A model generated the notes under the pieces. That model made no database searches. It saw only the letters and a program-made list of their open reading frames with translations, and was not told the DNA's origin. A program made the position numbers and the translations under genes. From positions 1-64,000 of the forward strand of contig JACMLX010000136.1 in assembly GCA_014379355.1 (NCBI GenBank): a stretch of DNA of 64,000 nucleotides, read 5' to 3'. Shown in pieces: positions 1 to 64,000 of the stretch; within the stretch, counting starts at the first letter, position 1; each line of letters starts with the position of its first letter. Source of the stretch: Gemmatimonadaceae bacterium. Its GTDB lineage: Bacteria; Gemmatimonadota; Gemmatimonadetes; Gemmatimonadales; Gemmatimonadaceae.

Positions 1-861
1 GCGGCGCGTCGCATGGCGGAGGACCGGCTGCGTGCCCTGCGGGCGCTGCGATTCGCCGCGCGATTCGACTTCGAGATCGACGCAGAAACGTGGGCTGCGA
101 TCGTCGAGAGTGCGCCGTCGCTGTCGCAACTGTCGGTCGAACGCGTGCTGCAGGAGTGGACGAAGACGCTCGAGCAGGCACGGTGTCCGTCACGCGCCTT
201 CGCGAACTGGCGCGCATCCGGCGCGCTGGCCGGACTCGTGCCGGCGCTCGTACCGGTACCGGACGACTACTTCGCTGCAATCGATCATGTCCCGTTGCCG
301 TCGACCACGGCGCGGGCGGAACGCCGATCGTTGCGGCTGCTGGTGCGGCTGGCGCTCCCGTTCATGACGCTCGGTGCGCGTGATGCGAAGCGCGCGCTGG
401 TCGCGTTGCGCGCGTCCAACAGTGACATTGCGTTTGCAAGTGCGATCGCGGATTCCTGGGCGTCGTGTGGCGACGATCTCGAACGCATCGCGGCGTCGGA
501 ATCGGTCGACATCGTCGCAGTGCGGCGGATCGTCGCGCGCATCGGTCGTCTGCGCGTGCATGGCACGTTGCGAGCCTTTGCGGCGGTGTGGGCGGCGCGA
601 CGCGCGGCGGGCATTCCTGCGCCCTCCGACATGGCGGTGCGACGAATGGTCCGACGCATGCTCCGGGTCGCGTTCACGGATCCGATCGCGCTGCAGGACC
701 TGGCGGTCAGCGGTGACGACTTGCGTGAGGTCGGGATAGCTGCCGGTCCGATGCTGGGCCGGATCTTGCACGATCTGCTGGAGCGCGTGCTGGACGACCC
801 GGCACTGAACACGCACGACCGGTTGCTGGGGTTCGCCAGCGCGCTGGCCAAGGAGAGCTGA
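1..861 (+). CDS. cca: CCA tRNA nucleotidyltransferase / poly(A) polymerase family, C-terminal part (5' truncated by window edge)
   Basis: Open frame continues to base 1; AARRMAEDRLRALRALRFAARFDFEID matches the RNA-binding region typical of the family. Confidence 0.85.
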   Translation, partial: AARRMAEDRLRALRALRFAARFDFEIDAETWAAIVESAPSLSQLSVERVLQEWTKTLEQARCPSRAFANWRASGALAGLVPALVPVPDDYFAAIDHVPLPSTTARAERRSLRLLVRLALPFMTLGARDAKRALVALRASNSDIAFASAIADSWASCGDDLERIAASESVDIVAVRRIVARIGRLRVHGTLRAFAAVWAARRAAGIPAPSDMAVRRMVRRMLRVAFTDPIALQDLAVSGDDLREVGIAAGPMLGRILHDLLERVLDDPALNTHDRLLGFASALAKES

Positions 862-1392
862 GTGGCATTCTTTCGTGAGCCGGTCCCCGAGGTCTCCGTC
901 TGGCGGCGATTCCGCAACGCATCGGACACGTATGCCGTGATGCGCCGTGATGGGTTGATCGGCACGCGCGCCCTCGGCAATGCGGAGGCGATGGTCGAGT
1001 TGTTCCTCGAGCTGGTGCCGGAATTCCCGAATCTCTTCGCGCTGACCATCGATGATTGGCGAAACAACGTGGTCTGGCGCGCCGACAGTGTGACACAGGC
1101 CGCGTTGCTCGATGCGTTCTATCCGTTGCGCGTCCCGATGATCGGCGCCGGTGGTGTCGAGTTCACGCTCGAAGTGCCCGGTGATCAACTCTCACTGTCG
1201 GCGCACCTCGAAGTCGTGACGTGGTCGCGCACGGATCGCTGGCTGTATCTGCACGACCGCGCCGGTCTCGCGGAGCGTGCACGTGTGCGCGGTCGCTTGT
1301 GGCGTCCCGCGCGCGGTGCGTTCCCGCCGGCGGGGAACCTGACAGCGGGCGTGAAGTCGATCGCGAAGGCACTCGCGATGCACCCCGTCTGA
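862..1392 (+). CDS. Conserved hypothetical protein, translationally coupled to cca and rarA
   Basis: GTG start directly follows the cca stop; tight packing between cca and rarA; no family recognised. Confidence 0.7.
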   Translation: MAFFREPVPEVSVWRRFRNASDTYAVMRRDGLIGTRALGNAEAMVELFLELVPEFPNLFALTIDDWRNNVVWRADSVTQAALLDAFYPLRVPMIGAGGVEFTLEVPGDQLSLSAHLEVVTWSRTDRWLYLHDRAGLAERARVRGRLWRPARGAFPPAGNLTAGVKSIAKALAMHPV

Positions 1393-2777
1393 TGGCGCGG
1401 CGGGGCACGAGTGGCGCTGCGGCGCCGCCGGGCTTGTTCACCAACACGGTGAGTTCGGCACCGCTCGCACACCGTCTCCGTCCGCGCACGCTCGAGGAAT
1501 ACGTCGGGCAGCGACAGCTCTTCACGCCGGGAACGCCGGTGTACGATGCAATCGAGCGCGGTGTGCTCGGCTCGATGATCCTGTGGGGACCGCCGGGCAC
1601 AGGCAAGACGACGTTGGCGCGCCTGGTCGCGCAGCGCGTCGGATGGACGTTCGAACCGTTCAGCGCCGTCAGTGACGGGGTACCGCGATTGCGCGTGATT
1701 GCGGAACAGGCGCGGCAGCGGCTGATCGCCAGCGGTGCGCGCACACTGCTGTTCGTGGACGAGATTCACCGCATGAATGCGGCGCAGCAGGACGCACTGT
1801 TGCCGATCGTCGAGGACGGGACCGTGACGCTGATCGGTGCCACCACCGAGGCGCCGAGCTTCGAGATCAACGCCGCGCTGCTCAGTCGTGCACGGGTCGT
1901 GGTGTTGCAGCCGTTGTCGGCCGAGGATCTGCGCGCGCTGCTCGAGCGCGCGCTGCGCGATGTCGATCGCGGACTGGGCACGCGCAACCTCACCGCTGAC
2001 GACGATGCGCTCGACGCGCTCGCACGGTGGGCGGATGGGGATGCGCGGCGCGCCATCGGTACCCTCGAAGCGGCCGCTGCGGCACTCGATGATGGCGCAA
2101 CGCTCACCGTCGCCTTGCTCGAACTCGCCTTGCAGCAGCGACTGCCGCGACACGACAAGACCGGCGAGCAGCACTTCGACCTGCTGTCAGCGTATCACAA
2201 GTCGCTGCGCGGCAGCGATGTGCAGGGTGCGTTGTACTGGATGGCGCGCATGATCAACGCCGGTGAGGACCCGATGACGCTGTTCCGCCGGGCGATGGCG
2301 ATGGCCGCGGAGGACATCGGCGTCGCCGATCCTCGCGCCCTGCAGATGGCGGTGGCGGCGCGCGACGCGTTCCACATGCTTGGTGCACCCGAGGGACTGA
2401 TACCGCTCGCCGAAATGACGATCTATCTTGCCACGGCGCCGAAGTCGAATCGCGTCAAGGTGGCGCTCGACGCGGCACTGGCCAGCGCGCGCGAGACGCC
2501 GAACGCCCCGGTGCCACTGCAGCTGCGCAATGCCCCGACCAGTCTTCACAAGTCGCTCGGCCATGGCGCGTCGTACGAGTATGCGCACACTCAGCCAGGT
2601 GGCGTGCCCGCGCACTCGCATCTTCCCGACGAGATTGCCGACGCGGTGTTCTACGAACCGTCCACTCTGGGGTACGAGAAGGAGATCGCCAAGCGCCTCG
2701 AGTGGTGGGCGGCGCGGATCGCAGAACGGCGTGACGAGTTGGTCGACGGCAGTGCATCACCTGGCGCGACGACGTGA
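1392..2777 (+). CDS. rarA: Replication-associated recombination protein A (AAA+ ATPase)
   Basis: LAHRLRPRTLEEYVGQ, Walker A GPPGTGKTTLA, Walker B LLFVDEIHR; ATG at 1392 is more likely than the 1221 start in the ORF track. Confidence 0.93.
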   Translation: MARRGTSGAAAPPGLFTNTVSSAPLAHRLRPRTLEEYVGQRQLFTPGTPVYDAIERGVLGSMILWGPPGTGKTTLARLVAQRVGWTFEPFSAVSDGVPRLRVIAEQARQRLIASGARTLLFVDEIHRMNAAQQDALLPIVEDGTVTLIGATTEAPSFEINAALLSRARVVVLQPLSAEDLRALLERALRDVDRGLGTRNLTADDDALDALARWADGDARRAIGTLEAAAAALDDGATLTVALLELALQQRLPRHDKTGEQHFDLLSAYHKSLRGSDVQGALYWMARMINAGEDPMTLFRRAMAMAAEDIGVADPRALQMAVAARDAFHMLGAPEGLIPLAEMTIYLATAPKSNRVKVALDAALASARETPNAPVPLQLRNAPTSLHKSLGHGASYEYAHTQPGGVPAHSHLPDEIADAVFYEPSTLGYEKEIAKRLEWWAARIAERRDELVDGSASPGATT

Positions 2778-2811
2778 CGCCTGGTTCATCAACAAACGTT
2801 CTGGAGGCACG

Positions 2812-3297
2812 ATGCTGTTGGGTATGAGGCGTGGGCTGGTGATGGCGACGATGCTGGGCAGCGCAGCGCTGACAGGTTGCGCCACTGCAGCAAAGGCGAT
2901 CTTCACGCAACCCGACGTCACGTTTCGCGGTGTCGGCGTTCGATCGCTCGGCATCGACGGTGCGGATTTCGAGGTGTTGCTCAACATCTACAATCCGAAT
3001 TCCTATTCGCTCGGCGCGTCGGCGCTGCGCTACAGGCTGCTCGTCGACAGTGTCGAGATCGGCTCGGGTGCGCTCGACAGTGCCTTCTCCGTCGCCCGGC
3101 GTGACTCGATGGTGGTGCACCTACCGGTGCGGATCGGATTTCGCGCGGTGCAGGCGGTCGGGCCACGGCTGCTGCGGGGCGGGGAAATCCCGTATCGCCT
3201 GATCGGCGACGTTACCTTGCAGTCATTCGTCGGCACCTTCAACCGACAGTTCAACGAGGGCGCCAGCTTCGACGCCTTCAAGACGTTCCGCCCGTAG
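2812..3297 (+). CDS. LEA14-like (LEA type 2 family) lipoprotein
   Basis: Signal peptide with lipobox LTGC; VTFRGVGVRSLGIDGADFEVLLNIYNPNSYSL typical of LEA_2. Confidence 0.75.
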   Translation: MLLGMRRGLVMATMLGSAALTGCATAAKAIFTQPDVTFRGVGVRSLGIDGADFEVLLNIYNPNSYSLGASALRYRLLVDSVEIGSGALDSAFSVARRDSMVVHLPVRIGFRAVQAVGPRLLRGGEIPYRLIGDVTLQSFVGTFNRQFNEGASFDAFKTFRP

Positions 3298-3354
3298 CCG
3301 AGGTGTATCATCGCACGTGATTCGATCACCCTGACCGCGCCACAGGAACGCGCG

Positions 3355-4605
3355 GTGCTGGTCGGCGCCCCGCGCAAGCGCACGGCAGCGCGCCACCAGG
3401 TCGATGAACACCTCGCCGAGCTCGCGCGCCTGGCTGACACGGCCGGCGCGCTGATCGTCGGCACGCTCACGCAGCAGATCGACAAGCCACACGTGGGCAC
3501 CTATCTCGGCAGCGGCAAGCTGGATGAGCTGCGTGAGCACGTGAACGCGCTCGATGCCACGCTGGTGCTCTTCGACGACGAGCTGAGTCCGACGCAGGGC
3601 AAGAACATCGAGGCCGTCGTCGGCAAGCGCGTGATGGATCGCGCCGAGTTGATTCTCGACATCTTCGCGACCCGTGCGCGCAGCAGCGAGGCACGCATGC
3701 AGGTGGAGCTGGCGCAGCTCAACTACATGCTGCCGCGACTCACGCGGTTGTGGACTCACCTCGAGAAGTTCCGCGGCGGCATCGGCATGCGCGGGCCTGG
3801 TGAAACGCAGCTCGAGACTGACCGCCGGTTGATCGGTCATCGCATTCGTGTGCTGCGCGAGCGGTTGCAGGATGTGACGCGCCATCGGGCAACGCTGCGT
3901 GCGCATCGCGAAGGGGCGTTCCGCGTCTCGCTCGTCGGCTACACGAACGCCGGCAAGAGTTCGGTGCTGCGTGCGCTCAGCGGCTCGGAGGACGTGTATG
4001 TGGAAGACCGGCTGTTCGCGACACTCGACCCGCTGACCCGCGACGTCGATCTCGGTGAAGGCTATCACTGCCTGCTCACCGATACCGTCGGTTTCATTCG
4101 CAAGCTGCCGCATCATCTGGTGGCGAGTTTCCGCGCGACGCTGGACGAGGTGCGCGAGGCCGACCTGTTGCTGCATGTGATCGACGCCAGCCACGCCAGC
4201 TGGGAAGAGCATCGCCTCGTCGTGGATGAAGTGCTCACGGAGCTTGGCGCCATCGACACGCCGCTCGTGCACGTCTTCAACAAGATGGACCTGCTCACAC
4301 CGGACGTGGACGAGGCGGTCCGCACGCGTGTCGGCAACCTGATTCCCGACTCGCTGTTCGTCTCGGCTCACTCGCTCGATGCCCTCGAGCCGCTGCGCGA
4401 GCGCCTGCGCGCTGGTGTGCGTGCCGTGCGACCGATCGTGCGTGTCCGTGTGCCGGTGTCCGACGGCAAGTTGCTGTCGACGTTGTATCGCCAGGGGGAG
4501 GTGCTCGACCAGGCGGCGGAGGGCGAGGACCTGATGGTGCGCGTGCGCGTGGATGCGGCGTTGCGCGGGCGGCTGGAGCGCGACGGTGTGCTGGTGAAAG
4601 CGTGA
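3355..4605 (+). CDS. hflX: GTPase HflX
   Basis: GTYLGSGKLDEL, RGPGETQLETDRR, P-loop GYTNAGKSS, DTVGFIRKLPHHLVASFRATL. Confidence 0.95.
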   Translation: MLVGAPRKRTAARHQVDEHLAELARLADTAGALIVGTLTQQIDKPHVGTYLGSGKLDELREHVNALDATLVLFDDELSPTQGKNIEAVVGKRVMDRAELILDIFATRARSSEARMQVELAQLNYMLPRLTRLWTHLEKFRGGIGMRGPGETQLETDRRLIGHRIRVLRERLQDVTRHRATLRAHREGAFRVSLVGYTNAGKSSVLRALSGSEDVYVEDRLFATLDPLTRDVDLGEGYHCLLTDTVGFIRKLPHHLVASFRATLDEVREADLLLHVIDASHASWEEHRLVVDEVLTELGAIDTPLVHVFNKMDLLTPDVDEAVRTRVGNLIPDSLFVSAHSLDALEPLRERLRAGVRAVRPIVRVRVPVSDGKLLSTLYRQGEVLDQAAEGEDLMVRVRVDAALRGRLERDGVLVKA

Positions 4606-4723
4606 CATGACGTCGTTTTCGCACGTGGCCATGTGCGTGGCCGCCCAGGTTACGAAACGTTAGATTGGCCCGCAGATTGCGACGCGGCAACGTGCCGCGC
4701 GTTTCGCCGACTCCTCCATATTC

Positions 4724-5722
4724 ATGTCACCTCGCAAGGCGCTGATCACCGGCATCACCGGTCAGGATGGGTCATACCTCGCCGAGTTTCTCCTGGCGAA
4801 GGGCTACGAAGTGCATGGCGTCGTGCGCCGTGCGAGCACGTTCAACACCGGACGCATCGATCCGCTCTACGAGCAGCCGCATATCTCGTCGGGCAAACAT
4901 CTGCAGCTGCACTACGGTGACCTCGGCGATTCATCGTCGTTGCAGCGTGTGCTCGCTGCCGTGGTGCCGGACGAGGTGTACAACCTCGGCGCGCAGAGTC
5001 ATGTGCGCGTCAGTTTCGACGTGCCGGAGTACACGACCGACGTCGTCGGCACGGGCACGCTGCGCCTGCTCGAGGCAATGCGCAGCCTCGGCATCAAGCC
5101 GAAGTTCTATCAGGCCAGCTCCAGCGAGCAGTACGGCCTCGTGCAGGCAGTGCCGCAGTCCGAGAACACGCCGTTCTACCCGCGATCGCCCTATGCCTGC
5201 GCGAAGGTGTTCGCGCACATGCTGACGGTGAACTACCGCGAGAGCTACGGCTTTCCCGCCAGCTGCGGCATCCTGTTCAATCATGAGAGTCCGCGGCGTG
5301 GCGAGAACTTCGTGACCCGCAAGATCACGCGTGGCCTGACGCGCATCAAAGTCGGCTCGCAGAAGAACCTGGCACTCGGCAATCTCGAGGCCCAGCGCGA
5401 CTGGGGCTTCGCGGGAGACTACGTCGAGGCGATGTGGCTGATGATGCAGCAGGACGTGGCCGACGACTATGTCATCGCCACCGGCGAAACGCATTCGGTG
5501 CAGGAATTTCTCGAGGTCGCCGCTGCCTATCTCGATCTCGACTGGCGCGCGGTCGTCACGCAGGATCCACGGCACCTGCGCCCCGCCGAAGTGGACTTGC
5601 TGCTCGGTGACCCCTCCAAGGCGAAGCGCGTCCTTGGCTGGGAGCCGACGGTGACCTTTCGGGGTCTGGTGCAGATGATGTGCGATGCGGACCTTGCGCT
5701 CGCGCAGCAGGAAATGCGCTGA
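4724..5722 (+). CDS. gmd: GDP-mannose 4,6-dehydratase
   Basis: [58 protein letters not shown]. Confidence 0.93.
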
Positions 5723-5761
5723 CGGCTCGACTCGGCACCGCGTTTCTCTCTCGCTTCCGTC

Positions 5762-6772
5762 ATGACCAGAATCCTGCTCACCGGCGCTGCCGGCTTCATC
5801 GGCTCACACGTCGCCATCACGCTGCTCGAGCGCGGTGACGAAGTCGTCGGCATCGACAACCTCAACGACTACTACGACCCGACGCTGAAGAACGCACGCC
5901 TCGCGCGGTTGACCACTCGCCCCGGCTTCAGCTTTCAGCAGCTCGATGTGTCGGACCGACCGGGGATGGCGCGACTGTTCGTCGACGGTGCCTTCGACAA
6001 GGTGATCCACCTGGCGGCGCAGGCCGGTGTGCGGTACTCGCTCGAGAATCCGCATGCGTACATCGACAGCAACATCGTCGGCTTCACCAACATCCTCGAA
6101 GGGTGCCGACACAACGGCGTGCAGCACCTGACGTATGCGTCGTCATCGAGCGTCTACGGTGCGAACACCGCCATGCCGTTCAGTGTGCACCAGAACGTCG
6201 ACCACCCGTTGTCGCTCTATGCCGCGACGAAGAAGGCGAACGAGTTGATGGCGCACACGTACAGTCATCTGTACAAGCTGCCGACGACCGGCTTGCGATT
6301 CTTCACCGTGTATGGCCCATGGGGCCGGCCGGACATGGCGATGTTCCTGTTCGCGAATGCGATCCTGGCTGGCAAGCCGATCGACGTCTTCAACAACGGG
6401 CAGATGCGTCGCGACTTCACTTACGTCGACGACATCGCCGAGGGTGTGGTGCGCACGAACGATCGCGTGGCGTCAGCGAATACAGGCTGGGATGGTGCGG
6501 TGCCCGATCCCGGCACCAGTCTCGCGCCGTACCGCCTGTACAACATCGGCAACCACAATCCGGTCGAGTTGATGTACCTGATCGAGACGCTCGAAAAGGC
6601 ACTCGGCCGGACGGCGCAGAAGAACATGCTGCCGCTGCAGATGGGTGACGTGCCGGCGACGTACGCCGATGTCGAGGACCTGACGCGCGACACAGGCTTC
6701 ACGCCGGCCACGCCGATCGAGGTCGGCGTGGAGCGCTTCGTGAAGTGGTATCGGGAGTACTATCGCGTCTGA
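5762..6772 (+). CDS. NAD-dependent epimerase, UDP-glucuronate 4-epimerase-like
   Basis: [59 protein letters not shown]. Confidence 0.88.
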
Positions 6773-6785
6773 ACGGCGCGAGATA

Positions 6786-6829
6786 AGGCGAACTCATCAG
6801 AGGCACGGAAGAGTTCGCCTGATCGTGCC
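6786..6829. promoter_or_regulatory. Two mutually exclusive hairpins between the epimerase and wecA-like genes
   Basis: AGGCGAACTC (6786-6795)/GAGTTCGCCT (6811-6820), perfect 10 bp; GGCACG (6802-6807)/CGTGCC (6824-6829). Confidence 0.45.
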
Positions 6830-7001
6830 GAACTGTGACCAGAACGGCGTTTCGTGGGTAGTCACAAAATGGGAATACTCGCCATGCGATTCCCCGCGGA
6901 CTCATAGACCTAATCTCTGTACTGCCTTAGGTTTAGATGTACTGGTTGGATCGGCAAATGTATGCGGGATCTAATTTCTACGAGGCAACCCGGTCATTCG
7001 A

Positions 7002-8534
7002 ATGCAAGAAGGTGACATCTCGGCGTTCCACTTTCTGGTGGTAGTGTTGGCACCACTGCTGGTGAGTCAATTTGTGACGCCCTTCGTGATCAGCGCGGCG
7101 CGGCGCATGGATCTGGTTGATTCGCCCGATGGCTTCCGCCGCATTCATGACACGCCGGTGCCCCGTATCGGCGGGGTCGCCGTGCTCGCCTCTTTCGCCT
7201 TCGCGCTCTTCTTCATCCGCGATGTGATCGGTGGAGAAAGCGGCGTCATAGGCGTTCTCGCAGGGTGCGCAATCGTTTCACTGGTTGGTCTGTACGACGA
7301 CCTTCGCGGAGTATCGCCTCGTGTGAAGGTGATTGCGCAATTGGTCGCTGCGGCGGTCGCCTGGTCGTTCTCACCGCAGTTGCATGGAATAGCACTCGGA
7401 TACACGAGCGAATTCGCGCTTGGCTGGCTTGGACTTCCGGTGCTCATGCTGTGGGTAGTTGTTGTGTCGAATGGCTACAATCTGATTGACGGCATCAATG
7501 GACTTGCTTCTGCGGTTGGCATCGTCGGTGCATTCGCTGCGGCCGCGATTTCCCTCGCTCTCGGGAATCACGTTGACGCGTTGCTCGCGCTTGCTCTCGC
7601 GAGTGCGCTCTGCGGCTTCAGTCGATTCAACTTTCCGAAAGCGCGAATATTCCTCGGTGATGCCGGGAGTCTGACAATCGGATTTCTTCTCGCGATGCTG
7701 ACGGTTCGGGGCGCCTCTCGTCCCAGCGGAAGTGTCGTGCTTGTGGTTCCAGTGCTTGCCTTGCTCGTTCCGCTGTTTGAGACGGGCTTGACGATCGCGC
7801 GCAGATGGCTGCGTTCTGTGTCGGTCGTGGTCGCTGACGCGCACCATATTCATCATCGCCTGCTCGCGGTCGGCTTTGGACATTCTGGCGCGACGCTGGT
7901 CCTCGGCAGCGCTTCGGCAATCTTTGCGACGTTGGGGGTTGCGCTGGGAGTTGCCGGGCCAACGATGATGTGGGTATTCAGTGTGTTGGCAATCGGCGCG
8001 GTTGTATTGTCGCTGCTGCTGGCGGTCAGCGTCCTTTCATACCATGAAATCGGGATCGCAGCAGAGGTCCTCATGACCGGTCCTTCACGTGCGCGTCGCG
8101 TGATTCGTGACCAGATCGCAGCGACAGATCTCGCGGCGCGGGTGCAGACGACGACAAGTATCGATGCGCTGAATGAAATGCTGGCGCTCGCCGCGAGCGA
8201 CTTCAGCTTCGTGAAGATGTCCCTGCTGCACCGAGGGATGGACGTTATCAGTGCAGACCCTCCCGGGCGCGTTTGGCGACTCGAGTTTCCGCTCTCGACG
8301 CCGGACTCGATCCCCTCCTTCGCTGGATTCGCGATCAGTGTATTGTGCGGTGCCAATGGTGGCTCGCGTCCCTTCGGCGCCGAACGTGTAATTCACATTC
8401 TGGCACCGGCATTGGAAGCGTGGATCGTAGATCATCAGGATGCGCTGGCGACAGAGTATGCGGCGGCGGCTTCTGGGACTGCAAAGGCGCGCCGGTCCGT
8501 GATGCTTCGAATGCCGCGCGGCGGTGTCGCATAG
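7002..8534 (+). CDS. WecA/MraY-like undecaprenyl-phosphate sugar-1-phosphate transferase
   Basis: Multi-pass membrane protein; VSNGYNLIDGINGLAS, FPKARIFLGDAGSLTIGF, HHIHHRLL. Confidence 0.9.
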   Translation: MQEGDISAFHFLVVVLAPLLVSQFVTPFVISAARRMDLVDSPDGFRRIHDTPVPRIGGVAVLASFAFALFFIRDVIGGESGVIGVLAGCAIVSLVGLYDDLRGVSPRVKVIAQLVAAAVAWSFSPQLHGIALGYTSEFALGWLGLPVLMLWVVVVSNGYNLIDGINGLASAVGIVGAFAAAAISLALGNHVDALLALALASALCGFSRFNFPKARIFLGDAGSLTIGFLLAMLTVRGASRPSGSVVLVVPVLALLVPLFETGLTIARRWLRSVSVVVADAHHIHHRLLAVGFGHSGATLVLGSASAIFATLGVALGVAGPTMMWVFSVLAIGAVVLSLLLAVSVLSYHEIGIAAEVLMTGPSRARRVIRDQIAATDLAARVQTTTSIDALNEMLALAASDFSFVKMSLLHRGMDVISADPPGRVWRLEFPLSTPDSIPSFAGFAISVLCGANGGSRPFGAERVIHILAPALEAWIVDHQDALATEYAAAASGTAKARRSVMLRMPRGGVA

Positions 8535-8641
8535 CACGGCTAGCAGTGCACGGTGCCGCTGTGCGGCGGTGCATCTTGTGCCGCGCGCAATCAGTGGTTG
8601 GCCGCCCTGATGTGTCGAGAGGCATAGTCAGCGTCGGGGGA

Positions 8642-10321
8642 ATGGGTGCTTCCGCGCTCCTTCTGGTCGGGTGTGCGATGTCACTTCTGTTGCCACGCTC
8701 GCTTCGTGCGCAATGGCAATCCTCAATCGGTGCGAGCGGTACCGTGCTGGGCGCGCCGGTCGGTAGCGATGTAGAGCGATATATGCATGCGGTGTCCGTT
8801 GCTGGCCTGATTCGCCCGGTGCCTTGGGCTGCGCGGCCCATCTCAGCACGTGATGTGGCAGACTTGCTGCGCGGCGAGAGTGGCAGCTCTCCGTGGACGA
8901 CCGTGATGCAACGCGCCGCCAACCGTAAGGCTTCGGTCGGTGGCAGTGTCTTTGCTGCTTACAATACAGGCTTTCCCTGGGGGGCGAACGACGGCCCCGT
9001 ATGGCAGGGACGGGGTGGAACGGCTGCTGCCGGTGTCAGCGCAAGTGTGCAGTTGTGGCGCGTGAGACTGACGGCGGCGCCGATTCTGTTCTCTGCGCAG
9101 AACAGCGCGTACCCGCTCGTGACGACGCCAGGGTACAGTCCCCTGATGTCGGCGGTGTATCCACACGACATCGATTTGCCACAACGCTTCGGCAACTCCG
9201 CCTACACGCGCGTCAACCCTGGGGAATCGTCGATCGACGTCGCCCTCGGGAGCATGAGTATGGGGCTCTCGACACGGGCAGAGGGATGGGGAATCGGCGA
9301 GACCTTCCCGGCGATTCTGGGGCCCAATGCTGGCGGATTTCCGCATCTTTATCTTGGCACGAGTGCGACTGGCGCCAGAGTACCGTTTGTGGGCCGCATT
9401 GCTGCTCGTTATCTGCTCGGTTCGCTCGCGCAATCAAAGTGGTCACCAGTGACCGGTCCGGACTCATTTGCATCGATCGAGTTTTCAGGCCGTCGTCGCG
9501 TCGCAGTAGGTGTCGTCGCGTCGATCATGCCGGATGTAGCTCCAGGCCTCGAGCTTGGTGTCAGTCGCTTCTTTCATAGTCCGTGGCGCGAGCACGGCCG
9601 TGCGTGGGGTGCATGGTCGAAGCCGTTCGAGGGAATTCTCAAGGACGGCCTTAAAGAAAGCGCTCCGGGTTCGCCAGATCCGAAGAGTGATTTCGACAAT
9701 CAGCTGGCGTCCCTGTTCGCGCGATGGAATTTTCCGCGGCGTGGAGCTGAAGCTTCGTTCGAGTACTTCCGTGAAGATCACAACTGGGATGGGCGGGACT
9801 TGGCTGGAGAGCCTGAGCAGAATGGCGCCGTCGCCGCGTCACTTCGTGTCGTCACGGCGCGACGGCCCAGCGTTCTCGCACTACTGACGTTTGAATACTT
9901 TTCGGGTGATGTCCGTCCGATTGCACAGCAGCGCGCACAGGGGCTGCTGTATTTTCACGGCGCCCTGCGCCAGGGTCATACGGAGTCCGGTCAATTGCTC
10001 GGCGCACCAATCGGGCCGGGTGCGGTGGACGGCCAGCGCATGTCTTGGGAACGCTTCGTTCCGGCTGGAGCACTGCGCGTATCACTGCAGCGCTGGCGGA
10101 CACGTAGCAAGACATCGACGAATGCGGAAGGACTGTTCCTGCCTGCGGCAGTCTACGATGGTGACGCGCACGACTGGACAGTCGATGGTTCTGTGTCATT
10201 GACACGTGTGCGGCGCGCGGCGACAACAATGCTGGAAGCCGGCGTTGCTTCCGCACAAGTCTTCGGCTTCTCGGAATCTCGCTGGAACTTTTATTTGCGC
10301 GCAAGTGCCGCACGCTTCTGA
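8642..10321 (+). CDS. Capsule assembly Wzi-like outer-membrane protein
   Basis: Signal peptide after 8642; WGANDGPVWQGRGGTAAAG, WGIGETFPAILGPNAGGFPHLYLGTS; aromatic beta-strand pattern. Confidence 0.72.
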   Translation: MGASALLLVGCAMSLLLPRSLRAQWQSSIGASGTVLGAPVGSDVERYMHAVSVAGLIRPVPWAARPISARDVADLLRGESGSSPWTTVMQRAANRKASVGGSVFAAYNTGFPWGANDGPVWQGRGGTAAAGVSASVQLWRVRLTAAPILFSAQNSAYPLVTTPGYSPLMSAVYPHDIDLPQRFGNSAYTRVNPGESSIDVALGSMSMGLSTRAEGWGIGETFPAILGPNAGGFPHLYLGTSATGARVPFVGRIAARYLLGSLAQSKWSPVTGPDSFASIEFSGRRRVAVGVVASIMPDVAPGLELGVSRFFHSPWREHGRAWGAWSKPFEGILKDGLKESAPGSPDPKSDFDNQLASLFARWNFPRRGAEASFEYFREDHNWDGRDLAGEPEQNGAVAASLRVVTARRPSVLALLTFEYFSGDVRPIAQQRAQGLLYFHGALRQGHTESGQLLGAPIGPGAVDGQRMSWERFVPAGALRVSLQRWRTRSKTSTNAEGLFLPAAVYDGDAHDWTVDGSVSLTRVRRAATTMLEAGVASAQVFGFSESRWNFYLRASAARF

Positions 10322-10360
10322 GAAAAGGGGGCGAGAGTCGCCGTGAGCCATGTCAACGAT

Positions 10361-11209
10361 TCATTCGAGGAACATGCGCACAGTCTTCGCAGACGTGGGA
10401 TGCGAGTACGTGCGATGCACATGGTATCGAGGCTCTTCGTACAGCACTTCGATTTCAGCCGGGACATCGGCGAACAACTCCGCAAAATCTCGATGCACGA
10501 AGAACGCGTTTGATCCCGTGAGCGGGTTACAGCACACCAACTTGTAGTTGTGATTCGAGAATAGGCTCGCCAGGGCGCTCAGCGACGCCCCCATGTAGTC
10601 ATCGCCATTCCAAGTGTGCGTTGGGTCATATCGGACGCTGAATTGGATCGGCGGCGGGAACTTTGCGTTGTATTCCGCGATGAAGAGTTTCGGCGCCACG
10701 CCGCTCGCAAGGAGCGCTCCAATCAGGTGGAGGTCGTTGCCATCCAGATCGAGCGAGATCACATCGGCAGCAGCCGCGCCAAGTTCACTCAGACCGTGCC
10801 TCATCGACTGCACAATGTTGTCGAGGCTCAGCCATTGGCGGAAATACCTGAAGCGGCTTCCGGCTGGAATCTCGAATGAAAGTGCTTCGCCGCCCACCCA
10901 GAAACCCGTCCATCCGAGCGAAGCCAGCACAAGTGTGTTGTTCTCCAGACCATTGCCGACGCCGAATTCAGCAAACGTCCCTGAAGAAGCGATGCCGAGC
11001 CGACGAACGATTTCGAGGGTGATGCCGTCTTCATCTCCTTGGGAAAACACCTTGCGCGCGTGTCTGCTCAGTGGATTGACATGCGACGCAATTCGACGAC
11101 GTTGCACGTCTTCAAGAACGACATCGTGCAGGTGATTGAGTGTCGCGTTCGGGCTGTGGAAGCTCTGTATGAGTGCGTAGAGTTTCTTGCGGATCTTGCT
11201 CGGGGACAT
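10361..11209 (-). CDS. FkbM-type methyltransferase-like protein
   Basis: FAEFGVGNGLENNTLVLASLGWTGFWVGGE, DVISLDLDGNDLHLI; start chosen at MSPSKIRKK. Confidence 0.68.
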   Translation of the reverse strand: MSPSKIRKKLYALIQSFHSPNATLNHLHDVVLEDVQRRRIASHVNPLSRHARKVFSQGDEDGITLEIVRRLGIASSGTFAEFGVGNGLENNTLVLASLGWTGFWVGGEALSFEIPAGSRFRYFRQWLSLDNIVQSMRHGLSELGAAAADVISLDLDGNDLHLIGALLASGVAPKLFIAEYNAKFPPPIQFSVRYDPTHTWNGDDYMGASLSALASLFSNHNYKLVCCNPLTGSNAFFVHRDFAELFADVPAEIEVLYEEPRYHVHRTYSHPTSAKTVRMFLE

Positions 11210-11609
11210 TCCGGAACGCCTCAGGTGTGGGCAATAGAACGGGGAGTTGGCTCGGCAGGACGACGAAGCCCTTCCAGAATGTTGCGCTCTCGCGGCATGT
11301 ACTTCACGACCCGACGGCGCTATGTCAAGATAGCAGGTATTCCGGCACACCCTCGCTATTCGGAGGTCCGTACCGGCGAAAGGTGCCACGACAACTGGTG
11401 CAGTCCTCAGGATAGCCAAATGCACTCGACGATGGCGGCAGAGCAGCAGGTATATCGGCTCGTCGAAGTGAAGCCTGTAGATTTGGTCGTTGGCGCTCGC
11501 TCTTCTTTACACGCCGTGTCTGGAATTTCGTTTGCCGGCTTTCCCGATTGACTCCAAGGCGCGTCAACTGCGCAGCTCAATATCTCGCGACCTCCCAGGC
11601 GTTCTTGGC

Positions 11610-12590
11610 ATGGCGATTTCAATCAGACTCACTTTTTCGCGCGCCGTTGATTTGCTTGGCGCGCCATTGACCATCATGGCGAGCGCGTGGCTGTCGGCCG
11701 TCCGTCGGCTGGGTGGAAAGGATACACCAATCAGCAGGCGCATCTTCGCAGCGGTAGGCGTGTTCCCGATCCGTCGGCACTACTACGAACCGTTCTTCGA
11801 TCCGCGCGATCTCGTGCATGACCTCAGCCAGGATCGAATCCTTCCAGGCATCGATATGAATGTCGCTGGCCAGCTGGCGTTGCTCGGGTCCTTTCATCCG
11901 CATCACGAATTGCTGGAAATTCCGGAGACACCGGTGCCGAAGCCAGGCTACTACTACGGCAACGATTCATTTGTGGCCGGTGACGCAGAGTACCTTTACC
12001 ACGTGATTCGCCATTTCAAACCCAAGCGATTCATCGAAATCGGCAGTGGCATGTCGACTTTGCTCGTCCGACAGGCGATTGCAGATGAGCAGGCGATCGA
12101 TTCGGCGTATGCGTGTGAGCATACGTGCATTGAACCATACGAAAGCCCGTGGCTGAGCCTGATCGATGTCAACCTCATCCGTCAACGAGTGGAGCAGGTC
12201 GAGTTGGAGACGTTCGCTTCGCTCGACGCCGGCGACGTCCTCTTCATCGACTCGTCGCATGTGGTCCGACCGCAGGGTGACGTGGTATTCGAATACCTCG
12301 AGATCCTACCAAGACTGCGCCCGGGCGTGCTTGTGCATGTGCACGATATCTTCACACCTCGCGACTATCCTGCCGCGTGGGTCCATGAGCGGATGTATCT
12401 CTGGACGGAGCAGTATCTCGTTGAGGCCTTTCTCACGTGCAATCCGCACTTCGAGATCATCGGCGCACTCAACTTCCTCGTGCGTCATCATCGCGCAGCG
12501 CTTCATACCGTGTGTCCAGTTCTTGCGCGGCGTCCCACCAGTGAAGATCCGGGCTCGCTCTGGTTGCGTGTCAGGAACACGTCGAGGTAG
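11610..12590 (+). CDS. Class I SAM-dependent methyltransferase-like protein
   Basis: FIEIGSGMSTLLVRQAI, DVLFIDSSHVVRPQGDV, VHVHDIFTPRDYP. Confidence 0.7.
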   Translation: MAISIRLTFSRAVDLLGAPLTIMASAWLSAVRRLGGKDTPISRRIFAAVGVFPIRRHYYEPFFDPRDLVHDLSQDRILPGIDMNVAGQLALLGSFHPHHELLEIPETPVPKPGYYYGNDSFVAGDAEYLYHVIRHFKPKRFIEIGSGMSTLLVRQAIADEQAIDSAYACEHTCIEPYESPWLSLIDVNLIRQRVEQVELETFASLDAGDVLFIDSSHVVRPQGDVVFEYLEILPRLRPGVLVHVHDIFTPRDYPAAWVHERMYLWTEQYLVEAFLTCNPHFEIIGALNFLVRHHRAALHTVCPVLARRPTSEDPGSLWLRVRNTSR

Positions 12591-12597
12591 GTCCGGC

Positions 12598-13287
12598 TCA
12601 GCGCTGCGTGAGCAAGCGCCGTTCGGCCTCCGCCCAGTCCGCGGGCTCGTCGATACTCAGCGAATCGTCGTCGGTGAGCAGGAGAGGGGCGCAGCGTGTA
12701 CCATAGAAACTTTTCGCGCCAAGAACAATTGCGGTCCTTGTGAGAAAGATCGTACCGTCTCGTCGATACGCGGATGGGACGTCCTGGCGACGTGTGTACG
12801 ACCCGCCATCTGGAAGGAAGTATTCGAGGCGGTTTTGAGGGGAGATGCGCATGACGTAGTGGGGGCAGAGATGCTGCGGCACCGGGACAACGGAACAGAC
12901 GGCATCCCAGTCTCCGAGCATGTCAATCGCGGTGGTGATGTGCGCCGGACGTCTGAGGGGCGACGTCGGCTGCAGGAGCAGCAACGCGTCGTACTGCTCC
13001 CCGAACGCCGCGAGGGTTTCGAGAGCGTGCACGGCGACAGCGATCATGGCACTCGCGTCCTGCGCAAGTTCGGCCGGTCGCATGAATGGCACGTCGATAC
13101 CTGCCCGCCTGCCAGCCTCCGCGATGCGCGCGTCATCGGTGGACAGAATCACGCGTGCGAGGCTTTGAGACTCTATTGCAGTCTCGTGCGCGCGCTGGAT
13201 GAGGGGCTTCCCCAGCATTGGCCGCAGATTCTTGTCTTCAACAGACTTCGAGCCACCACGAGCCGGTATGAGCCCGAGCACCCTCAT
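12598..13287 (-). CDS. neuA: Acylneuraminate cytidylyltransferase family (CMP-nonulosonate synthetase)
   Basis: MRVLGLIPARGGSKSVEDKNLRPMLGKPLIQRA, LLLLQPTSPLR, DGTIFLTR. Confidence 0.88.
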   Translation of the reverse strand: MRVLGLIPARGGSKSVEDKNLRPMLGKPLIQRAHETAIESQSLARVILSTDDARIAEAGRRAGIDVPFMRPAELAQDASAMIAVAVHALETLAAFGEQYDALLLLQPTSPLRRPAHITTAIDMLGDWDAVCSVVPVPQHLCPHYVMRISPQNRLEYFLPDGGSYTRRQDVPSAYRRDGTIFLTRTAIVLGAKSFYGTRCAPLLLTDDDSLSIDEPADWAEAERRLLTQR

Positions 13288-14225
13288 GGCGCGCCAGGAT
13301 GATGACGCATCGAATTCTGGACCTGCCGAATCTCTCGGAAGAATTCGCGCACCGTCGATGGTGCGGGCCGCGCGTCCGGTCGCGGGTCGCACGGTCGACA
13401 AACGAACGCGACGTGCAGATGGTCCGCACTGTACGAGCGATGCACAGGTTCAAAGCCGACGCGTGCGAGGTAGGCTTCCATTGTATCCTCAGTCAGCGAA
13501 TACGGATGGTCGATCTTGACAGCCGCCTCAACGGAACCCTGGCGCAAGTAGGCCGCCCGGAAGTCGACGATATCGACGACAAAAATACCCTCCGGCTCGA
13601 TGATCTCCCGAAGCTTGTGCAGCGTCGCTGACACATCCAGCAGATGATCGATCGTCTGAAACATGCCGACGAATTCGAAGCGCCGTCCGGCAGGCTCCCA
13701 CTCCTCGGCCAGACCAGTAATCGTTTCGATGTCGAGCGCATCCGCCTCCGCGATTTCAGCCGGTGCCGGATCGAGCACGGTGGCCTTCAGATCAAATCGG
13801 GATCGTAGAAGTGCTGCAACAATCCCAGTCGAGCCGCCGACATCAAGAAACCGTCCGCCTCGGACCCGCGCCATGAATGGCGCGAGCATGTCGGCCATGT
13901 CCATCGCATAGAGGTGCTGCTCGGCCTGGACGGTGGTCGCGTCGATGAGTCGGCCGTGATAGGCGCTGACGAGCGGCCGGTAGACGTGTCGGTAAAACTC
14001 GTCATACGAAGCTGAAGTCATTCGAGGATTCAGCACCACAAGACTGCACGCCGAACAGGCAGTTGTGCTCGCCCGATACCCGTACCGATCGACATGCGTC
14101 AGTACGGTCCAGATAGCAGCACCGCATAAGTTGCAGGTCGTCAGGTACTCCTTGGCGCGCGCGTCATAGTCGTATCTGATCCCGTGAATTCGGTCCGGAC
14201 GCGATGGCGTGGTCGACGTAGTCAT
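13284..14225 (-). CDS. Class I SAM methyltransferase with N-terminal Zn-ribbon-like CxxC pairs
   Basis: CNLCG...CSACS; FLDVGGSTGIVAALLRSRFDLKATVLDP. Confidence 0.78.
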   Translation of the reverse strand: MTTSTTPSRPDRIHGIRYDYDARAKEYLTTCNLCGAAIWTVLTHVDRYGYRASTTACSACSLVVLNPRMTSASYDEFYRHVYRPLVSAYHGRLIDATTVQAEQHLYAMDMADMLAPFMARVRGGRFLDVGGSTGIVAALLRSRFDLKATVLDPAPAEIAEADALDIETITGLAEEWEPAGRRFEFVGMFQTIDHLLDVSATLHKLREIIEPEGIFVVDIVDFRAAYLRQGSVEAAVKIDHPYSLTEDTMEAYLARVGFEPVHRSYSADHLHVAFVCRPCDPRPDARPAPSTVREFFREIRQVQNSMRHHPGAP

Positions 14226-14281
14226 GCGTAGGTCACGATGGGTGATGGGATGATGACATTCGATTTCAGCCGCGCTGGCGA

Positions 14282-15778
14282 CTACACGCGTTTCGCACAT
14301 CGTAGAGCGACATTTAGAATTCGCGCGGAAGCCTGGCCGTCGATTCGATAGCACATGCGCTCGACAAGTCGCGATCGCTCTTCACGGAGGTGCTCGGGGT
14401 GGTCGAGAGCGTACGCCATGCCTGCCATCAATGCGTCGATGTCACGCGGTCGCGAAATGGCACCGATCTCCTGCGCCTCGATCTGGTGGGTGTATGCGAG
14501 TTGCTCCCTCGCAAGTGACTGCATGGCCGCGTCGACGCCCGGACGGTTCACAGGCGTGATGAGAAAACTCGGGCGGTCGAAGATGCACGACTCGATCAGT
14601 GCGGTTGTGGCGCAACTGGCAAAGACGACGTCGGCTGCGGAGAGAAGGGAGGCCTTCCACAACTCCCTCGCCATGGCGGGCGAGCGAGGACCGGCTTGCG
14701 GTTCGACATGGCTTACAATCTCGTTCGGCAAATTCGGATCGAGTATCACGCTGTGGCCATCGACAAACTGATGATAGAGACGCGCATTCTCGTGCGGGTG
14801 GACCCGTATGACCAGGATCGCGTTGTGCTGAAACAGCACGGTTCGCTGCCGCATCGCATCGATGAACGCCGTGAGATCGTGACGTTCAGCGTCATGGAAA
14901 CCTGCTGCAGTCAGGTACGTGATGATCACCCTGCCGGGTGCCACTCCCAGCTGTTCCTCGACTTCGGCGCGAGAATACATGTCCGCCGTTCGTGCGTACG
15001 TGTCGAATTGTGCGGCACCGGTGATGTGAACGCGAGACGGATCCACCCGATGATATCGCAACGCGTGCGACACCATCGGTGCATTCCACACGCAGAACTC
15101 CTGTGGCTGGACCTTCATCGCACCGCGACCGGTAAGATTGTCCCAACTTGATACTACTGCAAGCGTCGGCACTTGCAGTCCGTTGGCGGCGCGAAGCAGC
15201 GTCTGGTCCTCGTGCCGGAATCCGGGGCTGGGCACAAGTACGAGATCCGGATTGTGTTCTGCAAAGAGCTGCGCGTAGATGCGGTCGGCGCGCCGTTGCA
15301 GTAGGCGCTCGAGCAAGCCGATGACCCGCGAACGTCGCGACGTCGGTCCCCGGCGAATTGGGAACATCAGGCGCAGAAGTGTGTGCGTCACGTCCGGGGC
15401 GCGCACGAGAGCCATGTATTTGCTCAGAGTGCCCAGCGCGGAAAATTCCATGTCCATCAGCTTCATGTGCAGCCGCGCCGCAGCGCCGAGGTCGGGTCGG
15501 ATGCACTCATGCACCATCGGTGAGGACGCGAACTCCGAGGCGAGCAGCTTGCGACTCTCTTCCGTCGGCGAGATTGTGACGACCTTCCACCCGCGCGCCA
15601 CAAATCCGTCCGCGACGCCGCTTGCGAGCAAATCTCGAGCTACCAGTATATGCGGAACAGAGAGGAGTACGGTGCCAGATTCGTAAGGTGTGTCGGTGAG
15701 CGATGGCGCTGCTCCTTCGATCTGCACGCTTCCATCATACAGTCCCGCCTGCTGCAGAACTTCATCAGGCTCTGTCAT
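14282..15778 (-). CDS. Uncharacterised GT-B-like glycosyl/glycerophosphotransferase
   Basis: DLVLVPSPGFRHEDQTLLRAANGLQVPTLAVVSSWDNLTGRG, HITGAAQFD, IRVHPHEN, SAADVVFASCATTALIESCIFDRPSFLI; resembles capsule GT-B/CDP-glycerol glycerophosphotransferase folds. Confidence 0.55.
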   Translation of the reverse strand: MTEPDEVLQQAGLYDGSVQIEGAAPSLTDTPYESGTVLLSVPHILVARDLLASGVADGFVARGWKVVTISPTEESRKLLASEFASSPMVHECIRPDLGAAARLHMKLMDMEFSALGTLSKYMALVRAPDVTHTLLRLMFPIRRGPTSRRSRVIGLLERLLQRRADRIYAQLFAEHNPDLVLVPSPGFRHEDQTLLRAANGLQVPTLAVVSSWDNLTGRGAMKVQPQEFCVWNAPMVSHALRYHRVDPSRVHITGAAQFDTYARTADMYSRAEVEEQLGVAPGRVIITYLTAAGFHDAERHDLTAFIDAMRQRTVLFQHNAILVIRVHPHENARLYHQFVDGHSVILDPNLPNEIVSHVEPQAGPRSPAMARELWKASLLSAADVVFASCATTALIESCIFDRPSFLITPVNRPGVDAAMQSLAREQLAYTHQIEAQEIGAISRPRDIDALMAGMAYALDHPEHLREERSRLVERMCYRIDGQASARILNVALRCAKRV

Positions 15779-15996
15779 TCTCTCCGGTCCGATTGTTGAA
15801 CATACAACGTCTATGAACGGCTTCGGCTGGAGTACGCGAGCCGTCGGACACCTGCGCGCGTCCATCACAGTCCATCTTCGACTTCCGCTGCGGAAACGTA
15901 AGGTTTCCTCACTGTCGACACCAGCCCGCACCCGTCAGTGTTGCGTGGCATGTGAAGCAGCGCGTCGCACTGCACGCGACTGGCGGGCGGCGATTC

Positions 15997-17106
15997 TCAT
16001 CGCGGTATCGCGGAGCGCATCGTATCCTCGAATGCCTTGGCGACATCCGCCCACGTCGGCAGAAACTTGCGAAGCGCGGTTTCGCGCTCCCTCGTCAGAC
16101 GTGACGCATCGCCGCGGCCGTCCAAAAGCTCCACAATCGCCGTAGCGGCCGCCTCCGCGTTTCCGGCGCTGAAGAAAGTTGCCGCGCCGCCACAGGCCCA
16201 CGTGGCGTATGGCACGTCGGGCGCAATGATCCGGCGGCCCGCCTTCAAGGCTTCGTAAAGCGTCATGCCATAGCTTTCGGCGTCCGACAGATGCAGCAGT
16301 CCGTCGACCGCCGACAGCGCAGCACCTGCGTCCTCCTGGCTCAGCCTGCCGAGATTGACCACAAGATCGCCGGTTTCCGCCATGACGGTGCTTAGGAGTG
16401 CTGCAGTCTGTGGGCACTCGGGCAGAGTGATGTAGATCACCACATCCTTTGACCTTCCCACATCCCGGAGTGCGCGTGCGATGCCAGGAAGCAAATCGTG
16501 CCGTTTGTGCGGGTAGTACGCCGCGAGATAGAGCAGCCGGAATCTGTCGCTCCCTGACGCATCGTCGAGCGCGGGCGGAATACGACCGAGGGAGGTGGCT
16601 GCCGGCGACGGATGAGACACGACGTGAATGCGCGCCGCATCCACGTCGTGCTCGCGACTAAGCGCTGCGCGCATGATCGGAGTCTGCACAATCACACTCG
16701 TCGCGCGTGCGACAGCGCGTGCGAACACTTCCCTTTGCACACGCGCCGACACGCCCTCCTCATCGCGCAGCAACAGCGCGTTGTGCACGAACAGCACACT
16801 TGGCGTCGTTCCCCGGATCGCGCCGATATCACCAAGCGTCAGGATGGCGTCAACATCGAATTGGCGAGCTGTCGCTGCCAAGCGCCAACCGACATCGAGG
16901 AGACGCTGCGCCCGATTTGACCATCCAGCGCGCCGAGCGCCGACGACACGAATCCGTTCGCGCCAGTCCAGCGCCGATAGCACACCTTCCGCGACAAGGC
17001 CGTGGCAGCGCAGCGCTCGACGCATCAACAGCTCTGGAATCAGCGAGCTGGCGACTCCCAGAGGCCCGGCGGCTGTCACGTTCACGGCGTCGATGAGGAC
17101 GCGCAT
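15997..17106 (-). CDS. Glycosyltransferase family 1/4-like
   Basis: VLFVHNALLLRDEEG, FRLLYLAAYYPHKRHDLL, GLLHLSDAESYGMTLYEALKAGRRIIAPDVPY. Confidence 0.82.
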   Translation of the reverse strand: MRVLIDAVNVTAAGPLGVASSLIPELLMRRALRCHGLVAEGVLSALDWRERIRVVGARRAGWSNRAQRLLDVGWRLAATARQFDVDAILTLGDIGAIRGTTPSVLFVHNALLLRDEEGVSARVQREVFARAVARATSVIVQTPIMRAALSREHDVDAARIHVVSHPSPAATSLGRIPPALDDASGSDRFRLLYLAAYYPHKRHDLLPGIARALRDVGRSKDVVIYITLPECPQTAALLSTVMAETGDLVVNLGRLSQEDAGAALSAVDGLLHLSDAESYGMTLYEALKAGRRIIAPDVPYATWACGGAATFFSAGNAEAAATAIVELLDGRGDASRLTRERETALRKFLPTWADVAKAFEDTMRSAIPR

Positions 17107-18426
17107 CTAGTCGTCGCCCGGAGAATCGCTCGCGCGCGCGAGCGCCCAGAATACCCAGAACTGCATCATGACGAACGAGTCGATGCTCGCCACGAGAAAA
17201 GCAATCGCGGCAACACTGGCCGCTCTCGTTGACGCCGTTCCACGGACGGCGGAACGCCCAAGCGATGCCACAAGCAGTGCCAGCGTCGCAAGGCCTATGA
17301 TCCCGGTTTCGGCCGCCAGCCGCACCACAAGGTTGAATGCATTGGGCAGTGTGGACGAGGCGTTCTGCTGCTCAGTGACGACCGTCAGAAGCTTTTCCAC
17401 ATCACTTACAGCGAGATCGCCCCCGTCGTTGTAGGCGAACCCAAAGGCGCCGAAACCGACTCCGAGCACGGGATGTGCCCTGAACTCCGACAGGCCGATG
17501 GCAGCTGCCGCAGTGCGTTCCAGCACCGAGACGTCGACTGTCGCGAGGTTGTCGGCCGCAAAGATCGGGGAGATGGCCAGTGTAAGCGGAGCGACAAACG
17601 TCGCAACGAAACTGGTCGTGATCAGCAAGCGCAGCGATCGCCGACGTGCTAGGGCGATTGCGATCAGCGCAAAAATTCCAGTTAATGTTCCTGTGCGACT
17701 CGACACCAGAATGGCGACGAGCAGCAACAGCACGCCGGCGGAGCACGCGCAGAGTGAGTTCAAGGACCATGGCCGCGCCCGAAAAATAGGCAGCGCCGTC
17801 ATGAATGCGCCTGTAGGTGCCGCAAAGGCGGAGAAAAAAGACGGTTCGGTAAAGAATCCGTACACTCGGGGAAGCACAGACTCTGCATCACGAACCGCCA
17901 CCGCCGGGAGTGCGCCGGCAGCGCTCACGAACGAAAGGTTGTTGTGCCAGAGTTGGAGATGCGCGCCGAACGCGTGTGCCAGAAGGAAAAAACACGATGT
18001 GAGCAGAGTGAAGACGCCACCAGACACAACGCCGGCAATGAGCCACCGCTTCACGTTTACCGACGAGTCGCATGCGAGAGAAAGCGCAATCGACGCGCCA
18101 AGCATGATGAGCACCGTCGAAAGCTGACGCGACCACTTGAGCAGGGGAGCATCCGCCCCGATTCCGCGTATGCCGAGCAATGGAATCACCGAGAGCGCGA
18201 ATACAAGTGCAAGCCAAACCAATGGGTCGCCAAAAAGTCGTCGCGGAATCATCGGTCGCGATGCAAACGTCAGCACGCCCATCGCACACATCGCGAGAAT
18301 TGAAATTTGCAGCCCGAGTCCGGTATTGGCGAAGACCAGATCCGGTATTGCGGGGCCAAAGCCGATGACGAACGCCAAGCCTCGCCACATAGGATCGTCA
18401 GGCTGGTCAGCGGATGGCGGAGTCAT
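17107..18426 (-). CDS. O-antigen polymerase/ligase-like membrane protein
   Basis: Multi-TM; LVSSRTGTLTGIFALIAIAL, FRAHPVLGVGFGAFGFAY. Confidence 0.78.
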   Translation of the reverse strand: MTPPSADQPDDPMWRGLAFVIGFGPAIPDLVFANTGLGLQISILAMCAMGVLTFASRPMIPRRLFGDPLVWLALVFALSVIPLLGIRGIGADAPLLKWSRQLSTVLIMLGASIALSLACDSSVNVKRWLIAGVVSGGVFTLLTSCFFLLAHAFGAHLQLWHNNLSFVSAAGALPAVAVRDAESVLPRVYGFFTEPSFFSAFAAPTGAFMTALPIFRARPWSLNSLCACSAGVLLLLVAILVSSRTGTLTGIFALIAIALARRRSLRLLITTSFVATFVAPLTLAISPIFAADNLATVDVSVLERTAAAAIGLSEFRAHPVLGVGFGAFGFAYNDGGDLAVSDVEKLLTVVTEQQNASSTLPNAFNLVVRLAAETGIIGLATLALLVASLGRSAVRGTASTRAASVAAIAFLVASIDSFVMMQFWVFWALARASDSPGDD

Positions 18427-19510
18427 ATTCCGTCCGAATGGCCTCGGCAGTGTGACGCCATGAGAAGGCGCGGGCACGCGCGATCCCCGCACTGCGCAGC
18501 GTTTGCCCTGCCTCCAGCATGTGTTCGAAACCGCGCGCGATGCTCGTCACTAGCATGGGATCGACGAGCACGGCCGCGTCGCCGGCAACCTCCGCCGTGG
18601 CACCGTGGTGACTGGTCATGACAGGTGCGCCGCTTGCCATCGCCTCGAGAATCGGGATGCCGAATCCCTCGTACACGGCCGGGAACGCGAGTCCTGCGGT
18701 CGACCGGTACAGGTCGCGAAGTCTTGAACGATCGACGAACCCCTCGAATGTGACATGCTCGACTCGGCTGCCGAGCCGCTGCTGGAACTTCGAGTCGACG
18801 TGCCCTGTCACGCGGAGCGTCGCGTCACGGTGATTTGAGCTGTGCCGGCGCCATTCCGAGAACGCGGAGATCACCCGCACAAGATTCTTTCTGGGATTCG
18901 CGCCACCGACGGCGAGGAAGAACGGTGGTTCGGTATCCATCAGCTCGTCGCCTGGAGAAAAGAAATCCGAATAACCGCTCCATACAACCGCAATGCGGCT
19001 CGATGGAATTCCGAGCAGTGCCATGAGATCGTCAGCGGTCGTCACGGAGATCGCGAGGACCTTGTGCGCCTCGGCGATGCGCGTCCGGGCATGCCAGGTG
19101 TTCAGCAGGCGCGTTGGCGTGTCGAACAGTTCTGGATACCTGAGAAATCCCAGATCGTATGCGGTGAGCATGCGCACCATCCTCCGCGGGGTACCGAACG
19201 GCAGAAAGCCATCGACTCCGTGATAAATGGACGACGGCGTGCGCGCGGCAAGCGTGCCAGCGCGCACCATGTCGAATGCGAGCTTGGCAAACTTGTTTGC
19301 CGGCGCGCGGGTCGTCGTGTTGCTTGGTCGTACCGCGCCCGGCACATCGGCGTCGTCAGGAACGCCGATGCCGTGGATCGCCACACCGCCAATTGCCGAC
19401 AGGCCAGAGACCACGCCGGAAATGTATGCTTCGATTCCACTACGCACGGGAAAGATGCGGCGGAGGTTCATCGCCACCTGAAGAAGCGGCTCCGAGCGCC
19501 AACTCATCAT
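18407..19510 (-). CDS. Glycosyltransferase family 1/4
   Basis: FFLAVGGANPRKNLVRVISAF, VTFEGFVDRSRLRDLYRSTAGLAFPAVYEGFGIPILEAMASGAPVMTS. Confidence 0.87.
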   Translation of the reverse strand: MMSWRSEPLLQVAMNLRRIFPVRSGIEAYISGVVSGLSAIGGVAIHGIGVPDDADVPGAVRPSNTTTRAPANKFAKLAFDMVRAGTLAARTPSSIYHGVDGFLPFGTPRRMVRMLTAYDLGFLRYPELFDTPTRLLNTWHARTRIAEAHKVLAISVTTADDLMALLGIPSSRIAVVWSGYSDFFSPGDELMDTEPPFFLAVGGANPRKNLVRVISAFSEWRRHSSNHRDATLRVTGHVDSKFQQRLGSRVEHVTFEGFVDRSRLRDLYRSTAGLAFPAVYEGFGIPILEAMASGAPVMTSHHGATAEVAGDAAVLVDPMLVTSIARGFEHMLEAGQTLRSAGIARARAFSWRHTAEAIRTEYDSAIR

Positions 19511-19583
19511 CGTGAGCGATCCGTCGCAGATTGTCGAGATCCCCGCAGCGACACGCAACCGACGTGCGCTGATGACAGGCGGT

Positions 19584-20927
19584 TCATACTCGCACCGCGT
19601 CGTCCAGTGGCGCTGCTCCACCGGGAGGAGTCAGCCTGATGACGATACTCGACGCCAGCGCGCTGAATGCATAGCCGCACAGAGTCGCGTACACAGCACC
19701 GGCCACGCCTCGCGATGGAATGAGCAGTGCATAGAGGGACACCGAGACAAGGGCCGAGCACACTGTAATGACAGCAAAACGCCGCACTTGCCCTGCTGCG
19801 ACGAACCGCATCAGCAATCCACCTGAAAGAACCATCAGTGGCGGAAGCACGCTCAGGCTCCGCGTCGTCGCAATTGCATCGGAATACTGGCTGGATGACA
19901 CTAAATAGATGATGGGCCGCGCCATGAGAAACAGCACGGCACTCGCCGCCACCTGAATCACAAGTTGCACGCGCAGCCATCGCCACCACGGCGGCGGTCC
20001 GTCCGTTCGCACGTCGCGGATGATAAGGGGGTACACCAGCGAGCTCGCCAGCCCGCCTGCCGCACCGTAACACAGCAGCTGGATGTTGTAGGCGATGCTG
20101 TACGATGCAAGATCCGCGGCTGACAGGATGCCGTAGACGAAGAAGCGGTCCCCGACTCGAAGCAGTTGATTGGCCAGCGCCGGCAGGAAAAAGTGACGCG
20201 CATAGCGAAGCATCTGCAGTACGTGAGTACGCCCGTGAGCGAGACCGCTGCGCCACTGTTGCCTGCCAAACGCCGCCTGCATCAGCACGGCGACGGCGAC
20301 AACATTGCTTCCCGCAAGAACCACCATCGCGTCGCGAATGGTCGGGTGGGGCAGCGCCAGCAGCAATGCGATCTGCGCGACGGATCGAGCAAACTTTGCC
20401 CCTTCGCCAATCACGCCACGCCGCTGCAGGACGACATACCGCACCATCTCGACGATCATCAGTTCAGTCCAGACAATCGTTCCGACCAAGAGCGCATTCG
20501 CGCCCGCCAACCACACGAGCGACGATGGCACGAGCCGGGCAGGGATCAGGGCGGCACTCGTCGCGACGCCCAGCAGCAGTATCGATTCGAAGGTCAGTTG
20601 CGCACTGAGCCACGCAGACGGGTGCTTGACTGAGACCACGTGACGCTGGAGGTATCGATATGCTTCACACCCGAAGATGATCGTACCTAGCGCTGCTGTT
20701 GCCGTGACAAGATTGTACTCCCCGTAACCGTCACGCGTGAGGCGGGTGGTCAACAGCTTCAGTATCAGCAGGCGAGCTGCGATATCGAGCAACTGAAAGG
20801 CTCCAGCGCCCGCGAAGACTTTCAGAAACGCATAGGTTTCCCGCCGACTCTCCCGCGCTGCGGTATCCGGCTCGCCTTCTTGTGGAAGACGTGGCGGACG
20901 CGCAAAAGTGCGCAGTTGACGTCTCAC
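19584..20927 (-). CDS. Polysaccharide flippase (Wzx/MATE-like)
   Basis: About 12 predicted TM segments; VGDRFFVYGILSAADLASYSIAYNIQ. Confidence 0.75.
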   Translation of the reverse strand: MRRQLRTFARPPRLPQEGEPDTAARESRRETYAFLKVFAGAGAFQLLDIAARLLILKLLTTRLTRDGYGEYNLVTATAALGTIIFGCEAYRYLQRHVVSVKHPSAWLSAQLTFESILLLGVATSAALIPARLVPSSLVWLAGANALLVGTIVWTELMIVEMVRYVVLQRRGVIGEGAKFARSVAQIALLLALPHPTIRDAMVVLAGSNVVAVAVLMQAAFGRQQWRSGLAHGRTHVLQMLRYARHFFLPALANQLLRVGDRFFVYGILSAADLASYSIAYNIQLLCYGAAGGLASSLVYPLIIRDVRTDGPPPWWRWLRVQLVIQVAASAVLFLMARPIIYLVSSSQYSDAIATTRSLSVLPPLMVLSGGLLMRFVAAGQVRRFAVITVCSALVSVSLYALLIPSRGVAGAVYATLCGYAFSALASSIVIRLTPPGGAAPLDDAVRV

Positions 20928-20948
20928 GCGACGCTCACCGGGCGAGCG

Positions 20949-22115
20949 TCACTCGAAGTGCAGGAACTTCGTCACCGTCAACGGTGCATCCGCAAGCGCC
21001 TGGGCGATTCGAGGCCCGGCGAGCCCGTCACCATACAGCAAGTCTTGTGGATAGCGACCGGCGGCAACCTGCTGTCGAAGCGCGGCGGAAATGGAATACT
21101 GCGTGTAGTCTGCCGCCAGCACATTCACCGACTTGTCTCTGCCATGCTGTCGCGATCCGATGTCGACGACGGGCGTCCCAAGGTAACCGCATTCGCGTAC
21201 GCCGACTGAAGAATTGCCGACGAGCGCCTGCGCGTTGTAGAGGAGCTTGAGGAAGTCAATCGGCGCGAAGTTCTTGAAGAAGTGTACTGGGGCGTCAGGA
21301 TGCCGCTCGCGAAAGATGCGAAGCGCCTGCGAGGTGCTGTCGCTGCCGGCATCCACGTTCGGCCAGAACCAGAGCGCGGGAATTCCCGTTTCGAGCACCG
21401 CCGCGAGCGTTTCGTCCGTGTGCCTTCGTGCGAGCCGGTGCTCAGTGGTGACGGGATGTTGCAGCACGACGATGTATGGTTGTCGCACATCGACATACGG
21501 ACCGACGCCACCATATTTGCTGCACGGATCGAAGTCGAGCGCGGGGTCATCCATGATGCGTGACGCGAGGTCGATCGACGGACATCCAGTGACGAACACT
21601 TGGCGTGATCGCTCGCCAAGGCGCCTCACGCGATCGGCGGCCGGCTCGCATGACACGAGGTGAAGGTCGGCCAGCTTGGTCACGCTGTGACGCACCTTCT
21701 CGTCGATTGATCCCGTCACCTCACCGCCCTGAATGTGCGCGAGCGGGATATTCATGTACGCCGCGGTCAGGGCCGTCGCCATCGTCTCGAATCGATCGGC
21801 GACTGTGACCACGATGTCCGGGTTGAGATTCTCGAACGTCGTAGCGAGTTCGATCATCCCCAGGCCCGTGGTTTTTGCCATGGCGCCGACGTGCTCGCCC
21901 TCGATGACCATCCGGACCCGAGCGGCGATCGCGAAGCCGTCACGCTCGATCTCTTTCACCACCATGCCGTAGCGCTCGAGAAGCGCGGACGCTGCGACGA
22001 CGAGTATGAGCTCGAGGTCGGGGTGTGCGACAATGGCGTCCAGCGCGGTCTTGATTCGGCTGTAGCTCGGGCGTGCGGTGATGACAACGCACACACGGCG
22101 CTTAGCTCGCGACAT
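20949..22115 (-). CDS. neuC: UDP-N-acetylglucosamine 2-epimerase, hydrolysing (NeuC/LegG type)
   Basis: RRVCVVITARPSYSRIKTAL, IVVTVADRFETMATALTAAYMNIPLAHIQGGEVTGSIDEKVRHSVTKLADLHLVS; overlaps neuB end by 14 nt. Confidence 0.88.
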   Translation of the reverse strand: MSRAKRRVCVVITARPSYSRIKTALDAIVAHPDLELILVVAASALLERYGMVVKEIERDGFAIAARVRMVIEGEHVGAMAKTTGLGMIELATTFENLNPDIVVTVADRFETMATALTAAYMNIPLAHIQGGEVTGSIDEKVRHSVTKLADLHLVSCEPAADRVRRLGERSRQVFVTGCPSIDLASRIMDDPALDFDPCSKYGGVGPYVDVRQPYIVVLQHPVTTEHRLARRHTDETLAAVLETGIPALWFWPNVDAGSDSTSQALRIFRERHPDAPVHFFKNFAPIDFLKLLYNAQALVGNSSVGVRECGYLGTPVVDIGSRQHGRDKSVNVLAADYTQYSISAALRQQVAAGRYPQDLLYGDGLAGPRIAQALADAPLTVTKFLHFE

Positions 22116-23184
22116 CTGCGTCGTCGGCAATGTCCGTCCAGGCAAGTGGAGTCAGCGACGGCATATCGCGCCTGAGGCGACGCCCGATCACGAGGGCGCG
22201 TTGCATCGCTGGAATGCCCGAGCCCGGTTTTCGCGCAAGTAGATGCTCCGCCCGCAGCACAGTGTCGGCGGAAAGAGGCTCGCGCAGGACCAGCGATTTG
22301 CTGAAGATTGCGCGCGTCGTCAGGAGTTGCGCCGCCTTCGCATCCTTGTCGACGGCGTGCTGCTGCATTTGCTCGTTGAATCGAACACCCTCGACGAGCA
22401 ATCGCAATTCATCGGTCGTGACCGAGGCCGGGACATCGGGCCCGAACATGGCACGGTGAAAAGTCAGGTGTACCTCGACGATTTCCGCGCCCAATAGTGC
22501 GGCCGCAAGCGAGGGCCAGATCGTCCCAGAGTGATCGGAAAGTCCAACGGGGCACCCGAATCGCCTTGCCATCTCCTGCATCACGTTGAGGCCCACCGAC
22601 GCCGCACCGCACGGATACTCCGAGGTGCATTGCATCATCGCATAGGCCTCCCCCGAATCGACCAAACGGCTGGCGAGCTGTTCACATTCCGCCCACGAGC
22701 TCATGCCCGTTGACGCGGCGATCGGACGCGGTGCACGACTCATCGCATCGAACAACTCGTCACTGGTCACTTCACCCGACGGTACTTTCCAGAAGTCCAT
22801 GCCGATCTCCGCCAGCATTTCCACGGCTTCCACAGAGAATGCGGAGCTCGTGAACAACAGTCCCGCCGCACTCGCGTGATCTCGGAGGTCTCGCCAGTGG
22901 GAAGCGGAGAATTCCATTCGGCGCCAATACTCGTACCGCGTGTCGTCCTGCCGACTAAATTTGACCCGCCATGGCTCGTGCGAGGTGCTCTCCGCCGCCG
23001 CAATATGAGTCTGGAACTTAATGGCATCGGCGCCAGCGAGGGCGGCGGCATCGATAAAGGCGTGCGCTTGGCCCAGACTTCCGTCATGGCTTTGCGCGAC
23101 CTCTGCGACGATAAGACAATTGCCGTGCCGACCGGGATCGGGGGACGTCGCGACGACGGCGTCGCGAAACGATTGAGCTACCAA
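22102..23184 (-). CDS. neuB: N-acetylneuraminate/nonulosonate synthase
   Basis: LIVAEVAQSHDGSLGQAHAFIDAAALAGADAIKFQTH, WKVPSGEVTSDELFDAM, STGMSSW, CTSEYPC, GLSDHSG. Confidence 0.9.
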   Translation of the reverse strand: MVAQSFRDAVVATSPDPGRHGNCLIVAEVAQSHDGSLGQAHAFIDAAALAGADAIKFQTHIAAAESTSHEPWRVKFSRQDDTRYEYWRRMEFSASHWRDLRDHASAAGLLFTSSAFSVEAVEMLAEIGMDFWKVPSGEVTSDELFDAMSRAPRPIAASTGMSSWAECEQLASRLVDSGEAYAMMQCTSEYPCGAASVGLNVMQEMARRFGCPVGLSDHSGTIWPSLAAALLGAEIVEVHLTFHRAMFGPDVPASVTTDELRLLVEGVRFNEQMQQHAVDKDAKAAQLLTTRAIFSKSLVLREPLSADTVLRAEHLLARKPGSGIPAMQRALVIGRRLRRDMPSLTPLAWTDIADDADVAS

Positions 23185-23346
23185 GGCTGTCAGTGAAGCA
23201 GGCGGTGGTGAGCGGCAGAAGGGACGAGCAGATGCCGCGATTTACAAGTATACGCTCGCGTTGGAGTGATTGCATCCTGGGCGTACATTTCTACCTCGCC
23301 TCCGCAGAGTCATTCCGGCGAGCCATGATTCACCCGTGAACCGCTG

Positions 23347-24438
23347 ATGACGCCTGATTCAAGTCGCTCTGCAAACGCGACGGCCGCCACGCCATCAACT
23401 GCTTCCACATTCGTGCACCTGAGCGATGTGGTGCTCGTACTACTGCGCGCGCGCCGTGTCCTCGTGATTTGCGGAACTCTCGGATTCGTCGCAGGAATTG
23501 CATGGGCACGCGTGCCTCGAAGCACCTGGACTGCTGAGTCGACGTTCCTGCCCGAGCAGCGCCGCCAGTCACAGAACGCCCTGTCAGGCTTGGCGTCGCA
23601 GATCGGCATTTCCGTCGGCGGCCTGGATGGCTCACAGCCAGGAACTCTTTTTGTCGAGCTCGCTCGGTCCAGAGACGTCCTCGATTCGGTATCGCTGTCC
23701 GCACCCTTCGTGGAGCCAGGCAGTAGCGGGAAAGGAAAGTCGCTGACTGAATTGCTTCTTATCGATGACTCTGATCCCAAGCGCCGCCGCCTCGCGCTAC
23801 GCAATAGGCTTGCTGCGGCGATCGATGCGTCCACGAACGCCAAAACAGGTCTTGTGACGGTCCGGGTGTCGCTTCCGGCGGACTGGCTCGCGGCGGAAGT
23901 GGCAAATCGACTCGTCAGGCAGCTCGACAAAATCTCAGTCAGAATTCGGCAGCGCCGAGCAGAGTCCGAGAAGCTGTTCACAGACCAACGAATGGCTGAG
24001 TCGGCCAGAGAGCTGCAGTATTCTGAACAGCAGGTAACAAGTTTTCAAATCAGCAATCGCGATATCTCGACATCACCGGCGCGCCAGTTGGAACTGGAAC
24101 GGCTCAATCGAGATGCGTCGTTGCGACAACAACTCTTCGCCAGTCTAGCCAACGCGGCGCAGCAGGCGTCCTTGGAGCGTCTGCGCGACACTCCGGCGGT
24201 GACCATCGTTCAGCAGGCGGATCTTCCCCTGCAGCCGGATCGCCGCTATCTCGCTCGCAAAGTGCTGCTGGCAGCCTTCGGCGGTCTCGCGATAGCGATG
24301 CTGATGACGTTGCTACGCCACTTCTGGTTTGGAGAGCGCCGGGCCGCGTCCGCGCAGCTTGACGCAGAGTGGGAGCGATCACGATACGATCTGCTGCGAC
24401 CGTGGCGATTGTTCTTCGGCTCGAGCCGGGCCGCGTGA
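23347..24438 (+). CDS. Wzz-type chain-length determinant
   Basis: Two TM segments flanking a coiled coil; TAESTFLPEQRRQSQNALSGLASQIG; C-terminal LPLQPDRRYLARKVLLAAFGGLAIAM. Confidence 0.82.
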   Translation: MTPDSSRSANATAATPSTASTFVHLSDVVLVLLRARRVLVICGTLGFVAGIAWARVPRSTWTAESTFLPEQRRQSQNALSGLASQIGISVGGLDGSQPGTLFVELARSRDVLDSVSLSAPFVEPGSSGKGKSLTELLLIDDSDPKRRRLALRNRLAAAIDASTNAKTGLVTVRVSLPADWLAAEVANRLVRQLDKISVRIRQRRAESEKLFTDQRMAESARELQYSEQQVTSFQISNRDISTSPARQLELERLNRDASLRQQLFASLANAAQQASLERLRDTPAVTIVQQADLPLQPDRRYLARKVLLAAFGGLAIAMLMTLLRHFWFGERRAASAQLDAEWERSRYDLLRPWRLFFGSSRAA

Positions 24439-24445
24439 AATTCTG

Positions 24446-25204
24446 TCAAAAGCCGCTGAAGTACCTGAGCGCGCTTCGCACATGCCAGCGCAGGTGCACC
24501 GGATCGCGATGCGTCGCGCGTCGCGCGTCGTGAACGACCTCGAGAGATGGCACATACAAGACTCGCCAGCCATGTGTGCCGAGCCGGCGGCAAAGGTCCA
24601 CATCTTCAAAGTACATGAAGAATCGCTCATCGAAACCTCGCACCTGTCGCCAGGCTTCGTTTCGCACAACCAGAAACATTCCTGCGGCCCAGTCGACAAC
24701 TTGATTCGATTTCGTGGGAGCGTACTCCGAGCGCCAATCGCGGCTGAGATAGCGCCAGGCAAGCCTTTTTATCGTTGGAAAACGCCTCACGCTGTCTTGC
24801 AGCATGCCGGCGGAGTCAACGACTCGCGGCGCGACCGCCCCGACGCTCGCGTCCGTGAGCGCGTCCGCAAAGTCATCGAGGCGGAACGACCGCAATCGGA
24901 TATCCGGATTCACCACCACGAAGTGGCGTCCCCGTGAACGCTCGAATGCCGCATTGTGATTGGCGCCGAAACCAAGTCGTTCAGAATTCCGATGCAAGTG
25001 CACACGAAGCGATTTGCCCGCTGCTAAAAAGCCCTCGTCTTCCGGAATATTCAGAGTGATAAGAAACTCACATCTCCCTGCATTCGGACTCTCGAGCAAG
25101 CGCGAGAAGTCGTGAAGCAATGCACCGACGTGCGGTCCATGACCGTGACTCACGATGCTAATGCTGAATTCGCATCCGGCCGTCAAGGTTTTTGCCGTGG
25201 GCAT
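24446..25204 (-). CDS. Glycosyltransferase family 2 (rhamnosyltransferase-like)
   Basis: ISIVSHGHGPHV, NSERLGFGANHNAAFERSRGRHFVVVNPDI, GFDERFFMYFEDVDLCRRL. Confidence 0.87.
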   Translation of the reverse strand: MPTAKTLTAGCEFSISIVSHGHGPHVGALLHDFSRLLESPNAGRCEFLITLNIPEDEGFLAAGKSLRVHLHRNSERLGFGANHNAAFERSRGRHFVVVNPDIRLRSFRLDDFADALTDASVGAVAPRVVDSAGMLQDSVRRFPTIKRLAWRYLSRDWRSEYAPTKSNQVVDWAAGMFLVVRNEAWRQVRGFDERFFMYFEDVDLCRRLGTHGWRVLYVPSLEVVHDARRATHRDPVHLRWHVRSALRYFSGF

Positions 25205-25368
25205 GGGGGCATGTTAAGGTTGACTGCCACGGCCTGGAAGAAGCACGAGTATGTCTCACGAATGCGTTGGCAAGAGAATATAGCGCGAGAGGCCGGCGTC
25301 GATGACGCTCAGGTAAAGCGGCCTGTGACTGCTATCTGCTATGCGACGCTCAGCAGGGTCATCCCCGC

Positions 25369-27039
25369 GTGAAACCGTCCTTTCCACGGCAACTGATCAC
25401 GCTACTGCTCACAGTGACGTCCAACCTGGTTCACGCGCAAGCGACGCCTGTCCGGCGAAGTTGCGCCAATGGTGTGCTGAGTGTCGAGCTGCCCGGTGGC
25501 CAGCTGGACGAGAACCGACGAGCTCTTGGTATTCGCGCAAAACAGGGCTGGGCACTTTGGCGCGGTGCAGCCGACGGGGCGAGAGGTCGTATGCTGGCCG
25601 ACAGCAGTCGCGTGCCGCTGCGCCTCGCCATCGTGCTGCCGGAAGTACTTGCAACACATCACCAATCCTTTCCCATGCCTGCCAACGATGGGCCGTTGTG
25701 GGCCGGCCGTGGTCTCGCGTACAGCGTGACGGGTGGCGTTGCCCTGTGCGGACGCCAGGGTCGCTGGGGTGCAATCATAGCACCGACGTACTGGTACGCT
25801 GAAAACGCGAATTTCGACTTGCCGGACAACCCGCAGTTCGTTCCGCCGTACCGTGGAGGCTACTCTCCGTTTGCGTCTCGGTACTACTACATGCCACGAT
25901 CGCTCGACGCGCCAAGGAGATTCGGGCCAACAGCGCTCAGCGGGTTCGATCCAGGCGTCATTACGGTCTTCGCAAGAAATGCACGCGTTGACGCGGGCTT
26001 CACAACTGAGCCGATGTGGTGGGGCCCAGGGCAATACAACGCTTTGTTGCTGAGCACGCAGGCAGCCGGACTGCCTCGCGCGTACGTTCGCACGGCTCGC
26101 CCGCTTCGCCTCGGCGGTGAACTCGACATTTCGTACTTCATCGGCGGAATGTCGTACTCCCGGTTCTTCTTCGAGAACAATCCGATCGATACGACGCGAT
26201 CGATCGCTGGCCTTTCTGTCGTATGGCGACCGAAATTCGAACCTGGCCTCAGTCTCGGTGCGGCACGACTCGTCATCGCGCCGATCGCAGGAAAGGCATA
26301 TCTGAAACAGCTCTTCGATCCGATCATTCCAGTTGGCACACCGAATGCTGTTTCACGCGCCGATTCAACACAGTTTCCGGGCCGCGACCAGTTGTTTTCC
26401 GTATTTGCAAACTGGCGGCTTCCTGACGACGGAACGGAAATCTGGTTCGAGTGGGCTCGTGCCGAATTGCCGGAGAATCTTCGAGCCTTTTTTCAGGCGC
26501 CGAACCATACGCAAGCCGTCACTCTCGGACTCCAGCGAGTGAGCGCGCCGTTTCACCGAGACTGGACGTGGCGCGTTGGTGCCGAATACTCGCAGACAAC
26601 GCAGAGTTCGACGTACCGCGAGCGACCGACCGGCTCGTGGTACACCAGCCGCGCCGTTCAGGCGGGTTTCTCACAGAAAGGCCAGGTCCTCGGCGCCATG
26701 ATCGGACCCGGCAGCGTCACCCAACGCCTGAACCTCGACTTCGCCGGTCCCCGCGCCTCGCTCGGAATATTCGCTTATCGCATCAAATGGGACGACGACT
26801 CCTTCTTCACCATCCCGCGCCCCAATGGCAACGGACTCTGCAAGCACGATGTCAGCCTTGCCCTTGGCGCGCGGGGCACGGCACGCACACCGGCCGGCTG
26901 GTTCGAGGCAACGCTCACCTCGCAGAACCGCCTCAACCTCTACTGGCAGGCCCTCGGATTGTGCTTCGAGAACGAGGAGCTCCAGATCGACAAGCGCAAC
27001 CTGTCACTCGAATTCCGCTTCCACCCGCGTATTCGATGA
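25369..27039 (+). CDS. Capsule assembly Wzi-like outer-membrane protein
   Basis: GTG start with signal peptide ending VHAQ; MPANDGPLWAGRGLAYSVTGG, MWWGPGQYNALLLS, GLPRAYVRTARP. Confidence 0.75.
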   Translation: MKPSFPRQLITLLLTVTSNLVHAQATPVRRSCANGVLSVELPGGQLDENRRALGIRAKQGWALWRGAADGARGRMLADSSRVPLRLAIVLPEVLATHHQSFPMPANDGPLWAGRGLAYSVTGGVALCGRQGRWGAIIAPTYWYAENANFDLPDNPQFVPPYRGGYSPFASRYYYMPRSLDAPRRFGPTALSGFDPGVITVFARNARVDAGFTTEPMWWGPGQYNALLLSTQAAGLPRAYVRTARPLRLGGELDISYFIGGMSYSRFFFENNPIDTTRSIAGLSVVWRPKFEPGLSLGAARLVIAPIAGKAYLKQLFDPIIPVGTPNAVSRADSTQFPGRDQLFSVFANWRLPDDGTEIWFEWARAELPENLRAFFQAPNHTQAVTLGLQRVSAPFHRDWTWRVGAEYSQTTQSSTYRERPTGSWYTSRAVQAGFSQKGQVLGAMIGPGSVTQRLNLDFAGPRASLGIFAYRIKWDDDSFFTIPRPNGNGLCKHDVSLALGARGTARTPAGWFEATLTSQNRLNLYWQALGLCFENEELQIDKRNLSLEFRFHPRIR

Positions 27040-27192
27040 TCGCGTCACCGCCAGTGCCCCGACCGCACCATCAGGCGTAGCTTTCAGCACAACCGTACAC
27101 AGCGCTCTGGTCGGCATCCGCCGCTGGAGACCTCTCGAGCCGCTGACCTGAAGAGTGTCCTGCCCGTCCGAGCCATCGGCTCACTCCGCATC

Positions 27193-28749
27193 GTGACGTC
27201 CCCCACGCCCCCGTCTCCACGGTCGCGGCCGCGACGCCGCTCGGGCGATGCCGCACCGCTGCGGCGCGTGGCCGGCGATTCGAAATATTCCGACATCGCG
27301 CTCCCAGAGATCCTGCACGCGCGCGCGCCACATGCCGTATGGCGACATCTCTGGCGTACGGTGCTTCGCGTGCTGGTGCTCGTCGGCGTCGATCTGCTGA
27401 CCCTCGAAGTCCTGCGCATCATTCTCTCGGCCGCACGCGACCACGCATGGTTCGGCGCGCGGATCGCCACCACCCTCGACACGATTGTGCCGCAAGGCGC
27501 CGTGCCCGCGGTCCCGCTGCAGGCGGCGGTACTGCTTGGACTGACGATTTGCGGCGCGTACGTCGGCGGAGCGCGCAAACGACACGTGCGCAGCGTCGCG
27601 ATGGGTGCCGTCCTCGGCGTACTCGTCGTCACCTGGACGGCACTCTTCACCGAGCCGGAACCGAGTCGGATGCTCGGCGTCGCCTTCATCTGTCTCGCGA
27701 TCGCCGCCACGCTCGTGCCGGTTCGTGCGACACTGGACATCGTCGTCGATCGGATCCGGCCGCGCGCCGCGTTTGCGTTGCGCGCAATTCTCGTGGCACC
27801 GAGCCGCGACCTGCGCGCCGGCCGCACGAACCCGGCATTTGCTGATCCGAGTGAGTTCCGCTTCGTCGGTGAGGTGGACACCACGCACATCGAATCCGTC
27901 CAGGGACCGCTCGGCCCCACCAGCGAGATGATGCGTCTGATCGACGAACATCGCGCCGACACCGTCGTGCTGTTCGGACATCTCACCGATCCCGTCGCCG
28001 AGCGACTCGCCCGCGTCGCCGACGCGGCCGGATGCAACGTCGTGTGTCTGCCGCGCACCATGTCGCTGCACGGCTTCGAGCCGCAGCTCGTGTTTCATCA
28101 CGGCGAGCCGCTGATGCGACTGGTGCGTGTCGGCGAGCGTGGTCGGCAGCTGGTCGTGAAGCGTGCAACCGACATCGGGATTTCGTTGCCGCTGCTGTTC
28201 CTGCTGGCGCCGCTGTTTCTGCTGGTGGCCATCGCGGTGCGCATCACGTCACGCGGACCGGCACTGTTCCGGCAGGTGCGCGTGGGGCAGGGTGGTCGCC
28301 GTTTCCACATGTGGAAATTCCGCTCGATGATCGCCGATGCCGAAGAGCAGCAGGATGAACTTCGCGCCCGCAACGTGTACGGCGAGGAACCGCTCTTCAA
28401 GATTGCGCGCGATCCGCGGATCACGCGATTCGGGCGATTCCTGCGGCGGACCAGTCTGGACGAACTGCCGCAGTTCTGGAATGTGCTGCGCGGCGACATG
28501 TCGCTCGTCGGTCCGCGACCGCCGTTGCCGGATGAAGTAGCGCGCTACACGGAGCGTCACCTGGTGCGACTCGATGTCCGGCCTGGGCTCACGGGTCCAT
28601 GGCAGGTGTCGGGCCGCAACCGCATCGTGCATTTCGAGGACGTCGTGCAGATGGAGGCCGAATACATCGCAGAGTGGTCGTTTGCGCGGGATGCAGTGAT
28701 TCTGGCGCGCACAGTCCCGGCTGTCCTGCGTATGGATGGCGCGCTATGA
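27193..28749 (+). CDS. Polyprenyl-phosphate sugar phosphotransferase (WbaP/WcaJ-like)
   Basis: N-terminal TM region and C-terminal bacterial sugar transferase domain KRATDIGISLPLLFLLAPLFLLVAIAV, WKFRSM, RRTSLDELPQFWNVLRGDMSLVGPRPPLP, RPGLTGPWQVSGRN. Confidence 0.92.
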   Translation: MTSPTPPSPRSRPRRRSGDAAPLRRVAGDSKYSDIALPEILHARAPHAVWRHLWRTVLRVLVLVGVDLLTLEVLRIILSAARDHAWFGARIATTLDTIVPQGAVPAVPLQAAVLLGLTICGAYVGGARKRHVRSVAMGAVLGVLVVTWTALFTEPEPSRMLGVAFICLAIAATLVPVRATLDIVVDRIRPRAAFALRAILVAPSRDLRAGRTNPAFADPSEFRFVGEVDTTHIESVQGPLGPTSEMMRLIDEHRADTVVLFGHLTDPVAERLARVADAAGCNVVCLPRTMSLHGFEPQLVFHHGEPLMRLVRVGERGRQLVVKRATDIGISLPLLFLLAPLFLLVAIAVRITSRGPALFRQVRVGQGGRRFHMWKFRSMIADAEEQQDELRARNVYGEEPLFKIARDPRITRFGRFLRRTSLDELPQFWNVLRGDMSLVGPRPPLPDEVARYTERHLVRLDVRPGLTGPWQVSGRNRIVHFEDVVQMEAEYIAEWSFARDAVILARTVPAVLRMDGAL

Positions 28750-28992
28750 TACAGGCTCGCGCATCCACCACACCTGCAGGCGGCATGTCTCGTGCGCGCA
28801 ATGGCTGGCACGCGTCTGCATGACGCGCGGCACATCCCGGTGGTGAGGCGCTGACTGGATTGCCGCGTTCGCACCGCGTTCCGCGTGACATGAAGCGCCT
28901 CTGTACGTCAGTAGTGCATGACCATCCCTCGTTCCGTCGCGTCAAGTACTGTTGGGTCGTCTCGTGGTTTTCGCAGGCACTTTCCGACTCCA

Positions 28993-29544
28993 ATGACAAC
29001 CTCGCTCACTGAATTGCTCTCGGCCATATGGCACGACGGTCGTGCAGTACTCCGTGCACGCTGGTTCTTTCGTCACGCTGAACTGGGTGCGCGAGTCCGT
29101 GTCTGGGGTCACCCGAGCGTCGGCACGGCGGGACGAGTCATCGTGGGAGATCAGGTGCGGATATCGTCGACACTCGCTGTCACCCAGTTGGAGAGTGGCC
29201 CCAACGGCGTGCTGGAAATCGGACAGGGCACCTTCATCAACCACGGCTGTTCCATCGCGGCGAATGAGCTCATCCGGATCGGACCTCGGTGCAATATCGG
29301 CCCACACGTGATGATTATGGACACGAATTTCCACCGGCTCGAGCCGGAGCGTCGAAATGAAGAGGCAGGCTCGGCGCCGATCGTGCTCGAGGAGAATGTC
29401 TGGCTCGGTGCGCGTGTGATCGTGCTGCAAGGCGTCACCATCGGCGCGGGCAGTGTCATCGGTGCAGGGAGTGTCGTGACGCGGGATATTCCGGCACGCT
29501 CGCTCGCCGTCGGGCAACCCGCCCGCGTGATCCGCACGCTGTGA
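28993..29544 (+). CDS. Hexapeptide-repeat (LbH) acyltransferase
   Basis: VIVGDQVRISSTLAV, IVLEENVWLGARVIVLQGVTIGAGSVIGAGSVVTRDIP. Confidence 0.86.
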   Translation: MTTSLTELLSAIWHDGRAVLRARWFFRHAELGARVRVWGHPSVGTAGRVIVGDQVRISSTLAVTQLESGPNGVLEIGQGTFINHGCSIAANELIRIGPRCNIGPHVMIMDTNFHRLEPERRNEEAGSAPIVLEENVWLGARVIVLQGVTIGAGSVIGAGSVVTRDIPARSLAVGQPARVIRTL

Positions 29545-29610
29545 TGCCGCCGGGTACGCAGCGCAGTCCAGCGTGATAGCCCTCCGCACGCGCCGTTCCC
29601 CTGTGCAGAT

Positions 29611-29651
29611 GACAGAACGGCCCTCGCATCAATTGCGAGGGCCGTTCTGTC
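29611..29651. terminator. Strong perfect stem-loop (18-bp stem, 5-nt loop)
   Basis: GACAGAACGGCCCTCGCA-TCAAT-TGCGAGGGCCGTTCTGTC; no U-tract follows on the + side. Confidence 0.75.
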
Positions 29652-29705
29652 GTCTCATGAACAGTCACTGCCGCGATGTGCGCAGCGGCGAACCGATCGT
29701 GCCGA

Positions 29706-30040
29706 TTACCGAACCCAGATCGTGAAAATGCGCGCCATCCAGAACTGCAGGTCGCCCCGGAACGCAATCGGGCGCGCAGGTCGCAGCATCACTGGAAGGG
29801 TGCCTTCCGGAATCGGGGTCGAGTACTGCCTGTCCGGATCGGCCAGTTTGATGCTGGCCACCTGCACCGGCGTCTGCCACGTCGCGCCGCCGTCGAACGA
29901 CAGGTCGCATTCCTTCTCCGGCGTGTATTAATAGTGTCCGAACTGCACCACACCTTCCGTGAAGGGCACTGTGGGTCCGGCCGAGATCGACGCTCGGAGC
30001 AGACGCGACAAACGCGCCCTCGCACGCGGCTTGCCGGTAT
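29706..30040 (-). pseudogene. Interrupted coding remnant, C-terminus of an unknown protein with an Asp-box-like motif
   Basis: Minus frame reads ...RLSRLLRASISAGPTVPFTEGVVQFGHY*YTPEKECDLSFDGGATWQTPVQVASIKLADPDRQYSTPIPEGTLPVMLRPARPIAFRGDLQFWMARIFTIWVR*; in-frame TAA at 29928-29930, final stop at 29706-29708; upstream limit approximate. Confidence 0.5.
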
Positions 30041-30131
30041 GTTACCACGTTGTACGCCGATCGTGCTTGTCGGCCTTCGGCATTCACTCTCATTCCAGTT
30101 GCATGGCCACAGATCAGGGCAGGTCGTCACC

Positions 30132-31205
30132 ATGAACGCGTCGCTTCGTATGGCAATTGATGCGGCACCGCACATCGTCGTGACTGGCGGCGCCGGGTAC
30201 ATCGGATCACACGCCGTCGTCGCCTTGTTTGCTGCCGGATATCGCGTCACGATCTTCGATGATCTTCGACGGTCCCATCCTCAGGTGCTCGACGGGATTG
30301 CTGCGATTACCGGTGAGCCTGCGTCGCTCGTTTCGGTGGATATCTGCGATGAGGCTGCGCTCGACGCAGCATTCGCGCAGTGCGGGCAGGTTGACGCGGT
30401 CATTCACTTCGCAGCGTACAAGAGTGTCCGCGAGTCGGTTGCCGATCCGGTCATCTACTACCGCAACAATGTCGGTGGAACGGTCTCGCTGATTGCCGCG
30501 ATGGCGCGAGCACGCTGTCGCCGCCTGGTGTTTTCGTCGTCGTGCACCGTGTACGGGCAGCCGGATGCACTGCCCGTCACCGAAGCATCGCCCATGAAGA
30601 CGGCTGCCTCCCCGTACGGCGCCAGCAAGCAGATGTGCGAACGGATACTCCGTGACGCGCAGGCGGCCAAAGGGAACACGTCGCTCTCGCACGTCGTGTC
30701 ACTGCGCTACTTCAATCCCGCGGGAGCGCATCCATCTGCCCTGATCGGCGAGCTGCCCGCAGGCACGCCCGACAACCTGATCCCGTACATCACACAGACG
30801 GCCGCGGGATGGCGCAAGACACTGCGAGTCTTCGGCAGCGACTACCCCACACCGGACGGCACCGCGATCCGGGACTATCTGCACGTCATGGATCTCGCGG
30901 AAGCGCATGTCGCTGCCGTCGAACTGGCGATGCGCGCGTCGCCCGGCCTCGAGGAGATCAACCTCGGCACGGGTATCGGGGTCAGCGTGCTGCAGGCTGT
31001 CGCAGCATTCGAACACGCGACGGGCGTCACTGTCCCGATCGAGATGGCGCCTCGCCGACCGGGAGATATCGAACAGATCTGGTCGTCGGGAACACGCGCT
31101 GCGGACAAGCTCGGGTGGCGGACGGTGCGCTCGATCGACGAGATGATGGCATCAGCCTGGGCGTGGCAGACGCGACTCGGCAGCACGCCGCCTGCCGGGG
31201 TCTGA
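30132..31205 (+). CDS. galE: UDP-glucose 4-epimerase
   Basis: HIVVTGGAGYIGSHAVVALFAAGYRVTIFDDL, SSSCTVYGQP, YRNNVGGT, RRPGDIEQIWSS; ATG 30132 preferred over the 29676 start. Confidence 0.92.
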   Translation: MNASLRMAIDAAPHIVVTGGAGYIGSHAVVALFAAGYRVTIFDDLRRSHPQVLDGIAAITGEPASLVSVDICDEAALDAAFAQCGQVDAVIHFAAYKSVRESVADPVIYYRNNVGGTVSLIAAMARARCRRLVFSSSCTVYGQPDALPVTEASPMKTAASPYGASKQMCERILRDAQAAKGNTSLSHVVSLRYFNPAGAHPSALIGELPAGTPDNLIPYITQTAAGWRKTLRVFGSDYPTPDGTAIRDYLHVMDLAEAHVAAVELAMRASPGLEEINLGTGIGVSVLQAVAAFEHATGVTVPIEMAPRRPGDIEQIWSSGTRAADKLGWRTVRSIDEMMASAWAWQTRLGSTPPAGV

Positions 31206-31223
31206 AATGGTGACGGTCATGTT

Positions 31224-31268
31224 CGTGCGCGGCGTGGAATAGCGCGCACGGACCCTCGACTCAGGGTC
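31224..31268. terminator. Two tandem stem-loops between convergent genes
   Basis: CGTGCGCG(31224-31231)/CGCGCACG(31243-31250), then GACCCT-CGACTC-AGGGTC (31251-31268). Confidence 0.5.
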
Positions 31269-31289
31269 GGCGCATGCACGCGTCAGGTA

Positions 31290-32396
31290 TCACGGCGATG
31301 GTGATTCCGCCAAAGCCAGAATCTGCGCGCGCAATCCCGTCACGTAGTGATCGAGGTTCATTTTCCCTTCGATCAATTGCCGACCGGCGCGACCCATCCG
31401 CGCAGCAGCGTCCGGGTCACGCAAGAGTCGCTCGATCGCCGCTCGCAGTGCAGCCGGGTCTTCGGCGCGCACGTACACACCATGCGCACCGTCCACGATG
31501 ACGTCGGTCTGCCCGGGTGTCAGCGAGCAGATCACGGCCCGCTCCATTGCCATCGCTTCGAGGATCGCAGTCACGCCGGCCTGAAAGGTCACGGCGTACA
31601 GCGGCATCACGAGAAATACCGAATCCGCGTACAGCTGACGCAGCTCGAATTGCGTGAACTTTTTGACTGTCACGTTGGCCGGGACGTCCGCGTGACGCGT
31701 CGTGTCATCCTGCTTGCTCCATGGGCTCGCGGCAGCGATCACGACGTCGATCGGCAAGTCTCGCACGGCGTCCATCAGCGTCGCGTAGTCGCGACGTTCG
31801 AGGCCGACGGCGCAGATCAGCGGCCGATCCCGGGCGACTGACATCGGAGTCACATGAGTCGGCGCAAAGAATGCGTCGTCGACCATGAACGGCGAGAGCA
31901 CCACCCGCGCCGGTTCGACATGCCAGCGTGTTTCGATGAAGATTTTCTGCCAGGTGGCATACACGATGAATCGATCGACGTGCGACTGGATGCCGAATCG
32001 GTCGAAGAACAACATCTTCTTGCCGACCGAGAGCGTATGGACGATCATGGCATGGCGCGTCACGCGAGCGCCGCGACCGAAGAATTTCAGCAGCAACGAC
32101 AGGGGAATGCCGATCTGTTCGCCGTCCGTCATCACCACGCGGTATTGCGCCCGTTTTCTCCAGCACATCCACGCCAGGAGCGCATTGCTTCCGGCGAATC
32201 GCTCCAGCATCCGACCGAGTACGCCACCTCCTGCTCGCGCGGCGCGATAGTCGAGGAGGTCGGCGTCGAAACCGCGCGCCATTTCCAGATAGTCGGCACG
32301 TGGTCGCTCGCCACGAAGGATCCGTTCGTGAATCGCTGGATCGATCTCGCCGGACACCGTCAGCAGCACGGATGGCGTCGCCGCGGTGTCAGCCAT
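31290..32396 (-). CDS. Glycosyltransferase family 1/4-like
   Basis: PLICAVGLERRDYATLMDAVRDLPIDVVIAA, FLVMPLYAVTFQAGVTAILEAMAMERAVICS, PAALRAAIERLLRDPDAAARMGRAGRQLIE. Confidence 0.85.
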   Translation of the reverse strand: MADTAATPSVLLTVSGEIDPAIHERILRGERPRADYLEMARGFDADLLDYRAARAGGGVLGRMLERFAGSNALLAWMCWRKRAQYRVVMTDGEQIGIPLSLLLKFFGRGARVTRHAMIVHTLSVGKKMLFFDRFGIQSHVDRFIVYATWQKIFIETRWHVEPARVVLSPFMVDDAFFAPTHVTPMSVARDRPLICAVGLERRDYATLMDAVRDLPIDVVIAAASPWSKQDDTTRHADVPANVTVKKFTQFELRQLYADSVFLVMPLYAVTFQAGVTAILEAMAMERAVICSLTPGQTDVIVDGAHGVYVRAEDPAALRAAIERLLRDPDAAARMGRAGRQLIEGKMNLDHYVTGLRAQILALAESPSP

Positions 32397-33234
32397 GCCG
32401 TACCTCGGTCGACGTGGTCACTCGAAAAAATGCGCGGCGTCTGAACGCGTGTGCGACTGCAAGTCGATCAAGGCTCACGATTCGATGACGGATATAGGTG
32501 CGTGACGGCCGACTCGTGGCAATGTCGGTGCAGCCCTGACAATTCCAGATCGACTTCGGCGCGTGGGTGAGTGGCGGGTCGCAGCGAATCTAGCGGGCTG
32601 TAAATGAAGTTGGGACAGCACAAAGCCCGGCGGTGTGCCCGGATGGCACGGCGGAAACCGCAGCAATACCAGCGGTATTGCGAGGATTGCCAACGCCGCC
32701 AGCTGGGATGCCCCGCCGGGCGACTGCATCCCGAACTTCGTTCACAGCCCACTGGTCCACGCCAGCCTGCGTGCCAAAGCGTCGCTGTACTGACGACCAA
32801 CGACCCACTTCCATGACGTTGGCGCGACGCCAGCGCCTGACGTCCCGCAGTCGTGACCATCCCGTGCCGCAGTCGTCTGCGGATTTGATTTCGCGATCGC
32901 GTCGATCACCCGACCGCCGTTGTCCGTCGTCGGCGGCACCGCACGAACGTGCATACGGGCGCGGCGAATACGTGATGAATCGCCGCGTTCACGCGCACGG
33001 TGTGGTGATGGCGAAGTGGTCCGGACGTCCGTACCCTGAAGCGAAGGGGCACAACACGCCCGTCACAGTCAGGTCCTCCTCGAGGTACTCGTGTCGCGCC
33101 GTCAATTCGTCTCACGTCACTCACGTCAGGACTGGCTCCGCTCTGACGCGACCGCGACCCGCGGCTCTGCATACGACGGGCGTGTGTCTCGCCACGATTC
33201 GCGCTCGAGGATGTCCTGAGCGGCTGGATGGCTG

Positions 33235-33795
33235 ATGCGCGACAGTCACGCTGCGGCGATGCCATTTGTGAGTGTCGTGATTCCGACCGTCAACCGGCGC
33301 GAAAGTCTCGCAGTGACGCTGGGGACGCTCCCGAACCAGCGGCACGTCGCAGGCGGCTTCGAGGTGATCGTCGTGTCGGACGTCTCGACGGACGGCACGG
33401 ACGGTTTCCTGCTTGGTGCGCTGCACAGGCCGACGCGTACGTTCGCGTCATGGCTCCGGGTCCCATATGCCTACGGAAAGCTGGAAGTCCTTCGCGTGCA
33501 GCGTGGCGACGCGTCGTGGAATCGGGTGCGCGACTTGTTTCTGTCGCGGCAGCGTGCGACCCGGATCCTTGCATATTCCGTGCTTCCCAGTGCGAGACGC
33601 GATGCCTTCGTCCGCGGCACGCTGCGCAGGGTCGCGGAGGCATTGTTCGCCGTGCCGCTTGCGGAGGCGCAGCGCGTCGGATTGAGCATGCTCAGCGCCC
33701 TCTACAACGTGCACTGACTCGACGGTGCACGGGACGAGCTTGGCGCATGGCCGGCACTGCGCGAGGTGCTGGCCCAGCACGCCACTCCAACGTAG
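33235..33795 (+). pseudogene. Glycosyltransferase family 2 pseudogene with internal deletion and premature stop
   Basis: GT2 N-terminus VSVVIPTVNRRESLAVTLGTLPNQRHVAGGFEVIVVSDVSTDGTDGF joins a tail-like region ...AEAQRVGLSMLSALYNVH, TGA at 33715-33717, then in-frame LDGARDELGAWPALREVLAQHATPT to TAG 33793-33795; expected catalytic middle is absent. Confidence 0.7.
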
Positions 33796-34325
33796 ACATC
33801 GCCCGCGCGTCGCCCGCTCCAGGCGTTCCGAAGAGCGGCCTTCGCCCAGCGTGAGAACGCCAGCGGTGTCTCTCACGTTGTTTGCCTGTCGGGATCGTCG
33901 TCTGCGTGGTCCACCGACGGTTCCAACGACGTGACGACGAGGGGCGTCGTGCGTCTCATCCCAGTCGCGGAATCGTACAACAATCAGCCTTCGGCAGGTG
34001 ACCGGCGAAGGCATTGCTGCCCTTCTCAGCGCTGATTTAGTTCAAACGGGTCATGTTCCGTCCGGAGGCGGTGCACTGACGGCTTGCGTTCGTGAGCCGC
34101 CCGCCGGTCTGCGGGCGCGTCAAGCGAACTGAACATTAGTCCTGCAGCACCAGAATTTCGTTATGTTCGTGTCGGTCGGCGGAGCAACAGTTTGTGGGTC
34201 GATTCGCTTCGAGGCCCCGGCGCACGCGTGGAGTGCCTTTTTCGTGCGCAAAGCCTGTGGTCTCGCATCGATTGTCCGGTTCTGATGCCAGCATTTCCTG
34301 ACCCTGACTCATCTCTCTCTCGCCC

Positions 34326-35846
34326 ATGACTTCGCTACAGAATATTCCGCCGAGAGGGGTCGCTGAAGTCCGCAGTTACCGCGAGCATGAAATGCTGGTC
34401 GCGTCGTCGATGGGCTCCGGTCGCGGACCTGAGAGTGAACCGCTCATCGATCTGAACCTGGTGCGGGATCTGTTGAAATTCGCTCTGCACGCCTGTCGCC
34501 GCCACAAGAAGGCGGCACTGTCCGTGGTCGGGGCGTTCGTGCTGGCGGCCGTGCTAAGTCAGCTCATTCTCTCAAAGAAGTACTATACGGAAGCAAAGCT
34601 TCTGGCAGACCGCAACGTGGTCATGCCACTGCTCGGCAATCCCGGACGTCGGATGTCCGACGAGGCCGATACGCCGACACGGCTTGCTCCCGAAATGATC
34701 CTGACGCGTGAGAACCTCGAAAAGGTCATCGAGACGACGGATCTGTTGCGCTCGACCGAGCGAAAGCAGAGCCAGATGGGACGGATCCGCAGCCGTATCA
34801 GGGAGACGCTGCAAGGTCCGCTGACACCGGCGGAACGCCTGGAAGAGTTCGTGTGGAGGCTCCGTTCGTCGATGAACGTGGCGGTGGCTGATGGTACCGT
34901 TGTCATCGGTACGGTCTGGAGTGACCCAGACGATGCCCTGAAAATCGTGTCCGCGACGCAGGATCTGTTTCTGAAAGAGCGTCAGGCGCAGGAAGTGTCT
35001 CTCGTCGCCGGCAGTATTTCGATTCTCGAACAGCGCGCACTCGACGTCCAGAAGGACATCACCGCAATGCTCGACACCCTGTCGAAACAACGGGTAGCGC
35101 TCACACCCGATGAGATGCGCCTGTTTCCATCGACCTCTCGCGTTTCAACGTATCAGGGACCGAGTGCGGAGCTCGTCGTCGCGCAGAGCAGGCTGGAAGC
35201 GACGTCACGCGCGCTCACCGACGCGGAGCAGTTTCGCAATCGGCGCCTGGCAGAGTTGCAAGCCACGCTGTCGGAGCAACAGAACGTGTACGGACCTGCG
35301 CATCCGCTGGTCGAAAACACGGCGCAGTCCATTCGCGTGCTGCAGAGTGAACCGGCGGAATTGGCTCAACTGCGTCGAGAGGTCGAGGAGCAGCGCATGG
35401 CGGTGGCTCGCCTCACACGAAGCTCAGGCGGCGGCGGAGGGAACGGTGCGGACGAGTCGTTGGCCGCAGCCGCGCTCCGGAACTTCGCCACAGTGCGGGT
35501 CGATTCCATCGTGCAGGAAAAGCAACAGTACGGCCGGTCACGCCTGCGCATTGCGCTGAGCTCGTATCAGGCGCTGCTCGAACGCCTCGAGGCGGCCCGC
35601 ATCGAGCTGCTCACCGTCCGCGCAACATTCCAGTTCAAGTACGGGGTGCTCATCCCGGCCACCGTGCCGAAACAGCCGATGGGAACGAGTGCGGCGATCA
35701 TCATCGCCGTGGCAACGATCGTCGGTTGCGCGCTGGCGGTCATGACGGCCATCGCGCTCGACCTGGCGAGTGGCAGGGTGCTCGAACCATGGCAGATCGG
35801 TCGCGTGATCGGTCTTCCTGTGCTCGGCGAGGCTGCCACCACATGA
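34326..35846 (+). CDS. Wzz/GNVR-type chain-length determinant
   Basis: N-terminal TM near SVVGAFVLAAVLSQLIL, large coiled coil, C-terminal TM AAIIIAVATIVGCALAVMTAIAL. Confidence 0.83.
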   Translation: MTSLQNIPPRGVAEVRSYREHEMLVASSMGSGRGPESEPLIDLNLVRDLLKFALHACRRHKKAALSVVGAFVLAAVLSQLILSKKYYTEAKLLADRNVVMPLLGNPGRRMSDEADTPTRLAPEMILTRENLEKVIETTDLLRSTERKQSQMGRIRSRIRETLQGPLTPAERLEEFVWRLRSSMNVAVADGTVVIGTVWSDPDDALKIVSATQDLFLKERQAQEVSLVAGSISILEQRALDVQKDITAMLDTLSKQRVALTPDEMRLFPSTSRVSTYQGPSAELVVAQSRLEATSRALTDAEQFRNRRLAELQATLSEQQNVYGPAHPLVENTAQSIRVLQSEPAELAQLRREVEEQRMAVARLTRSSGGGGGNGADESLAAAALRNFATVRVDSIVQEKQQYGRSRLRIALSSYQALLERLEAARIELLTVRATFQFKYGVLIPATVPKQPMGTSAAIIIAVATIVGCALAVMTAIALDLASGRVLEPWQIGRVIGLPVLGEAATT

Positions 35847-36001
35847 CGAGCATGTGTCACGAGGCACGACGCATCGCGCTCGTGCGCGTCTGCTCGATCC
35901 CAACCGAATGCGGGTCTCAGATCACGCTGAAATCCGTCCGGACCCAGCGCGAAGCTGGATTGTTGCTGAGCGTCGATCCGAGGTCGCATGACGGCATTTG
36001 A
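35843..36001 (+). CDS. Small ORF (52 aa) overlapping its neighbours
   Basis: ATGA overlap with upstream stop; MTSMCHEARRIALVRVCSIPTECGSQITLKSVRTQREAGLLLSVDPRSHDGI; overlaps next CDS start by 14 nt. Confidence 0.3.
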   Translation: MTSMCHEARRIALVRVCSIPTECGSQITLKSVRTQREAGLLLSVDPRSHDGI

Positions 36002-36962
36002 GATGAAGAACGGCGTGACGACTGGTGACTCACCGACATCCTCTGCGCTCGTCGGTGCGAACAGTGTCGGGCACAGCGCTCATGACTTTGAGACGCTGCC
36101 GGAACCGGTCGCGCGCATCTGGGATCGCCTGGAGATCCGTGATCGCTCGATGATCATGTGCCTCGAGGCCATCGTTCGCACCGTGCGGATCGATGGGACT
36201 GCGCCGGTGTCGGAGATCGCAACACGCTTCCTCGACAGGGCGTCGGCGGAGGAGCGTGCCAGAACCGGCCCTGATGCACTGCCGCTCAGCGCGTCGGCGC
36301 TCGATGAGATTCGCGTCGACCTGATGGAGTCGATTCTGCCCCGCCTTGCGCGTGCCCAGTTGATCTCGCTGCCGGCGACAGGCTTGTCGAGTCCGGACGC
36401 AATCATCGGCATCGCCAATCCGGTGCTGCGACTGGCGTTGCTCGAATCCGGCCTCATTCAGCTCGACAGCGCCGCCATGGTTCCGGTGATGCCGCGGACT
36501 GTGTCGCGAAAGATCACGAAGGCCGAATCCGCCCATCCGCCAACGGACGAATGGGCGCAACTCTGGTTCGCCATTCAGCGGTATTCATGGACCCTGCTGG
36601 CGGTCATTCCCGCACGGCCTGGCGAGAGTGGACTGGCGTCCGCCAGCGCGCTCGTCGCAGCGGGCCGCATGTTCAATGAAGGCGCTGTGCATCTCGTCGA
36701 CGCCACCGGAGCGGCCCCGCAGGCGGTGGATCTCATCATTGCCAGCATGAGCGGCGCGCTCGCCGGCGGGAACCAACTGGTGATTGCGCTGGACTGTCCG
36801 TTGTCGAATCCCGCATCGATTCCGATTGCGCGACATGCCGGCACCGTGCTGCTCGCCGTACCGCTTGGCGAGGCGTTCCTCGATGAGACACGGCGAACGA
36901 TCGAAAGTGTGGGAAAGCAATATTTCATCGGCTCTGTTGCACTCCATGGGGCCAAGGGCTGA
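35988..36962 (+). CDS. BY-kinase/CpsD-like ATPase-fold protein lacking a canonical Walker A
   Basis: C-terminal part LLAVIPARPGESGLASASALVAAG...AVHLVDATG...QLVIALDCPL...ARHAGTVLLAVPLGEAFLDETRRTIESVGKQYFIGSVALHG parallels the order of BY-kinase ATPase segments but has no GKT/GKS; lies downstream of wzz. Confidence 0.5.
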   Translation: MTAFEMKNGVTTGDSPTSSALVGANSVGHSAHDFETLPEPVARIWDRLEIRDRSMIMCLEAIVRTVRIDGTAPVSEIATRFLDRASAEERARTGPDALPLSASALDEIRVDLMESILPRLARAQLISLPATGLSSPDAIIGIANPVLRLALLESGLIQLDSAAMVPVMPRTVSRKITKAESAHPPTDEWAQLWFAIQRYSWTLLAVIPARPGESGLASASALVAAGRMFNEGAVHLVDATGAAPQAVDLIIASMSGALAGGNQLVIALDCPLSNPASIPIARHAGTVLLAVPLGEAFLDETRRTIESVGKQYFIGSVALHGAKG

Positions 36963-37024
36963 CGGTGCAGGGATTCGTGCGCGCAACCTCCGTGGCTCCG
37001 GCACGCATGTCGAGGAGCGCCTGA

Positions 37025-37192
37025 GTGTCCAGGCTGCTCCTGATGTCGCTGGTCATCATGACGTTCGTGCTGCCGATCCGGAGCGCCCGAAATCCCAATG
37101 GCATGCTGGGATTGCGCCGCGCGATTCTCGGGATGACGGCGTGGGTCGGCATTTATGTCGTGATCCTCGCGGTGTTCAGGGTTCTTTATTAG
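37025..37192 (+). CDS. Small membrane protein (55 aa)
   Basis: AGGAG at 37013-37017, 7 nt before GTG; VSRLLLMSLVIMTFVLPIRSARNPNGMLGLRRAILGMTAWVGIYVVILAVFRVLY, two hydrophobic stretches; too short for the supplied ORF track. Confidence 0.6.
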   Translation: MSRLLLMSLVIMTFVLPIRSARNPNGMLGLRRAILGMTAWVGIYVVILAVFRVLY

Positions 37193-37208
37193 CAACTGGC
37201 CTGACGTC

Positions 37209-38789
37209 ATGACGACCACGACGAGGCCGCCCTCGGTGCCGGCGCTCCTTCCCGGCATCGGCAGCAACGACGCCAAGGCGGCGCCTCGGCGATTCGCGCG
37301 CCTCGAGCGCAAGGCCACCACACGAGCGATTGGCGCAATCGTCGTCGTGGTCGTGATCAGCGTGCTGATCATGCTGATGACCGGTAGTGTCGTTCTGGCG
37401 CAGATGCCCGCGCAGGTCGCGCTCGTGGGCTACATCGTATGGACACAGCCACTCAGGCGCACGATGACCGTGGTGGTGTTCGCACAGTTCTTCTTCTTCA
37501 CGCCTCAGTACGCGAGCGGTCCGCTGTACCAGGGCGTGCTGCGGCCCGGCTCGCTCGTGGTGAATGGATTGCTGAAGAATGTGACGGGGATCAACGCGAT
37601 GTCATTCACCGGGATCGAGCTCGCCTTCGTCTGCATGTTCATCCTGCTCATCATCCGCGAAGTGCGTGGACAGCGGATCGACGCCGAAGGCCGGGTGCCG
37701 GGCGCGCGAGTCTTGTTCGTGTTCCTTGGTCTCGAGTTGCTGGCCGCCCTGACGCTCGAAGCATGGGGCCTCGTCACCGGCGGGAGCGCGCGAGTCTCGA
37801 TTTTCCAGATCCGGCCGTTCATCGTATTGCCGTTGCAGACGATCGTGCTCAGCTACACCCTGCGTGACTCCCGGGACTTCCGTCGCCTCGCACTCTGGGC
37901 GACGCTCGCCGCGATGCTGAAGGTCGCACTTGGCGTGTATTTCCTGAACAAGGACGCGTGGAGTCTCGGCCTCGAGGCGTCGTACATGTCGTCGCACGTT
38001 GACTCCGTGCTCTTCGTCACCGTCGTCTTTGCGTGGTTTGCCGCCTGGGCCCACGCGCCGTCATGGCCGCGATTCCTCGGCATGGGGGGGGTCGTCTCCT
38101 GGATGCTCCTTGGCATCGTGGTCAACGATCGCCGGCTCGCGTGGGTCAGTCTGGTCGCGTCGCTTGGGGTGTTCTACACGACCGTGAACGGCATGCTGCG
38201 ACGCCGAGCGAACCTGGCTCTGATCGCACTCGCGCCGTTCCTGGCGCTTTATCTCGGCATTGCCAGCAAAGTCAGCACCGGTATTTTCTCGCCGGGCCAC
38301 ACGCTCCTCGGCATCGCGAACACGTCGGATGGTTCGAGTCAGTGGCGTATTCTCGAGATGCAGAACCTCGTGTGGAATCTCGACCAGCACCGCTTTCTCG
38401 GGAGCGGGTTCGGCAAGCAGTGGGTCGAAATCGTCACGCTGCCGTCGGTCGCGCAGGCCTTCAAGGAATACCGAACGGTGGCGCACAACAGTGTGTTGTG
38501 GCTTCTGCAGCTGTCGGGCATCGTTGGTTTCGTGTTCATGTGGATGCCGATCATCGTGGGCATTTTTCTCGCGGCGCGGAGTTATCGTTTTGCCCGAACC
38601 GGATCGGAACGGACGTGTGCGGCGACGGTGATCGCGATTGTGTTGTGTTACGTGAACCAGGCGTGGGGCGACATCGGTCTCATCGAACCGTTGAATACGA
38701 TGATGCTGTCGCTGGCCCTGGCCCTGGCCGGAAAGCTTGCAATCGAGACGGGTGCATGGTCTCCTGACGCCAGGCTCCTGTCGCGCTGA
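37209..38789 (+). CDS. O-antigen ligase/polymerase-like membrane protein
   Basis: Multi-TM; SSQWRILEMQNLVWNLDQHRFLGSGFGKQW, VAHNSVLWLLQLSGIVGFVFMWMPIIVG. Confidence 0.8.
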   Translation: MTTTTRPPSVPALLPGIGSNDAKAAPRRFARLERKATTRAIGAIVVVVVISVLIMLMTGSVVLAQMPAQVALVGYIVWTQPLRRTMTVVVFAQFFFFTPQYASGPLYQGVLRPGSLVVNGLLKNVTGINAMSFTGIELAFVCMFILLIIREVRGQRIDAEGRVPGARVLFVFLGLELLAALTLEAWGLVTGGSARVSIFQIRPFIVLPLQTIVLSYTLRDSRDFRRLALWATLAAMLKVALGVYFLNKDAWSLGLEASYMSSHVDSVLFVTVVFAWFAAWAHAPSWPRFLGMGGVVSWMLLGIVVNDRRLAWVSLVASLGVFYTTVNGMLRRRANLALIALAPFLALYLGIASKVSTGIFSPGHTLLGIANTSDGSSQWRILEMQNLVWNLDQHRFLGSGFGKQWVEIVTLPSVAQAFKEYRTVAHNSVLWLLQLSGIVGFVFMWMPIIVGIFLAARSYRFARTGSERTCAATVIAIVLCYVNQAWGDIGLIEPLNTMMLSLALALAGKLAIETGAWSPDARLLSR

Positions 38790-39104
38790 GCGCGGAATGC
38801 CGCGCGGACGCGACTGCGCGACGACGTCGAGATCACCTGTACGGTTTCCGCGGCGCTCGGCGCTCGCGTGCAGAGGCTCTGCGCCGTCGAAGTGCGCGAA
38901 TGACCAGAGCGTTGATGTGACACAATTGAGATCGGTCTCGCAATAGAACTCTTCGCGACCAGACTGTTTCACATTCGGCACGATTCGTCATCTTTCGGAA
39001 TTAGCCTGTCCACATTATTTTCAGAATGAGGTCGCCACGCTCGTTCGAGCTTGCCCCGAATCGCGTCAAGTCTGCTGGAATGTGCCGAAATGCGACGGTT
39101 TTCG

Positions 39105-39117
39105 CTGACTGAGTCAG
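39105..39117. promoter_or_regulatory. Perfect 13-bp dyad, candidate operator
   Basis: CTGACT-G-AGTCAG in the 375-bp gap upstream of 39165. Confidence 0.3.
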
Positions 39118-39164
39118 ATCCTTGGCATGCAACGTCCCTTCTATAGCGGGCAGGAGTTACGGCA

Positions 39165-39374
39165 ATGCTGCTGAACGCTCCTGATTTCGCTCTGCGCGCA
39201 TGGGTCCGTCAGGCGCTCTCGGCAGGCCCGAAGGTTGGCGAATACATAGATTGGAACGCAGTTACGAACTGGGCGGCGAACACGTCTCAACTCGTGCCGC
39301 GCGTCCGCGAGCGCTTGCAAAGCGCGTCGACCTTGGCGTCGGCCTCCGCCTCACGCGGATCGACGGCCAAGTGA
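39165..39374 (+). CDS. Small hypothetical protein (69 aa)
   Basis: AGGAG at 39152-39156, 8 nt upstream of ATG; same strand as module B operon. Confidence 0.5.
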   Translation: MLLNAPDFALRAWVRQALSAGPKVGEYIDWNAVTNWAANTSQLVPRVRERLQSASTLASASASRGSTAK

Positions 39375-39415
39375 GCGTGCTTCCCGGTCTCTCTCGTTTC
39401 GAATAGGTGTAGTCC

Positions 39416-40648
39416 GTGACGTTCCTGCCACTGAACGGCTTTCCTCCCGCCTCGGCCGACGATGAGTCGCTGACGGCAGGTGGCAATGCGGTGCGTCCGA
39501 TGCGCGACGCGCGCGGCGTGTGTGGCATCGTGCTCGCGGGGACACACCACTGGGGCGATGGCGCGTTCGAACGCGTGCTGCGCGGTCCGCTCCTGCCGAT
39601 CGCGCACACGCCCTTGATCGAGTATCCACTGCAGTGGCTGCGCGATGCCGGCATCGCATCGGTGGTGTTGTGCGCAAACAGTGCCACGCAATCGTTGCGC
39701 ACCGTGCTCGGCGATGGCGCGCCCGGATCCATGTCGCTGTCGTACTTCGAGGATGATGAGCCGCGCGGACCAGCCGGTTGCGCGCGCGATGCTGCCCTCA
39801 TGACGAGTGCTTCGACATTCATCGTCATCGAAGGGACCATCATTCCGACCCTCGATTTCGGCGCGTTGATCGACGCACACCGCGCGTCGCAGGCGACGGC
39901 GACCGTCGTCGTCGAGTTCGACCGGCGGCGTCGCGGCATGGCCAGCGGCGTGCGTCGCCAGCCTGCGGGCATTTACGTCTTCGAACGCGAAGCATTGACG
40001 TCGGTGGCGCAACACGGCTACCAGGACATCAAGGAAGGGCTGCTCGGTCGGTTGAATGGTGAAGGTGAACATGTCGCGATGCACGAAGTGCACGGCTTGT
40101 CGGCGAAGGTGCTGGACTATGCCAGCTACGCGGCGGTGAGTCGCTGGCTCGTGTCGAGCTCCATCGAGCGCCCCGTGTTCCTGCCCAACTACACGCGTGT
40201 CGGTGAGGGCATGTTCCATCCGTCGGCGACCGTGCATCGGTCAGCCAGCATCATCGGCCCGGTGCTACTGGGTGAAGGCGTCATCGTGGAGGAAGGTGCG
40301 ATCGTCGTCGGACCGGCATCCGTCGGCGCCCGATCGATCATCGCGTCCAATGCGATCGTGTCGCGCTCGTTCATCTGGGATGATTGCGTGATCGGATCCG
40401 GCAGCAGCGTGGACTCGTCCCTGCTCGCCGATCGCAGCGTCGTCGTGCCCGGCGATCAATTGAAGAATGCGACCGTCGCGGATTCGTCATCGCCGGTGGA
40501 ACCACCGCCCGCGGACGTGTTGGCGGCGTCCATCGCACTGGACGCACGCATGCGTGCGGGTGGAGGTGCCGAGGGTCGTCGGAGCAGCGTCAGCGGAGCG
40601 GTCGGCAATGATGTCCGATCGGCGCGAATCAGCGAATCACTTACATGA
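39416..40648 (+). CDS. Nucleotidyltransferase-like + left-handed beta-helix protein with degenerate NTP-binding signature
   Basis: GIVLAGTHHWGDGAFERVLRGPLLPIAHTPLIEYPLQWLRDAGI aligns with GGxGTRLxPLTxxxPKPLLPI...PLIEY but lacks GTR and the PK lysine; hexapeptide-like repeats SASIIGPVLLGEGVIVEEGAIVVGPASVG. Confidence 0.65.
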   Translation: MTFLPLNGFPPASADDESLTAGGNAVRPMRDARGVCGIVLAGTHHWGDGAFERVLRGPLLPIAHTPLIEYPLQWLRDAGIASVVLCANSATQSLRTVLGDGAPGSMSLSYFEDDEPRGPAGCARDAALMTSASTFIVIEGTIIPTLDFGALIDAHRASQATATVVVEFDRRRRGMASGVRRQPAGIYVFEREALTSVAQHGYQDIKEGLLGRLNGEGEHVAMHEVHGLSAKVLDYASYAAVSRWLVSSSIERPVFLPNYTRVGEGMFHPSATVHRSASIIGPVLLGEGVIVEEGAIVVGPASVGARSIIASNAIVSRSFIWDDCVIGSGSSVDSSLLADRSVVVPGDQLKNATVADSSSPVEPPPADVLAASIALDARMRAGGGAEGRRSSVSGAVGNDVRSARISESLT

Positions 40649-42414
40649 GCATCATCCCAGTCCTGCTCGACAGTCGCCCCGCGTTTTCCGGCGCGGATTC
40701 GGCGAGCGGGTCACTCCTGCTGCTGCCTGCCGGGAATGAGCTGGTACTGCGGGAAATGATGCGCAGCGTGCTCAAGGTCACGGCGCATCGCCCGATCGTG
40801 CTGTCGTCCTTCGAACCGGACGAGGCGTATCAGAAGCGGATCGTCGACGCATTCTCGGATGTGGATCGGATCACGATGGTGCGCAAGTTCGGCAACGAGT
40901 TGCAGCGCTTTGCCCCATCCGATGTGTTCCTCTTCGTGTCCTCGATCTGCTATCCCGTCGACGGCATCGACCTGCGGCCACTCTGTGCGACGGCGGTGAA
41001 CGATGCGCGCATGGTGCGGCACCTGGTGGCCTTCGAGGCACCCACGCTCCGCACGAAGGAATTGGTGCAGACCGATGACGACGGGCGCGTCCGGCGCATC
41101 CAGCGCTACTTCGAACCGGTGACGTGGCCATTCCCATCCGGCGTGATGGCGTCGCTCGTGCCGGTCGCGTGCGCCCAGATCGCGCTGCCGCTCACGCTCG
41201 GCTCACTCGAGGGGCTGCGCATGCAGCTGACGTCGAGTGGCGTACCGAGCCAGGACGTGCCGTTCCATGGTGACTGCTTCGATCTCGACGATGAGGCGGG
41301 TGCGCTGGCGTTGAGTGAACGACGCGTGAGCGCGCTGCACACGATGCGCGACCTCTCGCGCAATCGCGGCGCGTCGAGGGTACACTCGCTCGTGTCATCG
41401 AAGGCGACGATCGCGGCCACGGCGCGCCTCGTCGGGCCAGTGATGGTGCGCGACGGGGCGTCGATCGGCGAAGGTGCACTCGTGGTCGGTCCGGCCTCGA
41501 TCGGCGAGCGCGCGACGATCGGTGCGGGCGCCATCGTCGCGCAATCACTATTGCTCGCAGACTCCGCCGTCGCGCCGGGTGCGACCGTCCGGCATCGCGT
41601 CGTGAGTGGTGATGCAGTGTCGACTGCGGCCGTGGCCGGCCAACGTCGCCATGCCGCACCGCATCGCGTGGCCGAACCCGATGCGCCGCGTCGCTCCATT
41701 CCAACGTATGTGACGACCAAGGCGCTGCTCGAACCGATCCTTGCCGCCGTCGCACTGATCGTGCTGTCTCCGCTCATGGCCGTGATCGCGATACTGGTGA
41801 AATTCACGTCCACCGGTCCCATCTTCTATGGGGATTCGCGTGAGGGCAAGGATGCGCGTGCATTCAAGTGCTGGAAGTTCCGCAGCATGCTGACGAATGC
41901 CGATGATCTGCAGCGTGCATTGGCGGCGCAGCAGAAGATGGACGGCCCGCAGTTCAAGATGGCGAATGATCCTCGCGTGACGAAAATCGGCGGCATCCTG
42001 CGCAGGTTGAACGTCGACGAATTGCCGCAACTCTGGAATGTGCTGAAGGGTGAAATGAGCCTGGTCGGCCCGCGACCGTCGCCATTCCGCGAGAATCAGA
42101 TTTGTGTTCCCTGGCGCAACGGTCGACTATCCGTGCGACCCGGGATCACCGGACTCTGGCAAGTCTGCCGGAAGGACCGCGAAACGGGTGACTTCCACCA
42201 GTGGATTCATTACGATCTGCTGTATGTCCGCAACGTCTCGTTTCTTCTCGACGTGAAGATTTTCGTCGCCACGATCCTGACGTTGGGTGGGCGCAAGCCA
42301 GTGCCACTCAGCTACATGATTCGTCGTCGTCCGCGGGCGCGTCGCCTCGGCGCGACGACCACGCCTCGCTACCGGGTTCGCGCCGAGAGTGTGCCGAGCA
42401 CCGTGCTGCGATGA
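40645..42414 (+). CDS. Fusion: nucleotidyltransferase-like region + LbH + bacterial sugar transferase (phosphoglycosyltransferase)
   Basis: N-term LLLLPAGNELVLREMMRSVLK; LbH ATIAATARLVGPVMVRDGASIGEGALVVGPASIGERATIGAGAI; C-term KALLEPILAAVALIVLSPLM, WKFRSM, LNVDELPQLWNVLKGEMSLVGPRPSP, RPGITGLWQV; ATGA overlap with previous gene. Confidence 0.82.
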   Translation: MSIIPVLLDSRPAFSGADSASGSLLLLPAGNELVLREMMRSVLKVTAHRPIVLSSFEPDEAYQKRIVDAFSDVDRITMVRKFGNELQRFAPSDVFLFVSSICYPVDGIDLRPLCATAVNDARMVRHLVAFEAPTLRTKELVQTDDDGRVRRIQRYFEPVTWPFPSGVMASLVPVACAQIALPLTLGSLEGLRMQLTSSGVPSQDVPFHGDCFDLDDEAGALALSERRVSALHTMRDLSRNRGASRVHSLVSSKATIAATARLVGPVMVRDGASIGEGALVVGPASIGERATIGAGAIVAQSLLLADSAVAPGATVRHRVVSGDAVSTAAVAGQRRHAAPHRVAEPDAPRRSIPTYVTTKALLEPILAAVALIVLSPLMAVIAILVKFTSTGPIFYGDSREGKDARAFKCWKFRSMLTNADDLQRALAAQQKMDGPQFKMANDPRVTKIGGILRRLNVDELPQLWNVLKGEMSLVGPRPSPFRENQICVPWRNGRLSVRPGITGLWQVCRKDRETGDFHQWIHYDLLYVRNVSFLLDVKIFVATILTLGGRKPVPLSYMIRRRPRARRLGATTTPRYRVRAESVPSTVLR

Positions 42415-43559
42415 CGCGTTCGCGGGCGTGCCGAATCAGTCGGCCTTTCGCTGGGATGGTGAGCGGTCTTGTGGCATGCCTGCTGTCCACATCGGTGTGC
42501 GCGCAGGGGGTGCGAGAGGTCAGGACGCCGAGCTTCTGGTTCCTGGTGCTCGGGGCGGAGCAGGGCTGGGATTCGAATCCCTTGCTGGTGACGGGCGGGG
42601 TCTCAGATGTCATCAGCACCGCCGGCGCGAGTCTCTCGCTGTTCAAGCGACGCCAGGTCAGCACCTACGCAATCAATGCCACTGCCGCCATCAATCGTTT
42701 TCAGAAGAACACGGCCTTCACGAATTTTGCGTACGGCGTGAGTGTGAGTGCGGACCGACGACTCACGGCCGCCGTGACTGTGGCCGCGCAAGTCGGTTTC
42801 GATACCCGGCTGTCATCAGCGGTCGTCGGGGCCGTCGATCTCCCGTTCCTGGGGCTGGTGCAGCAGAAGCAGCTCACATCGACCGTGTCGCTGGCGGACA
42901 GACTCACGGCGCGCACCACGGCGACGGTTCGCGTCGGGTACAGTCAGGCTCAGTTCGATTCGCCGGGTGCGATACCCGGATACCTGGCTTCGGGCAACGG
43001 GCAACTGACGCATGTCATCTCGGTGACCAACACCATCGGGCTGGATGTCAATGCCCAGCAGGGAAACGCGCAGGGCGCGATGACCTCTCTGCAATCGCTC
43101 GGGGTCAACTGGACCAAGGCCTTCGGCAAGGTGGCGTTGATCGCCACTGCAGGCGTCGTGCGAGCCGCGACGCCGGGCAGGGCGACGTACGGTCCATCTG
43201 GTTCTGCGGCGCTCGCCGACAGTATCGGGCCTGGCTACCTGACTGGTGGCTACAGCTACACCGCGTCGCCGGCGTTCGGTCTCGGTGGAATCCTGACGAC
43301 GTCGGCAGTGTTCGCGTCGTACGATTTCGAAGCGCTGCGAGGTAACTTCCTGAGTGTCTCGGGCGTCACTGGACGCAGCAAGCAGAGCGGATCGAGCCTT
43401 CCGGCGTTGCGAGGCGAAAGCGTGTCTGTGCGACTGCGTCGTGTGCTGAATTCGGGACTGACGCTCAGTTTTGGATCATCGTATCGCGCCCGGAAAGACA
43501 CTTTCCTGACCAAGGGCTTTGGCGCGTCTTTTGGATTAGGATTCACGTTCGGCAGTTGA
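42411..43559 (+). CDS. Outer-membrane beta-barrel-like protein
   Basis: Signal peptide LVACLLSTSVCAQG; GWDSNPLLVTGGVSDVISTAGASL; alternating-strand pattern, C-terminal FGLGFTFGS; ATGA overlap with upstream gene. Confidence 0.65.
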   Translation: MTRSRACRISRPFAGMVSGLVACLLSTSVCAQGVREVRTPSFWFLVLGAEQGWDSNPLLVTGGVSDVISTAGASLSLFKRRQVSTYAINATAAINRFQKNTAFTNFAYGVSVSADRRLTAAVTVAAQVGFDTRLSSAVVGAVDLPFLGLVQQKQLTSTVSLADRLTARTTATVRVGYSQAQFDSPGAIPGYLASGNGQLTHVISVTNTIGLDVNAQQGNAQGAMTSLQSLGVNWTKAFGKVALIATAGVVRAATPGRATYGPSGSAALADSIGPGYLTGGYSYTASPAFGLGGILTTSAVFASYDFEALRGNFLSVSGVTGRSKQSGSSLPALRGESVSVRLRRVLNSGLTLSFGSSYRARKDTFLTKGFGASFGLGFTFGS

Positions 43560-43603
43560 TCGGATGTCGTCACGTGGCACTGTCCCAGACCGTCTTGCTT
43601 CCC

Positions 43604-44251
43604 ATGAAAATCTCGCACTGGCATTCCCGGAGTCGCGCGGTAAGCGTGGCTCAACGCTCGATCTGTTGCGCCCTCGCTGTCAGCGTGCTGTCAGCGTGTG
43701 CCTCGGGATCAACCGGCCAGTTCGAATGGGCGGATGCGTACCTGTCACGAACGCCCGGCGCGTCCGACGCCACCTACATGATCGGCGTCGGCGACCTGCT
43801 GGCGGTGCAGGTCTTCGACAATGAGAAAATGTCCACGCGTGGCCGGGTGCGATCTGACGGTCGCATGGCGATCCCGCTGATCAACGACATCGTCGTGGCC
43901 GGCAAGTCACCGACGGCGGCGGCGAACGACATCGCCACCGCGCTGAAGGCAGGCAACCTGGTGCTCAATCCCCGGGTCAACATCGTGGTCGAGGACGTGC
44001 TGCCGGTCCGGATCACCGTGCTGGGTGCCGTCAAGTCGTCGGGCACCTTCGCCGTGGAGCGTGGCAGCGGTGTTGCCGAGGCCCTCGCGGTTGCGGGCGG
44101 TCTCACGGATTTTGCGCACAAGGACCGTATTTTCGTCGTGCGCAAGGTGCCGGAGCCCCTCCGCCTTCGTTTCACATTCAGCTCGCTGACGGACCTCGGC
44201 CGCGCTGGCGGATTTCGCCTCCAACAGGGCGATATTCTGGTGGTTGAATGA
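43604..44251 (+). CDS. Polysaccharide export lipoprotein (Wza/GfcE-like, SLBB)
   Basis: Lipobox LSAC; YMIGVGDLLAVQVFDNEKMSTRGRVRSDGRMAIPLINDIVVAG, VTVLGAVKSSGTF-like SLBB segment. Confidence 0.88.
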   Translation: MKISHWHSRSRAVSVAQRSICCALAVSVLSACASGSTGQFEWADAYLSRTPGASDATYMIGVGDLLAVQVFDNEKMSTRGRVRSDGRMAIPLINDIVVAGKSPTAAANDIATALKAGNLVLNPRVNIVVEDVLPVRITVLGAVKSSGTFAVERGSGVAEALAVAGGLTDFAHKDRIFVVRKVPEPLRLRFTFSSLTDLGRAGGFRLQQGDILVVE

Positions 44252-44373
44252 TCGACCTCCGTCGCAGCGGCCGTGAGCGCCTTCGTGTCGGGCTGCTCGA
44301 GTCGTTGGGCGGTGCACGACGTACAACACGCGACAAGGGGACTGCTCGCCCGCATCGGCAGGCCGCACGGTGA
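44248..44373 (+). CDS. Small basic ORF (41 aa) with 4-nt overlaps at both ends
   Basis: ATGA with upstream stop (44248-44251) and GTGA with downstream start (44370-44373); MIDLRRSGRERLRVGLLESLGGARRTTRDKGTARPHRQAAR. Confidence 0.45.
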   Translation: MIDLRRSGRERLRVGLLESLGGARRTTRDKGTARPHRQAAR

Positions 44374-45581
44374 GCGCGATGCTCGACGCACTCCGTCCGG
44401 CGGATATCGTCGTCCTGCTCCTGTCACTGCCGCTGTTGGCAGCGACCGGGTATCTCGTCCTCCTCACGATCTGTTCCGCGCGGATCCTGCCGCTGCCGGC
44501 TGACGAGACGACGCGATTCGATATCGTGGTGCCGGCGCATAATGAAGCGTCGGGCATCGGCGCGACCGTCGCCAGCCTGCGGCAGATGACGTATCCGGCC
44601 GACCGGTTTCGCATCCTGGTCGTGGCCGACAACTGCACCGACGATACCGCACAGCGCGCACGCGATGCCGGTGCGCAGGTGCTCGAGCGCACGCACGGCA
44701 CTGAACGCGGCAAGGGGTATGCGCTCGCGCATGCGTACGCGCAGTCGCTCTCGGACGGTTTCGCGCAGATGGTCGTCGTGGTGGACGCGGACACGAGCGT
44801 ATCCCGCAACCTGCTGACCGCATTTTCGGCGCGCGCCGTGCGCGGTGCACAGGCCGTGCAGGCGGAGTACGGCGTGCGGAACGCGAACGCGTCATGGCGC
44901 ACACGTCTCATGGTGCTGGCGTTGACGATGTTCCACACCGTTCGCTCGTTGGGTCGGGAGCGACTCGGCCTGTCGTGCGGTCTGCGCGGCAATGGCATGG
45001 GCTTCAGCAGTGATCTGCTGCGTCGCGTGCCACCACGTGCGTTTTCCATCGTCGAGGATGTCGAGTACGGCGTCGCACTTGGCCTGGCGTATACGCGTGT
45101 CGAGTATGTGCACGACGCAGAGGTCCGCGGTGACATGCCGGTGACCGAGGCCGCATCGCGAACACAGCGGGAACGCTGGGAAGGTGGGCGCCTCGCATTG
45201 ATCACGTCATTGGTACCGCCACTGCTGCGCGCCTCATTCCATCGCGCGGGTGCCATTCCGCTCGACCTGGCTCTCGACCTGCTCGTTCCGCCCCTGACGC
45301 TGCTCGCCGGTGGCGTGGTGCTCGGCGCGGTGGTTGCTGGAACTGGCCTGCTGGTCGGCTGGTTGTCGTTTGCCGCGGCGGTTCCGATGCTGCTCTGTGT
45401 GGCGTTCCTCGCCGCGTACGTACTGCGCGGCGCGGCACTCTCTGGTGGCGGCGTGCGCGTGATTGGTGACCTGGCGTGGGCGCCGGTCTACGCAGTGTGG
45501 AAAGTTTCGGTGCTGTTCAGGCCCAGGCGTCGCGATGGCGAATGGGTTCGGACGGCGCGCTCCGACGAGATCGTACCGTGA
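44370..45581 (+). CDS. Membrane-associated glycosyltransferase family 2
   Basis: FDIVVPAHNEASGIGATVASL, VVVDADTSVSRNLL, RGNGMGFSSDLL, EDVEYGVAL, RERWEGGR, C-terminal TM segments. Confidence 0.9.
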   Translation: MSAMLDALRPADIVVLLLSLPLLAATGYLVLLTICSARILPLPADETTRFDIVVPAHNEASGIGATVASLRQMTYPADRFRILVVADNCTDDTAQRARDAGAQVLERTHGTERGKGYALAHAYAQSLSDGFAQMVVVVDADTSVSRNLLTAFSARAVRGAQAVQAEYGVRNANASWRTRLMVLALTMFHTVRSLGRERLGLSCGLRGNGMGFSSDLLRRVPPRAFSIVEDVEYGVALGLAYTRVEYVHDAEVRGDMPVTEAASRTQRERWEGGRLALITSLVPPLLRASFHRAGAIPLDLALDLLVPPLTLLAGGVVLGAVVAGTGLLVGWLSFAAAVPMLLCVAFLAAYVLRGAALSGGGVRVIGDLAWAPVYAVWKVSVLFRPRRRDGEWVRTARSDEIVP

Positions 45582-45594
45582 CGACAAGGTTCAA

Positions 45595-46422
45595 GTGAGG
45601 GCACCCGACAAACGACATCGCGTGCGATTCGGCCGATTGTGGGTCGATGCGCTCGCGTTCGACGATGCGATCGCTGCAGTCAGGCAACTCGTGGCGAGTG
45701 GCGATGGCGGCGCGATCTTCACGCCGAACGTCGACCACGTGGTGATGGCGGACCAGCATGAAGGGCTGCGCAAGGCGTATCGGCGCGCCAGCCTGTCGTT
45801 CGCTGACGGGATGCCACTGGTGTGGACGTCGCGACTGCTGGGGAAGCGCATTCCTGAGAAGTTGTCCGGCTCGGACATGCTGTTGCCGATCATGCAGCTG
45901 GCGGTCGAGAACGACTGGGGTGTCTACCTCCTTGGCGGCATGCCGGGTATTCCAGGCGCCGCAGAGATCGCATCGGAGCGACTCCGCTCGGAATTCGGGG
46001 TGCGCATCGTCGGCGTCGACCCGGCGTTCGTGTCGATGGACGGCAAGAGTGCCGGTGACGCCGAGGTGGTCGCGCGCGTGAAGGCCGCGAAGCCGGACCT
46101 CGTGTTCGTGGCACTCGGTGCGCCGAAGCAGGAAATGTGGATTGCGCGCGCGCTCGACGAGATCAAGCCCGCTGTCGCCATCGGGTGTGGCGCCAGCCTC
46201 GATTTCCTGTCCGGCAAGTTGCAGCGCGCACCGCGATGGATGTCCAACACCGGATTCGAGTGGGCGTACCGATTGGCGCAGGATCCGAAGCGGCTCTGGA
46301 AGCGCTACCTGATTCGCGGCCCGCGATTCCTCGGCATCCTCTGGCGCACGTCGCGCCTGTTGCACGCGCAGCGCGTGAGGATCGTCACGGGAGATACCAC
46401 GTCGCCGGGCGTATCTCTCTGA
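45595..46422 (+). CDS. WecG/TagA/CpsF family glycosyltransferase
   Basis: FTPNVDHVVMA, YRRASLSFADGMPLVWTSRLLG, VYLLGGMPG, LVFVALGAPKQEMWI; GTG 45595. Confidence 0.92.
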   Translation: MRAPDKRHRVRFGRLWVDALAFDDAIAAVRQLVASGDGGAIFTPNVDHVVMADQHEGLRKAYRRASLSFADGMPLVWTSRLLGKRIPEKLSGSDMLLPIMQLAVENDWGVYLLGGMPGIPGAAEIASERLRSEFGVRIVGVDPAFVSMDGKSAGDAEVVARVKAAKPDLVFVALGAPKQEMWIARALDEIKPAVAIGCGASLDFLSGKLQRAPRWMSNTGFEWAYRLAQDPKRLWKRYLIRGPRFLGILWRTSRLLHAQRVRIVTGDTTSPGVSL

Positions 46423-46509
46423 CGGACAGCGGCAGTGTGCCGCGCCAGACACGAAAAAGAATGCGACGTGCGCGCTGCGTTGCCGCGTCCGATGTGTGAG
46501 TGTCCAGCC

Positions 46510-47652
46510 TCAGTCCGTGCGCGGCGAAGGTGACAGCCAGCGCTTGATCGCAACGCGCGAAGGCTCCTCGATCCAATGCAGCACGGCCAACGCCGTGACC
46601 TGGCAGGCGACGAGGTACATCAACGCCCACGGCCACGACGCGTCGTTCTGCGTGATGCCACCGAGCGCAAACAGTCGGGCGCAGTAGCCGATCAGCGGGA
46701 CATGCAACAGGTACAGCGCGAAGGATGCCTCGCCGAGTTGCTTGAGCGGCCGCGTGCTGAGCAGGCGAGCCAATGGTCCCTGGCCCGCGGCCAGCGCGAA
46801 GATCAACACGCAGTAGACGGGCGCCAGCAAGCCGTTGTGGACGAGCAGGTACGGCAGTCGCTCGTGCGCCGCGAGTCCGACACACGCGACGCCGAACGCG
46901 ACCAGCGACACGATCGCGGCACGATGGCCGAGGGCCTGCGGTGCGCGAAGATAGAGCATGCCAAGCGCGATGCCGAGCGCGAATTCCGGCAGTCGAATCG
47001 CCGGATTGAACTTCATCACGGAGAGCCAGGTGGCGTACGACGCGGCGGTGACCGTCCCGAGCTTGTCCGGGTCCACGCGCAGGTAGAGCAATGCGGCACC
47101 GTATGCGAGTGCGAGACAGGCGGCGGCGATGACGAGCAGTGCGGCGGTGCGACGCCGACAGAGCCACCAGCCCAGCAGTGGAAACAGCAGGTAGAAGAAC
47201 GCCTCCACCGACAGTGACCAGCCAGGACAATTCAGGCGACACGCGTAGGCCGGAATCCACGCTTGTACCAGCGTGAGATTCGCAGCGATCACGGCGAGGA
47301 GGAACCGTGCGTTGGCCATCACACCGCCGTGCCGAGACGCTTCCGCGATGAGCACCGGAATGCCGATTGCGACACCGAGAGCGTACACGGCGTAGATGCG
47401 GGCCACGCGTGCCACGAGAAACGAGCGAACGGAGCGCACGCCGTTGCCGTCCGGCGTCAGGTAGTTGTACGCGAGAATGAATCCCGACAGCACGAAGAAG
47501 AGGCTGACACCGCTGTAGCCTCCGCCGAAGGGATCGAGAAACGACGCTCGCTGCAGGCCCGGTGCCGCGCTGCGTGTGTGAAAGAGCACGACCTGCACGG
47601 CCGCGACGAATCGCAGGCCGGTGAGGGCCGGAAGTGCGGGACGTTGATCCAT
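46510..47652 (-). CDS. Acyltransferase 3 family membrane protein
   Basis: LPALTGLRFVAAVQVVLFHTRS, GGYSGVSLFFVLSGFILAYNY, CPGWSLSVEAFFYLLFPLLG. Confidence 0.92.
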   Translation of the reverse strand: MDQRPALPALTGLRFVAAVQVVLFHTRSAAPGLQRASFLDPFGGGYSGVSLFFVLSGFILAYNYLTPDGNGVRSVRSFLVARVARIYAVYALGVAIGIPVLIAEASRHGGVMANARFLLAVIAANLTLVQAWIPAYACRLNCPGWSLSVEAFFYLLFPLLGWWLCRRRTAALLVIAAACLALAYGAALLYLRVDPDKLGTVTAASYATWLSVMKFNPAIRLPEFALGIALGMLYLRAPQALGHRAAIVSLVAFGVACVGLAAHERLPYLLVHNGLLAPVYCVLIFALAAGQGPLARLLSTRPLKQLGEASFALYLLHVPLIGYCARLFALGGITQNDASWPWALMYLVACQVTALAVLHWIEEPSRVAIKRWLSPSPRTD

Positions 47653-47663
47653 GTGCGCGGCGA

Positions 47664-48815
47664 TCAGATCGCCCGCAACGCGGGCTCAGGCTGGTGACGT
47701 GCCTGTGGAACCGGCAGTCCCAGCGCCTCCGACATGCCGCGATCGAAGCAGGCCGTCGCGAAGCGCTGCGCATTGTTCCGGCACGCTTCGGCGGTGATGT
47801 CCTGCTCGTGGGCGTAGAAATCATCGAGTGCGCGGACGACCGCGTTCGGTGTCTGCGCGCCGAAGAAGACACCGGTCGGCGTCGCGTGATCGAGTCCGCG
47901 GATCGTTTCCGTCGCGGCGCCGCGTCCGAATGCGATGACCGGCGTGCCGCACGATTGCGCCTCGAGCGGTGTGATGCCGAAATCCTCCTCGGCCGCGAAC
48001 AGGAATGCGCGGGCGGACTGCAGGTGAGCGCGCAATTCGGGCAGCGGGAGGCGGCCGGTGAAGTGCACGTTCGGCGGCGCACCGGACGCGATCGACGCAC
48101 GACCGGGTCCATCACCGATCACGATCAGTCGTTCATTCGGTCGCAGGCGAAAGGCCTCGACGAGCAGGTCGATGCGCTTGTACTGCACGATGCGTCCGGC
48201 GGTGACGAAGTTGGTCGCACGCGGCGCGGCGCTGAGCGCGAAACCCGCCGTGTCCACCGGAGGGTGCACGACCACGCTCTCGCGACCGTAGCAGCGCTTG
48301 ATCCGCGCCGAAATGTAGGCGGAGTTGGCGATGAACTCCGTGACGCCGTTCGCGCTGCGCCGATCCCAGTTCCGCAACTGTGACAACACCTGGCGCGCTG
48401 CCCACGCCTTGGGTCCGCGGAATCCACTCGTGTCGAGATAGGCGTTCTCAAGGTCCCACGCGTACCGCATCGGCGTGTGACAGTAGCACACGTGGCGCGT
48501 GCCCCTCGGAACGGTGATGCCCTTGGCGACGGCGTGCGAGCTGGAGACGATCAGATCATAGCCGGTGAAGTCCCACTGCTTGATCGCCATCGGCATCAGC
48601 GGCAGCAGCATGCGATAATTGTCGGCCAGCTTCGGCATGTGCTGCAGCAGCGTGGTGTGCGGCGTCCGGCCCACCAGCCCGACGCGATACTCCTCGGGCA
48701 AAGTGTCGATGGTCGAGAACAGCTCGGCCTGCGGCAGGAGCGTGAGCAACCGCTGCAGCACGCACTCGGCGCCAGCCCATGTCGTGAGCCAGTCATGAAT
48801 GATGGCAACACGCAT
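47664..48815 (-). CDS. Glycosyltransferase family 4
   Basis: AIIHDWLTTWAGAECVLQRLL, CYCHTPMRYAWDLENAYL, AFLFAAEEDFGITPLEAQSCGTPVIAFGRGAATETI. Confidence 0.9.
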   Translation of the reverse strand: MRVAIIHDWLTTWAGAECVLQRLLTLLPQAELFSTIDTLPEEYRVGLVGRTPHTTLLQHMPKLADNYRMLLPLMPMAIKQWDFTGYDLIVSSSHAVAKGITVPRGTRHVCYCHTPMRYAWDLENAYLDTSGFRGPKAWAARQVLSQLRNWDRRSANGVTEFIANSAYISARIKRCYGRESVVVHPPVDTAGFALSAAPRATNFVTAGRIVQYKRIDLLVEAFRLRPNERLIVIGDGPGRASIASGAPPNVHFTGRLPLPELRAHLQSARAFLFAAEEDFGITPLEAQSCGTPVIAFGRGAATETIRGLDHATPTGVFFGAQTPNAVVRALDDFYAHEQDITAEACRNNAQRFATACFDRGMSEALGLPVPQARHQPEPALRAI

Positions 48816-49933
48816 CAGGCGAGATACCGGTCGATGTGCGCGAGGACGGCGGCGGCGGCGCGCTGTGGATCGGAGGTCATGTCGACAAAGGTCAATGACG
48901 GCGTACCGTCAGGGAAGGCAACGACGCCGGACGCGTCGGGATTGTTGAGCACGACGGTCGGACGCCCATGACCGAGTGCGAGATGTGCGACCATCGACTC
49001 GACACCGACGGCTGCGCGCGCGCGCGACGTCGCCACGACGAGATCGGAAAACGCCGTCGTACCCATGGCATCGTGCAGGCGCGCACTCGGCACCAGCGCG
49101 CGCAGTGCGGCGAAATGTTCGCGATCACGCGCGTTGCCGACGAGCTGGATCGGCGAACGCTCCGCGAGCGCGGGAAGCAGCGCATGCCACAATGCGCTCG
49201 GCGCTTCCTTTGCTGCGGTGCGACTGCCAGGCTGCACGATGATCGGCGCGTGAGCCGTCAACGGTTCGCCGACCGGAAGCACAGGGCCGCGGTACGTGGC
49301 CGACTGCAGTCCGAGCACATCAAGCACGTTGAGCCAGTTCTGTCCGAGCGACGCGTCGGGCCGATAGGGAATCAGCGCGTGATACTGCCAGCTGCGTCCG
49401 CGCAGCCCGAAGCCGATGCGCAATGGCGATTCGGACGCAATCGCGAGGTCGATCGTGCTCGGCGTCGTGCAGCGTATGTCGAGATAGACGGACGGATGCA
49501 GCTGCTTGATCGCGGCCGCTGCGGAACTCCGCGTCGCGTGCTCGATGCGCAGGCGCGTGGGCCACGACACGTCGCCCGACTGCAGCCACGCCGCATCGTA
49601 CGTCACCAGGTCGTGCACGTAGTCATTCGCGACCAGCCACTGGGCGACTTCGGCTGCCCAGGAGCCGTGCACGAGCACGAGGCGTGCGTGAGGCAGTTGG
49701 TCTCGCAGCGCGCGAAACAGCGCCGTCGCCTGCACGAGATCGCCGAAATGATCGGGCTTGGCGATCACGATCGTGGCGTGCGTGAGATCCGGAATCGGGC
49801 GCGTTCCGGCTGGCGCGCTGAGCAGACGGCGCCCCTGATCAAGGAGGGCCAGACCGGTCACGAGCGGCGCGGGATACCACGTGGGCAGCAGGTAGGCGCG
49901 TCCCAGCAGCTGCACGAGTCGAGGTCGCGTCAT
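48815..49933 (-). CDS. Glycosyltransferase family 9 (heptosyltransferase-like)
   Basis: TIVIAKPDHFGDLVQATALFRALRDQLPHARLVLV, IIVQPGSRTAAKEAPSALWHALLPALAE. Confidence 0.82.
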   Translation of the reverse strand: MTRPRLVQLLGRAYLLPTWYPAPLVTGLALLDQGRRLLSAPAGTRPIPDLTHATIVIAKPDHFGDLVQATALFRALRDQLPHARLVLVHGSWAAEVAQWLVANDYVHDLVTYDAAWLQSGDVSWPTRLRIEHATRSSAAAAIKQLHPSVYLDIRCTTPSTIDLAIASESPLRIGFGLRGRSWQYHALIPYRPDASLGQNWLNVLDVLGLQSATYRGPVLPVGEPLTAHAPIIVQPGSRTAAKEAPSALWHALLPALAERSPIQLVGNARDREHFAALRALVPSARLHDAMGTTAFSDLVVATSRARAAVGVESMVAHLALGHGRPTVVLNNPDASGVVAFPDGTPSLTFVDMTSDPQRAAAAVLAHIDRYLA

Positions 49934-50087
49934 TGTCCGGGCGCCGTGCGCCCGGATGTGGATCTGAGATTCTGAAGCGTCCGCTGACCCGATGGCATCG
50001 GACAAAACTACCGACTCAGTGGGGGGCGTTCTACCCGCGTGCGAGGAATGCACGGCGCAGCGCGCGCTTCCGGGGGCAGATTCGGGG

Positions 50088-50786
50088 TCAGCCGGGCCGC
50101 TGAAAGACGAAAGTCTGCCCGTTCCTGAACGACGGGACGGCCGTCGTGAGCGTGCTGACGGCCCTCAGCAGAGCTGATCGGGCAGGGAAGTAGTTCACGA
50201 ACCGGTGCTCGAACAGCGTCAGTCCAGCGCGCTCGGCATGACCGAGGAGTTCACTTCTCGTGTACTCGCGGAAGTGATGTGATCCCGTCTCCGCATCCAG
50301 CGCGAATTCGACATACGGGTTCTTCCCGACGAGCATCTGCACACGGTGGCCAAGCGACACGGCATTCGGCGTCTGCAACACGAGAAACGCACCAGGACGC
50401 ATCAATGCGTGCAGATAGCGAAACACCCACGTTGGCGCAATGCGAAGGTGTTCGACGACTTCATTGAACAGGATCAGATCGAACTGCGCAGGGACGACCC
50501 ACGCCGAAGCCGTACTGGCCGCGTTCAGGTCGAAGACGATATGCGGCACGCGTGTGCTGTCGAGCTGATCCGCCTTGTCCAGCAACGTGTCATCGAGCGG
50601 AAGGCCGAGCGTCGTGAGCCGCGGAAAGCGTGCCAGCACCAGGTTGGTGAGCGGGCTCCGTCCTACGTCGAGCACCGTCGCGTCCGTACCCAGCCCGAGC
50701 GACGCGATGCACTGCATGAGGAAGTCGGCCCGACGGCCGTGGAACGCCATGTACGCATTCCGGTGTGCTGCTGAATCGTAGGACAC
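50088..50786 (-). CDS. Class I SAM-dependent methyltransferase
   Basis: ATVLDVGRSPLTNLVLARFP, FDLILFNEVVEHL, MRPGAFLVLQTPNAVSLGHR. Confidence 0.83.
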   Translation of the reverse strand: MSYDSAAHRNAYMAFHGRRADFLMQCIASLGLGTDATVLDVGRSPLTNLVLARFPRLTTLGLPLDDTLLDKADQLDSTRVPHIVFDLNAASTASAWVVPAQFDLILFNEVVEHLRIAPTWVFRYLHALMRPGAFLVLQTPNAVSLGHRVQMLVGKNPYVEFALDAETGSHHFREYTRSELLGHAERAGLTLFEHRFVNYFPARSALLRAVSTLTTAVPSFRNGQTFVFQRPG

Positions 50787-50881
50787 GAACTCCCGGGGTC
50801 ATGAAAATCACGCCGCCCGTCTGTAGCCGGATGACGAATCGTGGTCACGCTCGGCGCTGCGGTCTCTCGGCGCCGTCGATG

Positions 50882-52207
50882 TCAGGCGGACACCGCATCA
50901 CCGATGGCCACGTTGCGGCCGGCTGCGAGTTCTTCGCGCAGACGTACGCCGACAGCGAGTCCGCAGAAGGCCCAGATGAAGAGGACGGTGATGCTCGGAA
51001 ATGTAAACAGTCCGAGCGCAACGGCTGCGACGCCGGCGCGGAAAGGCAGTCCCGCGCTGCCGGACGCCTTCATCCAGACACGTCGGCAGAAAGTGACGAT
51101 GATCGCGAGTCCGACGAGACCTGTTTCGGCGACCAGCTCGAACCACGGATTGTTCGCGATCGGCTTCACGTCGCGCGTGCGATCGAAGAAGTCCGTGAGC
51201 TGGTAGGGGCGATAGTTGTACCCGTAGTGCGAGAGGCCGACACCAAGGATCGGGTGGTCGGCCGACATGCGTGCCGCGGCGACCGCAAGGTCGAGTCGGT
51301 CGAGCTTCGATCCGAACTCCTCGGTCGCCAGCTTCGCGACGAAGAATTCGGACACGTATCCCGTCGCGACGAGCACGCCGGCGACGAGCGACGTGAGCAC
51401 CAGGAAGAATGCAGCGGCATAGAACTTTCCGCGCGGATCGCGTTCCTGCGCGCCGACACCGATGACGTAGATGCAGCCAAAGAGTGCAAGCGCGATCACG
51501 TTTGCCGTGGAGAATGTGATGAAGACGGTCGTCGCCATGAAGACGGCCGTCCATCGCCATCGCAGCCAAAGCGCCACCGCGAGCGACGTCAGGAGGTACA
51601 TCGAGAAATAGTTTCCCTCCTGGAACGTGCCGCCGCGAAACAACTCGCGTCCCGCGATGTTGATGATCTGCGGACTCGCCATGCCTGGCAGCAACGGTGC
51701 GGGCAGCAGGAACACCGACGACAGCAACAGCAACCAGCCGTAGGTGGCGGCGCAGATCGCACCGATGCACCACCATCGCGCGACGCGCCGGGAATCTTCG
51801 TAGGCGGCGGTGGCCACGAGCAGGAATGCGAACAGCGCGAGCAGCCAGTACGCGACCTTGATCACGGCATCGCCCACCGGACCGACACGCGCATCGAAAC
51901 CGGAGGTCGTGAACGAGTCGAGCGGCACGGCGAGACGGATGCACAGCACCGCCACGGACCATCCGAGAAATGCCACGATCGGACGTGCGAATCGGCCGAG
52001 CCCCGGCGCCAGGACGAGGCGGCCTTCCCACGCCGCGAGCAGGACACAGAAGACGAGCAGCACCTCGTAGATCTTGATCGGGAAGATCACGCGCACCGTC
52101 ATCGCATACGTCAGGGGCAGCGTGGCCACTACGACGAGTGTCGCGAGGTGCCGGAGCGACGCCGTGGGTGTGACGATTCTCGCGGCGTTGACAGTCAGCG
52201 CCGGCAT
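50882..52207 (-). CDS. O-antigen ligase/polymerase-like membrane protein
   Basis: Multi-TM; AAARMSADHPILGVGLSHYGYNYRPYQL, IANNPWFELVAETGLVGLAIIV. Confidence 0.82.
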   Translation of the reverse strand: MPALTVNAARIVTPTASLRHLATLVVVATLPLTYAMTVRVIFPIKIYEVLLVFCVLLAAWEGRLVLAPGLGRFARPIVAFLGWSVAVLCIRLAVPLDSFTTSGFDARVGPVGDAVIKVAYWLLALFAFLLVATAAYEDSRRVARWWCIGAICAATYGWLLLLSSVFLLPAPLLPGMASPQIINIAGRELFRGGTFQEGNYFSMYLLTSLAVALWLRWRWTAVFMATTVFITFSTANVIALALFGCIYVIGVGAQERDPRGKFYAAAFFLVLTSLVAGVLVATGYVSEFFVAKLATEEFGSKLDRLDLAVAAARMSADHPILGVGLSHYGYNYRPYQLTDFFDRTRDVKPIANNPWFELVAETGLVGLAIIVTFCRRVWMKASGSAGLPFRAGVAAVALGLFTFPSITVLFIWAFCGLAVGVRLREELAAGRNVAIGDAVSA

Positions 52208-52214
52208 TCGCGGG

Positions 52215-53282
52215 TCAGGAAATCACGCGAATGGGCGCGTCGGCCGACACGATCCGGGCGTTCGGGACAACCTCGCGCCGGTCGCCCATCGCCATCACGA
52301 GGACGGTCACCAGGCCGAGGAGTGCGCCTGCGGCCGCCGCGAGTCCGCCCCACAGCAACGGTCGCTGTAGCGGCCGGTCCGGCGCCGTGGCAACGTCGAC
52401 CACCGTCAGCAGCGGCGTGTCGCGCACTTCAGCAACCCGACTCTCCTCGAAGGTCTTCGTGAGCCCGACCAGGATGCCTTCCTTCACGCGCACGACGCGA
52501 TCCAGCTGATCGTACGTGGCCAGCAAGCGTGGCGATTCGTAATAGTTCCTATTCGAGTCAAGAAATGACTGCTTGACGCGTTCGGCCGAGTCGAGCTCGA
52601 ATTGCGCTGTGCGCAGGCGCTCTTGCGCGAAACGACGCTGCTCCGTTGACGACCGCTGACGCCGCTCGAGGTTGAAACGGTTGAGAAGGTCGAGCATGCG
52701 ATTCGCGACCGCGGCCGAAAGAACGGGATCATTCAGCGTCACATTCAGGTTTACAATGCTGCTTTTCCTGCTGATCACGACGACGACGCGTTTCTGGAGC
52801 TTCCGCAGGCCGTTGCCGAAGCGGCGCTCGGGGGTGTCGCCCGACACATCGATTAGGTCCAGCAAGGGGCGCTGTATGCCGGGCGTGTCCGGATCGATGA
52901 AATGTGTTCGCAGCGTGGCGCTGAGCAGCTCCGTGCTGGTCAGCACATCGGCGAAGAATTCAGTCGAGGGTCCGTCCTTCAGGCGCGCCAACGCGCCTGC
53001 ACCGCCGCCCGCGTCGCCAAGCAGCGAGCTGAGTCCGCCAAGTGCGCCGATGATACTGGCATTGTTCGAGCCGAGCGCCTGTTCCGGCACGAACGTCGTC
53101 GTCGCCCGCCAGGTCTTGGGCCAGAGCGTCGCTACACCGGCGCCGATGCCAAGGCAGAGGAGGGGCGCGATCACGAGCCACGGCCAGCGCCGGATCACAC
53201 CACGGCGCAGCTCGACGATCGAGAATTCCTCGACCGGAAGCTGGAGCACCGAGGCGTTGGCGGGCGAGACGTCTGGACTCAC
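52215..53282 (-). CDS. Wzz-type chain-length determinant
   Basis: ELRRGVIRRWPWLVIAPLLCLGIGAGVATLWPKTWRATTTFVPEQALG; C-terminal APDRPLQRPLLWGGLAAAAGALLGL; GTG 53282. Confidence 0.85.
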   Translation of the reverse strand: MSPDVSPANASVLQLPVEEFSIVELRRGVIRRWPWLVIAPLLCLGIGAGVATLWPKTWRATTTFVPEQALGSNNASIIGALGGLSSLLGDAGGGAGALARLKDGPSTEFFADVLTSTELLSATLRTHFIDPDTPGIQRPLLDLIDVSGDTPERRFGNGLRKLQKRVVVVISRKSSIVNLNVTLNDPVLSAAVANRMLDLLNRFNLERRQRSSTEQRRFAQERLRTAQFELDSAERVKQSFLDSNRNYYESPRLLATYDQLDRVVRVKEGILVGLTKTFEESRVAEVRDTPLLTVVDVATAPDRPLQRPLLWGGLAAAAGALLGLVTVLVMAMGDRREVVPNARIVSADAPIRVIS

Positions 53283-53284
53283 GA

Positions 53285-54343
53285 TCACTCGTGTGCGGGG
53301 GAATCGGTCGGGCGCTTTGGCGGCCTCGGTACCGGCAACCCGCCAGCGATGACGAGCCGTGCCACTGCGACGGCACGCCGGGCATCGCCGCGGCGAAGCC
53401 GGTTGAGCGCCGCACCGAACAAGCTGGAATATACGGCGGGCAGTCGTGCAGGAAAAAAGCGCTGAGTGATCCGGAGTCTTGCAGAAATTCCGTTCAGATC
53501 GGCCATTTCGCTTCGTGAGCCGACGTCGCGCGCGCCGACCCCGATGCTCGCGCCCTCGCGATGCCAGACGAGCGCGTCGGCAATCAGGCTCGACCGCCAT
53601 CGCGTTGCGGCGCGACATGCCCAGTCCAGCTCTTCGCCGTACAGAAATCCATCCTCCGACAGCAGACCCACGTCTCGCAGCGCCGAGGCCCGCAGAATCC
53701 AAGATGCGCCGTAGACGTATCCGGGCATGGGTGCATCACGCGACAACGGCTGCGCGAGACTGGCGCCGTCGTGCACCCGATGTGTGGTGGCCAGCCACGA
53801 ATTCCAGCGGCACCACCCAACAGACTGGACGATGGTCGGACGGTCGTAGTAGCACACCGTCATCCCGAACTGACCGACATCCGCTGGCGCGACGGCGAGT
53901 GCAGTGGTGATGGCGTCGACCGTTCCGGGTGCCACAACCGTGTCGTTGTTGAGCAGCCAGACGGCGTCGGTTCGTGCATCGGCGAGTGCTTCCCGGATGC
54001 CGGTATTCATTCCGCCGGCGAAGCCGGTGTTTTCCGATACAGTGATGAGTGTCCACGCTGCGAGCTCGCCGCGTTTGGGCGTCGGCGCGTCGAGCACGCA
54101 CCACTCGGTTGTCGCACCGCGCACGGGCCACCAATGCGCGGCAACGGTGTCGTGAACGGGACGCGGAGAATCCGGCAGTCCGCCGCGAATCCACAGGTGA
54201 AGGTGAGCGACGCTGTCGTCGGGCGATGCGTTGTCGACGACGATCACGCGTGCCGTCCCTCTCTGCACGGACGATACGAGACTCTGCAGGCAGGCGACCG
54301 TGTCGCGCCATCGGCCATGCTGGAGGACAATCACGGTGATCAT
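53285..54343 (-). CDS. Glycosyltransferase family 2
   Basis: MITVIVLQHGRWRDTVACLQSL, VIVVDNASPDDS, SENTGFAGGMNTGIREAL, VWLLNNDTVV. Confidence 0.9.
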   Translation of the reverse strand: MITVIVLQHGRWRDTVACLQSLVSSVQRGTARVIVVDNASPDDSVAHLHLWIRGGLPDSPRPVHDTVAAHWWPVRGATTEWCVLDAPTPKRGELAAWTLITVSENTGFAGGMNTGIREALADARTDAVWLLNNDTVVAPGTVDAITTALAVAPADVGQFGMTVCYYDRPTIVQSVGWCRWNSWLATTHRVHDGASLAQPLSRDAPMPGYVYGASWILRASALRDVGLLSEDGFLYGEELDWACRAATRWRSSLIADALVWHREGASIGVGARDVGSRSEMADLNGISARLRITQRFFPARLPAVYSSLFGAALNRLRRGDARRAVAVARLVIAGGLPVPRPPKRPTDSPAHE

Positions 54344-54346
54344 CGG

Positions 54347-55855
54347 TCAGCCCAGACCACCGGCACGAGAGAGCACCTGGCGATCGACGGAACGACGTTG
54401 CGACCACAAGGCGACCGGACATGCCGAGATGATGAGGATCGCGGCGACGATCGGTGAACTGCTCTCGACCGACGTCAGGGATGCCGTCCATGCGCAGACA
54501 GCGACCGCGATGACTCCGCTCGCCGCAAGGACATACGTGGACGCGGGCAGTGGAGCCACAGCGTGTGCACGCCTCGCCATGACGACGGCGTCGACGACCA
54601 CTCGCGCGGTCCATGCGGTCGCGGCGCCGATGATGCTCCACCGGCTTACGCACAACACAATGAGTACGAGAAATGGCAGCACTTCCGCCAGATGCACCAG
54701 CGCGACCCACCGCGCGCGTCCGCTGGCCTGCAGCATGGTCACCGGCACGATGCCGATGCAATTCGCGGTGACGCCGATGGCGAGTACGCGCAGGACGACA
54801 ACACTGTCACCGACGTACTGGCGCCCACCCGCGAGTGACAGCAGCGCCGGCGCGAGCAGCGCAGCGACGGCGCACACGGGCGCGACGATCAGCACGATGA
54901 GGCGAATGCCTGCATTGTGTAGCGGGGCGAGTTGTTGAGGTTCTGCGGCGGCGGCCCGCGACATCGCAGGAAACAGTACCATCATCAACGCACCGGGCAC
55001 GATCCAGAGCTTGGTCATCGCTTCCCACGGCACGGCGTACAGCGCGACCGCACTCACGGAGATAGCCGAGCCGATGAGAAATCGATCGGCGACAGTCATC
55101 AGCGGACTGAGCACGTTGCTCACCGTGAGCCACGCACCTGCACGGAGCAGGGGACGCATATGACGGCGTGCTGCACCGCCGCCAGCCGATGTGGGCATCG
55201 AAACACGCGCGAGCGTCGTGTAACGCCACCAGGCCCACGCGCGAATGGCGGCGAGCGTCACCGCGATCGCGGTGAGCGACGCCGTGAAGGGAAGCAGCAG
55301 CAACGGAACGGCGAACGTCGCGACGCTGACGGGCAACCGCACGAAATTCACGTCGCGGAACCGATGGCGCGCCTCGAGCACGGCGCGCGGCACGCTCGCG
55401 CCGGTGACGAGTGGTACCGAGAACGCGAAGATCAGCGCACTCGTGATCGCATCCTGCCGCAGTTCGAGCGAGACTTGCAGCACACGCGTGACGTACCAGG
55501 GCGCGACGAGTGCGCCGACGAGACCGACAATGGCACCGACGGCGGCCAGTACCACGTGTCCCGTCGCGACGAACGCACCAATCGGCGCGTCCAGCGCTTC
55601 GCCCGCATCGGACGCAGCAACGAGCCGTGTGAGTGCGCGTCCGAGTCCGAAATCCAGCAGCGCCGCATAACTGAGCCACGCCCACGCCAGCGCGAGCAAG
55701 CCGAGTCGCTCTGTACCAAGCTGCCGAGTGAGAATCGGCAGCGCGACCAGTGCGACGACGATCGGTGCCGCGCTGGTGATGAGACTGAACGCGCCGCTGC
55801 TCAGCAGCGACGGCGCGGTGCGCGTCTCGGCTGCGGTCGGCGGCACTGTTCCCAT
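54347..55855 (-). CDS. Polysaccharide flippase (oligosaccharide translocase)
   Basis: Multi-TM; LTRQLGTERLGLLALAWAWLSYAALLDFGLGRALTRLVA, VADRFLIGSAISVSAVALYAVP. Confidence 0.87.
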   Translation of the reverse strand: MGTVPPTAAETRTAPSLLSSGAFSLITSAAPIVVALVALPILTRQLGTERLGLLALAWAWLSYAALLDFGLGRALTRLVAASDAGEALDAPIGAFVATGHVVLAAVGAIVGLVGALVAPWYVTRVLQVSLELRQDAITSALIFAFSVPLVTGASVPRAVLEARHRFRDVNFVRLPVSVATFAVPLLLLPFTASLTAIAVTLAAIRAWAWWRYTTLARVSMPTSAGGGAARRHMRPLLRAGAWLTVSNVLSPLMTVADRFLIGSAISVSAVALYAVPWEAMTKLWIVPGALMMVLFPAMSRAAAAEPQQLAPLHNAGIRLIVLIVAPVCAVAALLAPALLSLAGGRQYVGDSVVVLRVLAIGVTANCIGIVPVTMLQASGRARWVALVHLAEVLPFLVLIVLCVSRWSIIGAATAWTARVVVDAVVMARRAHAVAPLPASTYVLAASGVIAVAVCAWTASLTSVESSSPIVAAILIISACPVALWSQRRSVDRQVLSRAGGLG

Positions 55856-55868
55856 ACGTGGCGCTCGG

Positions 55869-58532
55869 CTAGCGGGTCTGGATGATGATCGTCGCCAGTG
55901 ATGCGATCACGGCGGCGAACGTGCCGATGATCGACGCAATCTGCGTTCGCGCGGCGAGCGTGTCCTGCCGCTCAGTGCGATCACGCTTCGGCACGGTGAC
56001 CACCGCGCCCGGCCGCGGTGTCGGCTGTCCATCCGGGAGCAGGAAGCGTCGCGATACCGCATCCACGCGACCATTCGGCTGCGTCACGTACGTGCGGGCG
56101 AGGTCGGCATCGAGTCGTCCACCGCCGGCGGCGCGAATGTAGTACTGCATGTCCTTGTCCTTCACGTACGGCAGCGCGGTGGGCGAGTTCACGGCACCAT
56201 CCACTCGCACGACTGCGTCATATCTCGGAATGGTGATCGAGTCGCCGTCGAACAGGATGATGTTGTCTTCATCCTGGGCGCTCCTGAGCACTGCAGGCAG
56301 ATTGACGCCGATGCGGCCGACGCGATTGCGGCGACGCGAGAAGTTCACTCCATCGGCATACGCTTCGCCGGTCAGGCCACCGGCACGTACGATCAGGTCG
56401 CTAAGGCGCTCGGACTTTTTCACCAGCGTGTACGAGCCGGGGTACTTCACTTCACCGCCGACGAACACGGAGCGCTGCAGTTCCCAGTCCGGCTGACGCA
56501 GGATGAGCAGATTGTCGTACGGCTGCAGCACGACGTCGCGAGAGCCGCTCGCCGCCCCCGGCAGGCCCGGCGGTCCGGCGTACCGGCCATCCATGCCTCG
56601 TTCGAACAGATAACTCGAGTCCATCGGCACGCGCATCGTCGATGCCGTCGCGCCATCGGCGCGTGACACTGGCATCCGCGCCACCTCGGCTTCCGTCAGC
56701 AGCGCACTTTCCTGCAGGCCGCCGGCGAGCAGCACCAGGTCACGCATCGTCATGCCTTCGTGATACGGATACCGTCCGCTGCGACGCACGGCGCCGGTGA
56801 CGGCCACATACCGCAGCGGACGGAATTCGCTGCGGCCGAAGACGCGCACCTCGTCCTCCTCCTGCAGGTTCGGATCGTTGACGACGTTGCCGATCGTATC
56901 CGCCAGTGCCGCGCGCAACTGTGTGCGCGTGGAATCGGAATTGAGGCGCGTGATCAGCACCTGTCCCAGATAGGTGTCGGGCTTGAGGCCACCCGCCTTG
57001 CGAATCGCATCGCTGAGTTTCATGCCGCTGGTGAGTCCCACGGCGCCTGGCGTGAAGACGTTGCCGCGTATCAACACACGATTGCGCACGCGGTCAGCCA
57101 CCTTGAGCACGCGAACGACGTCGCCATCGACCAGGGCGAGCGCAGGAACGTCGGCGCCACCGCTACCGCTGACGTCGAGCACTGCGCGGTCACTGCCGGG
57201 TCGCGTGCGATCACGCATCGGCGTGAGGCGTTCGATCTGGATGCGCGAGCGTGCCGCAGTGGGCAACATGCCGCCGGCGGCGCGCACGATTTCAGCCAAT
57301 GATCCTGACGTCCCCACCTCATACGTCCCCGGACGGTTCACTTCACCGAGGACACGAACGCGGCCGGTGTGAATCGGCACGAAGACGATGTCGCCGTTGA
57401 GCAGTCGTGCGTCGTGCGACGCGTCGCCTTGTGTGAGGTAGTCGTAGAGGTCGATCGTGCCGACGGAGCGTCCATTGCGACGGATCTGGATCGCGCGCAG
57501 TGACCCATTCATGGTCGGGCCACCGGCGGCGTACAGCGCCGTGAGGGCGGTGCCGGCGGCAGAGACGCGATAGCTGCCCGGACGCGCCACTTCGCCGACG
57601 ACGAAGATCTGGTTGGAGCGCAGGCGGGCAACGCTGATGCTGAAACGCGTCGTCGCGTTGGCGCCTCGGCGGATACCGGAATACGAGCGGCCGAGGCGCG
57701 AGTACAGCAGGTCTTCCAGTTGTGCGAGTGTCAGGTTGGCGACGCTGATCTGTCCCACCTGTGGAATGACCACGAACCCTTCGCGCGTGACGTCGAGGGT
57801 GTACGCCTGTTCCACGTCACCGGTGAGGATCAGCACCAGCCGATCACCGGCGCCGAGCCGATAACTCGGATCGACGGGTCCGGCGAGATTCGCATCGAAC
57901 TGCGACGCATTGCGCTGCGAGAACAGGTCCATGCCGAACACTTTCAGTCCGCTGTCCCGCTGAATCGAATCCGCACGCAGGTAGAGATACTGCTCGTACG
58001 GCGTCAGGCGACGGCCGTCGCGTCCGCGAACATCGGTCGGGATGCGGCTGTCGAGCGTGCTGTCGAACGGCGTCTGCAGCGAGTCACCGGTGATGCGCTT
58101 GGTGCGGTTCGTGTCGCCCGGAAAGTCGAAGTCGCTCGAGTCGGCGATGCCGAGCTCACGAAGTGCCTGAAAGACGTCGGACGTTGGCATCGCGGAGTTG
58201 CCATTCGTGCCGCCCGCGGCGCCAGGAACGCCGCCAACAGCTCCGGGAGCGCCGGTCGGCTCGGTGGCACCCGTCGAACCACTACGACCGTCGGATTGCA
58301 GATATGAATCGAGCAGATTGTCGGGATACCCCTGAGCGCGAAGACGGGCACGAATCTGATCCGGCGTCAGGCCGCTGCCACCGAGGCGCTGGCGCAACTG
58401 ATTGAGCAGGTCGGGGCGACCCTGCAGAAGTTGCTGAGCCTGCTGAGGTGAGACGGTCTGGGCTGGGAGCGCCGCCGCCAAAAACAAAAAGACCCCGACC
58501 GCGAGCAGCGGCCGAAGGAATGGGCGATTCAT
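55869..58532 (-). CDS. Multi-SLBB polysaccharide export protein (Wza-like)
   Basis: Signal peptide; YRLGAGDRLVLILTGDVEQAYTLDVTREGFVVIPQVGQISVANLTL; repeated SLBB segments VGEVARPGSY, LGEVNRPGTYEV, VTGAVRRSGRYPY, VGGEVKYPGSYTL. Confidence 0.92.
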   Translation of the reverse strand: MNRPFLRPLLAVGVFLFLAAALPAQTVSPQQAQQLLQGRPDLLNQLRQRLGGSGLTPDQIRARLRAQGYPDNLLDSYLQSDGRSGSTGATEPTGAPGAVGGVPGAAGGTNGNSAMPTSDVFQALRELGIADSSDFDFPGDTNRTKRITGDSLQTPFDSTLDSRIPTDVRGRDGRRLTPYEQYLYLRADSIQRDSGLKVFGMDLFSQRNASQFDANLAGPVDPSYRLGAGDRLVLILTGDVEQAYTLDVTREGFVVIPQVGQISVANLTLAQLEDLLYSRLGRSYSGIRRGANATTRFSISVARLRSNQIFVVGEVARPGSYRVSAAGTALTALYAAGGPTMNGSLRAIQIRRNGRSVGTIDLYDYLTQGDASHDARLLNGDIVFVPIHTGRVRVLGEVNRPGTYEVGTSGSLAEIVRAAGGMLPTAARSRIQIERLTPMRDRTRPGSDRAVLDVSGSGGADVPALALVDGDVVRVLKVADRVRNRVLIRGNVFTPGAVGLTSGMKLSDAIRKAGGLKPDTYLGQVLITRLNSDSTRTQLRAALADTIGNVVNDPNLQEEDEVRVFGRSEFRPLRYVAVTGAVRRSGRYPYHEGMTMRDLVLLAGGLQESALLTEAEVARMPVSRADGATASTMRVPMDSSYLFERGMDGRYAGPPGLPGAASGSRDVVLQPYDNLLILRQPDWELQRSVFVGGEVKYPGSYTLVKKSERLSDLIVRAGGLTGEAYADGVNFSRRRNRVGRIGVNLPAVLRSAQDEDNIILFDGDSITIPRYDAVVRVDGAVNSPTALPYVKDKDMQYYIRAAGGGRLDADLARTYVTQPNGRVDAVSRRFLLPDGQPTPRPGAVVTVPKRDRTERQDTLAARTQIASIIGTFAAVIASLATIIIQTR

Positions 58533-58571
58533 CGCTGAGTATGTGGCAGTGAGATCACGAGCGGGGGGATA

Positions 58572-58645
58572 TGGACGCGCAGGGACTCGAACCCCGGACC
58601 TCTGCTGTGTGAAAGCAGCGCTCTAACCAGCTGAGCTACGCGTCC
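58572..58645 (-). tRNA. tRNA-Val (CAC)
   Basis: GGACGCGTAGCTCAGCTGGTTAGAGCGCTGCTTTCACACAGCAGAGGTCCGGGGTTCGAGTCCCTGCGCGTCCA; cloverleaf arms pair, loop TTCACAC. Confidence 0.93.
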
Positions 58646-58814
58646 TTCAAAGCACTTTGCAACCCCTGTACGAGCCCGGAAACCACAGCGACCCGAAGCA
58701 GCCAAGTGTAATCGTACCAGCGGGTTCGGGGAAGGGGCCGGCCCGCACGGCGGCGCGACCAAACTATCCGCACGCCGCGATGCGACGGAGATGCCCTCGA
58801 GCCGCTGCGAGGCG

Positions 58815-58887
58815 TAGGCCAGGTAGGATTCGAACCTACGACCTGTCGGATTATGAGTCCGCTGCTCTACCGCTGAGCTACTGGCCC
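58815..58887 (-). tRNA. tRNA-Met (CAT), elongator-like
   Basis: GGGCCAGTAGCTCAGCGGTAGAGCAGCGGACTCATAATCCGACAGGTCGTAGGTTCGAATCCTACCTGGCCTA; loop CTCATAA; tRNA-Ile2 (lysidine) not excluded. Confidence 0.88.
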
Positions 58888-58914
58888 CCTCGCTGCACGA
58901 CACACGAAACTTAT

Positions 58915-59709
58915 TCATGCCGCGCCATTCCCGCCGCTGCCGACGCGACCAGGTTCATTACCACGCTGGAGGCTGAAATGGGCCGTGCACGGCAGAACAG
59001 GTGCGAGCCATGGAAGGAAGGAAAGGCCGAGATAATACAGGCTTTCGAAACGACCGCGCCTGAGCCTGTGCGGCCAGTACGTGACTTGCCCTACGAATCC
59101 CATGCCTCGAGCGACATGCAGCACTTCGGCAGGCACGAGCACGTGCTCCTTCACATCAGGTCGCTTTCGATTGACCCGAGCCTCGGCCACGCCACGCAGG
59201 AAGGCCGAGGATGTCGGTTCATAGAGCCAGAGACACCATCCGCCGGGCCGCAAGACACGCCATGACTCACGCAGCGCGGCCTGATGATCGACGAAGTGGT
59301 GCGCGGCGGCATAGCAGAACACCAGATCGACAGTTCCATCAGGCAGCGGAATCGACTGCGCCGGCGCCGCGAATGCCGCATCCAGACTGCAGCGGTACAC
59401 ACGTTCCCAGATGGTCCGCCCGGCCACCGCGGCGTGCACCGCGTCGGTCAGCGTCACATGCGCCGCGGGATTCAGGCGCTTGACGATGCAGGACGCCCAG
59501 CCTTGACCGCCACCGACTTCGACGATCGCGCGCGCCGATGCGAACTGCGCCTTGAACTGTTCGACGATCTCCTGGAAAATCGAGGCATCGAGCGACTTAT
59601 TGAGCAGATTTTCGACGGTGTCGGCGCCCGGCCGCTCGAACGGATCGTTCTCCCAGAACGTCGTTTCGTCGCGGATCTGCGCCTGCACAGCTTCGTTCAG
59701 CCCGTCCAT
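58915..59709 (-). CDS. SAM-dependent methyltransferase
   Basis: IVEVGGGQGWASCIVKRLNPAAHVTLTD, GTVDLVFCYAAAHHFVDHQAALRESWRVLRPGGWCLWLYEP; start at 59709 forms TGATG with the upstream gene (alternative start 59739). Confidence 0.82.
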   Translation of the reverse strand: MDGLNEAVQAQIRDETTFWENDPFERPGADTVENLLNKSLDASIFQEIVEQFKAQFASARAIVEVGGGQGWASCIVKRLNPAAHVTLTDAVHAAVAGRTIWERVYRCSLDAAFAAPAQSIPLPDGTVDLVFCYAAAHHFVDHQAALRESWRVLRPGGWCLWLYEPTSSAFLRGVAEARVNRKRPDVKEHVLVPAEVLHVARGMGFVGQVTYWPHRLRRGRFESLYYLGLSFLPWLAPVLPCTAHFSLQRGNEPGRVGSGGNGAA

Positions 59710-61253
59710 CAGAAAAGCGATGTCCGGATGCGCGCCCACGAGGGCTCGAGCGCCACGCGAATACGTCCCTCGAACCGAGTTTTCGAGGCGCCGGCGACGC
59801 GTAGGTCATTCGCCGACCGATTCACGCCAGCGTCGGCTGACACCTCGATCCCGTCGCCCACGCGCAGCGCGCTGCGGGCCGCCACTCGAATCGTCTTCAC
59901 CACAACACCTTCGAAGATCGTCGGCCATGTCGCACGCTGAGCGACGGCCGGATAGGGTTCACGATAGTCGCCCGCGCCCTGACGGCGATACGCAACGTAG
60001 AATCGCACGGGAACCGGCAGCCTCGGGCCGGCGTCGAGGCCAGCCTTCACCTCGTCGAAATCGCTGTTGCGCTGACCAAGACCGACAGTGCGACTGGTGT
60101 AACGCTCGAACCGATCCGGCGCTCGGTACGTCAGCGATGTGACACGTGTAAAGCTCGCAAACCCGCGCGTGCCACCAGGCAATGGCAGGCCGTCGGCTGT
60201 CACCGTCGCCCCGATCCCGGGCGGCTCTCCGCAGAGATCGCACCTGTCGATCTGGAAATCGTCGAGGTACACCTGTCCGCCGAGCATCACACCACTGCGC
60301 GCACGCCACAACAGGTCGGCGCCGAATGCCACGTTGATCTTCTCGCCGTCGCTGTACTGTGCGAGGAATACCGGCGACACCGGATTGGAAAGATTGGGCT
60401 GAAAGCCGCGCGCCACGCCGCCGTAGATCACACTCTCGCTGATGCCGGCCTCGACGCCGCCGAGACGAAGCGCCAGTCGGTGTGCAGTGAAGTATCGTTG
60501 CGCCAGCGTGTCGGTGACGAAGTTCAGCCGTTCATCATCGAGCCGTGCGATCACCGTGGACAGATGCACCTTGTCGGTTCCCAGCTGCACGTAAGCATGG
60601 TCGTAGGTGTACGCGCCGTTGCTGACCATGAGTCCGAGTTGCCCCGGCAGCGCCCACGAACGGCCCACGCGCCCGACCTGCAGTGTCGCATAGCGCGACG
60701 TGAACCCGAGATAGCCGTCTTCGGTGCGCGCCGACAACGCACGATCCCTTCGACCCAGAAACTCCGGATCGACTCGCATCCGTCGGTCGGCGAGCACACG
60801 TAGGGCGCCGGTAAACGGCCCGGAGGCGAGCAGTGCGCGGACAGTGAAGCCCGGAGCAAATGTGTTGACACGATCCGATTGCATCAGGTCGCGCGTGCCG
60901 CTCGTTTGGGCAACACCGTACCCGGCGAGCGACGCGGCAAACACAGCGCTGTCGGCCGTGGTGACATTTGGCGCATACTTGTCGGCGGCTGCCGCGATCG
61001 CGTCGAGCCAGCGTCGGGCGCCGTCATCGCGCAACGAGCCGCGAGCCTCCGTCAGCGCCGCGCGCACCGCACCCACGCTGTATGGACGCTCGAGCACGGG
61101 CAGCGAACGCAACTGCCCCCGGGCCTGAAGCGCGTCTATGTACGTGTACGCGATGTCGTCGAGCGGCAGAAGTGCGTTCTGCGCTGCCACGCGAGCCGCG
61201 GACACGAAAACCACCGCGCAGATGGACATCGTGCGACGTACGCAGGACGTCAT
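59709..61253 (-). CDS. Capsule assembly Wzi-like outer-membrane protein
   Basis: Signal peptide VSAARVAAQ; LGFTSRYATLQVGRVGRSWALPGQLGLMVSNGAYTYDHAYVQLG. Confidence 0.68.
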   Translation of the reverse strand: MTSCVRRTMSICAVVFVSAARVAAQNALLPLDDIAYTYIDALQARGQLRSLPVLERPYSVGAVRAALTEARGSLRDDGARRWLDAIAAAADKYAPNVTTADSAVFAASLAGYGVAQTSGTRDLMQSDRVNTFAPGFTVRALLASGPFTGALRVLADRRMRVDPEFLGRRDRALSARTEDGYLGFTSRYATLQVGRVGRSWALPGQLGLMVSNGAYTYDHAYVQLGTDKVHLSTVIARLDDERLNFVTDTLAQRYFTAHRLALRLGGVEAGISESVIYGGVARGFQPNLSNPVSPVFLAQYSDGEKINVAFGADLLWRARSGVMLGGQVYLDDFQIDRCDLCGEPPGIGATVTADGLPLPGGTRGFASFTRVTSLTYRAPDRFERYTSRTVGLGQRNSDFDEVKAGLDAGPRLPVPVRFYVAYRRQGAGDYREPYPAVAQRATWPTIFEGVVVKTIRVAARSALRVGDGIEVSADAGVNRSANDLRVAGASKTRFEGRIRVALEPSWARIRTSLF

Positions 61254-62248
61254 CGATGCCACGCCACGCCCTTCACGCCACCGCTGCGGAACTCGATCGC
61301 GGGCGACGGAAAGTGATAGTGCCGCAGCCCCTTCTTCACACTCATCCACCACGGTGCATGCCCGGGCAACTTGAGGGGATCGACATCGAGTGTGATCAGC
61401 AAGCGACGTTGCGCACGAATGAAGTCGCCGGTCCGTGGATCGACCCAGTCCGAGATGCTGTGCCCGACCGACAGCCGCAGCAGTGCCGGCCACACCCGCT
61501 TCGCGGCGCGTGGCAGCAACGTGTCGACATCCACCGACAGCCAGTACGTCTGTCCGCTGTAGTCCACCGTCGTGCGCAGGTCGCCCGGAATCAGGCCCGC
61601 CGAGACATTGCGCAGTGCCTGCGTGGCACTGTAGGAGAACGTGGGCATCACGGCGCGCATCGCCGGCACGTATGCGTGTGACAGTGACAGTCCCTGTCCG
61701 AGCGTATTGAAGAGCAGATCGGGCGGAGAGAACCCGTATTTCGCCTGCTTGCCGTCCCACACCTCGATCTGCAGCTGGAATGCGGCGGCGTAGGCGACTG
61801 CCCAGAGCGTCGCCTTCTTCTCCGACATGCACGACGCCTGAAGCAGCTCGCGACCGCCTTCGCTCAGCAGGTATCCACCGAGCAGGTGGCCGAGCTTGTC
61901 CTGATCACGGAACGGACCGTTCCAGTCGTAGATCACATGAAACGGCGCACTTTCGCCCGACCACCACGCACGTCGGAAATATTCGTAGAGTGCGAGATTG
62001 CCTCCGACGAACGTCGCCGCGACGGCCGTCTGCGCGATGCGCTTGCCGCCGCGGCCGGGCTGACACCACTGTGGCATCGATGCGCTGGCGGCGTTCGCGC
62101 TGTCAGCACCAGCCTTCGACCGCGCGAGGACCGCGAAACGCCGGGCGGCCGAATCATCAGGCACACGCAATGCGACGGCTGGATCTGCCTGTGCGTACAA
62201 CGTCGTGGCCATCGCGAGCGCCACACCCAGCGTTGCGAGCCGGATCAC
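61250..62248 (-). CDS. DUF2279/YfiM-like exported protein
   Basis: Signal peptide; FRDQDKLGHLLGGYLLSEGGRELLQ, EVWDGKQAKYGFSPPDLLFNTLGQGLSL. Confidence 0.72.
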   Translation of the reverse strand: MIRLATLGVALAMATTLYAQADPAVALRVPDDSAARRFAVLARSKAGADSANAASASMPQWCQPGRGGKRIAQTAVAATFVGGNLALYEYFRRAWWSGESAPFHVIYDWNGPFRDQDKLGHLLGGYLLSEGGRELLQASCMSEKKATLWAVAYAAAFQLQIEVWDGKQAKYGFSPPDLLFNTLGQGLSLSHAYVPAMRAVMPTFSYSATQALRNVSAGLIPGDLRTTVDYSGQTYWLSVDVDTLLPRAAKRVWPALLRLSVGHSISDWVDPRTGDFIRAQRRLLITLDVDPLKLPGHAPWWMSVKKGLRHYHFPSPAIEFRSGGVKGVAWHR

Positions 62249-63240
62249 GCGGCGTGGTGCAATGCGTCGTACTCGGCGAGCACTTCGTCCGGTGTGACGG
62301 TGGCGGCGCCAAGCTTGCCGACTTCGACGCCGGCGGCATAATTCGCGATGACTGCTGCCTCGCGTGCATCAGCGCCGGCGGCGAGCATCAAGGCCAGATA
62401 CGCCGTCACGGTATCGCCGGCACCCACCACATCGTACACCTCGCGTGCAGTCGTCGGGATCCGCGTGATCGCACCGCCGCGCGACACCAGCGCCATGCCA
62501 TGTTCACTGAGCGTGAGCAGCAGGTGTTCGACATCGAGTCTGTCCAGCGTCGCAGGCAGCGCGGCCGGGTGGGCCAGATCGACGGTCGCACCAAGGGCCT
62601 GCTCCAGTTCGCGGCGGTTCGGCTTGAACACGGTGGCCCCCCTGTAGTTGAAGAAATTGCGGAACTTGGGGTCTACCACCACGGGCACGTTTCGTTCCCT
62701 GGCCAGCGCGATGGTCCGCTCGATGACCTGTGGCACGAGCACGCCCTTGTTGTAGTCCTCGAGAATCACGGCGTCCGCGCTGCCGAGCGCGTCGGTGAGT
62801 GCGGCGATCACGCGCGACACGTCGTCCGTGGCGAGATCGGCATCTTCTTCTTCGTCGAATCGCAGCAGTTGCTGCGAGCGGGCGACGAGCCGCGTTTTCG
62901 TGGTCGTCGGTCGTGCCACAGTGACGAGTGCGTCGGTGCCGCCGCCGAGCGACCCAAGCAGTCCGCGCAGGCGATGTCCGGCGACGTCATCTCCCACCGC
63001 CGCCACGAGCGTGCAATGCGCGTCGACGGCGAGAACGTTCTGTGCCACGTTGGCCGCGCCGCCCAACGCATCGCGACGCTCACGAACGCGGACGACGGGC
63101 ACGGGTGCTTCCGGCGAAATGCGATCGACATCGCCGCGCAGATACACGTCGAGCATGGCATCGCCGACCACGACCACGCGGCGGCCACGTGCGGCCGCGA
63201 GCAACGTCGCGAGGCGGTCGCGTGAGATCGGTGCTAGCAT
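62245..63240 (-). CDS. rfaE1: D-glycero-beta-D-manno-heptose-7-phosphate kinase (PfkB/RfaE1)
   Basis: VVVVGDAMLDVYLRGDVDRISPEAPVPVVRV, ALGGAANVAQNV, KPNRREL, DVVGAGDTVTAYLAL. Confidence 0.92.
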   Translation of the reverse strand: MLAPISRDRLATLLAAARGRRVVVVGDAMLDVYLRGDVDRISPEAPVPVVRVRERRDALGGAANVAQNVLAVDAHCTLVAAVGDDVAGHRLRGLLGSLGGGTDALVTVARPTTTKTRLVARSQQLLRFDEEEDADLATDDVSRVIAALTDALGSADAVILEDYNKGVLVPQVIERTIALARERNVPVVVDPKFRNFFNYRGATVFKPNRRELEQALGATVDLAHPAALPATLDRLDVEHLLLTLSEHGMALVSRGGAITRIPTTAREVYDVVGAGDTVTAYLALMLAAGADAREAAVIANYAAGVEVGKLGAATVTPDEVLAEYDALHHAA

Positions 63241-63310
63241 ATCGGTGTCAAGCTACTGCCCGGCCTGTGCGTCGGGCAACGCAATTCGTTGCTTCCCGCT
63301 TCCCGACGCC

Positions 63311-64000
63311 GTGCGCCGTCTCGTTCAGTCGTGGGCTCTCGCATTGCAGGATGTGCTGCTGCTCACGTGGCAGACGATGCGTGCGCTGCCCGGGGGACGC
63401 GGTGCTGGTGCCCGACTGCTGGCGCAACTGGATGCGGTCGGGGTGCAATCGGTACCGATTGTCCTGTTGACGGGGTTGTTCACGGGCATGGTGCTCGCAT
63501 TGCAGGCCTCAGTGCAACTCGCTCCGTTCGGCGCCACGTTGTTCGTCGGTCGTTTCGTGGCCGCGTCGATGCTGCGGGAACTCGGCCCCGTGCTGTCGGG
63601 CATCATGGTGGCCGGACGGGTCGGCGCGGGCATCGCCGCGGAACTCGGTGCGATGAAAGTCACCGAGCAACTCGACGCACTCGAAACCCTCGGTGCCGAG
63701 CCAGTGCGTGTGCTGGTGGTGCCTCGAGTCCTGGCAGCGGCAATGACCGTGCCGTTGCTGGCGTTGATCGCCGACACGGCCGGGATGGTCGGTGCTGCGC
63801 TCGTGTCGTCGGCGTACCTTGGCGTGCCACTCCGTGCGTTTCAGGCTGCGGCGGCAGACCAGATCGCGCTCGATGGTTTCATCGGTGGCGTGATTCCGGC
63901 CGATCTCGTGCAGGGACTCGTCAAACCGCTGATCTTCGGGTTGATCCTCTCGATCCTGGCGTGTCACCACGGGCTGCGCGCACGCGGCGGCACGGCGGGT
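63311..64000 (+). CDS. MlaE-family ABC transporter permease (3' truncated by window edge)
   Basis: Frame open to 64000: SVPIVLLTGLFTGMVLALQASVQLAPFGA, RELGPVLSGIMVAGRVGAGIAAELGAMKVTEQLDALETLGAEPVRVLVVPRVLA; alternative GTG 63245. Confidence 0.88.
   Translation, partial: MRRLVQSWALALQDVLLLTWQTMRALPGGRGAGARLLAQLDAVGVQSVPIVLLTGLFTGMVLALQASVQLAPFGATLFVGRFVAASMLRELGPVLSGIMVAGRVGAGIAAELGAMKVTEQLDALETLGAEPVRVLVVPRVLAAAMTVPLLALIADTAGMVGAALVSSAYLGVPLRAFQAAAADQIALDGFIGGVIPADLVQGLVKPLIFGLILSILACHHGLRARGGTAG

Follow-up and report, generated by a model that had tools for sequence, protein, structure and literature searches.

Does a Gemmatimonadaceae bacterium whose neu genes lie among polysaccharide genes make a sialic-acid-like sugar, and if so, from what? 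We addressed this question in a window of 64,000 nucleotides (the whole stretch of DNA analysed) from a Gemmatimonadaceae MAG that is 89.6% complete; statements about the genome come from profile searches of the assembly. A single minus-strand gene string (12598-23184) carries NeuB, NeuC and NeuA together with Wzx, Wzy, three glycosyltransferases and one methyltransferase (Table 1). Its nine ORFs are all intact and tightly packed, and adjacent genes overlap or almost abut; the overlap is 14 bp between NeuB and NeuC and takes the form ATGA between the methyltransferase gene and NeuA. NeuC and NeuA lie about 8 kb apart, with polymer genes between them, so the neu genes do not form a compact NeuBCA operon. 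A preliminary description had placed the neu genes with Wzx, Wzy, glycosyltransferases and methyltransferases in one minus-strand string; this arrangement was confirmed except for the methyltransferases, as one lies inside the string and a second outside it on the plus strand. Wzx, Wzy, a chain-length protein and an initiating transferase are all present, as in a Wzx/Wzy polysaccharide locus. Promoter and terminator scans gave sites no more numerous than in shuffles. The GC content of the locus is lower than that of its surroundings.

Table 1. Features of the neu gene string and of the remaining window, in order of position
Feature	Position	Strand	Basis
Gmd (SDR)	4724-5722		503 bits vs cut-off 415
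Epimerase-type SDR	5762-6772		
WecA/TagO-like initiating transferase	7002-8534	+	PF00953, 125 bits
Second methyltransferase, just outside string	11490-12590	+	
NeuA-type CMP-nonulosonate cytidylyltransferase	12598-13287	-	CTP_transf_3, PF02348, 70.7 bits
Zn-ribbon and SAM methyltransferase, likely sugar-acting	13284-14354	-	Four Cys, fold matches, neu-gene linkage
GT-B glycosyltransferase, candidate CMP-nonulosonate transferase	14282-15931	-	PF04464, 26.7 bits > 22.1
GT4 glycosyltransferase	15997-17106	-	PF13439/PF13692
Wzy-type polymerase	17107-18492	-	Wzy_C, PF04932, 39.5 bits > 31.7
GT4 glycosyltransferase	18407-19621	-	PF00534, 77 bits
Wzx-type flippase	19584-20927	-	Polysacc_synt_3, PF13440, 35.2 bits > 23
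NeuC, hydrolysing UDP-GlcNAc 2-epimerase	20949-22115	-	TIGR03568 (NeuC_NnaA equivalog; may also cover LegG), 351.8 bits > 235.9
NeuB-type nonulosonic acid synthase, TIM barrel and SAF domain, Lys314 clade	22102-23184	-	PF03102, 202 bits, and SAF
Wzz-like chain-length protein (GNVR), divergent from NeuB	23347-24438	+	PF13807, 33.3 bits
GT2 glycosyltransferase	24446-25204	-	PF13641
Wzi-like outer-membrane capsule assembly protein	25369-27039	+	PF14052, 32.7 bits > 30.1
Initiating sugar-phosphate transferase (Bac_transf)	27193-28749	+	PF02397, 221 bits
GalE (SDR)	29676-31205		385 bits vs cut-off 262

Taken together, these genes are likely to form a locus for a Wzx/Wzy-dependent exopolysaccharide or capsule, in which a Neu-type nonulosonic acid is both made, from UDP-GlcNAc via ManNAc, and used. 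From the sequence we infer the substrate, the product, the site of methylation and the role of the transferase as follows. NeuC would convert UDP-GlcNAc to ManNAc by hydrolysis, NeuB would join PEP to ManNAc, or to a closely related sugar derived from it, to give a Neu5Ac-like acid, and NeuA would activate this acid with CTP. The GT-B enzyme would probably move the activated acid onto the repeat unit, which would then be flipped by Wzx and polymerised by Wzy. For the methyltransferase, whose gene is translationally coupled to that of NeuA, the probable substrate is either the nonulosonic acid or the CMP-activated sugar.

NeuC passes its equivalog cut-off. Its closest solved structure was human GNE (226 bits, with A. 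baumannii LegG at 163 bits), and in the NeuC tree its clade stood beside human GNE (99/92), apart from LegG and from LegB-linked NeuCs, a placement of GNE that is unsure because the GNE branch is long. Unlike the animal GNE/NANS pathway, which uses ManNAc-6-phosphate, the pathway in the window has no kinase. The best PDB relatives of NeuA were all CMP-NeuAc synthetases (1eyr, 100 bits); its best NCBIfam model was PseF, below cut-off, and family models cannot fix its subtype.

The genome encodes one NeuB by profile search, and a second PF03102 match, on contig C186, was rejected as a DAHP synthase. The product of a nonulosonic acid pathway is predicted from the position of its NeuB in a phylogeny that has Neu, Leg and Pse as its three reference groups. 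In our tree the window NeuB fell into a separate 65-sequence clade drawn from many phyla (support 100/99), outside the Leg synthases, the Pse synthases (PseI) and the N. meningitidis Neu5Ac synthase clade, and no clade member with a known product was found among the references compared. Cultured strains with clade members include Rhizobium sp. WL3, Flavilitoribacter nigricans DSM 23189 and Pedobacter sp. Leaf176. A grouping with Leg or Pse synthases, which the preliminary description had named, together with the missing enzymes elsewhere in the genome, as an argument against a Neu5Ac-like product, was absent. The catalytic barrel residues E25, H30, K53, Q55, K129, Y186, S213, H215, E234, H236 and D247 are all retained. 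Arg314 of NeuB is regarded as essential, and the SAF domain is thought to be needed for catalysis. At the Arg314 column, which lies in the SAF domain, Lys was found in the window NeuB and in 62 of 62 clade rows; human NANS also lacks Arg in this column of the profile alignment, with Val there and Lys one position earlier, so that an argument from a NANS Lys at the column itself was dropped. An R314K mutant of N. meningitidis NeuB has been reported active (PMC6795526). The clade further has its own substrate-loop signature (R79, Y82, W83, R85), and residues 70-85 contact C4-C6 of the substrate (PMC7371886). His57 and Arg85 are common to the window NeuB and N. meningitidis NeuB, whereas LegB-linked synthases have Phe/Trp and Ala/Lys.

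The N. meningitidis CMP-Neu5Ac pathway resembles the one in the window in its three homologous enzymes, in a NeuC of the same family over cut-off, and in the shared NeuB residues, but it differs in NeuB clade, residue 314 and substrate loop, and the window neu genes are split by polymer genes and have a methyltransferase coupled to NeuA. Against the TIGR03569 Neu5Ac-synthase model, NeuB scored 273.3 bits, below the cut-off of 399.65. Because of this score, the position outside the N. meningitidis clade and Lys for Arg314, "Neu5Ac" is only the simplest guess; because of the score, Lys314 and the clade's own loop residues, the substrate may differ from ManNAc. The earlier proposal of a Neu5Ac-like product from UDP-GlcNAc agrees with the GNE-side NeuC and the lack of Leg/Pse genes, but less well with NeuB.

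These NeuB features could instead mean that its substrate is a modified form of ManNAc or a different hexose derivative, which Lys314 and the R-Y-W-R loop would fit, and that the product is a new nonulosonic acid. The clade-specific residues 79, 82, 83 and 314 and the placement outside every reference group point this way, as do extra sugar enzymes that recur near clade loci (D-2-hydroxyacid dehydrogenase in 21/60, AsnB in 14/60, and a methyltransferase in some). However, a GNE-like NeuC yields ManNAc without an extra enzyme, the R314K mutant is reported to be active, and His57 and Arg85 are Neu-like, and we regard such a product as rather unlikely.

The preliminary description had also noted that no Leg/Pse dehydratase or aminotransferase adjoins the neu genes. 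This was borne out, as the SDRs of the window are Gmd, an epimerase-type SDR and GalE, the last of which had been considered as a WbpM/PglF-like dehydratase and was rejected. The genome search that it suggested likewise gave nothing over cut-off: in profile searches of the 89.6% complete assembly the best scores were 130 bits for LegB (cut-off 475), 168 for LegC (420), 41 for PseB (407.75) and 217 for PseC (423.5), and no UDP-GlcNAc 4,6-dehydratase or Polysacc_synt_2-type dehydratase was detected. Two DegT aminotransferases on other contigs (C91 and C102), tried as LegC or PseC, were below every curated cut-off. The legionaminic acid pathway (LegBCHGIF) uses a homologous synthase, epimerase and cytidylyltransferase, and its LegB, LegC and LegH might have been lost in assembly gaps; these DegT proteins, the incompleteness of the assembly, and one clade locus (L140) beside LegB and LegC (LegC 477 bits > 420) would be consistent with this. 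We nevertheless consider it improbable, as neither LegB nor PseB was found above cut-off in the genome, NeuCs of the LegG type and NeuBs of the Leg type fall into different clades, and LegB is missing from 62/63 clade loci. NeuB adjoins NeuC in 55 of these 63 loci, and NeuA is present in 54. A relic or unexpressed locus that yields no nonulosonic acid is very improbable: its patchy spread (the NeuC clade occurs in 3 of ~394 further genomes sampled from the phylum) and lower GC would suit this, but its nine ORFs are intact and tightly packed with conserved catalytic residues.

For the proposed Neu-type pathway, the GT-B enzyme looks, by sequence, like a candidate transferase dedicated to the nonulosonic acid. 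Its relatives recur near NeuB, and an HP motif is present in 30/35 and an S/T-S/T motif in 31/35. Similar HP motifs have been reported both for the nonulosonic acid transferases of T. forsythia (GtfS, PMC6388019) and for bacterial sialyltransferases; no D/E-D/E-G motif was identified in the window enzyme. No Pfam or NCBIfam sialyltransferase family matched it over cut-off, and it scored 51 bits against the BFO_1060 family (NCBIfam), far below the cut-off of 200. A fold search (predicted structure, pLDDT 84) returned generic GT-B matches only and indicated no donor.

The methyltransferase has four invariant Cys, and the top 18 matches of its fold search were TDP-sugar 3-C-methyltransferases. 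It shares with TcaB9, KijD1 and MtmC the fold and two catalytic His positions (TcaB9 His181/His225 align with its invariant His194/His240), but it lacks their C-terminal domain (313 vs ~410 aa) and is 13-18% identical to them. It adjoins neu genes in all five bacterial loci that hold it, including other phyla, and in five of five phage cassettes, and so looks dedicated to the sugar of the locus; its recurrence suggests a modified sugar. A plasmid search gave no homologue.

The cassettes were found on five metagenomic phage contigs, in the order NeuB-NeuC-methyltransferase-NeuA, and sit between terminase and portal genes where the flanks are long enough. Their NeuB has no SAF domain, and isolate phage records held no clade NeuB or NeuC. 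On a bolder and less probable reading, this cassette, crossing phyla and borne by tailed phages, would direct synthesis of an undescribed methylated, possibly C-methylated, CMP-nonulosonic acid, with a NeuB subclass that in phages does without SAF. In the same family as our genome, G097 has the neu genes in compact B-C-A order (57/64/41% identity). We found no paper tying nonulosonic acids to Gemmatimonadota; those with both terms were, by title and abstract, reviews or metagenome studies. A sialic-acid-like sugar had been called notable for such an environmental bacterium, and the gene set is indeed present. However, its presence alone is less notable than claimed, because nonulosonic acids are described as widespread in non-pathogenic environmental bacteria in the statement of PMC8053191 that cites Lewis 2009 and Kleikamp 2020.

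Why a virus should encode CMP-nonulosonate synthesis amid its head genes is a question prompted by the phage cassettes, and the SAF-less NeuBs of these cassettes bear on whether Arg314 and the SAF domain are truly required. Collectively, the clade of the window NeuB stands as a fourth, many-phylum group beside Neu, Leg and Pse, with no characterised member among the references compared, and because it includes loci in cultured strains, the product prediction is directly testable.

The source assembly, from Gemmatimonadaceae, comprises 4.82 Mb in 293 contigs and is 89.6% complete, and the window belongs to a 69.7-kb contig. On the minus strand, the locus runs in the order NeuB, NeuC, Wzx, GT4, Wzy, GT4, GT549 (a 549-aa GT-B glycosyltransferase), MT (a methyltransferase) and NeuA. 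All nine ORFs are intact. Several neighbouring ORFs overlap or are separated by very little, and an ATGA is common to the MT stop and the NeuA start. Genes for a Wzz-like protein, Wzi-like proteins and two initiating transferases lie nearby. GC is 0.59-0.62 across window 6-27 kb against about 0.65 to each side, in line with horizontal acquisition without proving it.

Coordinates of the locus and of features observed around it or in relatives
Feature	Sequence	Position	Strand	Remark
Nonulosonic acid and Wzx/Wzy gene string	window	12598-23184	-	
GT549	window	14282-15931	-	
MT	window	13284-14354	-	
Methyltransf_24 protein	window	11490-12590	+	flanks NeuA end
Unclassified protein	window	10361-11425	-	flanks NeuA end
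Second polysaccharide cluster	window	37209-48815		contains Wzy_C, Bac_transf, acyltransferase and GT4 genes of its own
D-2-hydroxyacid dehydrogenase family gene	L103 (clade locus)	6610-7662		example
Lys314-clade NeuB/NeuC/NeuA	L140 (SAR202 contig)	4961-13689		adjoins LegB, LegC and GT549-like gene; sole LegB exception
Second NeuB and NeuA	L050 (genome G097)	1-6463		with DegT aminotransferase and CBS-nucleotidyltransferase gene, beside NeuBCA set

The window NeuB scored below the cut-offs for both Neu5Ac synthase (273 against 399.65 bits) and PseI (173 against 340 bits). In a 98-row tree, whose bootstrap was not fully settled, it fell inside a 65-row clade (support 100/99) separate from N. meningitidis NeuB, PseI, SpsE and the LegB-linked synthases. 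In this comparison Leg-type labels were assigned by searching 39 relatives for LegB, and the classical Neu type consisted of N. meningitidis and the same-family genome G013. The window enzyme retains every catalytic barrel residue (N. meningitidis numbering), and its His57 and Arg85 match N. meningitidis, whereas the LegB-linked enzymes differ. Lys at 314, together with R79, Y82 and R85, was found in 62 of 62 clade rows, with Trp (58 rows) or Phe (4 rows) at position 83. Positions 70-85 have been assigned to substrate C4-C6 (PMC7371886), and Arg314 was reported essential, R314K being active and R314A inactive (PMC6795526). Because the barrel residues are retained and R314K is reported active, we expect the Lys314 clade to be active; residues alone do not reveal its substrate. 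Elsewhere in Gemmatimonadaceae, loci L055, L057, L060 and L065 encode synthases with Ser-Pro in place of the Arg-Pro motif at position 314. Their genes occupy open frames 530 to 1170 codons long, which in L057 and L060 run on into further domains; these synthases are a separate, unexplained NeuB subgroup.

In a profile search, the window NeuC reached 351.8 bits against a hydrolysing epimerase cut-off of 235.9, and its closest solved relative is human GNE. Its clade joined GNE in a 91-row tree (99/92) with long branches for GNE and some others; A. baumannii LegG and same-family LegB-linked NeuCs were placed elsewhere. Genome-wide (89.6% complete), no match over cut-off was found for LegB (best 130 bits against 475), LegC (168 against 420), PseB (41 against 408) or PseC (217 against 424), and a Polysacc_synt_2 search returned partial matches to other SDRs only. 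These scores make a strong but not final case for a genome lacking all four, about 10% of it being missing. The inference of a Neu5Ac-like product in the preliminary description survives the condition set there for refuting it: NeuB lies off the Leg and Pse groups, and the branch-specific enzymes score below cut-off.

Among named genomes, the top 80 NeuC relatives came from Bacteroidota, Acidobacteriota, Chloroflexota, Pseudomonadota, Actinomycetota, Planctomycetota, archaea and others; they were picked by similarity, so that frequencies among them are no population estimates. NeuB and NeuC are adjacent in 55 of 63 clade loci, NeuA is present in 54, a GT549-like gene in 20 and LegB in one (L140, with LegC also over cut-off). 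Near NeuB/NeuC, 21 of 60 clade loci have a D-2-hydroxyacid dehydrogenase family gene and 14 an asparagine-synthase-like gene. The NeuC clade is rare in the phylum, with three others among 395 sampled genomes plus G097 of the same family. The additional NeuB/NeuA set of G097 suggests a second pathway, possibly Leg-like.

MT (METHYLTRANSFERASE) has four invariant cysteines and a good predicted structure (pLDDT 90.9), whose top 18 fold matches are TDP-sugar 3-C-methyltransferases; its invariant H194 and H240 align with H181 and H225 of TcaB9. Among 394 other genomes sampled from the phylum, only distant homologues (25-29% identity) occur. MT abuts a neu gene in all five bacterial loci holding it, twice as NeuB-NeuC-MT-NeuA. 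These loci had been selected for NeuC, and the linkage was therefore retested by an MT-only scan of viral contigs, which gave six contigs, four with the full NeuB-NeuC-MT-NeuA set and one with NeuA adjoining MT.

A NeuC scan of the same viral collection gave five contigs, all with NeuB, NeuC, MT and NeuA. The phage cassette contigs (IMG/VR, metagenomic) are L178, L179 (=L187), L180 (=L185), L181 and L188, the last only 4.7 kb long and ending within NeuA; in L179 other genes separate MT from NeuA. Where long enough, the flanks hold terminase large subunit, portal, scaffold and coat genes. The phage NeuCs form one group (100/99) within the window's NeuC clade, and the NeuBs retain the full set of catalytic and clade-signature residues apart from Glu134 (Gln in two). 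All five NeuBs stop before the SAF domain, and three-frame translation revealed no SAF remnant past the stop. The cassette genes were not found in INPHARED isolate phages.

GT549 was modelled with confidence as a GT-B protein (pLDDT 84, pTM 0.87), and a fold search gave no specific match. Its relatives carry an HP motif (30/35) and an S/T-S/T motif (31/35); HP and D/E-D/E-G motifs were reported in T. forsythia nonulosonate transferases (PMC6388019). Four of its five best relatives in the phylum share a contig with NeuB at up to about 18 kb, the fifth contig being too short to tell. Co-occurrence with the NeuC clade was 2/3 against 5/294 (p = 0.0014, small counts), and a relative comes immediately after NeuA in Rhizobium sp. 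WL3, a cultured strain. GT549 is a candidate CMP-nonulosonate transferase, its donor inferred.

Sialic-acid-like sugars had been thought notable in such an environmental bacterium; nonulosonic acids are already known from environmental bacteria (PMC8053191), and the locus therefore counts as a variant, not a new kind of system. Collectively, our results place its NeuB and NeuC in an uncharacterised clade that probably produces a Neu-type sugar, which a dedicated MT probably modifies.
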